The position numbers and the translations under genes are program-made. A DNA stretch of 60,122 bases from a virus. The stretch covers positions 1 to 60,122 of the IMG/VR virus record IMGVR_UViG_3300030098_003345; one strand, given 5' to 3'. Below are positions 1 through 60,122 of the stretch, in pieces (the first letter of the stretch is position 1; the number at the start of each line of letters is the position of its first letter). The notes under the pieces were generated by a model. It searched no databases and was not told the DNA's origin. It saw only the letters and a list, made by a program, of their open reading frames with translations.

Positions 1-98
1 ATCCATTTCAACTCTCCAATATTATTTCATTTGGAGTGCTTAGTTTGATAGTATATGTGATGTGTGCAATCCTACTCGGTTTATGGAAAGAATCCTTT
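1..98. repeat. Terminal direct repeat, copy 1 (circular closure)
   Basis: Identical to 60023-60120. A 98-base exact overlap at contig ends that keeps a gene in frame across the junction is the usual sign of a circular or circularly permuted genome assembled with some redundancy. It could be a short physical terminal repeat, but the length fits an assembler overlap better. Confidence 0.85.
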
Positions 99-107
99 AG
101 AGGGTAA
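1..107 (+). CDS. C-terminal part of a small two-helix membrane protein (continues from 59923)
   Basis: Reading frame opens before the window start and ends at the TAA at 105-107; codons begin at base 3. It is the end of the gene that starts at ATG 59923, because bases 1-98 repeat 60023-60120. The joined protein is about 68 residues with two hydrophobic segments (around IATLTLIALF-type and LSLIVYVMCAILLGL) and a short basic end. No family recognised. It follows the hammerhead module at 59854-59902. Confidence 0.75.
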   Translation, partial: PFQLSNIISFGVLSLIVYVMCAILLGLWKESFRG

Positions 108-112
108 TTTCC

Positions 113-153
113 GATGGTGGGAGAGGGGTTTGTGGTAATCCCCTCTACCCATC
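113..153 (+). terminator. Strong hairpin after the membrane-protein gene
   Basis: Six bases after the stop at 107. Arm AGAGGGG (122-128) pairs with CCCCTCT (140-146), extended outward by GGG (119-121) with CCC (148-150) and further pairs, around an 11-base loop. It is followed by AT-rich sequence but not by a clean T run, so it may be an RNA 3'-end stabiliser and not a classic intrinsic terminator. Confidence 0.5.
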
Positions 154-191
154 ATTATTAATAATGTACCACAACTTTTAAATCAAACACA

Positions 192-479
192 ATGATAACT
201 TACACGACAGGTTTACGAATCAATCAACAGGCAATCAAAAGAAAAGCAAGGAAACAAAGCCGCATTCCCAATGGTTTAATTTGGGTGGTAATCTTTGTGG
301 TGCTTACATCGTTCAGCACTATCCAATCCTACAAGCTAAACGAGGCAATCAATACATTGGAGGACATCCACGAATGGGTGCAGTACGATGCATCTAATGG
401 GCTTGTAGACACAACTATTGCCGAGACATATATCTACAACTTAGAATCAACTATTGCTAACCTTAAAACAATCAACTAA
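192..479 (+). CDS. Small single-pass membrane protein, unknown
   Basis: 95 residues: basic N-terminus (KRKARKQSR), one transmembrane helix at about 27-47, then a polar, mildly acidic tail likely to form helix. Start is supported by the leader AAATCAAACACA directly before ATG, a pattern shared by many early genes here. Its TAA overlaps the ATG of the next gene by one base, so the two are translationally coupled. No function recognised. Confidence 0.7.
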   Translation: MITYTTGLRINQQAIKRKARKQSRIPNGLIWVVIFVVLTSFSTIQSYKLNEAINTLEDIHEWVQYDASNGLVDTTIAETYIYNLESTIANLKTIN

Positions 480-745
480 TGAAAACAAATATGAAGCAAT
501 TTATTAATGAAGTTTATCAACAAACCGATGCATCCGATGTATGGTCAGATTCCGAGAACGGAAAGAAGTACATTGTGGTGGAAATGGAAGGTATGAACCG
601 GAAAACAGAAAAGCAACTCAGAGCAATCGTTGAACCATTGTCATTGATACACAACTTTAAATACGTAGCTAACTACCACGTAGCACAAAAGTTAGGAATA
701 GAGGACGCATACGCAGACGATGCACTATTAATATATGTAGGATAA
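479..745 (+). CDS. Hypothetical early protein, 88 aa
   Basis: Starts inside the stop of the preceding gene (TAATG). Soluble, mixed charge, with an acidic stretch near the end (EDAYADDALLIYVG). No motif recognised. Its position in the tight early operon supports it being real. Confidence 0.65.
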   Translation: MKTNMKQFINEVYQQTDASDVWSDSENGKKYIVVEMEGMNRKTEKQLRAIVEPLSLIHNFKYVANYHVAQKLGIEDAYADDALLIYVG

Positions 746-766
746 TAACAACTAAAACCAACTAAG

Positions 767-961
767 ATGAAAGAAAAAAAACACTACTTTAAGGTGCGAT
801 ATGCAACCAAGTTTATTGAAATTGTTCTTGCCCATTCTAAATGGGAAGCAATTGAGAAAGTTTATAGCAAAAATATAGACCGATACAAATGGATTCAGAG
901 GTCTAAATTTACTGCCGTTAGAGATTATAACGGCAACCCTAAGTACGAATACTTTTTATAA
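767..961 (+). CDS. Hypothetical early protein, 64 aa
   Basis: Basic, aromatic-rich small protein. It starts in an A-rich leader (ACCAACTAAG before ATG) and ends just before the promoter at 969-1000, so it is probably the last gene of the operon that crosses the junction. No family recognised. Confidence 0.6.
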   Translation: MKEKKHYFKVRYATKFIEIVLAHSKWEAIEKVYSKNIDRYKWIQRSKFTAVRDYNGNPKYEYFL

Positions 962-968
962 AAACGGA

Positions 969-1000
969 TTAGGATATGTCGAATATTTGTCGTATCTTTG
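969..1000 (+). promoter_or_regulatory. Bacteroidota-type promoter upstream of the GATase/GGCT gene
   Basis: TATCTTTG at 993-1000 matches the TAnnTTTG -7 box exactly. A weaker TTAGG at 969-973 lies 19 bases upstream, where the -33 TTG is expected. Transcription would start near 1007, about 56 bases before the ATG, so the palindrome at 1027-1042 would be in the 5' leader. Confidence 0.55.
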
Positions 1001-1026
1001 TTCAAATCAAACATTAATCGAGGTCT

Positions 1027-1042
1027 GTGTCTTCAAAGACAC
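1027..1042 (+). repeat. GTGTCTT-CA-AAGACAC palindrome, copy 1
   Basis: Exact copy 20 bases before the ATG of the GATase/GGCT gene. Flanking GAGG (1020-1023) and CCTC (1044-1047) can extend the hairpin. It resembles an operator or a leader hairpin. Confidence 0.9.
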
Positions 1043-1062
1043 TCCTCACAACATCAACCATT

Positions 1063-2166
1063 ATGTGTATAATTATTATCAAACAAAAAAACCAAGTAAT
1101 GCCACGAGAGGTGGCAAAAAATTCAGCCCGAATAAATCCTCACGGATTGGGTATAGTATGGCTCGATACATTCGAAGTCACATATCACAAGTCAAGTGAC
1201 TACAAGGTCATTATAACCGACAGACCATTCATTGCTCATTTTAGATATGCCACGATTGGCGAAATCAGCAAAGCGAACACGCATCCATTTGTATGCGGTA
1301 AGAATAAGGATGAACTACTAATGATGAACGGAACTATCAATGGATACGGAAATTTCAAAATGACCGATACTGAGGATTTAGCAATCCAACTTGGTTCAAC
1401 TCCGAGACACTCGTGGAAGCAACAACTTGCTTCATTTGATGCACGATTTGTTTCGGTCAATCTACGTCACAGGTCTTTCCAAATTTACAACAGACATTTA
1501 TATACCTACAAAGATGGGATTTGGTATTCTAAATCCAATGTACTCCAAGACAATGTGATTGCGGTCTATGGTACCTTGAAAAAGGGATTTGGAAACTACT
1601 ATGGATTCCTCACGAATGCCAAGCATATTGGCAAAGGCAAAACTCAAGACCAATATCCATTGGTTGTAAACGGATTGCCCTACCTATTAGACAAGAAAGG
1701 TAAAGGCAACAATGTGGTGGTAGATGTGTTCAAGGTATCGGACAAGCAACTTGCACAAATAGACCGATTGGAGTCACATCCACATTGGTATATCCGTAAG
1801 CAAATTCCGGTAGTGGTAAATGGGAAATCCATCTTATGTTGGACATACTTTAACCAAGATGGAGAGAACTATTGGAACGGACACAATCACGTAGAATCCT
1901 ATGAGCATCAACCCAAGTGGAGACCATCTACGTTTTCTTTCCCCAAGTTAGAAGAAGTAGAGACAGAGGTGGACACTCACGATTGCACTCAAATAGATTT
2001 GTTTGAGGATGATATTGAGGAAGAATTTAAGTCAACGCTTGAATCTCCTATATGCAAAGATACTGAATGCAATAATGATTTGGTGTTTGATGGGTTTAAT
2101 CAATTCTATTGTAGTGGATGCAACAGGTGGTATGCCGAAAACGATGTACTATCAATGGGGTGTTAA
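1063..2166 (+). CDS. Class II glutamine amidotransferase fused to a GGCT (AIG2-like) domain and zinc ribbon
   Basis: The start at 1063 gives MCIIIIKQ, putting Cys2 at the N-terminus as the expected Ntn nucleophile; an upstream in-frame GTG at 1027 lies within the palindrome and is unlikely. Residues 58-76 (AHFRYATIGEISKANTHPF) and MNGTI near 88-92 match GATase II motifs. Residues 167-270 carry YGTLKKG and a DRLESHPHWY segment typical of gamma-glutamylcyclotransferase/AIG2 proteins. The end has CxxxxC/CxxC zinc-ribbon pairs. Such GATase II/GGCT proteins accompany amidoligases in phages (Iyer, Aravind and colleagues); the amidoligase here is at 58732, just across the junction. Probable role: making, editing or releasing gamma-glutamyl/amide-linked peptide conjugates. 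The substrate is unknown. 367 residues. Confidence 0.8.
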   Translation: MCIIIIKQKNQVMPREVAKNSARINPHGLGIVWLDTFEVTYHKSSDYKVIITDRPFIAHFRYATIGEISKANTHPFVCGKNKDELLMMNGTINGYGNFKMTDTEDLAIQLGSTPRHSWKQQLASFDARFVSVNLRHRSFQIYNRHLYTYKDGIWYSKSNVLQDNVIAVYGTLKKGFGNYYGFLTNAKHIGKGKTQDQYPLVVNGLPYLLDKKGKGNNVVVDVFKVSDKQLAQIDRLESHPHWYIRKQIPVVVNGKSILCWTYFNQDGENYWNGHNHVESYEHQPKWRPSTFSFPKLEEVETEVDTHDCTQIDLFEDDIEEEFKSTLESPICKDTECNNDLVFDGFNQFYCSGCNRWYAENDVLSMGC

Positions 2167-2175
2167 ACCGCAGTA

Positions 2176-2204
2176 AGGGTTTGTGTCTTCAAAGACACAA
2201 CCCT
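2176..2204 (+). promoter_or_regulatory. Extended hairpin built on palindrome copy 2
   Basis: The palindrome GTGTCTTCAAAGACAC (2183-2198) is extended by TT/AA and AGGG/CCCT pairs, with one bulged T at 2180, to about 13 bp. It begins 10 bases after the stop of the GATase/GGCT gene and ends on the first base of the hammerhead. No T run follows. After ribozyme cleavage at 2209 it would sit at the very 3' end of the upstream mRNA. Confidence 0.75.
2183..2198 (+). repeat. GTGTCTT-CA-AAGACAC palindrome, copy 2
   Basis: Exact copy at the core of the hairpin behind the GATase/GGCT gene. Confidence 0.9.
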
Positions 2205-2254
2205 CTGTCTATCGGTGTGTGCCGATACTGATGAAGCCAAAAGGCAGAAACAGA
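2204..2254 (+). ncRNA. Type III hammerhead ribozyme 1
   Basis: Core read directly: stem III TCTGT (2204-2208) with ACAGA (2250-2254); cleavage base C at 2209; stem I TATCGG (2210-2215)/CCGATA (2222-2227) with loop TGTGTG; CTGATGA (2228-2234); stem II GCC (2236-2238)/GGC (2243-2245) with AAAA loop; GAA (2247-2249). All conserved core bases are present. The first stem II pair is A-A (2235/2246) and not the usual purine-pyrimidine pair, which could slow cleavage. Compared with copy 2, stem I changes at both sides keep pairing. Predicted cleavage falls between 2209 and 2210. Confidence 0.85.
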
Positions 2255-2273
2255 AACCTTTAAATCCAATATA

Positions 2274-2426
2274 ATGAAAGCAAAAGTATATTTAACCAAA
2301 GAGGAACTAAGAGCTATTTCATCTAAGATTATTAATTCCACAAGTGATGAAATCCTTGATGATAATACTAAAGTAATAACCCAAGCTTGGGGGAAAATCT
2401 TTAACGCAATAAAAGAGCTAAGTTAA
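2274..2426 (+). CDS. Hypothetical 50-aa protein after hammerhead 1
   Basis: ATG AAA GCA through TAA at 2424-2426. Reads MKAKVYLTKEELRAIS... and ends in IFNAIKELS; likely two helices. It begins 19 bases after the ribozyme with a TTTAAATCC-type leader. No family recognised. Confidence 0.6.
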   Translation: MKAKVYLTKEELRAISSKIINSTSDEILDDNTKVITQAWGKIFNAIKELS

Positions 2427-2460
2427 AGACCAACAATTATTAACCTTTAAATCAAAGACA

Positions 2461-2961
2461 ATGAAAATTCAAATACGCAAATACAGAAAGGGATACCGAT
2501 TAACGCAGGGCAAGTTTATTAGTACATCTTCGCTTTATTACAAGGGATTTCCCTGTAGTGGAATAGTGTTAATGGGGATAGGCAGATTCCTACTTACTAT
2601 TCAACCAAAACCTAATCCCTATCGCACCCGCAGATTTTTTAAACGACAACTCCCGCAATTCATAAAAAGGCATAGCCGGATATTCAAGCTATGGGTACGA
2701 GAAGTGGTTTTAAGAAAGCCAATCTACTTTGAGTATTTCAGTCGTGACTGTGACTGTGTAGAAGTAAGTGGATACGGTGTAGCCAAAGACCGCAAGGATT
2801 TTGCGGAGAGTCAACAAGCAATGTGGGAGAATGCGGAAGGAACTTGCTATATGATACGATGCAGTAAGTCAGACTATATGCGTTATGGAGGACAAGAGCA
2901 AACAAGAGACAGGGTTATGGAGGCATACGAAAACGGAAGAGGAACTTGCGTAAACATTTAA
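2461..2961 (+). CDS. Hypothetical 166-aa protein
   Basis: Leader TTTAAATCAAAGACA lies directly before ATG. Basic N-terminal half with a hydrophobic patch (GIVLMGIGRFLL at about 35-46). The C-terminal half is acidic and contains two similar short segments, AMWENAEGTC and AYENGRGTC, suggesting a small internal duplication. No known domain identified. Confidence 0.65.
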   Translation: MKIQIRKYRKGYRLTQGKFISTSSLYYKGFPCSGIVLMGIGRFLLTIQPKPNPYRTRRFFKRQLPQFIKRHSRIFKLWVREVVLRKPIYFEYFSRDCDCVEVSGYGVAKDRKDFAESQQAMWENAEGTCYMIRCSKSDYMRYGGQEQTRDRVMEAYENGRGTCVNI

Positions 2962-2984
2962 TATTAACAACTAAATCAAACACT

Positions 2985-3230
2985 ATGAGAACAATACAAA
3001 TAGAGATGGCAATAGGAGAAAGCGAAAACCTAAGAACATTAGACGTAGTTGTAGATGGGGATTCTTACAACTTTGAGATTTACGAATTACACTTTGGTAG
3101 ATTCGATATCAGCAAGTGGCTTGACAATCAGTCAGTCCACAATGATGTACGAGACGAAGTTATCAATGTCTTTATAGGCAACGAAGATTACAGAGCAGAG
3201 CAACAATTTGAACTCGAAAGAGGCAATTAA
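2985..3230 (+). CDS. Hypothetical acidic early protein, 81 aa
   Basis: The start at 2985 is preferred to an upstream in-frame ATG at 2946 because it follows the recurrent leader ACTAAATCAAACACT and avoids overlap. Sequence MRTIQIEMAIGESENLR..., acidic, beta-rich by eye. Unknown function. Confidence 0.6.
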   Translation: MRTIQIEMAIGESENLRTLDVVVDGDSYNFEIYELHFGRFDISKWLDNQSVHNDVRDEVINVFIGNEDYRAEQQFELERGN

Positions 3231-3243
3231 ATTTAATCCGGTA

Positions 3244-3259
3244 GTGTCTTCAAAGACAC
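3244..3259 (+). repeat. GTGTCTT-CA-AAGACAC palindrome, copy 3
   Basis: Lies between the stop at 3230 and the ATG at 3279. Flanks GGT and GCC can pair, with one G-T wobble and one mismatch, extending the hairpin. Confidence 0.9.
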
Positions 3260-3278
3260 CGCCACAAAACTAAATAAA

Positions 3279-3536
3279 ATGGAAACAACAGAAAACACAT
3301 TAGATTTAAAAGAAGTATCAACCGAAGATTTAAGACAGGAATTAGAACTGCGAGGATATCAAATGGATAACCTGTGGCAATCGGCTGATGTAATGGATAT
3401 CTATGACTGCGACTCAGAAGTGGCAATGAAGATATTAATAAAAGCATTAAATAATAACGCAACTATGGAACAAATATGGTTATCCATAGAAAGTGAAGCA
3501 GAACACAAAGGATTAATAAACTCAAAACTTAAATAA
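3279..3536 (+). CDS. Hypothetical 85-aa protein
   Basis: Leader ACTAAATAAA directly before ATG, a second recurrent leader type seen before 3538, 3708 and 4283. Acidic helical protein (LDLKEVSTEDLRQELELRGYQ) with some resemblance to short phage proteins that carry SAP-like helices; that resemblance is weak. Unknown. Confidence 0.6.
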   Translation: METTENTLDLKEVSTEDLRQELELRGYQMDNLWQSADVMDIYDCDSEVAMKILIKALNNNATMEQIWLSIESEAEHKGLINSKLK

Positions 3537-3537
3537 A

Positions 3538-3690
3538 ATGGAAAATATAAATATCAATATAACAGAGAATGAAATCCAAACATTACTTGATGAATCTTCA
3601 ACAGGCGAATTTCACGAAGTTTTTGAATGGGATTTTACATCGGACAAAGGAAATAAAATTAATGTAATAATATCGGTAAACGATGAATAA
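3538..3690 (+). CDS. Hypothetical 50-aa acidic protein
   Basis: Runs from ATG at 3538 to TAA at 3688-3690; reads MENININITENEIQTLLDE... to VIISVNDE. It starts one base after the previous stop and shares the TTAAATAAA leader. Strongly acidic. No family recognised. Confidence 0.55.
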   Translation: MENININITENEIQTLLDESSTGEFHEVFEWDFTSDKGNKINVIISVNDE

Positions 3691-3707
3691 CCACAAAACT
3701 AAATAAA

Positions 3708-3851
3708 ATGGATGCAAAAGAATTTCTAAAACACTTATTAAAGGAGCAAAGTGACGAAATAAAAAGAAGACAAAGGGGAATGGATATCATTCTTAGCTCT
3801 CTCAAAGATGAAAAAAAACTATCAAAAAATGACACTAATATCAAAAATTGA
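3708..3851 (+). CDS. Hypothetical 47-aa helical protein
   Basis: ATG follows the leader ACTAAATAAA. Reads MDAKEFLKHLLKEQSDEIKRRQRG... and stops at TGA 3849-3851, seven bases before the next start. Likely a single amphipathic helix or coiled coil. Unknown. Confidence 0.5.
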   Translation: MDAKEFLKHLLKEQSDEIKRRQRGMDIILSSLKDEKKLSKNDTNIKN

Positions 3852-3858
3852 CACTAAA

Positions 3859-4014
3859 ATGAAACGAACACTTAAAGGTAGATTGGCAGAAATCCTATAT
3901 GAATATGGGTATATAGTCAAAGACGAAGTCAATGGAGACATTGGTTCCGAACAAGCAGAAATCAAAAAGGAAGTAATAATAAATAAAATTTTAACCCTAA
4001 TTGAAACTAAATAA
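3859..4014 (+). CDS. Hypothetical 51-aa protein
   Basis: The start at 3859 (MKRTLKGRLAEIL) is preferred over an upstream in-frame ATG at 3808 that would overlap the previous gene. Reads as a small helical protein with basic and acidic patches. It ends at the TAA at 4012-4014. Unknown. Confidence 0.5.
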   Translation: MKRTLKGRLAEILYEYGYIVKDEVNGDIGSEQAEIKKEVIINKILTLIETK

Positions 4015-4046
4015 AAACGATGAAGAAGTATAAAAAATATTAACAA

Positions 4047-4064
4047 GGGGGTTAAACACCCCCC
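4047..4064 (+). terminator. G5/C6 hairpin between early genes
   Basis: GGGGG (4047-4051) and CCCCCC (4059-4064) flank a 7-base loop. No T tract follows (ATAATA), so pausing or attenuation is as likely as termination. Confidence 0.4.
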
Positions 4065-4079
4065 ATAATACCAACAACT

Positions 4080-4271
4080 ATGACAACAATGAACTTACAC
4101 AAATTAATTGAAATAAGGATGATTAGCCTACAAGGCGAGGAATACGAAGTACACATAGATGCAACTGAACAAAGATTTATATTCGATGTATTTAGTGCCA
4201 ATCCATATAAGAAGGTAACAGATGAAATTAGGGGTATCCTTGATAAAAAAGTAAAGCAAATAGATAATTAA
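4080..4271 (+). CDS. Hypothetical 63-aa protein
   Basis: MTTMNLHKLIEIRMISLQGEEYEVHIDATEQ... Soluble and mixed charge. It lies behind the G/C hairpin and ahead of the next ACTAAATAAA leader. The second Met at residue 4 is an alternative start. No family recognised. Confidence 0.55.
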   Translation: MTTMNLHKLIEIRMISLQGEEYEVHIDATEQRFIFDVFSANPYKKVTDEIRGILDKKVKQIDN

Positions 4272-4282
4272 AACTAAATAAA

Positions 4283-4600
4283 ATGGAAAATGTAATTATA
4301 ACAGACGAAAACTTTATATGGTTAGACATAACATCGAAAGTAGGATGCGGGGTAAAAGCAATACAAGACATATGGCTAAACCATTCTATCTATGCCCTGC
4401 ACGAAGATGGAACACAAACCTTACTTGAATATAACGAGGAAATAGACGAGGCAATTAGCTTGGGATTGAAGATAGGAATGGAAGTAGGTTATTTACCCAA
4501 ACCCAAAAGTGTCTTCAAAGACACTTGGTTTAAGGATGCCGATAAGATTTTAAAAGATGGATATTGGTATGCGAAAATAAACGATATAAAGCTTGGATAG
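4283..4600 (+). CDS. Hypothetical 105-aa protein containing palindrome copy 4
   Basis: Reads MENVIITDENFIWLDITSKVG...; acidic, mixed alpha/beta. The palindrome at 4509-4524 is read through as SVFKDT. That hexapeptide recurs in the unrelated gene at 5435, which reflects the DNA motif and not protein homology. The -33 box of the next promoter begins in its last codons. Unknown function. Confidence 0.6.
   Translation: MENVIITDENFIWLDITSKVGCGVKAIQDIWLNHSIYALHEDGTQTLLEYNEEIDEAISLGLKIGMEVGYLPKPKSVFKDTWFKDADKILKDGYWYAKINDIKLG
4509..4524 (+). repeat. GTGTCTT-CA-AAGACAC palindrome, copy 4 (in gene)
   Basis: Exact copy inside the 4283-4600 gene, read as the frame xGTGTCTTCAAAGACACx giving SVFKDT. Confidence 0.9.
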
Positions 4601-4623
4601 TAACAAGGAATGTACTATCTTTA
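4593..4623 (+). promoter_or_regulatory. Promoter upstream of the DUF3846 gene
   Basis: TTGG at 4593-4596, then 19 bases, then TATCTTTA at 4616-4623, one mismatch from TAnnTTTG. The same TTGG-19-TAnnTTTA layout recurs at 5792-5823. Confidence 0.6.
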
Positions 4624-4647
4624 TACAAACATTAAACACTAAATGTT

Positions 4648-4896
4648 ATGGCAACTATTATAAAATCAGACGGAACTCACATTGAAAACTACAATCACTC
4701 AGGTCTAAAAGCCAAGCAAGATGCAGTTGGTGGGTACATAGAACCTGTTTACACGCAGAAATGGGTAGTGCTTGTAAATGAGGAAGGATTATTAAAAAAC
4801 TTACCCCCTAATATAGAAGTATCGAAGATGGTAGGAACTCCTATTGTTGGGGATGCTCTTGTATTAACTCACGCAGAATGGAATGCACAAAATTAA
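4648..4896 (+). CDS. DUF3846-like protein
   Basis: 82 residues. The layout IIKSDGTHIENYN, VGGYIEPV, LVNEEGLLKNLPPN and GTPIVGDALVL closely follows the DUF3846 family (PF12957) as I remember it, a small domain frequent in phages and mobile elements whose function is not settled. It is the first gene after its own promoter. Start is supported by the AAATGTT leader and the full family length. Confidence 0.75.
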   Translation: MATIIKSDGTHIENYNHSGLKAKQDAVGGYIEPVYTQKWVVLVNEEGLLKNLPPNIEVSKMVGTPIVGDALVLTHAEWNAQN

Positions 4897-4902
4897 ATCA
4901 CA

Positions 4903-5316
4903 ATGAAAAAAGATAAAGTCAAAAAAGAAATATCAACTCCCCTTAAAAACAACGATGGAATGGTGGCTTCACACATAAAACCATTATTTATGTGGGGAAC
5001 GGCTAATTTAGAGGCAAAGCTAATGGAGAAACTTGTTTTATTAGGGATACTCCACATTCGGGCATTTGGTACGGGAAAGGATTTACTAATGGGGAAAGAT
5101 TATTCCAACATTATAGACCAACCACATATAAAGCTAATTGTCAGTTATGAACAAGAATGCGAAGATATGTTTAAGGTTTTAGAGAGAAGCGGGAAAGCCA
5201 CCTACCTAAAGGAAGACGATGAACAAAATTATGAGAATGATATTTATGCTCATAGTAATATTTATGGTAGATGGAGATTTGACCGAGAGGCAAAGAAAAG
5301 AAAGAATCAAGAATAA
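4903..5316 (+). CDS. Hypothetical 137-aa protein
   Basis: Leader AAATCACA directly before ATG; starts 6 bases after the DUF3846 gene. Lysine-rich ends with a hydrophobic middle (LMEKLVLLGILHIRAFG). Probably soluble. No domain recognised. Confidence 0.6.
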   Translation: MKKDKVKKEISTPLKNNDGMVASHIKPLFMWGTANLEAKLMEKLVLLGILHIRAFGTGKDLLMGKDYSNIIDQPHIKLIVSYEQECEDMFKVLERSGKATYLKEDDEQNYENDIYAHSNIYGRWRFDREAKKRKNQE

Positions 5317-5434
5317 CCAAAAGCGTCAAGCGTTCAACTACTGCAAGTAGGGAGTAATCGTGGCATACGTTCAAATGTCTATAGGTGCGAATCCGTAAAA
5401 CTGAATATTTTTTATTAACTAATAACTTATAACA
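5317..5434 (+). other. Non-coding gap with small inverted repeats
   Basis: 118 bases without a convincing ORF. CTAC (5338-5341)/GTAG (5347-5350) and GGCAT (5362-5366)/ATGTC (5375-5379) can form hairpins. CGTTCAA occurs at 5331-5337 and 5368-5374. GGTGCGAATCC near 5384-5394 resembles a tRNA T-loop, but no cloverleaf can be drawn. A leader RNA or tRNA remnant is possible. Confidence 0.3.
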
Positions 5435-5785
5435 ATGAAATCAATTTATCTCAAAGAGGCAAACTCTGAAAAATTACGACACAAACCTGATAGAGGATAC
5501 ATCACACGGATGCATCACTATGCAGACAAGCAAAACCCATTTACATTAAGTGTCTTTAAAGACACAGGCAGATTAACACCTGTCAAACTATATCAAACTC
5601 ATTATCCGGATGTTGAATTGCATACGGAGTGTACAGGAGTAATGGTATATATCGGTGGAGCTTATATTGAATTGATGAAAAGTGGCAGATGGATTCTTCA
5701 TTTAGGCGGAGAACACATCGAATCAAAAGATATAAACTCCTTAGAAAAAAAATTATTTGATTGGCTCAAAGGCGAATTAAAATAA
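5435..5785 (+). CDS. Hypothetical 116-aa protein containing palindrome copy 5
   Basis: Reads MKSIYLKEANSEKLRHKPDRG...; basic N-terminus and beta-rich middle. The palindrome at 5550-5565 is read as LSVFKDTG. No domain recognised. It ends directly before the next promoter. Confidence 0.6.
   Translation: MKSIYLKEANSEKLRHKPDRGYITRMHHYADKQNPFTLSVFKDTGRLTPVKLYQTHYPDVELHTECTGVMVYIGGAYIELMKSGRWILHLGGEHIESKDINSLEKKLFDWLKGELK
5550..5565. repeat. GTGTCTT-TA-AAGACAC palindrome, copy 5 (in gene)
   Basis: Perfect 16-bp palindrome with TA centre, inside the 5435-5785 gene. Confidence 0.9.
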
Positions 5786-5791
5786 TAAAAA

Positions 5792-5823
5792 TTTGGACAA
5801 ATAATAAACATTGTGTATATTTA
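5792..5823 (+). promoter_or_regulatory. Promoter upstream of the DnaA-like/recombination operon
   Basis: TTTGG at 5792-5796, 19 bases, then TATATTTA at 5816-5823. The expected start near 5830 is about 17 bases before the ATG at 5847. It probably drives 5847 through the RecE-like gene at 8019. Confidence 0.6.
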
Positions 5824-5846
5824 CACGCTAATTTAAATCAAATCAA

Positions 5847-6035
5847 ATGTCAAAATCACAACGACTCTTTACGGAAGTAAGAGAGGCACAACAAGATGAT
5901 TATGGAGAAGAACTTTATAATCAATGGGTGCATCATTTAGATGCACAACCAAATCAGAAGTCAAATCAAGCAATGGATATTTTAAACGAAGTTTTTGAAT
6001 CGTTTAGTGATACCTGTGGCTACAAAAAAAAGTAA
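5847..6035 (+). CDS. Hypothetical 62-aa protein
   Basis: First gene after the 5792 promoter; leader AAATCAAATCAA before ATG. Glutamine-rich, acidic (SQRLFTEVREAQQDDYGEEL). It ends one base before the next gene. Unknown. Confidence 0.6.
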   Translation: MSKSQRLFTEVREAQQDDYGEELYNQWVHHLDAQPNQKSNQAMDILNEVFESFSDTCGYKKK

Positions 6036-6036
6036 G

Positions 6037-6324
6037 ATGAAAAAAGGAATATTTGATAGTTATGTAAGCAAGGTGGTAACCTTGTTTGCTATTACAAAAG
6101 AAGAGCTATTTGCGAAATCAAAGCGTAGGGATTTAGTAGATGCCCGACATCTACTATATTATTTATGCTATCATCGACCTATGCAAATAAGGTATATCCA
6201 AAACTATATGGCGGAAAATGGATATACGGTTGGACATTCTTCTATTATACACGGAATTAATCAAGTGTCGGACAAAACAACGGAAGACAAAGATTATGAA
6301 AATGTATGTCAAAGTTTAACGTAG
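6037..6324 (+). CDS. DnaA domain IV-like DNA-binding protein A
   Basis: 95 residues from MKKGIF; an in-frame ATG at 5995 overlaps the previous gene and is not favoured. Residues about 20-85 follow the C-terminal DNA-binding domain of DnaA: FAKSKRRDLVDARHLLYYL, then a helix-turn-helix ending in HSSIIHGINQV, like the DnaA signature H(S/T)TVIHAV. No AAA+ domain is present. Such stand-alone domains in phages probably bind DnaA-box-like sites at the phage origin or act as regulators. A second one is at 13374. Confidence 0.75.
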   Translation: MKKGIFDSYVSKVVTLFAITKEELFAKSKRRDLVDARHLLYYLCYHRPMQIRYIQNYMAENGYTVGHSSIIHGINQVSDKTTEDKDYENVCQSLT

Positions 6325-6325
6325 G

Positions 6326-6760
6326 ATGTACACATTGGAAGATATAATGCAACAAGCAATAGATGATGCCTATTCTACCAATGTTGATAATAATAAAATC
6401 ATATCACGTTTACTCTATGGATGTAAAATATCCAAAGACCTTTTGACCAATAAAATAGAAATACTTAATACTGCGAAAGGTGGAGATTGGTATTGCAAAC
6501 TAACCCAATCAGAATTAAATTATTTCTTTGAAGAAGGGTGGAGAATAGGGGTGTATGAATTAGCATTATCTAATTATCGTAGAAAACTTGATAAGGTAGA
6601 ACGGCTAATAAAAGAAGAAATTAATGGAAGAAGAAACCCAAAACAGATTCTTTCATTAAAAGCATCCCGTGAGAATATAATGAATCGGTATGCTAAAATT
6701 AAAAAGAAGTTTAATCAAACTAAATCAAAACACAATGACAACGCAATTAAAAACAATTAA
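6326..6760 (+). CDS. Hypothetical 144-aa helical protein
   Basis: Starts one base after the previous stop. Highly helical, lysine-rich C-terminal half (RRKLDKVERLIKEEINGRR...) likely coiled coil. Its last 26 bases overlap the next gene. Probably a nucleic-acid or accessory replication protein by context only. Confidence 0.6.
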   Translation: MYTLEDIMQQAIDDAYSTNVDNNKIISRLLYGCKISKDLLTNKIEILNTAKGGDWYCKLTQSELNYFFEEGWRIGVYELALSNYRRKLDKVERLIKEEINGRRNPKQILSLKASRENIMNRYAKIKKKFNQTKSKHNDNAIKNN

Positions 6761-7283
6761 AATTAAAGGAAAGGAATATGTAGAAGTTAATGAAAGACTT
6801 ATGTATTTCCGTGAACACTATCCTAATTATTCTCTTACCTCAGAGGTAATTGAAAAGACAGACAATTCTATTTTAATCCTTGCATCTATTATGGATGAAC
6901 AGGGAAGAGTGGTCGCTAATGGATTAGCAGAAGAGGAGAAAGGTTCTACATTTATTAATAAAACATCTTATGTTGAAAACTGCGAAACAAGTGCGTGGGG
7001 TAGATGCCTTGCAAACTTTGGTATCGGCTTAAAAACATCCATAGCAAGTGCAGAGGAAGTGCAAAATGCTATATCCAATCAAGATAAAGTGTCTTCAAAG
7101 ACACCGGAAAAAAAATCTACTATTAATAAAATTAAATTAGAATTAGATTCGGACAATTGGGTAAGGGCATTAAAGTGGATAAGTGCCAACAAAGAAATGG
7201 GTTTAACTAAAATAGTACAAACCCTTCAACGCAAATATTCAGTCCCCAATGTAGTCAAGGCGGAAATCAAAAAAAACATATAA
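6735..7283 (+). CDS. Putative ssDNA-annealing recombinase-like protein
   Basis: The start at 6735 follows ACTAAATCAAAACACA; an in-frame upstream ATG at 6690 lies deep in the previous gene. 182 residues. The segment GKEYVEVNERLMYFREHYP, then ANGLAEEEKG, then TSYVENCETSAWGRCLANFGIG resembles phage annealing-type proteins of the Rad52/Erf/Sak group as I recall them. The adjacent RecE-like nuclease makes an annealase-exonuclease pair likely. After about residue 125 a linker carries palindrome copy 6 (read KVSSKTPEK), then a small helical tail. Confidence 0.5.
   Translation: MTTQLKTIKIKGKEYVEVNERLMYFREHYPNYSLTSEVIEKTDNSILILASIMDEQGRVVANGLAEEEKGSTFINKTSYVENCETSAWGRCLANFGIGLKTSIASAEEVQNAISNQDKVSSKTPEKKSTINKIKLELDSDNWVRALKWISANKEMGLTKIVQTLQRKYSVPNVVKAEIKKNI
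7089..7104 (+). repeat. GTGTCTT-CA-AAGACAC palindrome, copy 6 (in gene)
   Basis: Exact copy in the linker of the annealing-like protein, read as VSSKT, a different frame from copies 4 and 5. Confidence 0.9.
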
Positions 7284-7284
7284 G

Positions 7285-8019
7285 ATGATGAAAAAAATTA
7301 TAGAACAATTAAAGAATGATGATGAGTATTATAATGGGGTAGGTAGGCAATTTTTGTCTAATAGTGACATTGGTACCTTATTAAAAAATCCAAAGGAATT
7401 TGGAGAGAAAAGGAGGGATAGCAAAGAGTTTGCAATGGGAAGATACTTTCACCATTTATTTCTTGAACCCCACAAAGCGAAAGATGTAATACATATTGAC
7501 GTATCTTCAAGAGCAACTAAAAAATATAAAGAAGAACTCGCTGCGTCTCAAAAAGAAATCATTCTGTTAACTAAAGAAAAGGAAGAGGTGGAAAAATGGG
7601 CTGATGCAATGAGAACTAACTTTGACTTTCATAACTATATTTTTTGTGATAATAACAAATTTGAAGTACCCGCTATAACAGAATTAAGCGGTCATCTATG
7701 GAAAGGGAAGGCGGATATAGTGGGAAAGGATTTTTTGTTTGATTTAAAAACCACCTCAAACATTAATGATTTCCGGTGGAACTTTCGGAAATATAATTAT
7801 GATAGTCAAGCATATATCTATTCTGTTCTTTTTAAAAGACCTATGATGTTTCTTGTTATTGACAAAACAAGTCTAATGATGGGAGCTTACACCGTAAGTC
7901 AAGAAAGTTTAGACAAGGGTAAGGAGAAAGTGGAAAAAGCGGTTGAGATTTATCAAAAGTTTTTTGGAGAGAATCCTACCGAAGATATAAACCAATATTA
8001 TTTCTATGAAGAAATATAA
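7285..8019 (+). CDS. RecE-like PD-(D/E)xK exonuclease (DUF3799 type)
   Basis: 244 residues. Opening LSNSDIGTLLKNP and MGRYFHHLFLEP (His56-57) match the start of the exodeoxyribonuclease VIII-like family. Active-site pattern: HLWKGKADIVG (Asp144), LFDLKTT (Asp153, Lys155) and QAYIYS (Gln175). It probably resects double-stranded ends during phage recombination or replication, working with the annealing-like protein whose stop is one base upstream. Start may be Met1 or Met2. Confidence 0.8.
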   Translation: MMKKIIEQLKNDDEYYNGVGRQFLSNSDIGTLLKNPKEFGEKRRDSKEFAMGRYFHHLFLEPHKAKDVIHIDVSSRATKKYKEELAASQKEIILLTKEKEEVEKWADAMRTNFDFHNYIFCDNNKFEVPAITELSGHLWKGKADIVGKDFLFDLKTTSNINDFRWNFRKYNYDSQAYIYSVLFKRPMMFLVIDKTSLMMGAYTVSQESLDKGKEKVEKAVEIYQKFFGENPTEDINQYYFYEEI

Positions 8020-8029
8020 AGATATATTA

Positions 8030-8045
8030 GTGTCTTCAAAGACAC
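8030..8045 (+). repeat. GTGTCTT-CA-AAGACAC palindrome, copy 7
   Basis: 11 bases after the RecE-like stop. Flanking ATAT on both sides can extend the hairpin across a small internal loop. Confidence 0.9.
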
Positions 8046-8054
8046 CGGATATGA

Positions 8055-8086
8055 AAGTGGATACCTCAACCACTTATTAATTTTTT
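8055..8086 (+). terminator. Weak intrinsic terminator after the recombination operon
   Basis: AAGTGG (8055-8060) pairs with CCACTT (8070-8075); a T6 run follows at 8081-8086 after a 5-base gap. The gap weakens the call. Confidence 0.35.
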
Positions 8087-8118
8087 GGGGTACAAATTTT
8101 TAATAAATAAATTATATT

Positions 8119-8382
8119 ATGGCACAAGAAGAAAAAGTGTTTGCGGATGGATTTAGTTTCAAACGCAGAGAAAATGCTCCTGAATTTGTAGTAGGGAGAG
8201 TGAGTATTAAGTGTGACGATGCGGTTGCATTTATGAAGCAAAATCAAAAAAATGGTTGGTTAAACCTGAATATTAATCAGGCGAAATCGGGCAAGTATTA
8301 CATCGAACTTGATACTTTTGAACCAAAGAAAGTAACAGAATCTGCTCCTCCACAAGAGGAAGAGGCAGACCTACCTTTCTAA
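8119..8382 (+). CDS. SSB-like protein with acidic C-terminal tip
   Basis: 87 residues: a compact, basic beta-rich body (FSFKRRENAPEFVVGRVSIKC... KYYIELDTFEPKK) followed by an acidic tail ending EEEADLPF. That tail closely resembles the DDDIPF tip by which bacterial SSB recruits partner proteins. Its position between recombination genes and the primase-helicase fits a phage single-strand binding protein. The body is too short for a standard SSB OB fold to be certain. Confidence 0.6.
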   Translation: MAQEEKVFADGFSFKRRENAPEFVVGRVSIKCDDAVAFMKQNQKNGWLNLNINQAKSGKYYIELDTFEPKKVTESAPPQEEEADLPF

Positions 8383-8402
8383 AGTTATGTTTAATGTTAG
8401 GG

Positions 8403-8427
8403 GGGGAGGAAACTCTCCCCTTTTTTT
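8403..8427 (+). terminator. Intrinsic terminator after the SSB-like gene
   Basis: GGGGAG (8403-8408) and CTCCCC (8415-8420) around GAAACT, then T7 at 8421-8427. Confidence 0.8.
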
Positions 8428-8429
8428 GC

Positions 8430-8594
8430 CTAATGACTGCTGAGTTTTAGTGGCTCTATATATTTATTTTATTATTTTTATTTATTTTTTATTTCCCATA
8501 TGATAAAGAAAAGTTAACAAAGTCAGCAACTCATTGATAATCAGACATAAACTTAACATAAAGTCAACATCAACTCAACATTAAACTTAAATTT
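8430..8594 (+). other. AT-rich control region with repeats; origin candidate 1
   Basis: Between the SSB terminator and the primase-helicase. Very AT-rich, with TGCTGAGTTTT (8438-8448), near-palindrome TTGATAATCAG (8534-8544) and several AAGT(T/C)AACA-type words (around 8514-8587). The same three elements occur in the same order at 56901-57068. A replication origin with short iterons or a shared promoter-control region is plausible. Confidence 0.45.
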
Positions 8595-11009
8595 ATGACA
8601 TCAAAGATTACAATATTTAGGAATATTAAAACCACAGATGCTCCTTTCCATCGGGAGGTGGAGGATATTATAGACAGGATAAAAAATGGAGCATCCAAAG
8701 AATTAGTTAAAAGAATCAGGTTAGAAAAGAGGAAAGCAGAACGCAATGAACTGAAGAAACAACTACCCGCTATATGTTTTTCCGGAACTTTTACTAAACG
8801 AAACGACAACTCCATTCAAGAACATTCGGGATTAATCTGTTTGGATTTTGATGGATACGAAAAAAGCAAAGAGCTTTTACAAGACAAGGAGAATATAACA
8901 AAATCTCCTTACACATATTCGGTGTTTGTATCTCCATCCGGAAGAGGACTAAAGGTTTTAGTTAAGGTTCCCCAAGACATAGACAATCACATTCATTACT
9001 TTAATAGTTTAGGAAAACATTTTAATAATGACAAGTTTGATGAAACGTGCAAGAATTTATCTCGTGTGTGTTATGAATCTTACGACCCTTTAATCTATGT
9101 CAATGCAAACTCTTCTGTTTGGGATAAGATTGAAGAAAGAGAATACCAAGAGAAACATCAATTTAGGGATGCTCCTACTCTTCCCATTACTGATGAAAAT
9201 AAAATAGTAGAAATACTTACCAAGTGGTGGACAAAAAAATATCCAATGCAAGAAGGACAACGCAACCATAATTGCTATGTACTTGCTTCAGCATTTAATG
9301 ACTTTGGAATAAACAAATCATTGGCGGGATATATTCTTTCTAACTATCAAACCAAATCATTTAATGAAAGCGAAATAAATAGAACTATAGATTCCGCATA
9401 TGCCAATACGCAAAACTTTGGAACTAAGTATTATGAAGATGAAGAAAGGGTTACCAATCTGAAAATAAAACTCAAACGTGGTGCATCAAAAAAAGAGCTA
9501 CGTCATTCCTTAGAAGAGTCACAAGTGGATGACGAAATAATAGATGCGGTATTGACTCGTATAGATGAAGAGGCACAGGAAACTCAGTTTTGGACCAAAA
9601 ACGAAAAGGGAGTAATTAAGATAATCCATATACTATTCAAACAATTCTTAGAAGATAATGGATTCTATAAGTATTGCCCTGAAGGAAGTAAAAATTATGT
9701 GTTCGTTAAGGTAACCAACAACCTTATAGACCATACCGATGAAAAGGAAATAAAAGATTTTATTCTAAATCATTTAATAGATATAGACGATTTAAGTATC
9801 TATAATTATTTTGCAGACCATACTCGTTTTTTCAAAGAAGAATTTTTAACTCTTCTTTCTACTATTGATATTTATTTTATCCAAGACAATAAAGATACCT
9901 CTTATTTGTATTATAGGAATTGTGCCGTTAAAATAACTACCAAAGAAGTAGTAATGATTGACTATATAGATTTGGGAGGGTATGTATGGAAAGACCACGT
10001 AATAGACAGAAACTTTGCGTTATGTTCTCCTAATACCGATTACGCTACTTTCATCCAAAATATCTGCAATTCCGAAGAAGACCGAGTAAAGTCAATGGAA
10101 TCAACCATAGGGTTTTTGATGCACGGGCATAAAAATCTTTCTTACTGTCCGGCAGTAATTCTTAATGACGAAGTAATTTCCGATAACCCCGAAGGGGGGA
10201 CAGGTAAAGGAATTTTTATGACTGCATTGGCACAAATGAAAAAAGTGGTAACTATTGATGGAAAATCTTTCACATTTGAAAGAAGTTTTGCTTATCAACT
10301 TGTCTCGGCTGACACTCAAATACTTGTCTTCGATGATGTAAGAAAGCACTTTGATTTTGAAAGATTGTTTAGCGTAGTCACAGAAGGGCTAACTCTTGAA
10401 AAGAAAAACAAGGATGCTATTAAGATTCCTTTTGAAAAGTCTCCTAAGATATCTATTACAACCAATTACGCTATAAAGGGAAGTGGTAATTCTTTTGCTC
10501 GGAGAAAATGGGAACTTGAATTACATCAGCACTATCAAAAGAACTTTACTCCTATTGATGAATTTGGAAAATTATTATTTGGAGATTGGAATGATGATGA
10601 ATGGTGTGCTTTTGATAATTATATGGTTAGGTGTTTACAGGGATATTTAAATACAGGATTAGTAGAGAGCAAATTCGTTAATCTTAAAATCAGACAACTC
10701 TCTGCAGAAACATCACACGATTTCATTGAATGGTGTGGTCTTATAAATGGGAGTGAAAAAAACCCCTTGTTACAAAGGGATGTAAGAATAAATCTGCAAG
10801 AGTGTTATCTTGATTATATAGAGCAGTATCCGGATTATGCTCCTAAATCAAAACTAACCCTTAGCAGAATTAGATTTAATAAATGGATGTCAGCTTTTGC
10901 GGTTTATATATCAAGTGTTTCCCCACAAGAGGGAAGAGATGAAAAGGGAAGATGGATGCGAATTAAACCAATAGAAGAAGTTAATACTCAATCTAAACTA
11001 AATGTCTAA
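8595..11009 (+). CDS. Primase-helicase (BT4734/VirE_N domain, PriCT-like, SF3 helicase)
   Basis: 804 residues. The N-terminus to about 160 matches the BT4734-like/VirE_N domain (LPAICFSGTF..., LICLDFDGYE, VSPSGRGLKVLVKV), an archaeo-eukaryotic-primase-related domain common in Bacteroidota elements. About 205-270 resembles a primase C-terminal helical domain (QRNHNCYVLASAFNDFGI). About 530-650 is a D5/SF3-type helicase: Walker A EGGTGKGIF, Walker B ILVFDDV, sensor KISITTNY. It is the main candidate replisome engine of this phage. It overlaps the next gene by 8 bases. Confidence 0.8.
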   Translation: MTSKITIFRNIKTTDAPFHREVEDIIDRIKNGASKELVKRIRLEKRKAERNELKKQLPAICFSGTFTKRNDNSIQEHSGLICLDFDGYEKSKELLQDKENITKSPYTYSVFVSPSGRGLKVLVKVPQDIDNHIHYFNSLGKHFNNDKFDETCKNLSRVCYESYDPLIYVNANSSVWDKIEEREYQEKHQFRDAPTLPITDENKIVEILTKWWTKKYPMQEGQRNHNCYVLASAFNDFGINKSLAGYILSNYQTKSFNESEINRTIDSAYANTQNFGTKYYEDEERVTNLKIKLKRGASKKELRHSLEESQVDDEIIDAVLTRIDEEAQETQFWTKNEKGVIKIIHILFKQFLEDNGFYKYCPEGSKNYVFVKVTNNLIDHTDEKEIKDFILNHLIDIDDLSIYNYFADHTRFFKEEFLTLLSTIDIYFIQDNKDTSYLYYRNCAVKITTKEVVMIDYIDLGGYVWKDHVIDRNFALCSPNTDYATFIQNICNSEEDRVKSMESTIGFLMHGHKNLSYCPAVILNDEVISDNPEGGTGKGIFMTALAQMKKVVTIDGKSFTFERSFAYQLVSADTQILVFDDVRKHFDFERLFSVVTEGLTLEKKNKDAIKIPFEKSPKISITTNYAIKGSGNSFARRKWELELHQHYQKNFTPIDEFGKLLFGDWNDDEWCAFDNYMVRCLQGYLNTGLVESKFVNLKIRQLSAETSHDFIEWCGLINGSEKNPLLQRDVRINLQECYLDYIEQYPDYAPKSKLTLSRIRFNKWMSAFAVYISSVSPQEGRDEKGRWMRIKPIEEVNTQSKLNV

Positions 11010-11247
11010 TATTCACAGAGCAATGATGAATACCTATAATGTTTTTATGGGTTATGAGAACTTACACGATTTAGTAGTAAAGAATGAGGGATATTTTATT
11101 TTCAACCCCGAAGCTCCGGTGTCTTCAAAGACACTTGATATATTGTTGAAATACTTTATATCCATAGAAGATTATTATAAATGTATTAATATTGAAAAAC
11201 TTATAAAAGATGGTAAAACTATTGGGCGAGACTTTCGCAAGGAGTGA
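11002..11247 (+). CDS. Hypothetical 81-aa protein containing palindrome copy 8
   Basis: Overlaps the primase-helicase end by 8 bases and the next gene by 38. Aromatic, mixed charge. Palindrome 11119-11134 is read PVSSKTLDI. No domain recognised. Confidence 0.55.
   Translation: MSNIHRAMMNTYNVFMGYENLHDLVVKNEGYFIFNPEAPVSSKTLDILLKYFISIEDYYKCINIEKLIKDGKTIGRDFRKE
11119..11134 (+). repeat. GTGTCTT-CA-AAGACAC palindrome, copy 8 (in gene)
   Basis: Exact copy inside the 11002-11247 gene. Confidence 0.9.
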
Positions 11248-11458
11248 CTGTGAGCATCTAAAACAATTACGTCTGTTAGAACAGGTTATGTTTCAGACAG
11301 AAAAGCATAAGGTGGGCAGAGGAAAGAACGCTACCTATGTAGAAAGATTCAGATGGAACAAGGAATCTGACAAGGAAATAAGAAAAAATATATCATATTC
11401 AATTAAATTTTTTAAAGAAAGATGTTTAAATTCCGAGAATACCAATGGCGAATTATAG
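11210..11458 (+). CDS. Hypothetical basic 82-aa protein
   Basis: Basic, helical (HLKQLRLLEQVMFQTEKHKVGRGKN). It overlaps its neighbours by 38 and 37 bases, the compact style of this arm. Could bind nucleic acid; no family recognised. Confidence 0.55.
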   Translation: MVKLLGETFARSDCEHLKQLRLLEQVMFQTEKHKVGRGKNATYVERFRWNKESDKEIRKNISYSIKFFKERCLNSENTNGEL

Positions 11459-12657
11459 AAAAAGCCACAGACATAGTTAAGAATCATAGATTTATTTACC
11501 TCGCAATGGAGGTGCGAACCGGCAAGACTCTGACAAGTTTGGGTTTGGCTCAATCTTTGGACAGTAAGGAGGTTCTTTTTGTAACCAAAAAGAAAGCTAT
11601 TAGTAGTATTGAGTCCGATTACAAAATGCTCAATCCCTCTTTTGGGTTATCAGTTATCAATTACGAATCTCTTCACAAGATAGATGAAGAAATAAATTAT
11701 GATATGATAATTCTTGATGAAGCTCATACGCTTGGAGCCTTCCCCAAACCGAGTAAACGGGCAAAACAAGTTAAGGAGCTAATACAAAAACATAATCCAT
11801 ATGTATGTTTGATGTCAGGCACCCCTACCCCTGAAAGTTACAGTCAGATGTTTCATCAGGTGTATGGGATTCCTACTAACCCATTTAAGGAGTATGGAAG
11901 TTTTTACAAGTTTGCTAAAGACTATATAGATGTAAGGCAGAGGAAAATAAACTCATTGTATGTTAATGATTATTCACGAGGATTGATTACTATTTTAAAG
12001 AAAATGAGTCCAATGACTATATCTTATTCCCAAAAAGAGGCGGGATTTAAAAACCAAATAAACGAAGTAGTGTTAGAAGTAGATTTAGAGGATAGCACCT
12101 ATTGGTTGACCTCCAACTTAAAGAAAAACCTCGTAGTAGAGGGGAATGAAGAAGTCATACTTGGTGATACTCCCGCTAAGTTAATGCAGAAGTTGCATCA
12201 ATTATATTCGGGAACTATAAAGTTTGAAAGCGGTCAATCTATGGTATTAGATTATTCTAAAGCCGCATACATTGCTGAAAAATTTAAAGGGAAAAAGATT
12301 GCTATTTTCTATAAGTTTAGAGAAGAATACAATGCACTAAAGGAAATATTTAAAGATAATTTATGCAATTCACTTGATGATTTTACAACCTATAACAAGA
12401 ATATTGCGTTACAAATAGTAAGCGGAAGAGAAGGGATATCTTTACGACAAGCGGATGCATTGGTGTATTATAACATAGATTTTAGCGCAACAAGTTATTG
12501 GCAAAGTAGAGATAGGATGACAACAAAGGATAGGACCCATAGCAAGGTGTATTGGGTGTTTTCTAAAAACGGAATAGAAAAAGATATCTATAAATCCGTC
12601 ATAAAAAAGAAAGACTATACGGTCCGACACTTTAAGAAGGATTTCCTAAATTTGTAA
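11422..12657 (+). CDS. SNF2-type superfamily 2 helicase/ATPase
   Basis: 411 residues, compact. Starts FREYQWRIIEKA (Q-motif-like), motif I EVRTGKT (30-36), motif II DEAH (99-102), motif III MSGTPTPES, then a C-terminal RecA-like lobe with IVSGREGISLRQADALVYYN and SATSYWQSRDRM, the motif V/VI region of SNF2 proteins. ATP-driven DNA translocase, probably for replication fork or recombination work. Similar short SNF2 helicases are common in Bacteroidota phages, including crAss-like ones. Confidence 0.85.
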   Translation: MFKFREYQWRIIEKATDIVKNHRFIYLAMEVRTGKTLTSLGLAQSLDSKEVLFVTKKKAISSIESDYKMLNPSFGLSVINYESLHKIDEEINYDMIILDEAHTLGAFPKPSKRAKQVKELIQKHNPYVCLMSGTPTPESYSQMFHQVYGIPTNPFKEYGSFYKFAKDYIDVRQRKINSLYVNDYSRGLITILKKMSPMTISYSQKEAGFKNQINEVVLEVDLEDSTYWLTSNLKKNLVVEGNEEVILGDTPAKLMQKLHQLYSGTIKFESGQSMVLDYSKAAYIAEKFKGKKIAIFYKFREEYNALKEIFKDNLCNSLDDFTTYNKNIALQIVSGREGISLRQADALVYYNIDFSATSYWQSRDRMTTKDRTHSKVYWVFSKNGIEKDIYKSVIKKKDYTVRHFKKDFLNL

Positions 12658-12659
12658 TA

Positions 12660-12890
12660 ATGAAGAAGTTCTTTTCCTTTTTCATAGTATGGATAAGTCA
12701 GAATCTTGCAATGCCCTTTTGGATAGTTGGTCATATCCACTTATCTACAAATGTATATGCTGACATCAAGGAGATTTTAGCATCCGTTGGAATGAATATA
12801 ATAGTATTAGTAGGATTTATAATTGACTACAGAAACAGTTTAAAAAGTGACAGAACAACAATTACAAAAAAAGAGAATAGAAGAACTTGA
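12660..12890 (+). CDS. Small two-helix membrane protein
   Basis: 76 residues with hydrophobic segments at about 4-27 and 44-60, then a basic tail (KSDRTTITKKENRRT). Overlaps the VRR-NUC gene by 44 bases. Unknown role. Confidence 0.55.
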   Translation: MKKFFSFFIVWISQNLAMPFWIVGHIHLSTNVYADIKEILASVGMNIIVLVGFIIDYRNSLKSDRTTITKKENRRT

Positions 12891-13086
12891 AAATCAGGGA
12901 TATTATGTTATTAAATTAATCAAGACCAATAAGAATGGAATACCGGACTTGATAGCCATACCACCAAAATCTAATGTAATTTTTAGTGAGGTAAAAAAAC
13001 CTGAAGGTAAAGTTTCTAAATTACAAGAGTTTAGAATGAAAGAATTAAAAGCGTATGGAATTGAAACAGAAGTATATAGAGGGTAA
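12847..13086 (+). CDS. VRR-NUC nuclease (PD-(D/E)xK)
   Basis: 79 residues from a GTG start at 12847. Minimal VRR-NUC domain: helix QKKRIEELENQGYYVIKL, NGIPDLIAI (catalytic Asp), VIFSEVKKPEGKVSKLQ (Glu-x-Lys and following Gln), EVYRG end. Such stand-alone phage domains act as structure-specific or Holliday-junction-type nucleases. It sits next to the SNF2 helicase, a frequent pairing. Confidence 0.8.
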   Translation: MTEQQLQKKRIEELENQGYYVIKLIKTNKNGIPDLIAIPPKSNVIFSEVKKPEGKVSKLQEFRMKELKAYGIETEVYRG

Positions 13087-13423
13087 TTTTTTTGAAGTTG
13101 ACGAATGGTTTATCGAGAGATTGCAAAAATATCCTCCCAAAGCGGGGATAGATGTAGCCCGACAATTGGAGATTAATTTTGATGATTTAGAAGAACTGTC
13201 GGGATGGACTCAAAGGGTTGGAGGGGTTTGCACTACCTTAGAGGAGCCTATTTATTTTGAAATAGAATATTTAAAACAACCTGACGAGCCACCATTATTT
13301 CTTGATATCTCAGCAATAGAAGTTGATGATTATCTTGATTATATATTAGAAAACAAAACACTTAAATTAAATAATGATGAAAAAAAAAGTAGTAGACCAA
13401 TATGTAGCCGACAATCTCGCTGA
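13055..13423 (+). CDS. Hypothetical acidic 122-aa protein
   Basis: Overlaps the VRR-NUC gene by 32 bases and the next gene by 50. Acidic in the C-terminal half (DISAIEVDDYLDYILE). No domain recognised. Confidence 0.5.
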   Translation: MELKQKYIEGNFFEVDEWFIERLQKYPPKAGIDVARQLEINFDDLEELSGWTQRVGGVCTTLEEPIYFEIEYLKQPDEPPLFLDISAIEVDDYLDYILENKTLKLNNDEKKSSRPICSRQSR

Positions 13424-13913
13424 AATAATCTTATCCTTTTTAGGAGTAGATATATATTCCAATTCTCGCAACCGGAACTGCGTTAATGGTAGAATGATAT
13501 ATTATAAAATATTGCACGAACAAAACTATGGTTGGTCAGCCATTGCTCAAAGTGTAGGTAAAACCCACGCTACTGCTATTCACGGAGTGAGGCAATTTAA
13601 TAACTTAATATGTTATGATAAAGAGCTATTAGATGACTATAAAATAATAATGGAGGTATATAGTGAAATAGAACAAGAGAATCCTGTATCTTGGATGACA
13701 CGAGCCGAGCTGCTTAATGAAGCGTATAATTTGGATAAACAAAATAAAAGTTTAAATTTGTCTCTTGACGAGTTGAATCATAGTCTAATTTCTTATCAAA
13801 TTTCTTATCAAAAATATAGACCTCTTATTGAGTTGATTGACGAAAGGGGATTGTGTGATGAGGATTTAAAAATAGTTGCCACTAAACTAAAGCGTATATT
13901 AAATGGTCTTTAA
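13374..13913 (+). CDS. DnaA domain IV-like DNA-binding protein B
   Basis: 179 residues. About 10-75 resembles DnaA domain IV: SRNRNCVNGRMIYYKIL, WSAIAQSVGKTHATAIHGVRQF, the last part matching the DnaA-box recognition signature. The remainder is helical, probably coiled coil (NLDKQNKSLNLSLDELNHSL). Starts at Met1 or Met2 (13377). Together with 6037-6324 the phage has two DnaA-C-like proteins and no full DnaA. Confidence 0.65.
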   Translation: MMKKKVVDQYVADNLAEIILSFLGVDIYSNSRNRNCVNGRMIYYKILHEQNYGWSAIAQSVGKTHATAIHGVRQFNNLICYDKELLDDYKIIMEVYSEIEQENPVSWMTRAELLNEAYNLDKQNKSLNLSLDELNHSLISYQISYQKYRPLIELIDERGLCDEDLKIVATKLKRILNGL

Positions 13914-13924
13914 CCTTAAATATA

Positions 13925-14119
13925 GTGAGTAAGCAAATATCATCTATAGACTACCAAAGATTACGTTACATTAATATGTTAATGGATGGACTATATGCGA
14001 ATCTCGCAGATATTTATGAATGCATTGTGGACCGGGAAATAGATGAAGCTCAAATAGAAATAACAAAAACCATAGAGGAACTTAAACGTCTACACGAATC
14101 AATGGAAGACGAGCTATGA
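13925..14119 (+). CDS. Small helical protein, GTG start
   Basis: 64 residues starting at GTG 13925 (SKQISSIDYQRLRYIN). Predominantly helical and acidic, likely coiled coil. Its stop overlaps the next ATG (ATGATAG). Unknown. Confidence 0.55.
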   Translation: MSKQISSIDYQRLRYINMLMDGLYANLADIYECIVDREIDEAQIEITKTIEELKRLHESMEDEL

Positions 14120-14538
14120 TAGAGCAAACGTGGGAGGATAATGAGGAGAGGGAATGCCGAACTTGCAGTATAGTAAAACCTATATTACAGTTTCCTACTG
14201 CGGGAGTTAAGCGTAACAAGCAATACCGAAGAAGAGTATGTAATGACTGTTATACCAAAAATAAAGCTCTACATAGAACTAAACAAAGAGCTTGGTTAAA
14301 CGAATACAAGTCAACATTGTCTTGTAAGAAGTGTGGCTACTCTAAAAAGACACATTTGAATTTTACCACATCGGCATTGCAATTTCATCATCCTCGTGCA
14401 GATAAAGAGTTTGAAGTAAGTAATGGTGCTCACAGGGGAATGGCAAAAAAGAAGATACTTTCAGAAATTAACAAATGCGTAGTTCTTTGTTGTAGGTGCC
14501 ACGCAGAAATACACTTTAATTCACACAATGAGATTTGA
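14116..14538 (+). CDS. HNH-type zinc-finger endonuclease
   Basis: 140 residues. Zinc pairs C14/C17 and C42/C45 form an N-terminal finger; a second set C70/C73 and C125 or C126/C128 frames the HNH core LQFHH (H91-H92) ... EINKCVVLCCRCHAEIHF (H133). Homing-type or packaging-associated nuclease; the early-operon position argues against a terminase partner. Not inserted within a recognisable gene. Confidence 0.7.
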   Translation: MIEQTWEDNEERECRTCSIVKPILQFPTAGVKRNKQYRRRVCNDCYTKNKALHRTKQRAWLNEYKSTLSCKKCGYSKKTHLNFTTSALQFHHPRADKEFEVSNGAHRGMAKKKILSEINKCVVLCCRCHAEIHFNSHNEI

Positions 14539-14968
14539 AACAAATAAAGATTTAGCGAGAGAAAGGAGAGCTATTGAAAAGTTTGTTAGCCGATTTAAAG
14601 GGAGTTTCAAAAAGCTTTCTCCCAATGATGTAGATTACAGGGTGTATGATTCCAAAGGAAAACTAATTGCTTATGTTGAGGTTAAAGGAAGGTTCCGCAC
14701 TATTGCAGAGGCTTATCCTCTCCCTGTAGCAGCACGAAAGGTTGTAAAGTTGTGTGACAAAAGATTAAACCCTGTTCTTATTTGGTCTTGTGAGGATGGA
14801 ATAATATATGGCAAACCCACGCATCTAAAGGGTATCCTAAAGTGGGGAGGAAGAAAACCACGAGAGGGAGCCGTTAACGATGAAGAGTTAATGATTTATT
14901 ATGACAAGCAAGACGAGTTCAAATACCACAAATACTACGATAGTGTCTTTGAAGACACCAATCTATAG
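14528..14968 (+). CDS. PD-(D/E)xK-like nuclease candidate
   Basis: 146 residues. Asp36 in NDVDYRVYDSKGKLIAYVEVK with Glu51-x-Lys53 gives the D-(x14)-ExK spacing of restriction-like nucleases. The rest is basic. Last gene of the rightward arm; palindrome copy 9 lies in its final codons (DSVFEDTNL). Similar proteins are common in Bacteroidota phages without assigned function. Confidence 0.5.
   Translation: MRFETNKDLARERRAIEKFVSRFKGSFKKLSPNDVDYRVYDSKGKLIAYVEVKGRFRTIAEAYPLPVAARKVVKLCDKRLNPVLIWSCEDGIIYGKPTHLKGILKWGGRKPREGAVNDEELMIYYDKQDEFKYHKYYDSVFEDTNL
14943..14958 (-). repeat. GTGTCTT-TG-AAGACAC palindrome, copy 9
   Basis: In the last codons of the last early gene, just before convergent late transcription. 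One of two copies whose CA centre is on the strand opposite to the gene. Confidence 0.9.
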
Positions 14969-14993
14969 AATATAATTTTTCTTTTTCTATCAC

Positions 14994-17900
14994 CTAATCC
15001 GCAAGTTTATCTAACATATCTTGGACTTCCTTCTTACTCGGCTTATCTTCGGTAGATTTAGATTTTTTCTTTTTGTTAGTAGGTCGGTAAGAGTAGGAGA
15101 CCCCCAATAAATCATACATTGCATCTTCATCCATACCATCGGTAAATATTTCCGCAAGCCCTACGAGAGGGTCTGCTTGTACACCTACACCAATCTCTGT
15201 TAGAACTTGTGCTGCCTTTAATATTTTATCAGCATCATCATACTTAACTCCGTTGTGCCATTTTTTATAGATACTTCTTACAGGGTTAGTTGGTTGAACT
15301 ACTGTCTTTCTATCCTCATCTACCCAATCTGCCCAAGCCTGTTCTGCCGTTTCGCCAAAAAAAGGTATCTGATAAATAAGGTTAAGACCAAACATTGCAT
15401 CTCTCATACGAGCAAACGCTTCTGCTCTATCTTTAGGGTCATCACTTGTAATCTTAAATATATTAGCAGCACCGGTGAACAATACGTTGGCAACGGCGGC
15501 ATTTAAGTAAAGTGAACGTATATCTTCAAGCTTAATTTTAGAAGGGTCTTTAGTTTTAATTGCCTCCTGAGTTTGCCTTCCAAGATTGGTTGTTGCCTGC
15601 ATAACCTTGTTCATTTGTAAGAACAAGGTACTACCAAACATAGTAAATGCCCTTGTAAAAGCGTGAGGATTCATTTGTAAAGGAATTTTTTCAGTAGCTC
15701 TACGAGTTTGCTGAGTAGCATTGTAATCATTAAACTCTTGCAAAGCTTGAGCTTTACTCATTCCATTTTTAATATTACGTCTGTAGTTTACCATATACCC
15801 CATAACACCCATAATATCTCCAATGATAGTTGGGGAAGCAGCTATCCTTCTTCCTCTCCTTCCAAGCTTTGCCCACATAGCTTGGTTAGTTTCAAAATCC
15901 TTGAATGTAGGTTGCCCTGATTCTAATCCCATCAAGTCTCCTTTAACACCAAGCTCTATCCTTTTTCTAAAAATAGCCGACATATTCATAGCCTCAGAAA
16001 GCGGTCTACTTTCTAATCCAATATGTTTACCTGATACCTTCTCTGCTCCCAAAACTGCAATCTCAGCTAAAAGATTAGCAGCTAACATTGCGGTATCCAT
16101 CATAAACATCACAATATCTACCCCTGCGGTTGCCTTACCTTTTCTATAACGATACTTTTCTAAAGCGTTAATAAATGAGGTAGCCTGCTTAGGTATCTGC
16201 ATCAGCTTCAATGCTAAAGCAAAAGATGTATAACGACTCTGTAGCCAATTTAGCGCTTTCGTAAGTTTACTTGGGTGCTTAGTAAAAGCGTCAGGATTAA
16301 TGGCATAGTTAATAGCATTTCTTACAACCGATGTTAATGACATTGACTCCATTAGACTTTTAGTGTAAGGGTTATCAAATATCCCTTGAATAATCTTTGT
16401 AGGCATAGCGTAAGCCTTATACCTTTCCATAGTTTTAATGTGAGTTTCTAATGTAGCAGCAAAGTCTACATCTAACTCCACCCCGCTTTTTATATTCGAC
16501 CTTACCTTCAATGATGGTGCCGACTCTGCATTAAATATTTTACTAAAATCTCCGGTAGACAAAATGTTTTCAGTTTCCTCTGTCTGAAGCGTCTTTGTTG
16601 GGAAATAGTTTTCTATATATCCAAGATTCACATCATTAACCTGCCTATAAACATCGTTAACCTCATTGTAATATTCATTACTTAAGAAGTTGACTATCTT
16701 GTCGGAAACACTTACGAGTTGTGGACCAAGAAAAGCTTCTACCTCCTCCATAACCTGTGGTGTAAATCCTTGCTTTTCTAATTTGTCACGCTGCAAATCG
16801 TTTTTATAGAGAGAGTAGATACGCAACAGTTGGTCAACACTTCCATTCCATTCCTCAGCAGTCTTTCCTATCGTACCATCCTTATTGATTTTCCTAACCA
16901 TCACCGGCATAGTTCCTGACGTATAAAGAAGCTCCCTGACTTGTTCCATCCCCCTATCTATACCTTCGATACTATTGACTATCTCATCTAACTTATTTTG
17001 AGTTCTGAAATACCCTTCCATATTAGCCTCATCAGCTCGGTTTAATCTGTTATAGATGTTCTCGGTAAAGAAATTACCTGAAATATCCATCTTGTTCATT
17101 AAGGTACCCATATGCTGAAGACTGTGTTTAAAACCTGCTATAAACTCAGAAAAGGTAGTCCACTTGTAATGTTTTATATATTCCATTATCCACTTAGAAT
17201 ACTTCTTATCGTGGTATAGCTTATGTATCTTGTCCCGTTCCATTATTAATTGGTTACGGTCTTTAGGTGTGCCATCCTTATCTAAAATAGCATCACCAAA
17301 ATCTTTAGTCATCTGAGCCTCGCCCTCTCTGTTGATGGCTTTTATCTGCTCGGCTCTTGCTTTTCTACGACTCTTGTATCGTCTTATACCCTCAGCATTG
17401 ACATCTTTTAAAGATGATAACAACAGTTGAGTATCTTCAAGACTCATATTTTCTAAGTCACTAAAGTTATCAAAGGCATAAGACAGGTTGAGTAACCTTT
17501 CCTCAGCTCTTGTTAGCTTTTCGTTTTGGTTCTCTTTTAGAATTGCTTCATTAATTAGAGATTCGTTCTCTGTTAATTCATCCAAGATTGCAAGCATTGC
17601 ATCGGTATCCCCCTTTATTACATTCTGTAGCACCTTATTGGCTGATTGCATAAAAGCCTGTGTCTCTGCAGCTATCCCTTTACTTTTCTTTTTCTTAGAT
17701 TCAGAAATCCTTACTTTAGATTTTTCTTGAACCAATTTTTTTATTTCCTTAACTACATCGTTCTTTATCCTCTTTCTAACAAGCTTTATTTCCTTCTCTA
17801 TCTTTCTCATATCATTAAGGATACTTGCATCTGTAGCCTTTGCAATGATATTGTTCAGCCTATTGACTGTACCTGTAGTTATATTCTCTGTCTTAGGAAG

Positions 17901-20900
17901 AGCTTTGCGAATCATTTCACGCACCGCTAACTTAACGCTTTGTAAGTTATCAGAAGCCTCCTTACGGGTCTTTATCCTTTGTTTAATGGCATCTATCTCT
18001 CTTTGTACAGAAACATTAGCACGAGTATCTATCGTCTTATCTAAGGCTATAATAAGGGAGTCTTGAGTCTGCTTAGGTTGAGCCTCAAATATTGGTTCAG
18101 CCTTTAAAATTTCAATAGCCTTTAGTCTTATTTGAGATTTAGTTTTTGGGGGATTTGTGATTGTTGTAGCTACACCAACTCGTGGATACCTGTTAAGAAT
18201 CTCTTGGTCGGTCAACGCAAACAATGTCGGGTTAGCCTCACGTAGTTGAGTGGCACGTTCAGCCTTTTGCTCTGCAGTCTCTCTTTGATACGTTGTAGTG
18301 CGTGTAGGTTTAGTATATGCCTTTAATTTTTTTCGTACATTATCAAACAACACCTTTCCTTCACTCATCCCGCCCTCTACATTACCAAACTCCGGTATAA
18401 CGGCTACGTCATTAAATAATGTGTTATCAAGATTAACTACTAAGGCTTCGTTTATTTGAGCTTTCTTAAATCCTTCCTCCTTTAATACTATTCTAATTGC
18501 CGCATCACTATATCCTTGCTCTCTTGCGGAAGAAACAATAGTGGTTGCTGACATATCATTAATACTATTTCCTGTCATCAACTGCAGTCCGCTTTTAATC
18601 TCTTGTGCTTGAGCTTCGGCAAATACCTGCTCTCCTGACAGTAAATCCACTACCACACCTTGCAAAAACTCATCAAGCGTTAAATTTTGAACCTCTTCAT
18701 CACTCATTTTTGATAGACCAACTAAAGATTTAACAAAATTGTATAGCTTGTTAAGCCAATTTTTAAAGTCAGCTTTTATAGAGGCATCAGCAAATGATTG
18801 TCCTTTATCTCCAATTGCGGTGGCAAGAGCTTCTTCTAAAATAAATTCTCTTATCTCTGCTTCTGTCGCACCATCTTCCTTCATACTCTTGATAACCCTC
18901 TTATACTCAGGACTATTTTCAATTTGTGAGATGTAGGTATCGTCAGTTTCTATAAGCTCTATCCCTTTCTGATATAACTTGGGGTTAAATTCTTTAGCAA
19001 CGGAGTTCCATATGTGACCAAATTCGTGAATAGGTGTGTTAGTATTTGCAGCTTTAGGATTTAGGTAAAGCTTACCCTTGTATACGGCTCCATACACCTT
19101 ATTTTCATCACGTTGTGCTTTTGTCGTAACCGCCACCACATCAGGTTGAATTAATAAATTATCAAACTGTTTTTGGTTTGTTATCACTTCTATATTAGGG
19201 AATGATTTACTAAGTAGATTTACAAAATTATCATAAGACCTTGCTGTTATAGGAGAAACCGTCTGCGCTTGTGAGGCACTAACAGAGGCTTTATACATTG
19301 TATCGGACATAGCCTCAGCCGCAGTAAATGGTCGTGTGGATGCAGGAGTAATAACCTTGCCTGTTTTTTTATCTCTCTTTTCAGCTACTTTCTTTTTTAT
19401 TACCTTTCCAAACTTAGCTTCAATCGTATCCTTAAAGCCTTTTATCACATTCCAAAACGGAGTAGTCTCTTGTAATAAAGCGACAGGCTTACCCCTTAGA
19501 TAAAAATCATAGCTTGGGTGACTTGGTATGCCTTCTTGTTTTTGTTGTTCAGGACTAACTATAGCATCATCAATTGTCTTTTCAGTTACCTTGTTACCTT
19601 CACTATCCTGAATCTCTAAGACCATAGTCATTGTACCCGCAGGTAAGTCTTTTACAAAGTCTTCTGTTAAAGGTTCTCTAAGGCTTTCTATAGAGATGCC
19701 CTTAGATTCTAAGGTCTTCCCTACATCGGTTTTGGAAGCCTTACCCTCCACCGGTATTATATTCTTAAATACCTTAGCTTTTGTTCTAAGATTTAAAACG
19801 TCTATATTTTCCAACAATTCCGTTACGTTTGTGGATTTAGCAACTATATCGGCAACTTTTTGGGTATCATCAAAATCTTTTTCACGGAAGACCTTCCCAT
19901 CTAATTGAGCTACTATTTGGTCGAATATAAGTTTCTGAGTATCGGTATCTAACTTAGACAATTCATTTAAGAACTGTGTCCTTATAGCTACATTGGAACT
20001 GATAGCATCAGGGTTCATATTATATACCACCGTATAGTCAGATTTGACTGCTCCCTTTGCAATCTTGCGTACTGCATTTTCATCAACATTTGCCCACGCA
20101 ATATTATGCTTACGCATTCCTTCTTGCAACGAAAAGAATGGACCACCCATAAACTCTTCATTAGTTACAAGTTGGTCTGCCATTATAAGATTAATCTTTT
20201 TCCCAATCAGTTCACTTAGACCCATACGTTTCAGGTCTTTAGCAAGGGATGTGTTCTCATCTATAACGATAGGAATTGTTTCCACATTAACCTCTTCTAC
20301 GGTGTATGAGTTTTCTGCCATACTCTCCTGCTGAAGCTCCATCAATCTCGTTGCCTCTTCAGTCAGCTTCTCTTGTCTCTGCTCGTTAGTTATACCTGCA
20401 GCTAATTGGAATTTTGGATTTTCTTTTTTAATAAAAGCTTCTAAGTCTTTTACCTCTTGTTCTAAATTTTGTTTTCCTTCTACTTGCGTTTTAATCTCTT
20501 CACTTGGAGTTATAATAGCGTCAATCTCCACCTGCATTCCATCCCCAAACATTTCTGCATATCCCGGAGCATTGGCAATAATGTTTTGAGCATCTTTTTT
20601 TGTTGACACAATTGGACCAACTTGGTTTGTAACTTTATTAACAACTACCCATTTACCATTTTCTGCTGCAGGACCAAATGTGCTACCATCTCTGTTGTCA
20701 ATTATCTCAAAGTCTTTAGACCAAATCTTTTTATCGGTCTTATTCATTGTATAAGTAACCATCTCATCTTCAATCTTCTCAGTAGGAGCTACCTCTATGT
20801 TAGCCGACAAAACCTTTACTGCATCTTCTTTAGACTCTACATTTGACTCTATGATTTCTTCTCCTTGTCTTACCGAAAACCTACCATCAGGCTGAGTGAT

Positions 20901-23900
20901 AATCTGACCTTTAACCTCGTTAGTTGTCTCGCCTATTACATCCTCAACTATCGCACCCTCTTCTACTTGTATCTCTGTGGTAGTAGGTTTAGTTGAAATA
21001 GTTAACGCTTCTGAGACTTCAGTTGTCGTAGTGGTCGGAGATTCTTGGGTTTCTTCCGAAACCTCCCGTACAGTCTCTTCCACCGCTTGTATATCTCCGG
21101 TTTGTTTATCTTGAGAAACTGTTCCTGCTTTTCGCTTTGAAATGGCATCTTTTTTATTTATTAATAGTTTTTGTACTTCAGGGTCATATAATACCGCCGT
21201 AGACCTATGGAGTATTTGGTTTAAATTTTTAGCTTTGTTAATGTTTTTAATAAATTGGTCACGAGTCACCTGTTTTCCTCGCCACATATATTTACCGGTT
21301 TTACCTCTTTCAGTCTTACCTAAAATTAAGTCCAAGTTTACTTGATTTGCTACACCTTCATTTAGTAGCTTTCTATATTCTTTAGTGGTAAGCTCACCCT
21401 CATCCAACATCTTCTTATATTGAGTCCGTTGTTTTACACTTAATCCTTGCACATTTCCTGTTTCTGCTATCTGTGCTATCTCAGCATTTATCTCTTTTAT
21501 CTTTTCTTTAAATACAAGTTTTGTATTTTGTGTTTGGCTTAATTTATTACGAGCTTCAATAAGCCTACCTAATCTTGTCTTAACATCTTTTTGTGTAGTG
21601 ACTTTGGTTCCTCTTACGGCTAAAGAACTAATCGGTCCCCCTGTCACAGATACAAGTTCATTAACCTCTCTCCTTATACCAATATTTTCTCTAATCTTTT
21701 GTGCTTGGTCTGCATCTATCTTTCCAAGCTTGAGCATATTGTCGGTCCACGTATTTATCCGGGTATCACCTGTAGACTCATTCATTATAAAGCTCATATC
21801 GTTGGCAAGCTTATCTGCAAGCCCTACATTGCTTCTATTCCTTTGGTCGATATAAACATTAATTGCCGCATTAGATATGTTATTACCTCCTGCACCGCCT
21901 GCCTCAGCTCCAATGTCTTTCCAATCAAGCTCATCTCCTACACTTGCTTGTGCCAATCCTTCACCCAATGCTTCCATAGCCGGGTCAAAGACTGCACGTT
22001 CTGCTGCAAATAGACCTAATGCTTGAGAACGAGTAGCAAAAGTTCCGGCTTTAAAAACCCTACCGGCAAGACCTGCTGACATAAAATCTACTGCTCCAAT
22101 TACAAGACCTCTCTTAACACCCCTATCATTGGCTTCCTCCCATACAGACGGCTCCATCAACCCTTCAGCAACCTCGTCAGGATTAAGTGTATTAAAATTG
22201 TGATTTTCTAAAGCCTCAATAACGGCATTAGAATATTCCATTGCAAAACTTGTTGCTCCAAATCCGGTCCTTATACCCCAAACCATTCCGGTCCCCGCAC
22301 CACTTATTGCACCGGGAATTGCACCCACTCCACCGGCAGGTGCTCCGGTTGCTGCTCCAATACTTCCTCCAAGAGTGGCACCTTGTGCTGCGGCAGTAGG
22401 TATAAGCCACATCCCATAGGGCAACATTTGACTTATAGAGTTAGCCGCTAAACCAACCATCCATTCTGCAGGGTCCCTTAAGAAGTTATTCCATCCCTCT
22501 TTCCCACTCACCTGCCCAAAGTATCGTGCATTTACCCGTGATGTTTTACCGGATTGCTCCGATAGATGTTGAGCAATTTTTTCGGAGGCTAATTTTCTAT
22601 CTTCAGGGTCTTCAATGTCTACAATGCCTGCAGCCATTAAGACTATTTGCTCCATAGCATTACCACGAGCTAACCCATCATTCCAAGCCGTTGCTATGCT
22701 TTCCCAATCATCTACATAGGCATCTTGAATGTTTTTATTTTCTTTCTTAGAAAAATAAGTCTGAGCAATATCAAACTTAAGTGCTGCTAAATTTTCAGTA
22801 GCAGCCACAGTATTTAATTGGCTAATGTATATATCTTTTAGTTTAGTTTCATATCCGTCTTTAGGAATGTAATTAACAATATCCTTTGCTCTTATACCAA
22901 GATTATTTATAACATCAGCATCTATCTTCATATAATCAATCTGTGCTTGTCTATTTATCTCAGCCGCTTTACCTGCAGCTTGTCGTTGTTTTTTCGCTAA
23001 ATATCCATCAAAGTCTTCTCTTGCCCTTGCTATTTCTTGGTCATCTATATAGATTTCAAATAACCTATCTTCTGTTTCCTCTATCTCTTTTATTCTTTCT
23101 CCGGCATCAGACCGTAACACACCATTGACATAGAATTTACCATAAAGTTCTTTCTCTTCTTCTGTTAGATTGGATTCTAATCTGTCTCGGGGGTCACCCT
23201 CTAATACTTCTTCAAGGAATAATCTTTCATCCCGTGCCTGTTCGTACATTTCAAACCCTTCTCGTGCTACATTATAATCAAGACCTCTCTCTGAGTAAAA
23301 GCGTTCTGCCTCCAAATCTACGGTGCTTACATCTTTCCACCCTCCCTCTGCAAAATCCTGTGCCTTTTCTTGAGAATCAAAAGAAAACACTTCGCCTCTT
23401 TTCTTGGCTTCCGTAATCGCATCTTCAAAAGACAATACCTCCCAATCTATAGGTTTAGAAGTTACATTATCAGGGTCTTTTGGGAATAGGGTTGGTGCTA
23501 CATAATGTTTACCATCTTCCTCATAAGACATAAATTTTACAGTAGATTGTGAGCCATCAGGATTTACTAACGCTACAGGTCTTATAGTCTTAGCTCTTAA
23601 GGCATTATCTAATATAGTTTCTTCCGCCTCATCTAACTCTCTACCTACAGGAACTGCATTATCTCTTACAAAGTTTTTCAGTTTCTCGGCATATCTCTCA
23701 TCTAAATATGCGGTAAAGTTATCAAGCTCAATAACCTCTTTTGCATTGGTATAGATATTTCTTATTACTGCCCTATCGAACCCTAAAAAACCATAATCCT
23801 CCACTACAAAACCGTATTTTCCTAAAGTAGAGTTGAGGACAGAAACAACATCCTGAGATTGTCCTGACATTAAATCGGAGTTTATAATATCTAAGGACTT

Positions 23901-24614
23901 ATTAAAGTCTTCATCTCCTGCAAGTCCTGCACGTTCAGTATTCTCCTTAATCGTTTCTTCTGCTTGTCTCTTAGCTTCTTGTTCAATTAATAACGCTTGT
24001 GCCGCCTTTGTTTCTTCAGCTTCCTCAAGTTCTGTGGCAAGTTTATTTTCGGCTGCTATCTTTTCTTGGGTTTCTTTTTGTTGTTGCACATAAAGCTGAC
24101 CCGCTTTACTTTCTTTCCACTTATTTCTGTATTCCGTTACTTCATCAAGTGCAGCTTGAGTGCTGAGTGGACTCTCCGATGCAAGACTCGTATAGTCAGG
24201 ATTAAATCCTATGGCTTCATAAAAATCTTTTTCTGAAATAGGAGTATCGGAATTAAGGATATCACTCTCCCTATCTTCTCTTGATACCGACCCAATATCT
24301 TCCGATATTGAATCCCCAACTTGCTGCTCTTGTGGAGTCTGAATTGGATTTTTTTTTTCAAACTGAACAGACACCTCCTCCCATTGATTGCCAAACCGTT
24401 CTTGAAGTTCGTTCTCTGTAAACTCTTTTCCGTTAGGAGCAATATATGTAGATTCAGATATTTCTTCAGTAGATACTTCTTGGATTGGCTCTGTGGATTC
24501 TACAAACTGACCTGAAGCCACAAGCGTGCCAAAGTCTTCTCCAAATCGTTGACGTAAATATGATTCTGTTAGAACTTTACCGTTTGGGGTTTTGTAGTGT
24601 TTTTCTTCTCCCAT
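14994..24614 (-). CDS. Giant internal virion / polyvalent protein with metallopeptidase motif
   Basis: 3206 residues. Two similar N-terminal repeats (YKTPNGKVLTESYLRQRFG at 7-25; YIAPNGKEFTENELQERFG at 56-74), coiled-coil regions, a glycine/alanine-rich hydrophobic stretch near 720-780, and a zinc metallopeptidase motif HEFGHIW near residue 1863 (19014-19028), then a long helical C-terminus. This fits large polyvalent proteins that phages carry in the capsid and inject with DNA, and the position of T7 gp16-like ejection proteins. Specific activities other than the peptidase motif are not recognisable by eye. Last gene of the late operon. Confidence 0.7.
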   Translation of the reverse strand: MGEEKHYKTPNGKVLTESYLRQRFGEDFGTLVASGQFVESTEPIQEVSTEEISESTYIAPNGKEFTENELQERFGNQWEEVSVQFEKKNPIQTPQEQQVGDSISEDIGSVSREDRESDILNSDTPISEKDFYEAIGFNPDYTSLASESPLSTQAALDEVTEYRNKWKESKAGQLYVQQQKETQEKIAAENKLATELEEAEETKAAQALLIEQEAKRQAEETIKENTERAGLAGDEDFNKSLDIINSDLMSGQSQDVVSVLNSTLGKYGFVVEDYGFLGFDRAVIRNIYTNAKEVIELDNFTAYLDERYAEKLKNFVRDNAVPVGRELDEAEETILDNALRAKTIRPVALVNPDGSQSTVKFMSYEEDGKHYVAPTLFPKDPDNVTSKPIDWEVLSFEDAITEAKKRGEVFSFDSQEKAQDFAEGGWKDVSTVDLEAERFYSERGLDYNVAREGFEMYEQARDERLFLEEVLEGDPRDRLESNLTEEEKELYGKFYVNGVLRSDAGERIKEIEETEDRLFEIYIDDQEIARAREDFDGYLAKKQRQAAGKAAEINRQAQIDYMKIDADVINNLGIRAKDIVNYIPKDGYETKLKDIYISQLNTVAATENLAALKFDIAQTYFSKKENKNIQDAYVDDWESIATAWNDGLARGNAMEQIVLMAAGIVDIEDPEDRKLASEKIAQHLSEQSGKTSRVNARYFGQVSGKEGWNNFLRDPAEWMVGLAANSISQMLPYGMWLIPTAAAQGATLGGSIGAATGAPAGGVGAIPGAISGAGTGMVWGIRTGFGATSFAMEYSNAVIEALENHNFNTLNPDEVAEGLMEPSVWEEANDRGVKRGLVIGAVDFMSAGLAGRVFKAGTFATRSQALGLFAAERAVFDPAMEALGEGLAQASVGDELDWKDIGAEAGGAGGNNISNAAINVYIDQRNRSNVGLADKLANDMSFIMNESTGDTRINTWTDNMLKLGKIDADQAQKIRENIGIRREVNELVSVTGGPISSLAVRGTKVTTQKDVKTRLGRLIEARNKLSQTQNTKLVFKEKIKEINAEIAQIAETGNVQGLSVKQRTQYKKMLDEGELTTKEYRKLLNEGVANQVNLDLILGKTERGKTGKYMWRGKQVTRDQFIKNINKAKNLNQILHRSTAVLYDPEVQKLLINKKDAISKRKAGTVSQDKQTGDIQAVEETVREVSEETQESPTTTTTEVSEALTISTKPTTTEIQVEEGAIVEDVIGETTNEVKGQIITQPDGRFSVRQGEEIIESNVESKEDAVKVLSANIEVAPTEKIEDEMVTYTMNKTDKKIWSKDFEIIDNRDGSTFGPAAENGKWVVVNKVTNQVGPIVSTKKDAQNIIANAPGYAEMFGDGMQVEIDAIITPSEEIKTQVEGKQNLEQEVKDLEAFIKKENPKFQLAAGITNEQRQEKLTEEATRLMELQQESMAENSYTVEEVNVETIPIVIDENTSLAKDLKRMGLSELIGKKINLIMADQLVTNEEFMGGPFFSLQEGMRKHNIAWANVDENAVRKIAKGAVKSDYTVVYNMNPDAISSNVAIRTQFLNELSKLDTDTQKLIFDQIVAQLDGKVFREKDFDDTQKVADIVAKSTNVTELLENIDVLNLRTKAKVFKNIIPVEGKASKTDVGKTLESKGISIESLREPLTEDFVKDLPAGTMTMVLEIQDSEGNKVTEKTIDDAIVSPEQQKQEGIPSHPSYDFYLRGKPVALLQETTPFWNVIKGFKDTIEAKFGKVIKKKVAEKRDKKTGKVITPASTRPFTAAEAMSDTMYKASVSASQAQTVSPITARSYDNFVNLLSKSFPNIEVITNQKQFDNLLIQPDVVAVTTKAQRDENKVYGAVYKGKLYLNPKAANTNTPIHEFGHIWNSVAKEFNPKLYQKGIELIETDDTYISQIENSPEYKRVIKSMKEDGATEAEIREFILEEALATAIGDKGQSFADASIKADFKNWLNKLYNFVKSLVGLSKMSDEEVQNLTLDEFLQGVVVDLLSGEQVFAEAQAQEIKSGLQLMTGNSINDMSATTIVSSAREQGYSDAAIRIVLKEEGFKKAQINEALVVNLDNTLFNDVAVIPEFGNVEGGMSEGKVLFDNVRKKLKAYTKPTRTTTYQRETAEQKAERATQLREANPTLFALTDQEILNRYPRVGVATTITNPPKTKSQIRLKAIEILKAEPIFEAQPKQTQDSLIIALDKTIDTRANVSVQREIDAIKQRIKTRKEASDNLQSVKLAVREMIRKALPKTENITTGTVNRLNNIIAKATDASILNDMRKIEKEIKLVRKRIKNDVVKEIKKLVQEKSKVRISESKKKKSKGIAAETQAFMQSANKVLQNVIKGDTDAMLAILDELTENESLINEAILKENQNEKLTRAEERLLNLSYAFDNFSDLENMSLEDTQLLLSSLKDVNAEGIRRYKSRRKARAEQIKAINREGEAQMTKDFGDAILDKDGTPKDRNQLIMERDKIHKLYHDKKYSKWIMEYIKHYKWTTFSEFIAGFKHSLQHMGTLMNKMDISGNFFTENIYNRLNRADEANMEGYFRTQNKLDEIVNSIEGIDRGMEQVRELLYTSGTMPVMVRKINKDGTIGKTAEEWNGSVDQLLRIYSLYKNDLQRDKLEKQGFTPQVMEEVEAFLGPQLVSVSDKIVNFLSNEYYNEVNDVYRQVNDVNLGYIENYFPTKTLQTEETENILSTGDFSKIFNAESAPSLKVRSNIKSGVELDVDFAATLETHIKTMERYKAYAMPTKIIQGIFDNPYTKSLMESMSLTSVVRNAINYAINPDAFTKHPSKLTKALNWLQSRYTSFALALKLMQIPKQATSFINALEKYRYRKGKATAGVDIVMFMMDTAMLAANLLAEIAVLGAEKVSGKHIGLESRPLSEAMNMSAIFRKRIELGVKGDLMGLESGQPTFKDFETNQAMWAKLGRRGRRIAASPTIIGDIMGVMGYMVNYRRNIKNGMSKAQALQEFNDYNATQQTRRATEKIPLQMNPHAFTRAFTMFGSTLFLQMNKVMQATTNLGRQTQEAIKTKDPSKIKLEDIRSLYLNAAVANVLFTGAANIFKITSDDPKDRAEAFARMRDAMFGLNLIYQIPFFGETAEQAWADWVDEDRKTVVQPTNPVRSIYKKWHNGVKYDDADKILKAAQVLTEIGVGVQADPLVGLAEIFTDGMDEDAMYDLLGVSYSYRPTNKKKKSKSTEDKPSKKEVQDMLDKLAD

Positions 24615-24627
24615 ATACTATACATTG

Positions 24628-24643
24628 GTGTCTTTGAAGACAC
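24628..24643 (-). repeat. GTGTCTT-TG-AAGACAC palindrome, copy 10
   Basis: In the 33-base gap before the 3206-aa gene; in leftward mRNA it reads with the CA centre, like the early-arm copies. Confidence 0.9.
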
Positions 24644-24647
24644 TATT

Positions 24648-26564
24648 TTATTTACATTTCACAGAGGCACCTGTCTCCGGGTCTATTCTCCAACCATCCA
24701 CGCAGTCACCTTCCTCTCCTGTTTTCGCTTCAGCTATCACATCGGCTACCATCAATCTCGCTATCTCTTCCTTACTTAAACTCCTTTCAATATAAGCTAT
24801 TAAGTCTTTCACTTGAGTGTCAGCATCTTCACCTTCCTCATTAGTCTTTATTTTTATTTGAGATTTATTCTCACCCTCACCCTTGCTAACTACAACCTCG
24901 TTGACGAAATCCGTAGGAGCAACTACTTCAAACCCTAATTTTTTCAATGCAGGTCCGTAAGCATTTATCCAATCATCTTCATTCATATCATCCGCTTTAA
25001 AATTTAAAGAGGAAAGATGAGCTTCAAGATTGGCTTGAGCACTTGGCTTAGTAGGTTTGGTGTATTTCGCACTCCCTGTGTCGACAGATAATTCTTTCCC
25101 TACAATATAACCACTATTGTTCAACACATCATTTACATCGTCTATTTCTGTGAACTCTGTAATGGCACCTGTAATCCATTCATCTTGAGGAATAGTTTGA
25201 AGTCCTCCTTGTGAATCAATAGCCCTAAAAGGAAACTCTCTTTTAGTTCCATCTTCATAAGTAATGGTTACGTTATTTTGATTTCTATCTAATGTTAACG
25301 CTTTATTTTTTGGATTGGTTTGATTAATCAATCCTAATAAGAAGTTAGAAGCACTACTAATCTCTCCTTCATCACCATACCATAGCTGCCCTAAATTGTT
25401 AGCTACCTCTATCTGTGACTTGTCCGCTTTTCCTTCTTTAATTATGGCTGAAGGTGGGAATTGAGTAGCACCTGCTTGTTTTATTTGTTTCTTAACATCA
25501 ATATTGGCACGTATAGCAAGTTTTAATTGTTGTTCAACAATTTTCTCTTGGTCCTCAGTAAATACCGGTTTACCGTTGGCATCGACAGAACGGTCTAAAT
25601 AAATCAGTTGACCTTTATTTATACTCTTATCATCATACTCAGCTTTATCATAAGTGAAAGTAAGTTTCATTTTCTCGGTACCTCCTTTTCCATCAGGAAC
25701 CTCAATCCAACCTTTCCTGTCCGTTAAAACTGAAGCCACATTATTAGGGTTTATCATCATAGCACCTACTTGATATTCCTCCCATTCTTTATATCCTGCT
25801 GCCCAAGTTTCTCCTTCTAATCCAAAGTTGTGTTTTTTAGCATCTATATCCGTAATGATTTGATTTATATTTCCTGCAGATGCATATTTAAAAGTAGACA
25901 CTTCTAAAGCACCTAATTGGTTGGTAGCATTTTCTGCGGCAGACTCAATATTAAAGCGGTTGTATTTCATCTTTAACCGCTTGTTTAATTCATTTACAGT
26001 AACATAATTATTTTGGTTTGGGTCTAACTCCATCATCCCTGTCTCTTCATTCATTTTCAGTTTACCCACACTCACTACTCCATTGGTAGGGTTAATGTAT
26101 GCACGAGAATCTCGTAAGTTAGCAAGTCCTTCGGCTTGTTCCATTTGCCAAACCTCAAGGAAAGCCGATTCCTCTCCCTCCCAACGTGCCATTTTATCTG
26201 CATACTCCGCTTGATATTCCTTTTGTAAATCAAATAGTAAAGATGCACCGCTTTGAATATTTTGTCGACCTATTGTATAATCCTTTAAGTTCATTTGACC
26301 CGTTTTTAAAAAGTGGTCTTGCATTCTACGTTCTTCTTGAGCAGCCTCAGCAAACTCTAAAATAAAAGTATTTCCCGCATCATAAGTTCCTGTAGGTGCA
26401 TTAGATAAAGTTTCACCAAACTGTCGTGAGGCAGCATCTATCTCTTGTCTTTTACTTTCTCTAAGTTTCCTTTCTTCGAGCAACATATCGGACATTTCCT
26501 TTCCAACCTCTGCCCAATTTATTCGTGTATCTACTTGCCGTTCAGCGTACTTATAGTAAGTCAT
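24648..26564 (-). CDS. Putative internal virion protein, 638 aa
   Basis: Starts MTYYKYAERQVDTRINWAEVG. Long helical and coiled-coil N-terminal third, mixed C-terminal half with acidic stretches. It lies between the 301-aa and 3206-aa proteins, an order matching the gp14-gp15-gp16 ejection proteins of T7-like phages; no sequence motif proves it. The end (EEGDCVDGWRIDPETGASVKCK) has two cysteines. Confidence 0.55.
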   Translation of the reverse strand: MTYYKYAERQVDTRINWAEVGKEMSDMLLEERKLRESKRQEIDAASRQFGETLSNAPTGTYDAGNTFILEFAEAAQEERRMQDHFLKTGQMNLKDYTIGRQNIQSGASLLFDLQKEYQAEYADKMARWEGEESAFLEVWQMEQAEGLANLRDSRAYINPTNGVVSVGKLKMNEETGMMELDPNQNNYVTVNELNKRLKMKYNRFNIESAAENATNQLGALEVSTFKYASAGNINQIITDIDAKKHNFGLEGETWAAGYKEWEEYQVGAMMINPNNVASVLTDRKGWIEVPDGKGGTEKMKLTFTYDKAEYDDKSINKGQLIYLDRSVDANGKPVFTEDQEKIVEQQLKLAIRANIDVKKQIKQAGATQFPPSAIIKEGKADKSQIEVANNLGQLWYGDEGEISSASNFLLGLINQTNPKNKALTLDRNQNNVTITYEDGTKREFPFRAIDSQGGLQTIPQDEWITGAITEFTEIDDVNDVLNNSGYIVGKELSVDTGSAKYTKPTKPSAQANLEAHLSSLNFKADDMNEDDWINAYGPALKKLGFEVVAPTDFVNEVVVSKGEGENKSQIKIKTNEEGEDADTQVKDLIAYIERSLSKEEIARLMVADVIAEAKTGEEGDCVDGWRIDPETGASVKCK

Positions 26565-26587
26565 ATCGTGTTAATTAATAATCGTGA

Positions 26588-27493
26588 TTATCCTTTATTG
26601 GCAAGTTTTCTTGCTCTAAGTATCATTTCCTTCTCCTCTTCGGTTATACCACTTGTACCTCCACCAAATTGCCAAGCCATAGGGTCTTGTACAGGTTTTT
26701 GATAAAGGTTCGACCAAGCTTCACTACCAAAGATAGATTTACTTTGTTGGGCATCTAAACCTCCGGTCCAATCTTTCCATTGCTTGTTAGTCATATCCTC
26801 AAAATTTACATCCTGTAGATTTGCATCCTCCAAAGTTATTTTATTTTTACCTCTTCCCACATCTCCGGTATATGTTACATCTCCGGTGTAATCAGCAGAA
26901 TACTTTTGCATTGCAGCTTTTTCCCCCTTTGTATCTGCTCCATACAATCCCACTCCTAAACTAATTCCTTGTTGAAGGGTGTCTGTGGCACCCTGTATAC
27001 CTTCTTGTTGTGCCGCAACTGACCGTGCTTCCGCATCTCGTGCTGCCGCTTGTGCTCCTGCAACTTCCTGCAAATCTAACTGAACTCCAATATCTCTTAA
27101 ACGAGAATCTTCTTGTGCAGATAACTGTTCTAATTTCTGCAACTCAGCACCCATTTGAACACGAGTTTGTTGTGCTCCGGCAGCCGTTGCTAATTGAACT
27201 CTTCCGGCAGTAGCTGACGCACCTCGTGTATCTCCCTCTATACCTAATTGTGTTGCTGCTTGAGCTTGGGCTAAAATAGTATCTTGTTGCATTTCATAGG
27301 CTTCCTTATTGATGGATAATGCATCCATATAGTTTACCCTCAGTTTTTTTCGTGCTTCCACCATTGCATTTGCTGCAGCCTCATTTGCCATATTCATTTT
27401 ATCTCTTTCTTTTGCAGCTTGAGCAAAAGAGAGTCCGGTAGTAGTTGCACTAAGTGCTAACCCCCCTAAAGCGAGTCCTGTTGCTATTCCCAT
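26588..27493 (-). CDS. Putative internal virion protein, 301 aa (gp14-like)
   Basis: A hydrophobic, small-residue-rich N-terminus (GLALGGLALSATTTGLSFAQ) is followed by long alanine/glutamine-rich coiled coil to about residue 190. This resembles membrane-entering ejection proteins of podoviruses. Directly follows the GNAT gene (one base gap). Confidence 0.55.
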   Translation of the reverse strand: MGIATGLALGGLALSATTTGLSFAQAAKERDKMNMANEAAANAMVEARKKLRVNYMDALSINKEAYEMQQDTILAQAQAATQLGIEGDTRGASATAGRVQLATAAGAQQTRVQMGAELQKLEQLSAQEDSRLRDIGVQLDLQEVAGAQAAARDAEARSVAAQQEGIQGATDTLQQGISLGVGLYGADTKGEKAAMQKYSADYTGDVTYTGDVGRGKNKITLEDANLQDVNFEDMTNKQWKDWTGGLDAQQSKSIFGSEAWSNLYQKPVQDPMAWQFGGGTSGITEEEKEMILRARKLANKG

Positions 27494-27494
27494 A

Positions 27495-27905
27495 TTATAA
27501 TTTTTTTATTAATTCACTCGTATATGAATCACCGTGAATATAACCAAGTTTTTCATATACGTCAATTAATCCTTTATGTTTTATTAAAGCATAAACATAT
27601 TTATGCCCGGTTTCTTTTGCCAAATTTGTTAAACTATTCACTAAAATATCAAGGGCAATTGCTCTTTCGGGTTTTTTTCGGTAGTTTTTATTGGATATAA
27701 TCCAATCTACCCACGCAACTGCAGAGTTAGTGGTATAAATAAATCCGGCACACACAGGAATACCATCATCCACCACCATTAAACCTCCGGTGCCATTATC
27801 AGGGAGAAAATCTTTTTCTATAGGCACCCATTTCCAATCTTTCCACCATTCTACTAAAATAGTTTCGTAATCTTGGTCTATTAGTGGTCTTATTGTTAAT
27901 CCCAT
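27495..27905 (-). CDS. GNAT-fold acetyltransferase-like protein
   Basis: 136 residues: LTIRPLIDQDYETI start, central beta strands (VAWVDWIISN), helix with ERAIALDILVNSL, and VYALIKHKGLIDVYEKLGYIHG end, the typical GNAT C-terminus. The acetyl-CoA loop Q/RxxGxG is poorly kept (RKKPERA), so activity is uncertain. GNAT-like proteins occur next to internal virion proteins in several marine podoviruses. Confidence 0.65.
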   Translation of the reverse strand: MGLTIRPLIDQDYETILVEWWKDWKWVPIEKDFLPDNGTGGLMVVDDGIPVCAGFIYTTNSAVAWVDWIISNKNYRKKPERAIALDILVNSLTNLAKETGHKYVYALIKHKGLIDVYEKLGYIHGDSYTSELIKKL

Positions 27906-27913
27906 TTGTCTTA

Positions 27914-27921
27914 CAAAGATA
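27914..27921 (-). promoter_or_regulatory. Late-type -7 box before the GNAT gene
   Basis: TATCTTTG on the minus strand, 9 bases before the ATG. No TTG at the expected -33 distance. Confidence 0.45.
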
Positions 27922-27927
27922 CTAATT

Positions 27928-28740
27928 TTAAGGGAATGATTTCATTACTTCTGATTCTATTGCAAACAACTCTGTAGGGTCTACCGAATTGGCAGGACTC
28001 AATACAAGGTGGACTTCACAATAGTGACCTAAAATGCCGTGAGATTCGGCTATTGGGTTTTTAATATACAAGAAATAAGCATCTTGAATAGGAATAGGAT
28101 TTGTAGCTCCTACTGCCGTACCGTCAACAATAATTTGATTAGTACCGTTTACTTTATCTACAATAATGTCAGTCACCGTACCGGCATATACAGGGGTGTC
28201 ATAAGGAGGAACTGCATAATATAAATCATCACCGACACTAATGATACTTCCAATTTGCACATTAACATCAAAGTCTATAACGTATGCCGCAGCCGGTCCC
28301 GATACTGCATCACTTCTACCTATACCATTTAATGACCTTAATTCCCATTGACTCTCATCAGTAGAAGCTCCCACCGGTCCGTCACTCCTTACAAATGCAA
28401 ACCACGCTGCTTCCTTTTTCTCAAACCACGCATCATCTATAAACCCGGTGTCTTGAATATCACTAACTAAAGTAGCTTCCCACGCTTGGTCGCTTTCTAA
28501 ATTTAAAGTCTTAAATATTTTATTCTCTAATGGCTGCTGATTAAATACCGTAGTTATAGTAGAAGACTCAATTTCACCATAAAAAGTATTATGATTATTA
28601 TTGGTGTTGTGTCTATATAGATTTCCCCCCTTAAATGTATAGAAATATTGATTCATTCCTATCATCCAATCGGGATAATAAGAATAAAAAGAAGGAAAAC
28701 CCTGAGAACTTTCTGCGTATGTTAATGTATAGTTTGCCAT
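27928..28740 (-). CDS. Tail-associated structural protein, 270 aa
   Basis: Opening FPSFYSYYPDWMIGMNQYFYTFKGGNLYRHNTN-type sequence (split here: FPSFYSYYPDWMIGMN, then YFYTFKGGNLYRHN) and ending ELFAIESEVMKSFP match a domain I know from the C-termini of stabilisation proteins in marine phages. Beta-rich; no enzymatic motif. Probably a tail knob or needle component working with the 1759-aa protein. Confidence 0.6.
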   Translation of the reverse strand: MANYTLTYAESSQGFPSFYSYYPDWMIGMNQYFYTFKGGNLYRHNTNNNHNTFYGEIESSTITTVFNQQPLENKIFKTLNLESDQAWEATLVSDIQDTGFIDDAWFEKKEAAWFAFVRSDGPVGASTDESQWELRSLNGIGRSDAVSGPAAAYVIDFDVNVQIGSIISVGDDLYYAVPPYDTPVYAGTVTDIIVDKVNGTNQIIVDGTAVGATNPIPIQDAYFLYIKNPIAESHGILGHYCEVHLVLSPANSVDPTELFAIESEVMKSFP

Positions 28741-28756
28741 TTACTTCTTTTTAATA

Positions 28757-28772
28757 GTGTCTTTGAAGACAC
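28757..28772 (-). repeat. GTGTCTT-TG-AAGACAC palindrome, copy 11
   Basis: In the 41-base gap between two tail genes; CA centre in leftward mRNA. Confidence 0.9.
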
Positions 28773-28781
28773 AAGTTATTA

Positions 28782-29705
28782 TTACGGACAAGCACTTATA
28801 CTTGTTATCACCCCATTTGCGTCTACTACTATTTGTTTCTGTCCTGATGGGGGATTTATGGTGTAATTTCCTGCAGGAACTCTTACGCTTCCATATTCAT
28901 CTTGAACGTAAAACTCGTGTATTGCCGGTTCTCCTGCCACTCCTCCACGATTAGGGACATTATAATATTCATTGGGATATACTTCAGTACAATCTCCACC
29001 TATGGTACTCGTAGGACAAGCGGTAAGCAATAATGGACAGTTTATCTCTACATTCCATTGACTTACGGCACACGGACCAAATATCTCTAACAACATCGTT
29101 TCGGGTGCCACCGTAGTTTTAGGGATATATAAGGTAGAATAACCGGGTGCAGGAGTAGTAAGATTTACATCTGCTAAGTCTCCCGTTACCGTACCTGCCG
29201 TTCCGGTCAAATCAAAGGAAGCTCCATTCCACTCAAATTCATCTTGCCCTGCATAACCTCCCCCTGCTAATGTGGCACCTATTCCACAATCAGAAGCCGT
29301 CAAACCGATATAGGTATAGTTGGTTGGGGAAGAGGCAGCAAGATATCCCTCTGTTATACTTGTTAATTCATTATAAGTATTTCCACTCCATAATACTCTT
29401 ATACCTTCAGGTACACTTTGAGGGTCAAAATAAATAATAGTACATCCTAAATCGGCGGCAGTATTAAAGGATACTGAATAGATTCCGCTACTTCCTGCCG
29501 AAAGAGTAATGCCGGTTCCGCAAGGATAAAAGCATTCAGGACAGGTTTGAGGTATCCCCAATACACCACCCACTTGCTCTCTCACTACCGTTCCATCAGA
29601 ATACCATCCATCAGGAGCAGGAGTGACTAATGCGGCAGTTGTAAAGACTGCCGTTGCTCCCGCTAAGGTGGGGGAATCTAAAAAGTAACTTCCAAATGTT
29701 GCCAT
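28782..29705 (-). CDS. Tail appendage protein, 307 aa, cysteine- and glycine-rich
   Basis: Threonine-, glycine- and proline-rich beta-type sequence with several spaced cysteines (CPECFYPCGTG, CGIGAT, CPTSTIGGDC). It looks like an extracellular fibre or adhesin rather than an enzyme. Lies between the stabilisation protein and the 270-aa protein. Confidence 0.5.
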   Translation of the reverse strand: MATFGSYFLDSPTLAGATAVFTTAALVTPAPDGWYSDGTVVREQVGGVLGIPQTCPECFYPCGTGITLSAGSSGIYSVSFNTAADLGCTIIYFDPQSVPEGIRVLWSGNTYNELTSITEGYLAASSPTNYTYIGLTASDCGIGATLAGGGYAGQDEFEWNGASFDLTGTAGTVTGDLADVNLTTPAPGYSTLYIPKTTVAPETMLLEIFGPCAVSQWNVEINCPLLLTACPTSTIGGDCTEVYPNEYYNVPNRGGVAGEPAIHEFYVQDEYGSVRVPAGNYTINPPSGQKQIVVDANGVITSISACP

Positions 29706-29726
29706 ATTATATTTTTTTACATTTTA

Positions 29727-32700
29727 TCACTCACATCCACAATTTAGCTTACTTACTTCAAATCCTGCAGGGAAGGTAGCCAAACCAATTTCTTCTGCAC
29801 AAATTGATAACGTGCCTCCCGGTGCTATAATTCCCGTATTAACCCAAACTCCCGCACAATTTTTATAATCTACTGCACCCCCTATTAAGGTAGGGTTATC
29901 CACTTGATAAGTACCACACACATCTTGACAAGAAGTAACTCCTATAGGGACTCCGCTAATAGTATCCGTTACCGGTAGTGCCACTCTATAAAGTGCTTTA
30001 TAAACGCAACTTGGATGACCTGTAAGATTCCATAGACTATTCGCCGTTACGGGGTATGCTCCCGCATCTACAACTTCATAATTAGGACTTGGAGTAGGAT
30101 AGGCTTCCGTACACTCTTCCATTAACCAAAATTCCTCACAATCGCATTCTTCAAAAGTTATCTCTATAAATTCAGTATCCCAAAGAGTAATGTCTGTTGC
30201 ACAAATATCAAGAGTACCTCCTGATGGTACTTCTACGGTAACCGGACCTGCACCATCACACGGAACATATGTGACATCGTGAGTAGAGTCATCGGTATTA
30301 GTAAGGGTGTATTTATTACATACATCACTACATTCACCCTCCTCAAGTATATTAATCACCGCATCTTCTACCTCTTCCGAAGTTCCTATTACTTCAAATT
30401 TACATCCTGTATACAATGGATTGGTAATGCTAACCAAATCTCCTACAATAGCTCCTACAGTATTAACAACCGTAAAGGTTACGGCAGGAGTAAGGATTCC
30501 GGCAGCCTGACATCTTTGAATTTCAAGTTTTTCTGTTGTACACTCACAACACGCTGCATACATATCGGATGCATCATAACATAAGGCTACCCCTGTTGGT
30601 CTTCGGTAATTATATATTAAATATAAATATTGGTCATTACTTACCGGCATTGTAAATTGAGCTTCATAGGAATTAGGTCCACCTGTAATCGGTACTGCAT
30701 CCGTAGAAGCAAAGAGTAATGCTGCCATATCTACAGGGTTATTGAGATATAACGTATTACTTCTTAAATATCTTAATTCATCTATTGCAGGGTCAAACTC
30801 ATAATCATCAATTGGTAAAATTCGGTTGCTAATAATAGTTATAGTAGCTCCGTCATTAGGAATAAATCCTGCTCCTTGTGGTCCGGAAATTGGTGAATAT
30901 TGGGAAATTAATGGGTTAGTAACTCCGGAAACTAATTCCACTTGCTCGGAATGTAGTGGAGAAACGAACATTCCATCTACCCATCTAAATTCATTGTGAA
31001 TAAACTCTCCTGCATCATTATCAAGTGAATAACACACTTGGATAATAGTTATTTCTTGTGCATCAGGACAATTTACAGTAATCTCTAAAGTAGTTTCACC
31101 GCTATCTACTTCTACCTCTATATCTACCGTATCTACCGCTACATTATCTTTATCTACTACCAATGGTGACCCGGCATCATTGTTTACAAATCCTGTTGTT
31201 GTAGTTACTGCATTATAAGTAGCATCTATTTTTACATTAGAAGTGGTTGAAATAATATTGTAATCTATATTTACATCTCCTACAAGATTCCCTACATTGA
31301 CGCAGAACGTAAAGTTATTGTCAGCTTCAGTAACAGTAACCGTTCTACTAATACCACATTCAATACATTCGGGAATATTAGGCAAAAGCTCATTATTGGA
31401 ACTTAAAACAAATTCATTCATATAAGGGTCATAGCCACCAAGTTTCTGAGTATTAAACGCTTGAAGAAATAAATCTCTAAACCACGACCTCATACCCGCT
31501 TCGGAAATAACCTGCAACTGTTCGTTCTGAGCCGAACTTCCTCTGAGCTGAATAACGGCTCCTCTTTTTGCGTCAGTAAAGAACTTATTTGGACCCCACT
31601 TAGCATAGCTTTCCGGGTTTTGGCTTACACCAAAATCTTCTATTCGAGCTATTTGAGTTCCTAATACCTCCGGTACAGAAGCTATAGTTCCTCCACCTAC
31701 TGAATCGGATAATAAATTTTTTCCCTGTAATACATAAGATATCTTATCTTCTTGAAGAGTTAGAACATCAGTTTCTCTTCCATCCACTAAATAAATAGGT
31801 CCATATCTTTCTTCAAGTGGTTTAAAGTTTAATAACCCAAGATTAAACTCATTAAGTTTATTTACATTGGATTCATCATTATATACACCACTATAAGTTA
31901 AATCAGAATACCTACGCATAGCCATATAGCTTTCGTTATTGGTAGTAAATACCCTGTTTCCTAAAGTTAAAACTTTCCCGGTAATAGAATCTTGAATCTG
32001 ATAGCTTTCTACACCATTACCAAAAGCATAACAATTAAAAAATTCTGTTTTGATAATGGCAGGTTGAACTGCAGTTTGGTTCTGTATGTTCCCTTGATGA
32101 TACCCTGTTGCTTGGTCTATGGGATAAGATTTGGAACTTTCAAACCACACATCGGGTAAAGCATCTTGGGGTTCGGTTTCAAATACAACCAAAGAGTTCC
32201 CTCTAATTAGCTCCATATTTACTTTTAATACCGCTTTCTTTTTATTGCCACTATATCCCTTCATTCCCACTACTACCAACCACATTGCACCTGAAATAGT
32301 GTCATCTTCAAAAAATTGAACGTATAAATTTAAGTCACAAGGAAAATCAGTCTGCATAGGAACGGGGAATCCTGTTCCGCTTGATGTTAACAAAGCCGGT
32401 ATATACGTACAAGTAGGAGGTGATGCTCCACAATCTGCTTCAGAAATTACTTCCGAACCACTTAATATACTTGCTACATTATCTCCATCCCACCACGCTT
32501 TTGCATTGGGGTAATCTTGAGTAGCAATTAAGGTAGTGTCAAGCAAATACTTTCTACGTTCTACTCCGGATGTGGCACACGCTTTTCCTTTACGCAGGTT
32601 GTCTATACGAATATTTATCCTTGAACCTGCCGGAATGGTTACCGGAACATAAGCGAAATTACCGGGTCCCGATGGAAGTGAAGAATCAAAATCAGGATTA

Positions 32701-35006
32701 GGTAAATAAGCAGGATAAGAAATATGACTACAATTCCCGCTTGTATCTTCAGTAGTTTTCTCTCCATATGAAACCACCGCATTAGCATCTGTTTCAGTAG
32801 AAAAATTGTTAGCTCTCATTTTGGCATATACTCCTGCGGGGATAGGAATCTCATTTCCTACACTATCTTGAGGAGGAGGGTCTAAAAAGTCTTGCTCTTG
32901 GGCTACCTTTTCTAATACCGAAGTTTGGACACATCTGCTTAATGCGCCATTTGTATCTAATTTTACTCTTAACAAATCTCCCTCTTCTACCTTACGTGCA
33001 TTTTGTCCTTCAAGTAAAAAGTAATCAGAACCTGATATAGGGTCCCGGAAAAAGAACTGAGTATATACATTCCAATAATTTTCCTTATCCTGTTTGCACA
33101 CAAACTTATAACGAGTTGCCCACTCAGGAGCTATTTGAGTTGTAGGGATATTCACCCTTATCCTATTGGCAAAGACTGAGTTTTCACAAGGCACTTCAAT
33201 AGAATTATTTGGACTTACTAAAGCCGTTGTAGCTCTATTAAAATCATCCATATACACTATTCCTATTTGATAACCTCGTTTACTATGTAAACTTTTTGGG
33301 TTTCCAATCTCGGAAAAAGATGCTTCCGAAGCGGTAATTTCATAGTATTCAAAGACTTCTTGAGTGATAGCCACTCCGGTTGGGTCATCCACATATCGTA
33401 CTATAGGAAGAATAAACCCTATGTCCGGTGAAGCCGGAGAGGTAACTATTTCTACCGGTTGGTCCGCCGCACTTATACCGCTTTCATACTTAGTTAACCC
33501 ACTCAATGTGTTTAATACCGAGCAATTAAAGTTGTCTGTAAATGTAGTTCCTAACGCACAATCAGCAACCGTCTGAATATTAAGTGCCGTTCCTATCTTT
33601 TCCACAAAGTCCGTACTGATAGCTAAATCATATGCACTTGGGAATGACTGCGGAAGGAGGTAAGAAAATTGCAGAGTAGTTAAAGGTGTAGTATCAGCCG
33701 GGAAAGGTAAATCCCCTGTAAAAAACGAATGCTGAAAAGTAATTTGAAACTCTAATAAAGCTCCCTGTGTTAAATTTAAGCCTCCAACACCTTGTATAGT
33801 TACTTCCGAATTGGTTCCGCTTTGCGGTCCATCCCACGTATAAGCCGGATTGGAGGTAGCAGTTGACAAGTCAGTTAAACCTACATCTTCAGAATCTAAC
33901 GAAATGGTATATTCAAGTTTAGTAGGGAACCCACTTAAAGTAGTTAAATCATATTGCTCTAAATAATTTCCATAAATTATTCTATTCCCCATTAAAGTTT
34001 GAGCTTTTGCAAGTCGGGGGACATTGTCATAAAGTCTCAAAATTTCTGATATAGGCAATACGGTAAATATCTGACTACTACTAAAAGAATAACTGTAGTC
34101 GGTATTATCTACAAGTCCTAATAAATCTTTATCAAGTTTTTCAATAATACGGATACTTCCATTTTGCATATCCTTCCATAACAAATCAATCCCGGTCACA
34201 AGAGGTCCACCGGAATTATACTCAATAACTGCTAAATTCGTATTATTAAGCATTCCTTCATTTAAACCTGTAGCATAAGAATAATTAAAAGGCTGCGGAA
34301 TAAAGGAGGGTTCTGTAAACTGAGAAGTGGCTGAATAATCGTCATCCTTATATTTCCATCTATATCCAAAACATACAAATCTATCCTCCAAGAAAGTGTC
34401 ATCTGCGACAGTTGAGCTTTGGGTAAGAGTAGGAGAGTCTGCAGGGGGTTTTTTTATTACAAGTAATTCCTCTTCGGTCACACCATCTATTAAAACTACA
34501 GGATTCGCATAGTTGCGATTAACATTTATAAATCGTGGAGGGTTATAATCGTCAGTCCAAAATAATAAATCTTCGATAAGATTAACTCCCGTAATTAAAT
34601 AAGAAGGATTAAAATTTAAAGTAGTATCGGTTCCTCCACCATCATCAATGCTGATAATATGATAAGTAAGAACATTGGTGAGAGTATTTAAGGAAACTAC
34701 TAAATCAAGTTTACCTGTTGCTCCTAATGCAAAGTCAGGGTCGTGAACAAACCAATATAAGGTTTCTGTAGCACCATCCTCAAAGGCTCCAATACACCGT
34801 GCATTAGTCGATAATGCCTGTCCATCATATTGTAAGGTGGTGAGCTGAGTATTTCCTTTAGCATTTTCTACTGACCCTACTTCGGATTGTTCAGTAGAAC
34901 CTAAACGCACATTCATTGCGTCTACATATTCACCATTGGGAAGTAACCTTTCATCAAGGCTTTTATTCATCCTCCCTAAAACAAAATTTCTCTGTACATT
35001 AGCCAT
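29727..35006 (-). CDS. Giant tail stabilisation / muzzle-type protein
   Basis: 1759 residues. N-terminus NFVLGRMNKSLDERLLPNG, YVDAMNVRLGSTE is the hallmark I know from P22 gp10-like stabilisation proteins (muzzle protein of crAss-like phages), which close the podovirus tail below the ring proteins. The body is beta-rich, with repeated aspartate-rich strands. The C-terminal ~350 residues are cysteine-rich (many CxxC pairs, CDCEEFW, CATD), an unusual extension probably exposed. Confidence 0.7.
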   Translation of the reverse strand: MANVQRNFVLGRMNKSLDERLLPNGEYVDAMNVRLGSTEQSEVGSVENAKGNTQLTTLQYDGQALSTNARCIGAFEDGATETLYWFVHDPDFALGATGKLDLVVSLNTLTNVLTYHIISIDDGGGTDTTLNFNPSYLITGVNLIEDLLFWTDDYNPPRFINVNRNYANPVVLIDGVTEEELLVIKKPPADSPTLTQSSTVADDTFLEDRFVCFGYRWKYKDDDYSATSQFTEPSFIPQPFNYSYATGLNEGMLNNTNLAVIEYNSGGPLVTGIDLLWKDMQNGSIRIIEKLDKDLLGLVDNTDYSYSFSSSQIFTVLPISEILRLYDNVPRLAKAQTLMGNRIIYGNYLEQYDLTTLSGFPTKLEYTISLDSEDVGLTDLSTATSNPAYTWDGPQSGTNSEVTIQGVGGLNLTQGALLEFQITFQHSFFTGDLPFPADTTPLTTLQFSYLLPQSFPSAYDLAISTDFVEKIGTALNIQTVADCALGTTFTDNFNCSVLNTLSGLTKYESGISAADQPVEIVTSPASPDIGFILPIVRYVDDPTGVAITQEVFEYYEITASEASFSEIGNPKSLHSKRGYQIGIVYMDDFNRATTALVSPNNSIEVPCENSVFANRIRVNIPTTQIAPEWATRYKFVCKQDKENYWNVYTQFFFRDPISGSDYFLLEGQNARKVEEGDLLRVKLDTNGALSRCVQTSVLEKVAQEQDFLDPPPQDSVGNEIPIPAGVYAKMRANNFSTETDANAVVSYGEKTTEDTSGNCSHISYPAYLPNPDFDSSLPSGPGNFAYVPVTIPAGSRINIRIDNLRKGKACATSGVERRKYLLDTTLIATQDYPNAKAWWDGDNVASILSGSEVISEADCGASPPTCTYIPALLTSSGTGFPVPMQTDFPCDLNLYVQFFEDDTISGAMWLVVVGMKGYSGNKKKAVLKVNMELIRGNSLVVFETEPQDALPDVWFESSKSYPIDQATGYHQGNIQNQTAVQPAIIKTEFFNCYAFGNGVESYQIQDSITGKVLTLGNRVFTTNNESYMAMRRYSDLTYSGVYNDESNVNKLNEFNLGLLNFKPLEERYGPIYLVDGRETDVLTLQEDKISYVLQGKNLLSDSVGGGTIASVPEVLGTQIARIEDFGVSQNPESYAKWGPNKFFTDAKRGAVIQLRGSSAQNEQLQVISEAGMRSWFRDLFLQAFNTQKLGGYDPYMNEFVLSSNNELLPNIPECIECGISRTVTVTEADNNFTFCVNVGNLVGDVNIDYNIISTTSNVKIDATYNAVTTTTGFVNNDAGSPLVVDKDNVAVDTVDIEVEVDSGETTLEITVNCPDAQEITIIQVCYSLDNDAGEFIHNEFRWVDGMFVSPLHSEQVELVSGVTNPLISQYSPISGPQGAGFIPNDGATITIISNRILPIDDYEFDPAIDELRYLRSNTLYLNNPVDMAALLFASTDAVPITGGPNSYEAQFTMPVSNDQYLYLIYNYRRPTGVALCYDASDMYAACCECTTEKLEIQRCQAAGILTPAVTFTVVNTVGAIVGDLVSITNPLYTGCKFEVIGTSEEVEDAVINILEEGECSDVCNKYTLTNTDDSTHDVTYVPCDGAGPVTVEVPSGGTLDICATDITLWDTEFIEITFEECDCEEFWLMEECTEAYPTPSPNYEVVDAGAYPVTANSLWNLTGHPSCVYKALYRVALPVTDTISGVPIGVTSCQDVCGTYQVDNPTLIGGAVDYKNCAGVWVNTGIIAPGGTLSICAEEIGLATFPAGFEVSKLNCGCE

Positions 35007-35010
35007 ATTA

Positions 35011-35934
35011 CTACTTTAACCATTTATCCTGTCCTCTCAAATTCATCAAGAGTCTTCCCGGATGTATGTTGCTTATTCTAATTTTAGCATTTCGCAATAG
35101 GGCAGTTTTTCGTTTCCTTGCTCTTGTTACAATGTATTCTTGTACTCCCAATTTAGAATTAAGAAGAGAATATTCAATAAAGGCATAAACATACTCTTCA
35201 AAAAGTTTGTTTACAGAAATTTCGGTGATATCTCCATTCTCCATTCCATCCGACACATATTCAAGAACACATAACTCTCCTGCCATTCCGGAACTAAAGT
35301 TTATTACTCCTGCTTTTTTATTTATACTAAAGGTGGGATTAGCATTAGCAGTTTCGGTGTTTAATCCAAACCGGTCTCCTATCTCCCATCCAAAATACCA
35401 ATAGCCATCATATTCCCATCCTTCGTATCCATAAAATATAGAGTTCTGATTAAGATAGATAGATTTCTTTCCTCCTGTTATTCGTGCTAAATCAAGGTTA
35501 GAATACTCCGGGCTTAAAGCATTTCCATCTTGGTCAAATAAAATCCTACAGTTATTATCTTGCAGATAGGCATTAGACCAATTGGTTTGAATATTTTCTG
35601 TCAATGGATATAAAAGCCCATTTTTAAATACGGATATTCTTACCCAATTCACATAGTCGGAAGGTAAAACATATCTCAAGGTATTACAAACTGATAATTC
35701 TAAAATTTTAATTTCTTTAAATGCGTCATAATTTAATTCCTGAATAGCACGTTTTGCGTGAAATAATATCTTATACCTTTCTTCATTGTTTATTAAACTA
35801 TGATTACCTGCGTACATCAACATAAAATTGTTAACTATATCATATAAAGAAACATATTGATAGGAACCCCAATTAGCATCTTCCGGAGCATTCCCATTAT
35901 TTTCGTAATATTCGTATTGTGAGATATAAGGCAT
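35011..35934 (-). CDS. Tail ring/tube protein, 307 aa
   Basis: Reads MPYISQYEYYENNGNAPEDANWGSY..., then NNFMLMYAGNHSLINNEERYKI and RAIQELNYDAFKEIKILEL. Family resemblance to conserved connector/ring proteins of crAss-like and Cellulophaga phages. Position between the stabilisation protein and the 313-aa ring protein fits the tail barrel. Confidence 0.6.
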   Translation of the reverse strand: MPYISQYEYYENNGNAPEDANWGSYQYVSLYDIVNNFMLMYAGNHSLINNEERYKILFHAKRAIQELNYDAFKEIKILELSVCNTLRYVLPSDYVNWVRISVFKNGLLYPLTENIQTNWSNAYLQDNNCRILFDQDGNALSPEYSNLDLARITGGKKSIYLNQNSIFYGYEGWEYDGYWYFGWEIGDRFGLNTETANANPTFSINKKAGVINFSSGMAGELCVLEYVSDGMENGDITEISVNKLFEEYVYAFIEYSLLNSKLGVQEYIVTRARKRKTALLRNAKIRISNIHPGRLLMNLRGQDKWLK

Positions 35935-35942
35935 AATTTATT

Positions 35943-36884
35943 TTATTTTTCGTCTTGTTCTTCTTTTACTTCAAGCTGACCCCCAAATTGTACTGCTGCT
36001 ACCTCTCTAATAGACATACCGGCATATTGCAATATCTTTAATACCAATGTGGGTTCATCTGAAATAGCCAATTCAAAATCCTGATAATCAGGTTGAGATT
36101 GGTCAAACGATGGCTCTCCTCCTATTAAATTAACATAAGTCCATTTAGGGTCGTTAGGATATCTAATGTATTGACATTGAACTGCTCCTATAGTATTAAT
36201 GCTACCCGGAAATAAGGACAAGGTTGGCTCTTCTTGGGTATATGCGGGAAATAAGGTAGAAGGTGCAGTTAACATAGAGTTGTTAAGCATCGTAATTTTA
36301 CTATGCGTAACCTTCTCTGCTTCATTAACTATGGCATCATCATATACCACATAATCTTCAGGTGTAGCTCCAAATATGTCGGCATCAATACCTAATTGAG
36401 TTAGGGCAACAGATGTGACAATAGCCGTTTGGTTTGTTGTGGTATTTCCTACAATATCTCCTACCTGAACTCCTGCGGCAATAAAATCGGTAGTATTATC
36501 TACCAAAGTAGAAGCTAATACTGCAGTATTAGTGCCGCTTGTTAATAACCGAGTATATGCAAGAACTTTATTTAATAAATAATAATTATCATTGGTAGTT
36601 ACCGGACTTGGGGTAAAAAACTTATTATTAGAATCGTGTACTAAAAATTTCGTTTCCGAAAAAATATTTATTACCTCTTCGTATCCCTTTGCTATATCAG
36701 CATACCCCATTCCGGATTGCCTTACATTTTCTTTATTTATTTGATAGTTATATTGATAAAAATAATCTTCAAAAATATCTAACTGTGCTTGTTTAGCAAA
36801 TAAATTAAAATCTGCCGGAGAAATATATCCGTAGTTATTTTTATTCAATATAGATAATACTGTATTTCTTACTGAATTTATCAT
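35943..36884 (-). CDS. Head-tail connector/ring protein, 313 aa
   Basis: MINSVRNTVLSILNKNNYGYISPADFNLFAKQAQLDIFEDY-type start (seen in two parts) is typical of a ring protein in Bacteroidota podoviruses. Residues about 110-175 hold an inserted beta domain (VGDIVGNTTTNQTAIVTSV ... FGATPEDYVVYD) that recurs in the 156-aa protein at 52298-52768. Confidence 0.6.
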   Translation of the reverse strand: MINSVRNTVLSILNKNNYGYISPADFNLFAKQAQLDIFEDYFYQYNYQINKENVRQSGMGYADIAKGYEEVINIFSETKFLVHDSNNKFFTPSPVTTNDNYYLLNKVLAYTRLLTSGTNTAVLASTLVDNTTDFIAAGVQVGDIVGNTTTNQTAIVTSVALTQLGIDADIFGATPEDYVVYDDAIVNEAEKVTHSKITMLNNSMLTAPSTLFPAYTQEEPTLSLFPGSINTIGAVQCQYIRYPNDPKWTYVNLIGGEPSFDQSQPDYQDFELAISDEPTLVLKILQYAGMSIREVAAVQFGGQLEVKEEQDEK

Positions 36885-36897
36885 TCTTAATGGTTAA

Positions 36898-37209
36898 TTA
36901 AAAGCCTATACACCCCGAAATTTCCTGTGAGAGTCTTGGGCACTCTATCGTGGTATCCGTATAGCCTTGCCCATTTAAGGCTACTAATGTATCATTAACT
37001 AAAGTTACATCAGCTTCGGTAAAACCCCCTTCAGCACTCGTTTGTATTTTAACTCCTTCCATCCAACCGGAGTTATTTCCTCCTTTTAAAAGATACAATT
37101 CATTGGTTTCATCGGCAAGTGTAACCGTATTCCAAGTTCCACCTACAAGAACATCACTAATAAAAAGACCTTCTTCATAGGTTTTTATTTTCATATATTT
37201 TTCCATCAT
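36898..37209 (-). CDS. Small tandem structural-family protein 4
   Basis: 103 residues. Same plan as the three genes at 37245, 37675 and 37930: a short beta start (MKIKTYEEG), then ADVTLVNDTLVALNGQGYTDTTIE, then a hydrophobic end (SQEISGCIGF). The start could be Met2 or Met6. Likely a small virion or assembly protein; function unknown. Confidence 0.6.
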   Translation of the reverse strand: MMEKYMKIKTYEEGLFISDVLVGGTWNTVTLADETNELYLLKGGNNSGWMEGVKIQTSAEGGFTEADVTLVNDTLVALNGQGYTDTTIECPRLSQEISGCIGF

Positions 37210-37244
37210 TAAAATTTTAAAAATTATACATTGCTTAACTGACG

Positions 37245-37556
37245 TTACTCTGTATCAGAAATTCCCACTACTGCGTTAACCAACTCACTTAAAGCGGGTA
37301 CTTGAACTCTTACGTTACTCCACGTAGAAGACAGAGATTCAATTAATGCTTCCTGAACTAAAACTGCATCATCATTAGTTAGGGCTGAAGCACTTCGAAT
37401 TTCTACTCTTCCTCCATTATAATAAGCCACAACAATATCTGACTCCCCATTAAGAGCACAATAAGAAACTCCATTTGCCAATACTAATCTTTGGCTTACT
37501 TGTTCGTCAAGTCCCGGCTCTCCGGTAGTCAACGTAATTGATAAATACTTGCTCAT
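37245..37556 (-). CDS. Small tandem structural-family protein 3
   Basis: 103 residues. MSKYLSITLTTGEPG start, SASALTNDDAVLVQEALIESLSSTW middle and VPALSELVNAVVGI end align by eye with the 37930 gene (SASALTQADVDIV..., IPTLSEVVNAF). It has its own -7 box and a terminator just upstream. Confidence 0.6.
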   Translation of the reverse strand: MSKYLSITLTTGEPGLDEQVSQRLVLANGVSYCALNGESDIVVAYYNGGRVEIRSASALTNDDAVLVQEALIESLSSTWSNVRVQVPALSELVNAVVGISDTE

Positions 37557-37586
37557 CGTAAAAAAATTATTAGTTTATATTAAATA

Positions 37587-37594
37587 CAAAGATA
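37587..37594 (-). promoter_or_regulatory. Late-type -7 box
   Basis: TATCTTTG on the minus strand, 31 bases before the ATG at 37556, directly following the terminator T tract. Confidence 0.5.
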
Positions 37595-37597
37595 ATC

Positions 37598-37633
37598 AAA
37601 AAAAAAGAGAGGATTGGAAAATCAACCCTCTCT
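37598..37633 (-). terminator. Intrinsic terminator after the 37675 gene
   Basis: Minus-strand hairpin AGAGAGG/CCTCTCT (37606-37612 with 37627-37633), plus inner TTG/CAA pairing, followed by a run of T. Confidence 0.8.
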
Positions 37634-37674
37634 CAATAATCCAAACAAAAAGTTGTTTTTCAATAAAACAATTC

Positions 37675-37917
37675 TTATGAAATTGTTGTTATTGCTTGAC
37701 TTAAAGTTACGTCAATGGTTGCGTCAGTATAACCTTGACCCCATACAGTTACAAGAGCACTTTCAATAGCAGTTTTGTCTGCAGCAGTCATACTGCCTGA
37801 ACCTGCTAAAGTTATTTCCTTGTCCAAGTAATTGAGAACAATGTCATTTGTAACTAAACCTACATACAAGACATCCCCTCCAAAAACATAATCTCCGATT
37901 ACTAAAAATTTATTCAT
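37675..37917 (-). CDS. Small tandem structural-family protein 2
   Basis: 80 residues, MNKFLVIGDYVFGG..., with MTAADKTAIESALVTVWGQGYTDATID resembling the 36898 gene (NGQGYTDTTIE). Shortest member; lacks the C-terminal hydrophobic tail. Followed by a terminator. Confidence 0.6.
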   Translation of the reverse strand: MNKFLVIGDYVFGGDVLYVGLVTNDIVLNYLDKEITLAGSGSMTAADKTAIESALVTVWGQGYTDATIDVTLSQAITTIS

Positions 37918-37929
37918 AGTTTCTAAGTT

Positions 37930-38208
37930 TTAAAAGGTGAATGTAAAAGCATTGACAACTTCGCTTAAAGTTGGTATACTATATAATACTTGTGTCCATT
38001 TTTCTTGTTGGGCACTTTTAATGACACCAAAAACGATGTCTACGTCTGCTTGAGTCAAAGCGGAAGCAGAAGCAATTTTACTTTGAGAGCCGCCAATGTA
38101 ATCAATGACAATATCGTCAGAACTGTCTAAATAGCAAGATGCTACATTCTTTACAGAGAACTGCTCTACTACACCCCCATCAAGGGTGATATTTGCGTAC
38201 TTGTTCAT
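37930..38208 (-). CDS. Small tandem structural-family protein 1
   Basis: 92 residues, MNKYANITLDGGVVEQF..., SASALTQADVDIVFGVIKSA, IPTLSEVVNAFTFTF. First of the four-gene set. Own -7 box and upstream terminator suggest high, separate expression, as for decoration proteins. Confidence 0.6.
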   Translation of the reverse strand: MNKYANITLDGGVVEQFSVKNVASCYLDSSDDIVIDYIGGSQSKIASASALTQADVDIVFGVIKSAQQEKWTQVLYSIPTLSEVVNAFTFTF

Positions 38209-38236
38209 AATAAAAAAGTTTATGAGTTAATAAACA

Positions 38237-38244
38237 CAAAGATA
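38237..38244 (-). promoter_or_regulatory. Late-type -7 box
   Basis: TATCTTTG on the minus strand, 29 bases before the ATG at 38208, directly behind a terminator T tract; no TTG at -33. Confidence 0.5.
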
Positions 38245-38245
38245 C

Positions 38246-38276
38246 AAAAAAAAAAGAGAGGAATTTCTCCCTCTCT
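38246..38276 (-). terminator. Intrinsic terminator after the 245-aa gene
   Basis: Minus-strand hairpin AGAGAGG/CCTCTCT (38255-38261 with 38270-38276), followed by about ten T. Confidence 0.85.
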
Positions 38277-38302
38277 CTTCACCAAACAAATATAAAAACA
38301 AC

Positions 38303-39040
38303 TTAGAGTTGAGTCTCTAAGAACGATAAAACTTCTACTCCTTCATCAGATTTAAACCATTCGCCTAAATATTCTATCGGCTCTACTCCAAATGGGATAG
38401 TTGTCATTCTTTTTTTATTGCCTTCTAAATTAAAATATACATCTTTCTTTTTATTTCTATATGCAAGTAATTTGTTATCGAAGAACAATTGTACTTTAGC
38501 TTGTATTTTTAAACGAGGGTCTGATACGGTGCGTAAAAACGCTTCAGGATTTCGTTTAGCAAATACTAAAACATCTCTTTTTAATTCGGCAGTAGTCATC
38601 GTAGATACATCACGAGTAAAAATAACCCTACCTAAATTTTCAAGTTGGTCTATACTCATTTTTTTCACTTCTACTAATGCATCAACCTCTTTATTCATTA
38701 TTTCTAATTCCTCTTGTGCATCTTTTTGAAGATTTACTTCTTCAAACTTTTTACCATTTAACGGATGATAATGTAAAAATTCTTGAAGTACCGGATTATT
38801 TTTAGGGACTCTTAACATTCCATCTTCAAATATAATCGGTGTTACAAGCACATTGCCATCTTGCTCATCTTCAAAGGGAGACTTTTGATTAGCCGCATAA
38901 CGTAGACTTCGGTTTACACCTTTCTCTTCATCGAAATAAAGCAATGGTTTGTTTTTACTTTCTCTTGAGGGAATAATACAAGACAGAGGAGTCTTGTTTC
39001 TTGTGAGTTTATAAACTCTATCTTTTAATTCTAATTTCAT
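38303..39040 (-). CDS. Conserved structural-module protein of unknown function, 245 aa
   Basis: Basic N-terminus (MKLELKDRVYKLTRNKTPL), a central helical segment (QKDAQEELEIMNKEVDALVEVKK seen in parts) and a C-terminal region ending EVLSFLETQL. Lies between the capsid terminator and the small tandem genes. I recall similar proteins beside capsid genes of Bacteroidota phages but no function. Confidence 0.55.
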   Translation of the reverse strand: MKLELKDRVYKLTRNKTPLSCIIPSRESKNKPLLYFDEEKGVNRSLRYAANQKSPFEDEQDGNVLVTPIIFEDGMLRVPKNNPVLQEFLHYHPLNGKKFEEVNLQKDAQEELEIMNKEVDALVEVKKMSIDQLENLGRVIFTRDVSTMTTAELKRDVLVFAKRNPEAFLRTVSDPRLKIQAKVQLFFDNKLLAYRNKKKDVYFNLEGNKKRMTTIPFGVEPIEYLGEWFKSDEGVEVLSFLETQL

Positions 39041-39066
39041 TTTAATTTAATTTGATTTTTAACAAT

Positions 39067-39097
39067 AAAAAGGGGGAGTGTCTTTAAAGACACCCCC
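39067..39097 (-). terminator. Capsid-gene terminator built on palindrome copy 12
   Basis: Minus strand: GGGG plus GTGTCTTTAAAGACAC plus (T)CCCC, then a T run. The 16-bp palindrome forms the upper stem of a strong intrinsic terminator 22 bases after the capsid stop. Confidence 0.85.
39078..39093. repeat. GTGTCTT-TA-AAGACAC palindrome, copy 12
   Basis: Perfect palindrome with TA centre inside the capsid terminator stem. Confidence 0.9.
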
Positions 39098-39118
39098 TCT
39101 TTCCTTACCTATTACATA

Positions 39119-40597
39119 TTAGTCTTCAAACAGTACGAAGTTGTTTGCACCCATTGTGCACACACATCTTTCTGATAAGAAGTGAACCTCCATAGCATCT
39201 AAGCTACTTGTAGCTGCACCACCCGCAGAACCTGTTATCCAAGTCTTATATCTTCGGTCTTCAGTTTCAGAAGCTCTATATCTTACGTGAAGATAAGGTC
39301 TTTTAGCATTCTTACCTAAGATTTGGTCATATACAGACGTTGAACCTGCAGGAACCAATAGACCATTGATGTGACCTGAAGACGCACCTGTAGGGTTTGA
39401 ACCCCTCATTGTTGGGTCGTTCAAGTATTTCCAATCAGTCTTGTAGAAATCATACCCTCTTCGGAATCCTGAGAATCCTAAGTTAAGTGCCATTTCTTCA
39501 TCATTGTCAAATAAACCATAAGAAGTACCACCTGCTCCGTAAGAGTTTTGGGTTGCCAACATATCGTCTATTGCAAATCCAAATGCTCGGTCTACAAATA
39601 ATACGTTTTCTTCGATAGCTCCTTGAGTATCAAGTCTTCCGATTATTGTATCAAAGTCTGCAAGAACATTAGGTATACCACCGGTCCATAAGTTACCTCT
39701 GTCTCCAACTGTATGAAAGATTCCTTCAGAACCTTTGTTACCATAAGTAGGGTTAGAAGCCGGAGTGATAACACCGGAACCTGCTTCAGCAGGAACTGCT
39801 TCAACCATTGCAGTCTCAAGATAATCGTCAAAACGCAATCTTGTTTCGTGCTCTGATTTTAAATACCACAGATAACCTGATGCTCCATTTTCAGTTGTTA
39901 CTTCAACCCAACCAATTTGAGCCATATCTGAGCCGGAAACTGCATATCTGTCTTTAATAATAATAGGAGAATTTTCAAAGATGAAGTCATCTGATTCAAG
40001 AGAACCTATCATTCCTTCAGTTCCTTTTCTAAATTCAGAACCATAAATCCAAACAGTAACATCTGCGTTACCTACACCTGTACCTGCCGTTACAAGACCA
40101 CCGCCTTCATAGAAAGCAACTGTGAATTGAATTGGAGAAACAGTTAAGTCAACATCGGTAATAATACCTTTGTTTTCTCCTGAGCCATCGTTTTGACTCA
40201 CAACTACAGTTTGACCTTCTCTTAAAGCAATACCGCCTGTTGCATCGAAAGGGTCTTGACCTGTAGTAGGTTGTCCAACCGGAGCTGCAGGGTCATTAAC
40301 TTGGAAAAGTGCATCATCGTCACCTGCCGCAGCAGCAGTACCAACTTGTGTATACTTAACGTGAAGCCTACCTTGCTCTGCCCATTTTATTAAATCTGAG
40401 TTAGAAGGTAACTCTGCACCTACTAACCTTAAAAAAGAACCTATAGTTCTGTTACCATATCTTTCAAATTCCTTATCATATGTATCAGGTAGATACTGAT
40501 TCAAAAAATCAAAGTTGGTAATATAGTTTGTTGCCAATGGCACCTGTTGTGCTGATGGCTGAAGGTCAAAACCGGGACCTGTAAATGTACCTGCCAT
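39119..40597 (-). CDS. Major capsid protein
   Basis: 492 residues, starting MAGTFTGPGFDLQPSAQQVP, then NFDFLNQYLPDTYDKEFERYG. Length, acidic-aromatic composition, position after portal and scaffold-like genes, and a dedicated strong terminator all point to the capsid subunit. HK97-like fold is inferred, not visible. The C-terminal region (LGKNAKRPYLHVRYRASETEDRR...) is rich in arginine and beta strands. Confidence 0.75.
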   Translation of the reverse strand: MAGTFTGPGFDLQPSAQQVPLATNYITNFDFLNQYLPDTYDKEFERYGNRTIGSFLRLVGAELPSNSDLIKWAEQGRLHVKYTQVGTAAAAGDDDALFQVNDPAAPVGQPTTGQDPFDATGGIALREGQTVVVSQNDGSGENKGIITDVDLTVSPIQFTVAFYEGGGLVTAGTGVGNADVTVWIYGSEFRKGTEGMIGSLESDDFIFENSPIIIKDRYAVSGSDMAQIGWVEVTTENGASGYLWYLKSEHETRLRFDDYLETAMVEAVPAEAGSGVITPASNPTYGNKGSEGIFHTVGDRGNLWTGGIPNVLADFDTIIGRLDTQGAIEENVLFVDRAFGFAIDDMLATQNSYGAGGTSYGLFDNDEEMALNLGFSGFRRGYDFYKTDWKYLNDPTMRGSNPTGASSGHINGLLVPAGSTSVYDQILGKNAKRPYLHVRYRASETEDRRYKTWITGSAGGAATSSLDAMEVHFLSERCVCTMGANNFVLFED

Positions 40598-40616
40598 TTT
40601 TTTTAAGTTTTAATTA

Positions 40617-41756
40617 TTACTTACTTCTACTTTTAATTGTTAAGCCTCTACCCGATGAAGGGTTTATGGCTCTAATTTGCAATCCATCCTTACGAACTAC
40701 TTCCGGTGCTCTGCGTTGTTCCATATCAACATTTTTCATTTTCTTAGTCACATCTTCAGTAGCATCCGATTTGCCTTGTTCATAAAAGAACGTAGCAAAC
40801 TTATCAGGATTCATTGCAATAGCTAATGCTCTATGGTAACCTGCAGCATCATTAATTAAGCCTGTCTTTTCATCCACATACTTACCTATAAAGGCTGCAG
40901 AATCCATTTGAGCTTCCTTTAACTTACTTGCTTCACCGGGATTAAATGTCAAAGTAGTATCTCCAATTTCGAAATCAAAACCTTTGAAGTCTTGAAATAC
41001 ATTGTTGGTCTTATCAATAAACCAATCTCTTTTCCTTTTTATTTCCTCTTGGTTACTTTTAGCGTCAGCTAAATATTGCTTATACCTATCAAGTTCTTGT
41101 TGGTCCGACTCGGAAATTCCACTTCCACTTGACTCAAGAGGTTGCTTGTACATTTCTTTTTGTTCCTTAAAAAACTTTTTAGCTTTCGCAATAGCCTTTT
41201 TCTTTGCCAACTTAATTTTCTTTATTTCTTTTTCTTCGTCAAGCTCTTCATCAAATCTGTAGTCATCCATTAAGACATCCACATCTTCTAAATCTGTAGC
41301 CTCACCACTCGAAATAAGAAACTCCGATAATAGTTGGTCTTCTTGCATAGAAGAAAAATCTCTGTTTAGTTTTACGTAATCTTCGATTCCCCTTCCTGTT
41401 TTTTTCTTATACTCAAAATATCCTTTAACATCTTCAGGTAGCTCTTCAGTTTCTTCACGATGTGAAAACATATCGTCTACCGATGTGAACTCTTTTGAGT
41501 ATCTATTTTTAATAAATGAAAGAACGTCTTCCTCTTTTAACTCTGAGGGTTGAGTTTCTTTAACTTCTTCTTTAACCTCTTCTTTAACTTCCTCTTCCGT
41601 TGAAGAATCCGTCTTAGTAGCTTCTGTTTCTAACTTAGATGTATCTATATTAGATTGAGGTGGTTCATTATTTTCTGCTTTCTCAAGTAGTTCCTTTTCT
41701 CTTTCTTGTACAGATTTTTCTTCAGTTCCGTCTACTGCTCTTACTTTAATTTCCAT
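40617..41756 (-). CDS. Scaffold-like protein, 379 aa
   Basis: Extremely charged: E/K-rich repeats such as EEEVKEEVKEEVKETQ in the first 70 residues, then long helices (KIKLAKKKAIAKAKKFFKEQ). The end, RAPEVVRKDGLQIRAINPSS, is conserved-looking. Helical, acidic and directly upstream of the capsid gene, as expected for scaffolding. No protease triad seen. Confidence 0.6.
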   Translation of the reverse strand: MEIKVRAVDGTEEKSVQEREKELLEKAENNEPPQSNIDTSKLETEATKTDSSTEEEVKEEVKEEVKETQPSELKEEDVLSFIKNRYSKEFTSVDDMFSHREETEELPEDVKGYFEYKKKTGRGIEDYVKLNRDFSSMQEDQLLSEFLISSGEATDLEDVDVLMDDYRFDEELDEEKEIKKIKLAKKKAIAKAKKFFKEQKEMYKQPLESSGSGISESDQQELDRYKQYLADAKSNQEEIKRKRDWFIDKTNNVFQDFKGFDFEIGDTTLTFNPGEASKLKEAQMDSAAFIGKYVDEKTGLINDAAGYHRALAIAMNPDKFATFFYEQGKSDATEDVTKKMKNVDMEQRRAPEVVRKDGLQIRAINPSSGRGLTIKSRSK

Positions 41757-41772
41757 TAGATTAGATTTTTTA

Positions 41773-41780
41773 CAAAGTTA
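41773..41780 (-). promoter_or_regulatory. Late-type -7 box before the scaffold gene
   Basis: TAACTTTG on the minus strand, 17 bases before the ATG at 41756. Confidence 0.45.
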
Positions 41781-41809
41781 ATAAATATTTTTGGTTCATT
41801 TTATTCAAT

Positions 41810-44245
41810 TTATCTTGGAGAAAATTCTGCCAAATCAAAACCGTCTAAACTGTCTTCATTAGATTCAAAATTCTGAGGAGGCAAGTTGTTTCTACGCTGA
41901 TTAATCAATTTTGACTGTTGCGTGTTTTGTTGACTAATGCGTTTTTCTTTTGCGTTTTCTCGTTGTGTTTCTCTCTCTTGAAGAGCATTTTCCGAAATAT
42001 CTCTTAATTGTTGATTATACTCAAATTCTTCAGCCATAAGCATAGATTTTAACTTAGCTTCATTATTCATCTTTTCAATTTCAAATGCTATCTCTGCTTT
42101 CTTTAATTGCATCTTACCTTGCATTTCTGCTTGGAGTTTTTGCATTGCGGCTTGTGAAGCCATCTCTTGAGACTTCAAGTTTTGTTGGGCAGTTATGGCT
42201 TGTTTTTGCGTTGCCATCTTTTCATCCTGTTCTTGCTTTTGTTTACGTTTTACTTTTAATAGTTGATTAGCAAGTTTAAGATTTTTTATTTCCCGTATAT
42301 CAATTGCATCTTCTAAATTAATATCGTTTTTAGATAAAGCCATTTGAACATTAGCTTCAAGTTTAGCTTTTTCTTCTTCATCGGGAGAGATTTCTATAAA
42401 TATTCCAAAATCATAAATATACAAATCCACAATGTCATTTAAAATAGATACATTATATTTTCCAATTTTATTTGCAAAGTCATCTTTAAAGTCAGCATAT
42501 TCTAAGATATCTGCGATTCTATAAGTTAAGGCTTCAGAAATACTTCTAAATAGATATAAACTACCATCAAGAATATGTCGAGTAGCAGTATTGGAATTTA
42601 ATGCAGCTAATTTTTGTAATCCCACCAAAGAATTAGGGTCAGGTGTACTTCCATCTCGTGCTTCATTTAATCCTGTTACTGTTCTAATCATATTCAAATA
42701 GTGATTATAATTAGTAATAAGCATTTGAGTTTTAGATGCTCCTGAATTAGAGGTAAGTTGCTGAATAGGGACTTTGGCTTGATTATACTCTCCATCTTGA
42801 GTATAGGACCTCCCTATAACAGACCCTGTTTGAAAATAAAGCCGTAATGCGTCTTCGGGGTTGTATGCATTCCCGGTACCTAAATCCACTTCGTTAAGAC
42901 CATCAGCATCAATATATACTCCATCAGGAACAGTACGAGAAATAACTTGTTGTAACTTCAAATGAGTTAGTTGAATTAAATCGGCAAAAGGAATCATCCT
43001 TCTTACAAGAGATTCAAGAACTCCCTTATACATTCGAGGTGCACAAGCTACATAGTTAGGTAAAGCGTGTTGACTTGATGACTTAGGTCTTACCATATTC
43101 TTCGCAAGTTCCCATTTTAAGACAATATTAGTCCCCATCACCATCACCCCATCATACCATACGTCAATAGTTTTTTCAAACTTTTCAAACCTTCCTTCCT
43201 CCATCATTTCTACAGGAGGATTAAATTGGTCATCTTTCTCTATTACCTTTGTACCACCTGTCTCCATTATTTTTTTCTTATAGACCATTTTTTTAGTAGT
43301 CTTATAATTGAAATACAATAAAGTGCAAGTATCCCGGTAAAATATATCGTTTTGATAGTATTGGGCTACATTGTAATAATCAAACCACGTTTGACTATAT
43401 TGGGAAATCTTTTCTAAATCATCATTAGTTAATGTAGGGTCAATCTTTTTACACTCAATAATGGGAATAGTTTTTACCTCACCCCAATAAAAACAATCTT
43501 TAAAATATGGGTCTTCTGTATAACTATACACCACATTGGCAGGGTCTACATAATCTATTTCTACTCCGGAGCCTTTTAGGAATTGATGTTTAGCCACTCC
43601 GATTCCTAAGACCGTCATATCGTAATCTACCCGTTTACGTACATCTATATAGTGGTTTTCTTCAAGTATAGTATTAATAGCTTCTTCTTCCGCAATTTCT
43701 ATCGCAGGTTTATAGTTGAGCTGCATATATAATGATAACTCTTCATCAGTTTGCGGAAGCTCATCTGCAGGAACGACAAAAGGGTCAACCCCTGTTTTTT
43801 GTTGAATAATTTGCAAGGTGGGCTTTGCCGCCATTTGCCCGGTTATCATATCTTGATATTTAGAACGCTTCGCTTGAGACATTGCATCTTGTGCATAGGC
43901 TTTCACCTTAAACATTCTATCCGACATTCCATTTACCACAATGTCTACAAATTTGGGAATAATAGGAACAGGGGTCCAATCTAAATTTAGATAAGACAAA
44001 TCACCATCAATTGCTAATTCATTTTTGTATTTAGCAATAGATTGCTCCCCTCTTGCGTATAAACGTAATCTGTGGAAGTCTCTCCATTGATTGTAAAATC
44101 TGCAGCCATTCCCATCTTTACGAAACCATTCATATTGAATAGCCTGTCCAATCTGCAGTCCATATTCAACGGTTGCTTTTTCCGCATCCGAAACGAATTG
44201 GCTTGGGAATCCTGCAGATGAAATATTTAGTTTAACCTCTTTCAT
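41810..44245 (-). CDS. Portal protein
   Basis: 811 residues. N-terminal QWRDFHRLRLYARGEQ, then DWTPVPIIPKFVDIVVNGM, a pattern typical of portal proteins of crAss-like/Cellulophaga phages. Central alpha/beta body; C-terminal 170 residues are a glutamine/glutamate-rich coiled coil. Its ATG overlaps the TerL stop by 4 bases. Length agrees with large podovirus portals. Confidence 0.75.
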   Translation of the reverse strand: MKEVKLNISSAGFPSQFVSDAEKATVEYGLQIGQAIQYEWFRKDGNGCRFYNQWRDFHRLRLYARGEQSIAKYKNELAIDGDLSYLNLDWTPVPIIPKFVDIVVNGMSDRMFKVKAYAQDAMSQAKRSKYQDMITGQMAAKPTLQIIQQKTGVDPFVVPADELPQTDEELSLYMQLNYKPAIEIAEEEAINTILEENHYIDVRKRVDYDMTVLGIGVAKHQFLKGSGVEIDYVDPANVVYSYTEDPYFKDCFYWGEVKTIPIIECKKIDPTLTNDDLEKISQYSQTWFDYYNVAQYYQNDIFYRDTCTLLYFNYKTTKKMVYKKKIMETGGTKVIEKDDQFNPPVEMMEEGRFEKFEKTIDVWYDGVMVMGTNIVLKWELAKNMVRPKSSSQHALPNYVACAPRMYKGVLESLVRRMIPFADLIQLTHLKLQQVISRTVPDGVYIDADGLNEVDLGTGNAYNPEDALRLYFQTGSVIGRSYTQDGEYNQAKVPIQQLTSNSGASKTQMLITNYNHYLNMIRTVTGLNEARDGSTPDPNSLVGLQKLAALNSNTATRHILDGSLYLFRSISEALTYRIADILEYADFKDDFANKIGKYNVSILNDIVDLYIYDFGIFIEISPDEEEKAKLEANVQMALSKNDINLEDAIDIREIKNLKLANQLLKVKRKQKQEQDEKMATQKQAITAQQNLKSQEMASQAAMQKLQAEMQGKMQLKKAEIAFEIEKMNNEAKLKSMLMAEEFEYNQQLRDISENALQERETQRENAKEKRISQQNTQQSKLINQRRNNLPPQNFESNEDSLDGFDLAEFSPR

Positions 44246-46479
44246 CTAATTATTTGACTTGTTGTGCCATCGTTACTATACCTTGCAAAGTTAATCATAA
44301 TTCTTGACTCTTTTTTAGTAGGCTGATATAAATGCCTTTGACAAGCCATTACTGCCAATCCCGAACTAATAGATGCATCAAATTGAGTTCGGTTAGAAAT
44401 GTCAAACTTTGCCCAATCTTCTAAAGTTCGAGTGAATGGCATACTGCCCATTTCTTCTCCTTCATTATTAATTATTCCTACAAATTTTTCAATATAGGAC
44501 TCAATAGCCGAAGCGTGAGATTGCTTCATATCTTCCGAACTGTTTGGAACACCTCCTAATTCTCGTTCAGTTTTAGATAATTTGTTAAAAATCTTGTCGG
44601 GTCTATTCATAGAATAGCCTCTATACCCTCTGTTTTTGAAATGATATAGTAAGCGAGGTTTATTGTTCTCTATGAGAATAGGCATTCCATAAAACACACA
44701 AGCCATCAATACATCTTCAAAAAATATCTCCGCAGTTTGAGGTCGTGCTATATATTCTAAAAAAAACTCATTACTCGGAGCTTCTTCCATATTAAATTTA
44801 GTAAGTCCGTGCAAAGAACCATTAGACCCTACTCCCCCAACGGTTCCACTTATATCATAAGAGTCACATCCAAACGCACCAATATGTTCATTGCCGGGAT
44901 ATTTAATTCCAAGTTTAGTATATTGGTTGTTTTGAAGAGCCTTGTTTGGTACCCAAGAAATATAAAACCTCCCCCGTTTGTCAGGCGCAAATATGACTTC
45001 ACTATCTTTAATTCCATTTTTCCATTGAAAAGAACCCCGAGTAAGATGATGCTCGGTAATGACTGAGTCATTATAATCAATTTGCTGATAAATACGAGTG
45101 AGATTAAATAATGACTGTTTGCTTTCATCTCTAAAAGCGTGAGATTCGCTACGAGGAAATTGACGATAATACTCATTTAAAGCATCAGGGTCATTCTTTA
45201 AAGATTCTACTTCATTCTCCCAATAACTTAATGCACTTTGATAAATGTAATCTCCATTAATTCCTTCTACCTCTTCTTCTCCCATTTCAAGAACCGGCAT
45301 ACCATATCTGTCTATAAACCCTTCCATATTCCACTCCATAGGAATAAATAAACTATAAAGTCCACTTTTTGTTTGTCCGTTTTTATTTCGTTTTAAAACA
45401 TCCGAGTCATAAAACAATTTTTTAAAATTACCCCCTCCTTTACTTAAAGCATTAGAAGTAGACCCCATCATACACTTTCCAATTATCTTACTTCCTAACC
45501 TCAAACAAGTCTTGGTTACTCGCCAATTGTTTAGTATATTGTTAGGCTTTATCCATTTCCCACTCTCATCGTGAACTAATAATAAAAGCTTTTCTCCATC
45601 ATACGAGTTATCATCGGTGTTCTTCCAATCTATGGTAGTATCTAATCCTTCAATCATTTCTTCATCTATATCATACATATTGTTTTTAGTAATCTTAGAT
45701 GCGGGAACTCGGTAAGCTAATTCGGTTTTAGGCTTATCCATTCCATCCATAATTGGTTTAAAAAAGAAGGGTAATCTATTATTTATAGGAACCACTTTAT
45801 CGGTAAACATCTTCTTAGCATCACTACCGGTCTTAGACAAAATACCTATACGAGAATCTTTAGCAAGTGTTGCGGTATTGACACATTCTGACGAGGACAT
45901 AAAAGAAAATCCTGACCGTCTAATTTTAAGATATATCATACCAAAGCAACGAGAATCCGCTTTACAGGCTTCCCAAAAAATAAATAACAACCTATTGGCT
46001 TCTCTAAATTCAGGATATCCTACATCAATATTGGTCCATTGGAGATACATATAATGAGCACCTGTCATATAGGTAGGTTTACCCTTATTCATAAACCACA
46101 CACCGTATTCTCTATTATCAAATTCTGTTTCTATAAAGTCTACCCATTTGCTTTTAAATTGCACCGGCATCTCATTCCAATGAAATATAGATTGAATTTT
46201 TTCTAAATGCTTAGGTAATTCTTTTCGTTCCCAATATTGTTTAGATTTATCCGAGTGTCTTTGAAGACACTCTTTAGGAGTTTTAGGTAACGCAATAGTT
46301 AAGCCGCTTATGGTTATAATGTCTCCTATTTCACCGGACTTAGATATAATGACAACATCATATTTAGGATTGTACCCATATCTCCACGACCTATTACGAT
46401 TTTTGTTTGTAATAACCTGTTTAGGGATATAGTCTTTTATAACCTTATATAGTTTTTTATTTTGACCTTCGTTCAGCAA
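44242..46479 (-). CDS. Terminase large subunit
   Basis: 745 residues. A Walker A-like segment KIRRSGFSFMSSS (about 185-197) and Walker B LLLLVHDES (298-306) form the packaging ATPase; GAFGCDSYDISG near 535 is the first acidic motif of the RNase H-like nuclease. N-terminal 180 residues form an added domain common in Bacteroidota phage TerLs. Palindrome copy 13 falls in codons for ECLQRHSD (about 70-77). Followed directly by portal. Confidence 0.8.
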   Translation of the reverse strand: MLNEGQNKKLYKVIKDYIPKQVITNKNRNRSWRYGYNPKYDVVIISKSGEIGDIITISGLTIALPKTPKECLQRHSDKSKQYWERKELPKHLEKIQSIFHWNEMPVQFKSKWVDFIETEFDNREYGVWFMNKGKPTYMTGAHYMYLQWTNIDVGYPEFREANRLLFIFWEACKADSRCFGMIYLKIRRSGFSFMSSSECVNTATLAKDSRIGILSKTGSDAKKMFTDKVVPINNRLPFFFKPIMDGMDKPKTELAYRVPASKITKNNMYDIDEEMIEGLDTTIDWKNTDDNSYDGEKLLLLVHDESGKWIKPNNILNNWRVTKTCLRLGSKIIGKCMMGSTSNALSKGGGNFKKLFYDSDVLKRNKNGQTKSGLYSLFIPMEWNMEGFIDRYGMPVLEMGEEEVEGINGDYIYQSALSYWENEVESLKNDPDALNEYYRQFPRSESHAFRDESKQSLFNLTRIYQQIDYNDSVITEHHLTRGSFQWKNGIKDSEVIFAPDKRGRFYISWVPNKALQNNQYTKLGIKYPGNEHIGAFGCDSYDISGTVGGVGSNGSLHGLTKFNMEEAPSNEFFLEYIARPQTAEIFFEDVLMACVFYGMPILIENNKPRLLYHFKNRGYRGYSMNRPDKIFNKLSKTERELGGVPNSSEDMKQSHASAIESYIEKFVGIINNEGEEMGSMPFTRTLEDWAKFDISNRTQFDASISSGLAVMACQRHLYQPTKKESRIMINFARYSNDGTTSQIIR
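44286..44293 (-). promoter_or_regulatory. Late-type -7 box inside the TerL end, before portal
   Basis: TAACTTTG on the minus strand, about 41 bases before the portal ATG. It lies within coding sequence, so chance is harder to exclude. Confidence 0.35.
46255..46270 (-). repeat. GTGTCTT-TG-AAGACAC palindrome, copy 13 (in TerL)
   Basis: Exact copy in a conserved structural gene, read in the third possible frame (CLQRH). CA centre on the coding strand. Confidence 0.9.
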
Positions 46480-46732
46480 ATCCTTGTTTAGTATCTATTT
46501 TAGTATTAGTATTAATTCCTTCAATAGCCTCTCTTTCCTCTTCTATGCGTTTTAAAATTTCAAATGCATCAAATATGGCAAGTTTTTTAGTAGCGGCAGC
46601 ATTCTTTAAACGGTCTGCAGCTAAATCATCTTCGGGGTCAGGTTTTATAATTTTTTCTTTAGCCACTTTTATAAGTTGTTCTACGGCTTGATGACCTGCT
46701 TCAATTATTTTTAACTTTACATCTTTACTCAT
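46457..46732 (-). CDS. Small helical protein before TerL; small terminase candidate
   Basis: 91 residues, overlaps the TerL start by 23 bases. Helical: HQAVEQLIKVAKEKII, DDLAADRLKNAAATKKLAIFDAFEILKRIEEE (read in parts). Position and size suggest TerS, but no helix-turn-helix is clear. Confidence 0.45.
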   Translation of the reverse strand: MSKDVKLKIIEAGHQAVEQLIKVAKEKIIKPDPEDDLAADRLKNAAATKKLAIFDAFEILKRIEEEREAIEGINTNTKIDTKQGFAERRSK

Positions 46733-46785
46733 ACTATTCTTTACTATATGTATACTCTGTGTAATTGGTTACAATTGCTTATCAC

Positions 46786-47259
46786 CTATTCTTTATTTTT
46801 CAAAAACATTACCTGCACCATTCGTGCCTCATCTCCTTTCCCAAAATTTTCCTTTATATTTCTTGAGTGCTTATAAAAAGAATCAAAAATAAACACACTA
46901 TTAAATTGTGCTCTATGAATTAAAATAGGAACCTCATCATCATCATAGAGAGTGGTTCCATATCCTTCAGGATAGTTTTTGTTTAAGTAATAAATTAAAG
47001 TTTTATCTCCGTGCATTTCATCAGTATGAATAAAATTAGGTTCTTCTTGTTCTAAGGATGATTTCCTTACAAAGTTCATTACGATTTCATACTCCGGCAT
47101 AAAATTACTAACTAAAGAATACAGAGCATCCTCACCTCTCTCTTGTATTCCTTTAAATAACCCCGATTGTGTTTCCACATCTTCGAACTTACCCGCTTTA
47201 ATGCTTTTAACATATTCTTCAGCTTCAGGCAATACATTATGATATAACATTGGTATCAT
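46786..47259 (-). CDS. 2-oxoglutarate/Fe(II) oxygenase
   Basis: 157 residues. Iron ligands HTD (His78, Asp80) and distal His131 in FYKHS, with Arg146 as likely 2-oxoglutarate anchor; GYGTTLYDDD corresponds to the GGxxTxY-type strand of prolyl-4-hydroxylase-like enzymes. Such genes are frequent in marine phages with unknown substrate (protein hydroxylation or nucleobase modification). Its stop overlaps the preceding gene's frame by 4 bases. Confidence 0.7.
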   Translation of the reverse strand: MIPMLYHNVLPEAEEYVKSIKAGKFEDVETQSGLFKGIQERGEDALYSLVSNFMPEYEIVMNFVRKSSLEQEEPNFIHTDEMHGDKTLIYYLNKNYPEGYGTTLYDDDEVPILIHRAQFNSVFIFDSFYKHSRNIKENFGKGDEARMVQVMFLKNKE

Positions 47260-47819
47260 AAAAGCAAAGTTATTGAGTGGTCATACATTCTCCACAAAAT
47301 TTGATTATCTATATTAAATTCGTATTCTTGATTAGGTTTATAAGTAACTATATCTCCTTTCTTCACTCCCTTTTCCTTTAACCCATCATTTACAATAACC
47401 ATTTCCCCCATTAAAGGTTCTTTGGTTAAAGGTTTGAAAATATAGCTTTCGGTAGGGGGGATAGATTTTAAAAAACAATAGCGGTCATATCCATACCACT
47501 TGTCATTTTTTTTATAAGCAAAGAATTGGTCGAGGTCCACAAAAAATATGTCTTCTTTCAAAAAACTTCTACCGCTTTTTCTTCTGCCATACATATCGTT
47601 GTAAAACTTAAATACATTGTGATGTACAAGCAGTATGTCTCCTTTGGAAATTGGACCATCATAATTTAAAGGAGTCTCAATGACTTCGGCTTGTCGGTTA
47701 CTATAAGCCGCATCTTCTTCTGATGTGCTCATAATAAAGTCTACATTTCCGATTTTTTTTATATTGTCATATCTCCTTCCACCAACAGGTTTTACTATAA
47801 ACTGATAGAGTGATTTCAT
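47256..47819 (-). CDS. Cpn10/GroES-like protein, two subdomains
   Basis: 187 residues. Two segments with GroES-type order: AEVIETPLNYDGPISKGDILLVHHN, split here as AEVIETPLNYDGPIS and KGDILLVHH, and later VKKGDIVTYKPNQEYEFNID followed by ILWRMYDHSITLL, matching the Cpn10 end where a tyrosine/Arg-rich strand closes the barrel. Related two-domain proteins in marine Bacteroidota phages are often labelled chaperonin-10. With 54410-54667 it would be the second co-chaperonin-like gene here. Confidence 0.5.
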   Translation of the reverse strand: MKSLYQFIVKPVGGRRYDNIKKIGNVDFIMSTSEEDAAYSNRQAEVIETPLNYDGPISKGDILLVHHNVFKFYNDMYGRRKSGRSFLKEDIFFVDLDQFFAYKKNDKWYGYDRYCFLKSIPPTESYIFKPLTKEPLMGEMVIVNDGLKEKGVKKGDIVTYKPNQEYEFNIDNQILWRMYDHSITLLL

Positions 47820-47868
47820 ATTTTATTTCACGAGGCATTTAATTTAATTTGAATTTTATAAAATTTTA

Positions 47869-48099
47869 TCAAAAGTTTATATTGTATTCAACCGATATAG
47901 GCATATTGGAGTTAAATTCCTTCCAACATACTACTACGTCTGTTCCTTTTTCTTCTATAAATATTTTGATAGAATCCGAATCAGTATAATGCTTAATTAA
48001 ATGAATAGTATAATTGCCTCCCAATACAGACTGCCCTACAATATAATGCATAGCACCGGACTTATAATCAGGACCAATTGAAATTTTCCTAATATCCAT
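47869..48099 (-). CDS. Hypothetical 76-aa protein
   Basis: Beta-rich (MHYIVGQSVLGGNYTIHLIKHY). No domain recognised. In the late operon between the Cpn10-like and small structural genes. Confidence 0.5.
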   Translation of the reverse strand: MDIRKISIGPDYKSGAMHYIVGQSVLGGNYTIHLIKHYTDSDSIKIFIEEKGTDVVVCWKEFNSNMPISVEYNINF

Positions 48100-48133
48100 T
48101 TAATTTAATTTTACTCTTTTCTATAAGGTGTTC

Positions 48134-48397
48134 CTATTGTTTCACCATTACAATTCCTGCTACTCCTAAAGAATGTGCTGCCGTAGTTTGCCACAGTTGA
48201 CCTGCCACAAGCCCTGCTGCTCCTGCTGCTGCATCGGATGCATACGCATCTAAAGAAATAGTCGCAGTAGACAACATAGCTATTATGCTTTCAATAGTAT
48301 AGTTTTTAGTTATATTAGAGTCATTTACGTCAGTTCCTATAACTTTATCATCTAACTGCGGACTTGTATCAATAGTATATGTGGATATTTTAGCCAT
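48134..48397 (-). CDS. Small structural-type protein, 87 aa
   Basis: AKISTYTIDTSPQLDDKVIGTD, then DAAAGAAGLVAGQLWQTT and GVAGIVMVKQ. This layout is common in short phage fibre or head-fibre-like proteins: variable start with a collagen-free small-residue end. Overlaps the next gene by 8 bases. Confidence 0.5.
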   Translation of the reverse strand: MAKISTYTIDTSPQLDDKVIGTDVNDSNITKNYTIESIIAMLSTATISLDAYASDAAAGAAGLVAGQLWQTTAAHSLGVAGIVMVKQ

Positions 48398-48629
48398 TTT
48401 CTTGCGGTTTGTTTTTCGTCACTTCTCCTGTTTGTAAATTAATTACTGAATCAGCTCCGTATTTTTTTATTAAGTTCTGCTCTTCTTGAGCAAATTTAGC
48501 CCTTATAACACTTACCTCTTGCATTAAACCGCTTTGTACTATAACGGCATCTCCAAGTTGTACCTTTTTTTCTACAAACTCTTTATTCAAGTCTGTAAGG
48601 GTTTGTAATTCGTCTTTACTAAGTTTCAT
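48390..48629 (-). CDS. Small coiled-coil protein, 79 aa
   Basis: LSKDELQTLTDLNKEFVEKK, then IRAKFAQEEQNLIKKYGADSVINLQTGEV. Predicted coiled coil with a short beta tail; similar small proteins occur in late operons of Bacteroidota phages. Function unknown. Confidence 0.55.
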   Translation of the reverse strand: MKLSKDELQTLTDLNKEFVEKKVQLGDAVIVQSGLMQEVSVIRAKFAQEEQNLIKKYGADSVINLQTGEVTKNKPQENG

Positions 48630-48650
48630 TTGATTAGATTTGAGTTTCTA

Positions 48651-48658
48651 CAAAGTTA
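48651..48658 (-). promoter_or_regulatory. Late-type -7 box before the 79-aa gene
   Basis: TAACTTTG on the minus strand, 22 bases before the ATG at 48629. Confidence 0.45.
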
Positions 48659-48662
48659 CAAA

Positions 48663-49067
48663 TTATTTTCGTTTAATCTTTTCAAAAGACCTGCCTCCAA
48701 AATATGCAGAAATTACAGTTATTAAAGTAAGTTGCAATAGGTCTACCCAATTAGCTTTCACTTCAAACTGTATAATCCCCGCATCTACAAATATTAAAAG
48801 AACCGTACTTAGTACAAGAAAAATTAATACTAAGGGTCTAACATTTTTACTGAGCCAAGAATCACTTGTAGTATCCGCCTTCCATCTCTCTGTGATGTTT
48901 TTTTGCATTTCAGTTTCGGCTGCAAGGAAAATTTCCGTTAACTCTTTTTCAAATTGAGCCTTCTCATCTTTAGTTTGAACAAACTTATCAACGACCCCGC
49001 CAATACTGTCTACAATACCGCCTCCGGCTTTACCAAATAGTTTTCCAAATATTTCTTTCATAAGCAT
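48663..49067 (-). CDS. Holin of the 3-TM superfamily type
   Basis: 134 residues; Met3 is an alternative start. Soluble helical N-terminal half with KADTTSDSWLSKNVRPLVLIF, the signature entry to the membrane part of Holin_3TMs proteins; two strong transmembrane segments (LVLIFLVLSTVLLIFVDAG and LLQLTLITVISAYFGG), basic tail. Overlaps the amidase gene by 10 bases, as expected for a lysis cassette. Confidence 0.7.
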   Translation of the reverse strand: MLMKEIFGKLFGKAGGGIVDSIGGVVDKFVQTKDEKAQFEKELTEIFLAAETEMQKNITERWKADTTSDSWLSKNVRPLVLIFLVLSTVLLIFVDAGIIQFEVKANWVDLLQLTLITVISAYFGGRSFEKIKRK

Positions 49068-49471
49068 TGATATTCTTCCGTAGCATCATAACTTGGACAC
49101 GCTTTAGGTGCAAAGTCTCGGTGTCCCTGAATAGTGGCATCCGGATAAATTAATTTTAATGTTTTCAATAAACTCAACAAACTTTCCGTTTGAGCACTTG
49201 TTCGTGTATCTTTTGGAGTTTTTCCATCTTGTTCCACTCCCCCAATATAACAAACCCCAATGGAAGTGCAGTTGAATCCCTTCGTATGGGCACCACATTC
49301 ATTTATCATTCTCCCTGCTTCAATAGTTCCATCTATTAAAACACAAAAATGATATCCTATTCCTTTCCATCCTTTTGCTTTATGCCATCTATCTATGACT
49401 TCCGCATTAATGGAATCATCACCCTCTCTCGTAGCCGAGCAATGAATAATTATCTTTTTTACGTTTTTCAT
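49058..49471 (-). CDS. Endolysin, N-acetylmuramoyl-L-alanine amidase (Amidase_2 / T7 lysozyme type)
   Basis: 137 residues. Zinc ligands His10 (IIIHCSAT), His117 and Cys125 (GHRDFAPKACPSYD); catalytic Tyr40 (GYHF) and Lys123 equivalent to T7 lysozyme Tyr46 and Lys128. No signal peptide, so export relies on the adjacent holin. T7 lysozyme also inhibits T7 RNA polymerase, but no such polymerase is seen here. Confidence 0.85.
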   Translation of the reverse strand: MKNVKKIIIHCSATREGDDSINAEVIDRWHKAKGWKGIGYHFCVLIDGTIEAGRMINECGAHTKGFNCTSIGVCYIGGVEQDGKTPKDTRTSAQTESLLSLLKTLKLIYPDATIQGHRDFAPKACPSYDATEEYQCL

Positions 49472-49490
49472 TTTTCTATAAGTTTTTTAT

Positions 49491-49829
49491 TCATTTTCCC
49501 CTTATTAAATCAATTTCGTTTTGAATATGATGGATGGTATTCTTGGGCAACTTTAATCCTATGTCACTTTCTATTGTCAGAATGCGTTTATTGTTATGAT
49601 ATAAAATTACAGTAGGAAGAAATTTTATGTTTTCTTTGCGAAATAAATCCGTTTCTTCTGAAAGGTAAATAGTAGAGATTCTTGCTCCATCTATTTTTTT
49701 AAAATCTCTGTGGGATAATTCTGAGTGACATAAAAATTTAGCAGAAAACTGCACTACACTAATGTCATCGTGATACTGAGCCTTTAGTGTAAATGGTAGT
49801 AATATAATAATATATACCCATTTTTTCAT
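49491..49829 (-). CDS. Secreted thioredoxin-fold protein without CxxC
   Basis: 112 residues. Signal peptide MKKWVYIIILLPFTLKAQ; then VVQFSAKFLCHSELS where thioredoxins have WCxxC, and FLPTVILYHNNKRI with the cis-proline strand. Only one cysteine at the active-site position, so not a standard disulfide oxidoreductase. In the lysis cassette it might serve a spanin-like or periplasmic role. Confidence 0.5.
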   Translation of the reverse strand: MKKWVYIIILLPFTLKAQYHDDISVVQFSAKFLCHSELSHRDFKKIDGARISTIYLSEETDLFRKENIKFLPTVILYHNNKRILTIESDIGLKLPKNTIHHIQNEIDLIRGK

Positions 49830-50137
49830 TGTTGTCGACTTATCTGATAAAGTCTTTCATCCATTTTATCAAGGTGCTCCTTAATCTCCCGTACATCCTC
49901 TCTTACCGTTCCTACGTCAAGTTGGATTTGTTCAATCGTTGCCCTAATTAATTGGTCCTTATAATCAAACTCAATTTTTTGAACTTCGGGCTTTGGCTCC
50001 TGCATTGCCGTTGCTATATCTGCTTGAAGGGTAAAATAAACACCGAGAAGACTTGACAACCCGATAGTGGCTGCAATCATTTCTTTCACCGTTAAACTAA
50101 ATCTGCTGCTCGTATTTAACTCTTTCTCCTGTCCCAT
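49826..50137 (-). CDS. Membrane-anchored coiled-coil protein (spanin/Rz-like candidate)
   Basis: 103 residues: one transmembrane helix at about 20-40 (MIAATIGLSSLLGVYFTLQ), followed by a long coiled coil (RATIEQIQLDVGTVREDVRE, KEHLDKMDERLYQIS). Overlaps the thioredoxin-like gene by 4 bases. Topology and place beside holin and amidase suggest an i-spanin; not proven. Confidence 0.5.
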   Translation of the reverse strand: MGQEKELNTSSRFSLTVKEMIAATIGLSSLLGVYFTLQADIATAMQEPKPEVQKIEFDYKDQLIRATIEQIQLDVGTVREDVREIKEHLDKMDERLYQISRQQ

Positions 50138-50207
50138 CGTCTGAAATTACTTCATAAATTATTATTATATTTTTCACATCCAAAGTTGTGTTTAAAGTAA
50201 ATTCCAT
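50097..50207 (-). CDS. Possible 36-aa protein
   Basis: ATG at 50205-50207 to TAG at 50097-50099: MEFTLNTTLDVKNIIIIYEV, acidic tail. Overlaps the next gene by 41 bases in another frame. Fills an otherwise empty gap; weak evidence. Confidence 0.35.
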   Translation of the reverse strand: MEFTLNTTLDVKNIIIIYEVISDDGTGERVKYEQQI

Positions 50208-50240
50208 TTCATTTTTTATTTACCTACTAAGGTAATTTTT

Positions 50241-50525
50241 TTATAACGTGGGGTTGATGTATTTTTCCGAAGGATATTGAAACTTATTACCTGTTTCTAC
50301 TGACTCTTTATAATAATCCTCAGAACCTGCAATGCTATCTACCTCAGATTCAAGTTCATCTTCGGTTAAAAAAGATGACAATGTATATTGTTCTCCGGTT
50401 TCAAGTTCTGTTTCCCCAAAAGTTCCCACATTACCAAACAGTATTAAGCTTTCTTCTCCTGTTCCTCCATTCTGTACCATAAACCATCTATTCGGGTTAT
50501 CTCGTTCTATAATGTGATTGCTCAT
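50241..50525 (-). CDS. Hypothetical acidic 94-aa protein
   Basis: MSNHIIERDNPNRWFMVQNG, then a very acidic middle (EDELESEVDSIAGSEDYY). Directly downstream of the leucine-rich-repeat protein; may be its partner or chaperone. No domain recognised. Confidence 0.55.
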   Translation of the reverse strand: MSNHIIERDNPNRWFMVQNGGTGEESLILFGNVGTFGETELETGEQYTLSSFLTEDELESEVDSIAGSEDYYKESVETGNKFQYPSEKYINPTL

Positions 50526-50535
50526 ATTTTTTAAT

Positions 50536-52296
50536 TTAAGCTATTCCTCCGTCTGTTATAGTCCATCCCTTAGTAATCAAATTTGCTCGTGCAGTAGCAG
50601 CAGCTGAACCTCCTGTATATTTTGAAGTTCCAAAATGAGCCACAACTGCATTACTATTAGAATTATCCAATAAAATTAACCACGCATCATAATCCGATGT
50701 ACTTATCGAAGAACCGTTTAATGCATTAGCCATATCAGTAATTCCCGCAAAACTCATTCCTGATTTAAACGTAATAGAAGTGCTACCTGTAAGATACCAA
50801 CATAAATTCATCGTAGTTACTCCTGATAGGTCACAATTGCTATCTGTAAAAGCAAAAGGGGTTGTTTGTGCATTTCTGAAAGCTTGTGAAAAATCAGTAC
50901 AACTGCTTGAAAGCTCCCACCCTGAAACATTTAGTGATGGAGATGAACCCGCTATATTGTATATTAGTTGCTTTATAGTTGTTGCACTTGACACATCCCA
51001 ACTACTTATATCTAAGGGAGTCCCACCTGTCCACTTTAATTGATAGAATGTTTGAATAAAATTTGTTACATTTGATACATCCCAATTACTTACATTTGGG
51101 GGTGCGCTTCCCGGAGCTAAATCGCCACATAATGCTAATGCACCTCTTAATGTTGTTGCTCCTGACATACTACCGAAATTTGTACCAAAATTAGATGTAC
51201 CACTTGCTCCAAAATCTAATCTTCGTGTCGCATACATAAAATACTGTAAACCCGTTCCTGTTATAGATGCAGTACTCCAACTTGACAATCCATCTATTTG
51301 TGTTAAATCATTATTAACGTAAAAGCAATACTCCATTGTTGTAACATTAGAAGTATCCCATCCTGTTGTATTTAATGTGGTTAATCCCACCATACTTCTA
51401 AAAGCACTACTAAGTTTATTGAAACGAGCAGTATTTGTCCACCCACTAAGGTCTAATGTAAAAGATGCCACCCCTGTTCCCTTTTCAGCACCTTGAAATA
51501 GTGAGGCAGCATTTACTGTACCGCTACTTTTGAAAGTCCAACCATTGATGCTAAAACTTTTTACATTAGCACCACTAAACGTATTTCTAATGGTAGTACA
51601 AGCAGCTAAATTTAGATTAGGCATAATAAACTCGCATCCATTTGTAGAATTTCCTGTATTTTGGCAAACATAACTAAAGTCAGTAACTGAACTCAAATCC
51701 CATCCTGTTAAATTCAATGTTTCTAAACTATCCATATGTTGAAAAGCATACAAAGCACTACCTGAGAAATTACCTGTATTTGTCCATCCCGATAAATCAA
51801 GGGTTACAATTGAATCACAACCAATAAACATACTCCTTAACTCTGTTCCCGAAGTTGCAGTTAGATTTGTTATATCAGGAGCATCTGTTGCGGTATAAGT
51901 CATATTAAGGCAGTTTGTAAACATATCCCTAACACCATTTATCTGAGTAGTACCCCAATTAGTAAATTCGGTCAGTTTAGCTCTTTCAGTAGCATTTACT
52001 CTACCCATTCTTAAACCTGCAAATTGTCCTGTAATTTTAACCTCGTAAGTACCTGTAGAAGCGTAGGTATGCGATTTGTCAGCAGTAGTTACTCCTGTAT
52101 CAGAAGAACCATCTCCCCAATCAACATCATAACTATTAGTAATAGTTCCCTGTTGATTCCATAGGGTGACTACTAAATCAGCCTCATCAGTCAAGGTCCA
52201 TTTCATTATGTGCCTTACATCACCGCCGCCGCCGCCGCTTCCTGAAAGATTTGATAAGGCTCCAATACTATTTGATATAGCAATATATGTACCCAT
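50536..52296 (-). CDS. Receptor-binding-type protein: PKD-like domain and BspA/DUF285 leucine-rich repeats
   Basis: 586 residues. A G-rich linker (SGSGGGGGD, residues 18-26, encoded by a GCC/GGC run near 52222-52237) leads to a PKD-like domain (VDWGDGSSDTG, HTYASTGTYEVKITG at about 58-90). From about 100 onward, repeats of the type MFxxCxxLxxLDLSGWxxSSVT are the BspA-like/DUF285 leucine-rich repeat found in surface and phage tail proteins. Probably a host-recognition fibre. Written in the lower case motif x means any residue. Confidence 0.7.
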   Translation of the reverse strand: MGTYIAISNSIGALSNLSGSGGGGGDVRHIMKWTLTDEADLVVTLWNQQGTITNSYDVDWGDGSSDTGVTTADKSHTYASTGTYEVKITGQFAGLRMGRVNATERAKLTEFTNWGTTQINGVRDMFTNCLNMTYTATDAPDITNLTATSGTELRSMFIGCDSIVTLDLSGWTNTGNFSGSALYAFQHMDSLETLNLTGWDLSSVTDFSYVCQNTGNSTNGCEFIMPNLNLAACTTIRNTFSGANVKSFSINGWTFKSSGTVNAASLFQGAEKGTGVASFTLDLSGWTNTARFNKLSSAFRSMVGLTTLNTTGWDTSNVTTMEYCFYVNNDLTQIDGLSSWSTASITGTGLQYFMYATRRLDFGASGTSNFGTNFGSMSGATTLRGALALCGDLAPGSAPPNVSNWDVSNVTNFIQTFYQLKWTGGTPLDISSWDVSSATTIKQLIYNIAGSSPSLNVSGWELSSSCTDFSQAFRNAQTTPFAFTDSNCDLSGVTTMNLCWYLTGSTSITFKSGMSFAGITDMANALNGSSISTSDYDAWLILLDNSNSNAVVAHFGTSKYTGGSAAATARANLITKGWTITDGGIA

Positions 52297-52297
52297 A

Positions 52298-52768
52298 TTA
52301 CCAAATTGCCAAAATATCAGATGCAGTAGTTCCTGTACTTTGTACGGTTCTCACCATAATTGGAATAAAGGAAGCATCTGCCACATTTACTAATTCTACA
52401 ACATCATTACCAACTGTGGTAATCGTAAGACCTCCGCCGGTTCCTACATATAAAACAGGTCCTTCGTTTACATCCACCGAATAGACCGCATATGCTTCAG
52501 GTGTGGCAAGGAAAATATTGGCACTTAAAAGAAGTTCTGTTTGAGATTGAACCCCTGTTACTGTTGCCCAAGCTCCGGTAGTTTCATTTACTATAGTGCT
52601 TCCGGGAATAACCTTTCCAATAAACGCTGCCGTATTGTCCTCTAATTGATTTGCTACGATTGAGGTATTACTTCCTGAAGCTGACAAGTCACTTGGACTT
52701 GGTACTTGTACACCATCAGTAGGGGTAACTGCGATTGCTCTTTTGCCTTGTAATTTTTGATATGCCAT
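52298..52768 (-). CDS. Structural protein with inserted beta domain, 156 aa
   Basis: Starts MAYQKLQGKRAIAVTPTDG. The middle (STIVNETTGAWATVTGVQ, ANIFLATPEAYAVYS) aligns with residues 110-175 of the 313-aa ring protein (VGDIVGNTTTNQTAIVTSV, ADIFGATPEDYVVY). Ends in a beta segment TVGNDVVELVNVADASFIPI common in phage structural proteins. One base before the LRR protein. Confidence 0.6.
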   Translation of the reverse strand: MAYQKLQGKRAIAVTPTDGVQVPSPSDLSASGSNTSIVANQLEDNTAAFIGKVIPGSTIVNETTGAWATVTGVQSQTELLLSANIFLATPEAYAVYSVDVNEGPVLYVGTGGGLTITTVGNDVVELVNVADASFIPIMVRTVQSTGTTASDILAIW

Positions 52769-52775
52769 TTTGTTT

Positions 52776-52943
52776 CTATTTTCTATAGGGTATTATTCTA
52801 TTTAATGTATCTCGCCTTTTATCACATCCGCAGTCCTTACCCATTTTTTTAGAAACTGCATTTGCTACCGACTTAATACCTGTAAGTCTTGTAACCTTTG
52901 CTACGGTATCACCGAAGCCTTTTGATTTCTCATTTAACTTCAT
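52776..52943 (-). CDS. Small basic protein with CGC motif, 55 aa
   Basis: Start MKLNEKSKGFGDTVAKVT at 52943 is preferred to an upstream in-frame Met at 52979. Ends DCGCDKRRDTLNRIIPYRK. Short proteins with this cysteine/arginine end recur in late operons of Bacteroidota phages. Overlaps the next small gene by 14 bases. Confidence 0.6.
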   Translation of the reverse strand: MKLNEKSKGFGDTVAKVTRLTGIKSVANAVSKKMGKDCGCDKRRDTLNRIIPYRK

Positions 52944-53076
52944 TGCACTTACAAAGTTTATATGGGCAATCAGGCACATTAAATAGAAGTTTGCTAATGA
53001 GGTAATTCCAATAACATTGGAATTTGCACCACATCTTCTGCATCCATAAACCTAATCTTACTAAAAATTTTCCCAT
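52930..53076 (-). CDS. Small cysteine/tryptophan-rich protein, 48 aa
   Basis: ATG at 53074-53076, TGA at 52930-52932. Reads MGKFLVRLGLWMQKMWCKF... to PDCPYKLCKCNEVK. One base after the preceding gene's stop and overlapping the next start, which supports translation. Could be membrane-associated or zinc-binding. Confidence 0.5.
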   Translation of the reverse strand: MGKFLVRLGLWMQKMWCKFQCYWNYLISKLLFNVPDCPYKLCKCNEVK

Positions 53077-53077
53077 T

Positions 53078-53293
53078 TTACTTTCTCATAAGTTTACCTA
53101 AATGCTCGTGAACCTTCTTTGGGTAATGCTTCTCTTCTTTCATAGATTTATTACCTGAATAAGCGTGTCCACTCATTTTTTTAGCCATACCTTTAGACTC
53201 GTCTCTACGGTCTTTTAAAGATTGTTTGTGTGCACCTTTGTGCTTACTTCCTAAAGACTCATCAAGTCTTGCATTATAACCTTGCTTTTTCAT
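53078..53293 (-). CDS. Small lysine-rich protein, 71 aa
   Basis: MKKQGYNARLDESLGSKHKG... KVHEHLGKLMRK. Strongly basic, glycine/serine-rich, probably disordered. One of four such genes in a row; a DNA-binding or packaged minor protein is plausible. Confidence 0.6.
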   Translation of the reverse strand: MKKQGYNARLDESLGSKHKGAHKQSLKDRRDESKGMAKKMSGHAYSGNKSMKEEKHYPKKVHEHLGKLMRK

Positions 53294-53301
53294 TTTTTTA
53301 G

Positions 53302-53496
53302 TTATTTAGTTTTGCAGCCAAAGTTCTTGGCGAAATTTGCCATTTTAACTACACTTGGTTTATATTTCTTTTTACGTCTCATTACTGCACTTGCAGCAGC
53401 ACATACCGATTTGCCCGGCATATTTCTTTTTGCCCAATTAGTAAATTTACCTTCATTGGACTTTTTAATTTCTATGTTGTCTTTTTTCTTAGCCAT
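53302..53496 (-). CDS. Small lysine-rich protein, 64 aa
   Basis: MAKKKDNIEIKKSNEGKF, NMPGKSVCAAASAVMRRKKKY, FAKNFGCKTK. Basic with two cysteines. It has its own -7 box upstream. Unknown. Confidence 0.6.
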   Translation of the reverse strand: MAKKKDNIEIKKSNEGKFTNWAKRNMPGKSVCAAASAVMRRKKKYKPSVVKMANFAKNFGCKTK

Positions 53497-53519
53497 AACT
53501 AATTAGTTTAAGTACCCTA

Positions 53520-53527
53520 CAAAGATA
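53520..53527 (-). promoter_or_regulatory. Late-type -7 box
   Basis: TATCTTTG on the minus strand, 24 bases before the ATG at 53496. Confidence 0.5.
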
Positions 53528-53541
53528 CTAATATTTTTCTT

Positions 53542-53781
53542 TTAAGTTATAGAGGGCTTTGGTGCAGAGGGACTTCCAAGTCTCCCTGTTTTAGGATTCA
53601 ATTTTTTTAATCCCCTTATCCCCTTACTCTTTTTGTTTTTTGAGTAATCATTATTTTTAGCTTGACTCAGCAATTTTTCGATAGCCTTATTTCTCATAGG
53701 TATCTTGTCTGCATCAACATTCTTATTAGTGCTATTTAAAACGCTTTGGAAGGCTTTGGTTGCTTTTTTTAAATCTGCCAT
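53542..53781 (-). CDS. Small lysine-rich protein, 79 aa
   Basis: MADLKKATKAFQSVLNSTNKN... KGIRGLKKLNPKTGRLGSPS. Basic, with a helical start and a disordered proline/serine end. Unknown. Confidence 0.6.
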   Translation of the reverse strand: MADLKKATKAFQSVLNSTNKNVDADKIPMRNKAIEKLLSQAKNNDYSKNKKSKGIRGLKKLNPKTGRLGSPSAPKPSIT

Positions 53782-53794
53782 AATTTAATCTTTA

Positions 53795-53956
53795 TTAATA
53801 CGACTTTTTCTCCATTCCGTATCCCGGATTATTTTTTATTGAACCATTCATTAATTTAGCAAAAGCACCTGCTTGTGCTTTGCCTGTAGCATTATATGGA
53901 AACTTTTTAGTTTTCATCTTGCCTGTTTCGCCGCATTTGTATTTTACCGTTGGCAT
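53795..53956 (-). CDS. Small lysine-rich protein, 53 aa
   Basis: Start MPTVKYKCGETGKMKTKKF at 53956 is preferred over an in-frame TTG at 53983, because the latter lies inside the promoter. First gene after the bidirectional promoter. A single CG-type turn could bind metal only as a multimer. Confidence 0.6.
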   Translation of the reverse strand: MPTVKYKCGETGKMKTKKFPYNATGKAQAGAFAKLMNGSIKNNPGYGMEKKSY

Positions 53957-53970
53957 AACTTCTATTTTTT

Positions 53971-53988
53971 TATCTTTGTACAAAGGTA
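53971..53988. promoter_or_regulatory. Bidirectional promoter: back-to-back -7 boxes
   Basis: TATCTTTG rightward (53971-53978) and TACCTTTG leftward (53981-53988) overlap in one near-palindromic 18-bp site. A TTGG at 53950 could serve the rightward side. It would drive the wHTH gene to the right and the small basic genes to the left. Confidence 0.5.
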
Positions 53989-54009
53989 CTAAATTAAATT
54001 AATTGGTTT

Positions 54010-54444
54010 TTGGGAAATGATTATCTAAAATATTGGAGAGTAATTCGCCAATATATAAAAGTCAAATATAATCTTACGCAATCCGACCTTGACGTAATAT
54101 TGTTTTTAAATTCGGAAAACTATTTCTCCAAAGATAAGTTTGAAGAGTTTGATAGAATATTGTCGTGGGATGAAAATAGGTTTGACAAACTCCTAAGAGA
54201 TGGATGGATAGAAGTATTCAGGGAACGTAAAGGGAAGACCAAAGGGTTATATAACCTCTCTTATAAATCCAAAAGGGTTATAACATCTATTTATAAAAAG
54301 CTCAATGGAGAAGAGATGCCAACGTCACCATCTCAAAATCCTATGTTTCTAAAGAATGTATCCTATATGGATAAACGATACCGGGAAGCAATAAAGAATA
54401 TGAATGAGTTTATAAGACAACAACGACATCTCTCTCCTGAATAA
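54010..54444 (+). CDS. Winged-helix (MarR-like) regulator, TTG start
   Basis: 144 residues from a TTG at 54010 (GNDYLKYWRVIRQYIKVKYN); no earlier in-frame ATG. LTQSDLDVILFLNSENYFS, DRILSWDENRFDKLLRDGWIEVFRERKGKTKGLYNLSYKSKRVI (read in parts) is the helix-turn-helix plus wing of MarR-like proteins. The only rightward gene in the late half. Its end overlaps the GroES gene tail to tail by 35 bases. Candidate late-gene switch. Confidence 0.65.
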   Translation: MGNDYLKYWRVIRQYIKVKYNLTQSDLDVILFLNSENYFSKDKFEEFDRILSWDENRFDKLLRDGWIEVFRERKGKTKGLYNLSYKSKRVITSIYKKLNGEEMPTSPSQNPMFLKNVSYMDKRYREAIKNMNEFIRQQRHLSPE

Positions 54445-54667
54445 TCGTCACTTGATTTCCTTTAATAAGTAAAGTGTAAGATTGTCGAGTATCATAATAA
54501 ATAATATCGTCTTTCTTTAGTTTATCTACGTCACTTCCAACCAATATTATTTTTCCCTTTTGATAACGGAAATCTTTTACATCTTCATTGGACAGAAGCA
54601 GACCGCTTTCAGTCTTTATCTCCTCCTCTATCTTTTCTATTGCTATGTTCTTTCCTATTGCTTTCAT
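54410..54667 (-). CDS. groES: Phage GroES (chaperonin 10)
   Basis: 85 residues. KAIGKNIAIEKIEEEIKTESG follows the GroES start; EEIKTESGLLLSNED is the mobile loop that contacts GroEL; YQKGKIILVGSDVDKLKKDD and IIYYDTRQSYTLLIKGNQVTII, then ERDVVVVL, give the beta-barrel and C-terminal strand. Last gene of the operon that begins with GroEL. About 10 residues shorter than bacterial GroES. Confidence 0.8.
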   Translation of the reverse strand: MKAIGKNIAIEKIEEEIKTESGLLLSNEDVKDFRYQKGKIILVGSDVDKLKKDDIIYYDTRQSYTLLIKGNQVTIIQERDVVVVL

Positions 54668-54764
54668 TGATTAGATTTCTTACCTCTTTTCCTAATTCTT
54701 TATCGTTAGGAAAGAGTTTAGTTAAATATTTGATTTGCGATACAGTAAGCTCTCTTTTTCTCAT
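54609..54764 (-). CDS. Hypothetical 51-aa protein, coupled
   Basis: ATG at 54762-54764 overlaps the previous stop (TAATG). Reads MRKRELTVSQIKYLTKLFPN... GGDKD. Overlaps the GroES start by 59 bases in another frame. Basic, possibly a short helix-turn-helix. Confidence 0.55.
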   Translation of the reverse strand: MRKRELTVSQIKYLTKLFPNDKELGKEVRNLINESNRKEHSNRKDRGGDKD

Positions 54765-54961
54765 TATATAACAGTTTCTAAACACAGTTTAGCTAAAACA
54801 CACACGCAAAAAAATAAGATAACTATTACGATTGTATTCTGTATAGAATAGTTTCTCTCCCATTGCTCCCTACTTCTCCCCTGCCTATACTTATTGTTCT
54901 CTTCAATTTCAGCTTCCTTATCGTTTAGGATTTGGTTTTGTGGTTTAAGTTTTGTCTTCAT
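54764..54961 (-). CDS. Small tail-anchored membrane protein, 65 aa
   Basis: Start MKTKLKPQNQILNDKE at 54961 (an upstream in-frame ATG at 54976 is less likely). Polar N-terminus, C-terminal transmembrane helix (TIVIVILFFCVCVLAKLCLE). Coupled at both ends. Confidence 0.55.
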   Translation of the reverse strand: MKTKLKPQNQILNDKEAEIEENNKYRQGRSREQWERNYSIQNTIVIVILFFCVCVLAKLCLETVI

Positions 54962-55085
54962 TTTTCCAAAGTACATATTTAATAATCTTTAGGGTTTTAC
55001 TTGTGGTAGCTTGAGCACCACTTAATTTAGCTAATGCATATAAAATACATATCACTACTATCCATTGTAATATCTCGTTAATCAT
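54945..55085 (-). CDS. Small membrane-type protein, 46 aa
   Basis: MINEILQWIVVICILYALAKLS..., one N-terminal hydrophobic segment and basic end. ATG overlaps the previous stop (ATGATTAA); its end overlaps the next gene by 17 bases. Confidence 0.5.
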   Translation of the reverse strand: MINEILQWIVVICILYALAKLSGAQATTSKTLKIIKYVLWKNEDKT

Positions 55086-55224
55086 TTTTAGTTTGTTGTT
55101 CCCAATTATAGGTGATTGCACTCTTTTCCACTTCCCAAGATATAGGCATATGATATCCTTCTTTTATCAATTTGCTCCTAATCTCCTTAGCTTCTTTTAA
55201 TTTATCTTTAAGACCCTTTCTCAT
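55078..55224 (-). CDS. Hypothetical 48-aa protein overlapping the GroEL end
   Basis: ATG at 55222-55224 lies within the last codons of GroEL. Reads MRKGLKDKLKEAKEIRSK... to YNWEQQTKND. Basic helical start. No family recognised. Confidence 0.5.
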   Translation of the reverse strand: MRKGLKDKLKEAKEIRSKLIKEGYHMPISWEVEKSAITYNWEQQTKND

Positions 55225-56827
55225 AGTTGTCATAGCTACGTGCCATAGTTACAATAGCATTAGTTGATAATATTGTAACGGCAACCGATACTGCATTTTG
55301 CAATGCTTGGCGGGTTACTTTCACAGGGTCTATAACTCCCATTGTCATTAAGTACCCGTATTTCTCTTTTTTAACGTCATAACCATATTGTTGACCCTTT
55401 GCATTTGCATATATCTCCAAAGCATCCAATCCTGCATTTGCAAGAATCTGAACTAAAGGAGCTTTTAATGCGTCAGCTAAAATTCCATAAGCAGTTTTCT
55501 TCGCACTATTTTTTTCGTCATTATATTTAATGGTATATGACTTATGGTGATGGTAAAGGGCTAACCCGGCACCCGGCAGAATACCTTCTTCAAGTGCCGA
55601 CTTTACTGCACAAACCGCATCATCTACTCTGTCATATAATTCTTTTTGCTCAAGGTCAGTATTACCACCTACATACACCACTCCTATACCACCACATAAA
55701 GATGCAATACGCTGATTAATGAAATCTTTATCAATTTTATTTTTAGCATTCCCTAATGCCTCCTGCAATTCTGACACACGATTTTGAATCTCTTCTCCTG
55801 TCTCTTTATCATCTTTGACGATGACCGTTGAGTCACGGCTAACTATCACCTTAGCACAATGACCCAAATCGTTGAAATCAATCAAACTCAAGTCATCGCC
55901 TGTCTTCTCAGAATAATAAGTAGCACCTACACTAATTGCTATATCCTGCATTAATTCGTGTTGCCTATAACCAAAATCCGGAGGATTAATCGCACAGATT
56001 TTTAATCCATTCTTCATCACGTTGGCTGCAAGGGTATTAACAACATTTCCCGAACAAGGAGCTATCATTAATAATTTTTTACCCTCATTTATTATAGGCT
56101 TTAATATATTTTCTATTTGTAAGATGTTACTAATCTCCGTATCACATACCAACACATAAGTGTCTTCAAGGACACACTCATCTCGTTTTTGGTCATTAAT
56201 AAATAAGGTGGATGCATAACCTCTTTTTACTTTTAATCCTTTAGTTGTTTCGTAAAAAGTGTCTGAGGTTTTGCTTTTTTCCACCGTGACTATGCCATCA
56301 TTACCGACACTTTCGTGTACATCTGCAATTATGTCACCAATCTCTTTGTCATTGTTGGCAGAGATAATAGCTACATCTCGCAATCGTTTCGCATCTAATT
56401 TCTTTCCTTTCGTTTTTAAATCCTTTGCAATTACTTTCGTCTCGTCAACCAAATGTCGCAGCACTTCGGTTCGGTTTGTCTCCGCACCAATATATTGCGT
56501 TCCTGCATCCACCAATGCTTCAGCTAATACAATTGCCGTAGTAGTACCATCACCGGCTGAGGAAGCCGTTCTGTCTGCTGCCTCTTTCATCATCCTAACC
56601 GCAAGGTTTTCTACAGGGTCCATTAATGAAATAGACTTAGCTACTGTAACACCATCCTTAGTGACAGTAATGCCGTGTAAATGTTCAGGTGATTCTATGA
56701 GTACGGTATTCCCTCGTGGACCTAATGTGGATTTAACTGCGTTTGCAATTTTGTTTATGCCGCTAATTAATTTGTTGCGCCCTTCACCCGCAAAGTGAAG
56801 CTCCTTTGGATTGAATCCTTGTTGCAT
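55208..56827 (-). CDS. groEL: Phage GroEL (chaperonin 60)
   Basis: 539 residues, close to the 548 of E. coli. Nucleotide pocket intact: STLGPRGNTVLIE, VTKDGVTVAKSI (Asp58), SSAGDGTTTA (Asp93), and YDRVDDAVCAVKSALEEGILPGAG with the Asp398-equivalent catalytic residue. The C-terminal GGM repeat tail is missing; ends SYDNYEKGS. It should fold phage or host proteins together with the phage GroES. Divergent enough (e.g. GFRQ/HELMQDIA region) to look long resident in phages. Palindrome variant copy 14 lies within it. Confidence 0.9.
   Translation of the reverse strand: MQQGFNPKELHFAGEGRNKLISGINKIANAVKSTLGPRGNTVLIESPEHLHGITVTKDGVTVAKSISLMDPVENLAVRMMKEAADRTASSAGDGTTTAIVLAEALVDAGTQYIGAETNRTEVLRHLVDETKVIAKDLKTKGKKLDAKRLRDVAIISANNDKEIGDIIADVHESVGNDGIVTVEKSKTSDTFYETTKGLKVKRGYASTLFINDQKRDECVLEDTYVLVCDTEISNILQIENILKPIINEGKKLLMIAPCSGNVVNTLAANVMKNGLKICAINPPDFGYRQHELMQDIAISVGATYYSEKTGDDLSLIDFNDLGHCAKVIVSRDSTVIVKDDKETGEEIQNRVSELQEALGNAKNKIDKDFINQRIASLCGGIGVVYVGGNTDLEQKELYDRVDDAVCAVKSALEEGILPGAGLALYHHHKSYTIKYNDEKNSAKKTAYGILADALKAPLVQILANAGLDALEIYANAKGQQYGYDVKKEKYGYLMTMGVIDPVKVTRQALQNAVSVAVTILSTNAIVTMARSYDNYEKGS
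56160..56175 (+). repeat. Palindrome variant, copy 14 (in GroEL)
   Basis: GTGTCTTCAAGGACAC: one mismatch to the consensus, in GroEL codons for CVLEDT. CA centre on the non-coding strand. The variant may be a decayed or low-affinity site. Confidence 0.7.
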
Positions 56828-56861
56828 ATTTAGTTGATTTAATTTGGATTAGATTATTCAG

Positions 56862-56869
56862 CAAAGATA
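56862..56869 (-). promoter_or_regulatory. -7 box before GroEL
   Basis: TATCTTTG on the minus strand, 35 bases before the ATG at 56827; no TTG at -33. Confidence 0.5.
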
Positions 56870-56879
56870 TAAAATTAAT

Positions 56880-57105
56880 TTATAATAATAAGAATCCTAA
56901 TGCTGAGTTTTTTTCTGCTATACTACTACTACTACCTTTATATATAAGGTATTACTCTTTATACGGGAGGCTTTTAACTTAACATTTCAACATTTTTATT
57001 TCTAACTAATTGATTATCAATAGATTAATAACTTTAAAGTCAACAGAAAGTCAACAGAAAGATAACATTTAGTATACTAATTATAACATTATTTCTATGG
57101 AAGTA
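56880..57105. other. AT-rich control region with tandem repeats; origin candidate 2
   Basis: The 344-base gap at 56828-57171 holds no gene. It contains TGCTGAGTTTT (56901-56911), a CTA-repeat (CTACTACTACTAC near 56922), palindrome TTGATTATCAA (57010-57020) and AAAGTCAACAG twice in tandem (57036-57057) followed by AAAGATAACAT. The same elements occur at 8438-8587. Possible origin or shared operator. Confidence 0.45.
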
Positions 57106-57136
57106 TAAAAAAAAGAGGAGCATATAGCTCCCCTCT
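57106..57136 (-). terminator. Intrinsic terminator after the 67-aa gene
   Basis: Minus strand GAGGGGAGC ... GCTCCTC hairpin (57115-57121 with 57127-57135), then a run of T. Confidence 0.75.
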
Positions 57137-57171
57137 TTCAATCAAACATCAACCACTATAATTACGACACG

Positions 57172-57375
57172 CTATAGTTTCTTAAATAAATCAATATTTG
57201 CATTCGCTAATTCGTTTCCTTCTGCAATCATCCTTACTTTCTCAGCCCTCTTAATTGCCTTTTTCATATTGGCTAATTTCGTAAGACCCATTTCAGGGGA
57301 AGGTGCGTGATTAATTAGTCTGCCGTCTTTTACTAAGTATCCCTCTTGTGAAGGCTTTAAATTCCAATCTGACAT
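57172..57375 (-). CDS. Hypothetical 67-aa basic protein
   Basis: MSDWNLKPSQEGYLVKDGRLINHAPSPEMG..., lysine-rich helix in the middle (KKAIKRAEKVRMIAEGN). Monocistronic, with its own -7 box and terminator, so possibly a separately controlled early or regulatory protein. Confidence 0.6.
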   Translation of the reverse strand: MSDWNLKPSQEGYLVKDGRLINHAPSPEMGLTKLANMKKAIKRAEKVRMIAEGNELANANIDLFKKL

Positions 57376-57399
57376 ATCTATAAGTTTAGTTGTTCATTA

Positions 57400-57407
57400 C
57401 AAAGATA
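57400..57407 (-). promoter_or_regulatory. -7 box before the 67-aa gene
   Basis: TATCTTTG on the minus strand, 25 bases before the ATG at 57375. Confidence 0.5.
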
Positions 57408-57953
57408 AGAAAAATATATTAGATATATAGGGTCTTTGGGTTCCAACAACTTACACGAGCACCACCCCCTCCCGAAAAGTGACTTTTTTTGGGCAAGGGG
57501 GGTATGATTTTTTCCGTTTTTTTTCTGATTTTTTTCGCTTTTTTTTCAACCCTCTTCCCCTCCTAAACAAACCCCCTGACTGTCCCTACTGACCGGCTCC
57601 TGCTCTCCCTTTGTTGTACCCATACATCAATCAATGGGAGCTATGTATCGCACCTACTTTGCGACGTATACAAAGTAGATGCATTGTATTCAAATTGTAT
57701 TGCTTAACCATTCATTTATTCCCTCATTCATTCCCTCAATACCTTCCCTCAATACCTTCCCTCATTCCCTCCAAAGAAAAGAGAGAGAGAGTATGTGTCT
57801 TTAAAGACACAGAGACAAGGAGATGTCTCTTAACCTCTGACCGACATTTTTAACGACATAACAAAACGTGGTGAACAGACCACCATTAACCGACCAATCC
57901 ACAAGGAAGAAAAGAGAATTAAACCCTCAATGAAACAATATTAAAATTAATAC
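57408..57953. other. Long non-coding region with homopolymer runs, inverted and tandem repeats
   Basis: The 670-base gap 57376-58045 has no convincing gene. Contents: strand-biased T and C runs (57484-57585); CCCAT/ATGGG and ATACAT/ATGTAT inverted repeats (57619-57648); CTACTTTG/CAAAGTAG hairpin with 9-base loop (57654-57678); CCCTCA-type tandem repeats (57720-57772), including CCCTCAATACCTT twice; palindrome copy 15; and GTGGT/ACCAC hairpin (57868-57883). Candidate origin, packaging site or non-coding RNA. Confidence 0.55.
57795..57810. repeat. GTGTCTT-TA-AAGACAC palindrome, copy 15
   Basis: Perfect palindrome in the long non-coding region, flanked by GAGA repeats and AGAGACA. Confidence 0.9.
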
Positions 57954-57983
57954 TTGTTTATTAAAGGAATTTGACTATATTTG
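57954..57983 (+). promoter_or_regulatory. Consensus promoter of the amidoligase operon
   Basis: TTG (57954-57956), 19 bases, TATATTTG (57976-57983): full match to the Bacteroidota -33/-7 consensus. Start near 57990, about 56 bases before the ATG at 58046. The best promoter in the window. Confidence 0.75.
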
Positions 57984-58045
57984 TACCAACGATGAACGAC
58001 TAACGGACATCGATTAAACCTTAACTACTTAAAAACCAACAAATT

Positions 58046-58687
58046 ATGAGCAATTTAATGCAAATCGAGACAGACTTTTTAGCGAGTGCGGAAGTCAGAA
58101 CAAGTATCAATTTTGATACAATTTTTAACTTGCGTGATTCCGTCAAAGACGCAAAGAAATCCAAGTTTGAGAAATCGCTGAAGTTAGCGAAAATGGTAAG
58201 CCAATCAGTACAATGGTTTAACGCATCTGAGACCAAACAACTCCTTGAGGATAACGGGATTGATTGGGGTAATACTGAAGAGTTTTTCAACAAAGTTTAC
58301 GGATGGCAAAAATCCTTTGGCTACAAGATGGTCAAAGCGGGTAAGCTACAGGAAGACGAACAGGCAATCGTGACGAAATTCAAACGTCAATGTACTCAGG
58401 CGGAGAACAATGGCGAAGACGCAAATAGAAGTATAGAAGCATTATTGAAATTTGCGAAAGCGGAAGCGGATGGAGAAGAAGCTGAAGTTACAAGAGCAAA
58501 GACCTATGCCACATTCAGTATAGCGAAAGATGGTATCAATGGCGAGTCCGGTGTAAGCATTCGTTTAACTGATGATGGTGTAGTAATCAATGGTGACATT
58601 GAGAACGATAACATTAAATCCTATGCTATAGCACTCTTTAACAATATGGAAATCATTGCAAGACGTTTAAACCAATCAAATCAATAA
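58046..58687 (+). CDS. Hypothetical 213-aa protein upstream of the amidoligase
   Basis: Start MSNLMQIETDFLASAEVRTS after CCAACAAATT. Helical, charged, with SKFEKSLKLAKMVSQSVQWF and EQAIVTKFKRQCTQAENNGED; end is beta-type (GVSIRLTDDGVVING). First gene of the operon led by the strongest promoter, separated from the amidoligase only by palindrome copy 16. It could be the target or partner of that enzyme; no family recognised. Confidence 0.65.
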   Translation: MSNLMQIETDFLASAEVRTSINFDTIFNLRDSVKDAKKSKFEKSLKLAKMVSQSVQWFNASETKQLLEDNGIDWGNTEEFFNKVYGWQKSFGYKMVKAGKLQEDEQAIVTKFKRQCTQAENNGEDANRSIEALLKFAKAEADGEEAEVTRAKTYATFSIAKDGINGESGVSIRLTDDGVVINGDIENDNIKSYAIALFNNMEIIARRLNQSNQ

Positions 58688-58695
58688 TCTAATCT

Positions 58696-58711
58696 GTGTC
58701 TTCAAAGACAC
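58696..58711 (+). repeat. GTGTCTT-CA-AAGACAC palindrome, copy 16
   Basis: Exact copy, 8 bases after the 58046 gene's stop and 20 bases before the amidoligase ATG, the same spacing as copy 1 before the GATase/GGCT gene. Confidence 0.9.
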
Positions 58712-58731
58712 AACTAAAAACCACACAAATT

Positions 58732-59817
58732 ATGAGAAATTTAAACAACACAGGGCACAAATTCGAGTGTATCGGAGATACCGATATAAGAGGTGAAATT
58801 GTTGGCTATGGTAGCAAAGCCGAAGCCATAAAAATCAACAAAGCACTCCCTTTAGATTTCAACGGAATCCGGATGCAAGACAGGAAGAACGTCTTGTTTG
58901 ATGGGGTTGAAGCTACGTCAAAATTCACTATCGGCTTTGAAGTAGAGAAAAACACATTTCATAGGGGATGCGTTAAAGAATACCCATTGTTCTGTGGATT
59001 CGAACGGGATGGTTCTTGCGGATTTGAAGCGGTTACTCACGTTCTACCTTTGTTAGGGAAATCATATTGGAGAACGAAAGTTTTCAATATGTTCCACGAA
59101 GCACAGAGAGTAATTGAAGATAGCTACTCCCCATCTGATGTGTCTTGCGGTGGACACATTACCGTAGGTGTAGAGGGGATGGATGGAGCTGATTTGATGG
59201 AAAGAATGCGAAAATTTGTTCCTATCCTGTATGCCATCTTTCGTAAGAGGTTAGCTAATACCTTTTGCTATGGCAATCCACAGATGGTAGATACAAGAGG
59301 TGGTGTAGGAATCAATATTAATGTAGGCAAATACTCTGTAGCTCTCAATAAGCACTTTGGTGTAGAAATTCGCTTACCATCAAGAGTAACGTCTGTTAAG
59401 CAGATGATTCGCCGATATGAGCTAATGTATCATATCGTTGATTTTGCGGTCAATCATCCGAATGCTACTTACAACAGGTTCATACGAACAATTGAACCAA
59501 TCTTACTTTCAATGTACAATCAGGATGCAGACAAAGTTACGCAGTTAGTTGAATTGTCGAAGCATTTCCGCAAGTTTATCTTTACGGGTAAAGTAGATAT
59601 TAATACTATAGGATGGGTAAATGGATGGTGGAGAAGTAATTTTCCTTATAGCGGTAGTAACTACATTCCAAGCGAGAATTACCAACGCAGTTTGGTATCT
59701 CTCATTCAACAGAATGGTGGTGTTTCTGATGTAAGAGATTTATGGTACAACAATGTGTTATCCTCACGTCTTGACAATTCAGTTTACAATCCAATTGGCG
59801 GTATCAGTAATTTCTGA
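58732..59817 (+). CDS. Amidoligase (GS-fold COOH-NH2 ligase, Amidoligase_2 type)
   Basis: 361 residues from MRNLNNTG; an in-frame GTG at 58696 is part of the palindrome. Motifs of the amidoligase family: FTIGFEVEK (65-73), DGSCGFEAVTHVLPL (93-107), SCGGHITVGV (138-147) and VEIRLPSRV (211-219), giving the acidic and His ligands of a glutamine-synthetase-like active site. Predicted to join carboxyl and amino groups of peptides or amino acids using ATP. The GATase II/GGCT partner is at 1063-2166 across the junction. Followed 37 bases later by hammerhead 2. Confidence 0.8.
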   Translation: MRNLNNTGHKFECIGDTDIRGEIVGYGSKAEAIKINKALPLDFNGIRMQDRKNVLFDGVEATSKFTIGFEVEKNTFHRGCVKEYPLFCGFERDGSCGFEAVTHVLPLLGKSYWRTKVFNMFHEAQRVIEDSYSPSDVSCGGHITVGVEGMDGADLMERMRKFVPILYAIFRKRLANTFCYGNPQMVDTRGGVGININVGKYSVALNKHFGVEIRLPSRVTSVKQMIRRYELMYHIVDFAVNHPNATYNRFIRTIEPILLSMYNQDADKVTQLVELSKHFRKFIFTGKVDINTIGWVNGWWRSNFPYSGSNYIPSENYQRSLVSLIQQNGGVSDVRDLWYNNVLSSRLDNSVYNPIGGISNF

Positions 59818-59824
59818 CTCAGTA

Positions 59825-59854
59825 AGGGGTGGTGTCTTCAAAGACACTACTCCT
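59825..59854 (+). promoter_or_regulatory. Extended hairpin built on palindrome copy 17
   Basis: 5' arm 59825-59838 pairs with 59841-59854 over 14 positions, including two G-U wobbles (59828-59851, 59831-59848). Wobble pairing in a long stem argues for selection at the RNA level. Its last base is the first base of the hammerhead. The exact 16-mer is 59832-59847. Confidence 0.8.
59832..59847 (+). repeat. GTGTCTT-CA-AAGACAC palindrome, copy 17
   Basis: Exact copy inside the extended hairpin. Confidence 0.9.
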
Positions 59855-59902
59855 CTGTCGATAGGTGTGTGCCTATCCTGATGAAGCGAAAGCAGAAACA
59901 GA
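59854..59902 (+). ncRNA. Type III hammerhead ribozyme 2
   Basis: Stem III TCTGT (59854-59858)/ACAGA (59898-59902); cleavage base C 59859; stem I GATAGG (59860-59865)/CCTATC (59872-59877) with loop TGTGTG; CTGATGA (59878-59884); stem II GC (59886-59887)/GC (59892-59893) with GAAA loop; GAA (59895-59897). Core complete; same A-A first pair in stem II (59885/59894). Stem I differs from copy 1 on both sides yet pairs fully. Predicted cleavage between 59859 and 59860. Confidence 0.85.
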
Positions 59903-59922
59903 AATCTTTAAACCATAACAAA

Positions 59923-60122
59923 ATGAAGACATTAAACACTATTCAAAACGCAACCCTAACACTTATAGCACTATTTGTGCTCACATCAATTATTAGGGTA
60001 TTGGTTCACATCGTACAAACGCATCCATTTCAACTCTCCAATATTATTTCATTTGGAGTGCTTAGTTTGATAGTATATGTGATGTGTGCAATCCTACTCG
60101 GTTTATGGAAAGAATCCTTTCG
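59923..60122 (+). CDS. N-terminal part of the small two-helix membrane protein (continues at base 1)
   Basis: ATG 20 bases after hammerhead 2. Reads MKTLNTIQNATLTLIALFVL..., then a second hydrophobic segment, and runs off the window; it completes at 105-107 by circular closure. The final two bases (CG versus AG at the matching position) differ and may be an assembly end error. Confidence 0.7.
   Translation, partial: MKTLNTIQNATLTLIALFVLTSIIRVLVHIVQTHPFQLSNIISFGVLSLIVYVMCAILLGLWKESF
60023..60120. repeat. Terminal direct repeat, copy 2 (circular closure)
   Basis: Identical to bases 1-98; the base after it (60121) differs from base 99. Confidence 0.85.

Follow-up and report, generated by a model that had tools for sequence, protein, structure and literature searches.

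The virus record analysed here probably carries a phage group I chaperonin unit in which the groEL–groES interval serves as a variable insertion site for passenger genes, together with a second co-chaperonin encoded near the terminase gene. The window is the entire IMG/VR virus record (60,122 bases), whose source was concluded to be a marine-type virus infecting Bacteroidota-like bacteria. The features of the unit, including four small genes designated A to D, are as follows.

54010–54444, plus strand: gene for a 144-aa protein with a weak regulator match, converging on groES and sharing 35 nt with its 3′ end
54410–54667, minus strand: groES, 85 aa, lacking the roof hairpin and with an LLL mobile loop (PF00166, model, alignment)
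54609–54764, minus strand: small gene D, 51 aa, with a PND..LG..IR module (family CL1, dN/dS)
54764–54961, minus strand: small gene C, 65 aa, carrying the NNKYRQGRS-EQ motif ahead of a membrane helix (relatives, dN/dS)
54945–55085, minus strand: small gene B, 46 aa, with a single segment resembling a membrane helix (hydropathy 2.24)
55078–55233, minus strand: small gene A, 51 aa, charged and soluble (known in the window and contig L084)
55208–56827, minus strand: groEL, encoding a 539-aa phage group I chaperonin without a GGM tail (PF00118, phrog_5725, tree)
56862–56869, minus strand: TAnnTTTG candidate promoter element TATCTTTG, 42 nt upstream of the groEL start codon, ATG (motif in relatives)
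57109–57139, minus strand: hairpin resembling an intrinsic terminator, located between groEL and the gene upstream (13-pair stem, then a T-run)

Organization of the unit and its genomic setting

ORF calls place groEL, A, B, C, D, and groES on the minus strand between 54410 and 56827, in agreement with the leftward operon of the original prediction, and the four small proteins of 46 to 65 aa are, as proposed there, chained between groEL and groES by overlapping start and stop codons (successive overlaps of 26, 8, 17, 1, and 59 nt). Upstream of groEL, a TAnnTTTG element, which we take to be the Bacteroidota −7 promoter element, was found within −120 to −15 in 78 of 78 relatives, versus 8.9% of random 105-nt stretches. 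At the other end, 74 of 77 loci have a convergent ORF that meets or runs into the groES 3′ end, at an identical offset in 61; the window copy matches phrog_17028 (4e-13) and phrog_12817 (7e-4), amounting to a weak regulator match. An Rfam search of the operon returned no match. In the proposed arrangement, groEL would come first, behind a Bacteroidota-type promoter of its own, and groES last, ending against the convergent gene, while the overlapping start and stop codons may cause the small genes and groES to be translated as a coupled message.

Among known systems, Podoviridae sp. ctfjg026 from Manatee Spring (MW202828.1) resembles the window in its GroEL (58% identical) with groES directly behind, its convergent "repressor", and its second co-chaperonin (59% identical) by the terminase gene, but has no small genes between groEL and groES. 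The Flavobacterium Elemovirus phages are likewise podophages of ~60 kb with the order groEL–groES and a second Cpn10-type gene adjoining the terminase gene, whereas their GroEL is only 37% identical and the pair is adjacent without inserts. Marine viral cpn60/cpn10 genes were reportedly described by Marine et al. in ISME J in 2017.

Elsewhere on the minus strand of the record are a 3,206-aa protein (14994–24614) with no PHROG match and weak Pfam matches only (DUF6861, 4e-5, below the cut-off), a 1,759-aa virion protein (29727–35006) whose N terminus matches the Crassvirus muzzle protein (PF25731, 5.4e-9), and a 586-aa protein (50536–52296) with DUF285/BspA-like repeats of the GWDTSNVT type, which, judging from its sequence, possibly functions in host binding. 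The plus strand encodes a gamma-glutamyl cyclotransferase-like protein (1027–2166; phrog_2520, 4.9e-19); MW202828 also has a gene of that name.

The GroEL and GroES proteins

The product of groEL is near full length, as had been claimed, matching PF00118 over residues 27–528 (E = 7.7e-58, above the curated cut-off) and phrog_5725 (1.7e-131). Its ATP-binding residues are intact, again as predicted: D58, D93, D402, and D403 do not vary among 18 diverse relatives and presumably correspond to D52, D87, and D398 of the E. coli ATP site. The GGM tail, which is common but not essential in group I chaperonins, is indeed lacking in the window, and also in all 80 relatives (0/81). At 52 columns, residues conserved in bacterial GroEL are replaced by other conserved residues; an apical example is the bacterial VV pair, which is AA in the phage protein. 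While the missing tail and such altered apical residues might be taken to indicate decayed or nonfunctional cargo, this reading is barely credible in view of the intact ATP residues, a dN/dS of 0.08, and the retention of the pair at 80 of 81 loci.

A GroEL phylogeny, suggested as a check of the original prediction, separated the phage clade from the GroELs of Bacteroidota and of other phages (support 94/80 for the phage/bacteria split), although long branches leave its deep placement unsure. A recent origin from a host groEL was rejected on the separation from Bacteroidota GroEL in this long-branched tree, and the single-ring chaperonin type of giant phages was ruled out by distance. The giant-phage chaperonins EL and AR9 share with the window a phage-encoded Cpn60 fold, but the identity is only about 26%, covering 74% of the query; the EL chaperonin does not interact with E. 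coli GroES. One 3.4-kb contig binned as a Cytophagales MAG (L134) encodes a GroEL of the window's phage clade (70% identity) and is probably phage DNA in that bin, giving a hint of the host group.

GroES matches PF00166 (E = 2.3e-9, above the curated cut-off), and the best PDB matches of its model (pLDDT 91) are all Cpn10; T4 gp31 (1g31) is among the PDB matches of the model. The recognizable mobile loop ascribed to it was borne out: the hydrophobic tripeptide LLL is kept, with L or I at position 25 and L at position 27 in 35 of 35 aligned relatives. In the same type of alignment, the roof hairpin is deleted (9 residues missing), and Tyr71, numbered by what we take to be the E. coli sequence, is replaced by Arg in 24 of 35 GroES relatives. 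A roof hairpin and an inward Tyr71 are typical of bacterial GroES, not of gp31. The phage chamber may be larger or more hydrophilic. T4 gp31 is likewise a phage co-chaperonin without roof loops, which gives a larger chamber (PMC6318259). T4, however, uses host GroEL, whereas the window phage encodes its own.

Small genes in a variable groEL–groES interval

Of 10,000 dinucleotide-shuffled versions of the 540-nt gap, none had a linked ORF chain running across it, and A, B, C, and D are all open in contig L084, which shares 93.4% nucleotide identity over 2.1 kb. Against L084, D differs by four synonymous changes and one nonsynonymous change (dN/dS 0.05), or by four and none outside the groES overlap, and C by 13 and 11 (dN/dS 0.15), the reference value being 0.08 for both groES and groEL. 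With fair confidence, D and C are coding and under purifying selection on their proteins, and both therefore do something. The ratios for A (0.40) and B (0.57) rest on three and five substitutions, respectively, too few to judge selection; these genes are likely, although not proven, to be coding. That the small ORFs arose by chance in a noncoding gap is highly improbable given the shuffles, the four frames kept in L084, and the low dN/dS of D, even though relatives of A and B are limited to this one 93% identical contig and both show little sign of selection on few changes. Two of the small proteins had been predicted to contain membrane helices, and among A to D it is B (mean hydropathy 2.24) and C (3.10) that carry a helix-like segment. 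Searches of A to D against Pfam and PHROGs gave weak, unconvincing matches only.

Persistence of the small ORFs in close relatives, on which the original prediction depended, was found in part: the frames are kept in L084, but A and B are missing from L001 (90% GroEL identity), and all four genes are missing from L002 and L003 (84–85%). A wider comparison used the best 80 of 423 IMG/VR stretches encoding relatives of this GroEL (63–90% identity), so that its locus frequencies describe close relatives and not all phages. At 80 of 81 loci (the window and 79 of the best 80 of 423), groES lies downstream of groEL; the sole exception, L036, has no groES in the 1,472 nt after groEL. Gene order is conserved for the pair, but not for the genes between, which are gained, lost, and swapped. 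Across 80 loci the groEL–groES distance ranges from −17 to 1,481 nt, with 18 intervals (about a fifth) of ≤20 nt that contain no small genes and 55 of >100 nt. The 104 ORFs of the larger gaps (groEL strand, ATG starts only) fall into approximately 30 similarity clusters, including 15 singletons. Insert presence or absence changes 9 times on the combined GroEL and GroES tree, at least 8 of these changes being forced by well-supported branches, and the four largest insert families change 3–7 times each. The view that phage GroEL is uncommon and a complete pair rarer was not upheld in this setting, since 423 IMG/VR stretches encode relatives of the window GroEL and the pair occurs both at 80 of 81 loci and in Elemovirus, Immutovirus, and Callevirus.

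The small genes differ in their distribution. A collection scan found A in the window and L084 only, and B, compared within groE gaps, was seen in the same two; assignment of A to family CL0 was not convincing (E 0.06 without filters). Relatives of C lie inside the groE gap of L084 and L001, and a shorter motif, NNKYRQGRS-EQ with a membrane helix, occurs in L086–L088, records without PF00118, two of which have a Cpn10 gene elsewhere. The D family, CL1, is present in 15 groE gaps; its members also occur in L113, L114, and L116, in L103 outside another groES–groEL pair, and in L102 (88.6 kb) and L107 (118 kb), where neither PF00118 nor PF00166 is present. A D-like query against named phages gave no match. 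CL0 recurs in the interval of 17 loci and is also found in unrelated neighbourhoods (L111, L113–L119) on fragments of 4–31 kb; the D and CL0 families were scanned with narrow alignments, and some records with D- or CL0-like genes may lack GroEL because they are incomplete. A to D are therefore not found always and only with groEL/groES, as dedicated accessory genes would be. Other inserts include a 185-aa 2OG-Fe(II) oxygenase in L024–L029 and L038 (phrog_61, 6.9e-36 for the L024 copy) and zinc-ribbon proteins.

At 54609–54667, unrelated small genes of different phages end in one out-of-frame reading of the groES start (ESNR.EHSN), and the final 59 nt of D are read in another frame than the overlapping groES start. 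These shared endings mark the groES 5′ end as the point where inserts join.

The original prediction saw possible chaperonin clients or adaptors in the small proteins, and a broader version would make them dedicated partners (adaptors, membrane tethers, or clients) that vary as clients vary. Such a role would fit their location inside the operon, overlapping groEL and groES, the conservation of D and C at the protein level, and the recurrence of CL0 and CL1 in the interval, yet it appears unlikely because 18 of 80 intervals are empty, other families are swapped in, among them the unrelated oxygenase and zinc ribbon, and members of the C and D families occur in records without GroEL and in other neighbourhoods. 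The empty and variable intervals, together with relatives of C and D in phages without GroEL, thus point to exchangeable passengers and not to demonstrated partners. A chaperonin-specific role of any single small gene is possible, although nothing points to it. For a host-takeover role, also raised in the original prediction, the results speak neither for nor against. As a counterpoint to the passenger reading, CL0 and CL1 recur in this one interval at more loci than a random landing site would require; with 6–7 changes on the tree, this recurrence is partly shared descent. Alternatively, because every junction overlaps (1–59 nt) and D covers the groES start by 59 nt, the chain might mainly relay translation and thereby set the GroES:GroEL ratio, its peptides mattering little; selection on the D and C proteins and the many relatives with groES directly after groEL make this quite improbable. 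In the preferred explanation, the interval would be a variable insertion site where small genes are gained, lost, and swapped, and A to D would be passengers from a phage small-gene pool, two of them probably membrane-anchored and all presumably dispensable for the chaperonin.

A candidate two-lid chaperonin system

The second co-chaperonin gene lies apart from the groE unit.

47256–47819, minus strand: second co-chaperonin, 187 aa, Cpn20-like, upstream of the terminase gene (phrog_13932, fold, profile)

The 187-aa protein matches phrog_13932, "co-chaperonin GroES" (6.2e-19), and PF00166 was found in its homologues from phi18:3 and Calle_1. In a Foldseek search, the best PDB match of its AlphaFold model (pLDDT 82) was Chlamydomonas Cpn20 (7ekq_R) over the full length (E 5.4e-5, TM 0.57, rmsd 6.6), yet with 12% identity, and single Cpn10s came next among the matches. 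The C-terminal half is Cpn10 at a profile probability of 96.6% over 77 columns. For the N-terminal half, the corresponding value is only about 10% (shuffles of a smaller alignment gave at most 2.9), and sequence does not show it to be Cpn10; for that half, the tandem reading therefore depends on the fold. From the model, the protein is probably a tandem Cpn10. The adjacent minus-strand gene (46786–47259) encodes a 157-aa protein that weakly matches 2OG-Fe(II) oxygenases (PF13640, E 0.06), and only 15 of 80 relatives have it at the matching place.

The terminase gene lies downstream of the 187-aa gene in 71 of 71 relatives with room for it. Of 23 long records with groEL/groES, 22 also encode the protein, and GroEL is present in 6 of 6 records found through it, counts that come from one related phage group and hence are not independent evidence. 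The gene is conserved in several groups of flavobacterial phages: Elemovirus, Callevirus, Maribacter phage Panino, and MW202828 encode GroEL, a single Cpn10, and a 187-aa-type protein. Cellulophaga phi18:3 has both co-chaperonins and no GroEL, suggesting that its lids may serve host GroEL. A single Cpn10 is also encoded in 5 of 5 named records with a 187-aa-type protein. Most homologues are already annotated "cpn10/GroES", and no paper on a tandem phage form was found in the part of the literature covered. Chloroplast Cpn20, a tandem Cpn10, also occurs together with a single Cpn10 (PMC5780408).

The conserved machine would consist of GroEL, a roofless GroES in which Arg replaces the inward Tyr71, and a second, probably tandem, Cpn10 protein and, by analogy with T4 gp31, would most likely fold virion proteins in late infection. 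A tentative and rather doubtful extension holds that these form a three-part chaperonin, in which the phage GroEL takes a mixed lid of roofless GroES and tandem Cpn20-like protein, converging on the Cpn10/Cpn20 lid of chloroplasts, with the tandem lid supplied from the packaging cluster and tying folding to head assembly.

The four tiny genes would accordingly be explained as occupants of an insertion site that separates two genes whose pairing ranks among the most conserved in biology, a warning against inferring the function of phage genes from operon position. The two-lid chaperonin system is the more interesting lead: a set of GroEL, GroES, and Cpn20-like protein would give a phage system in which to ask why some phages bring whole chaperonins, which clients these serve, and how single and double lid subunits fit a seven-fold ring.
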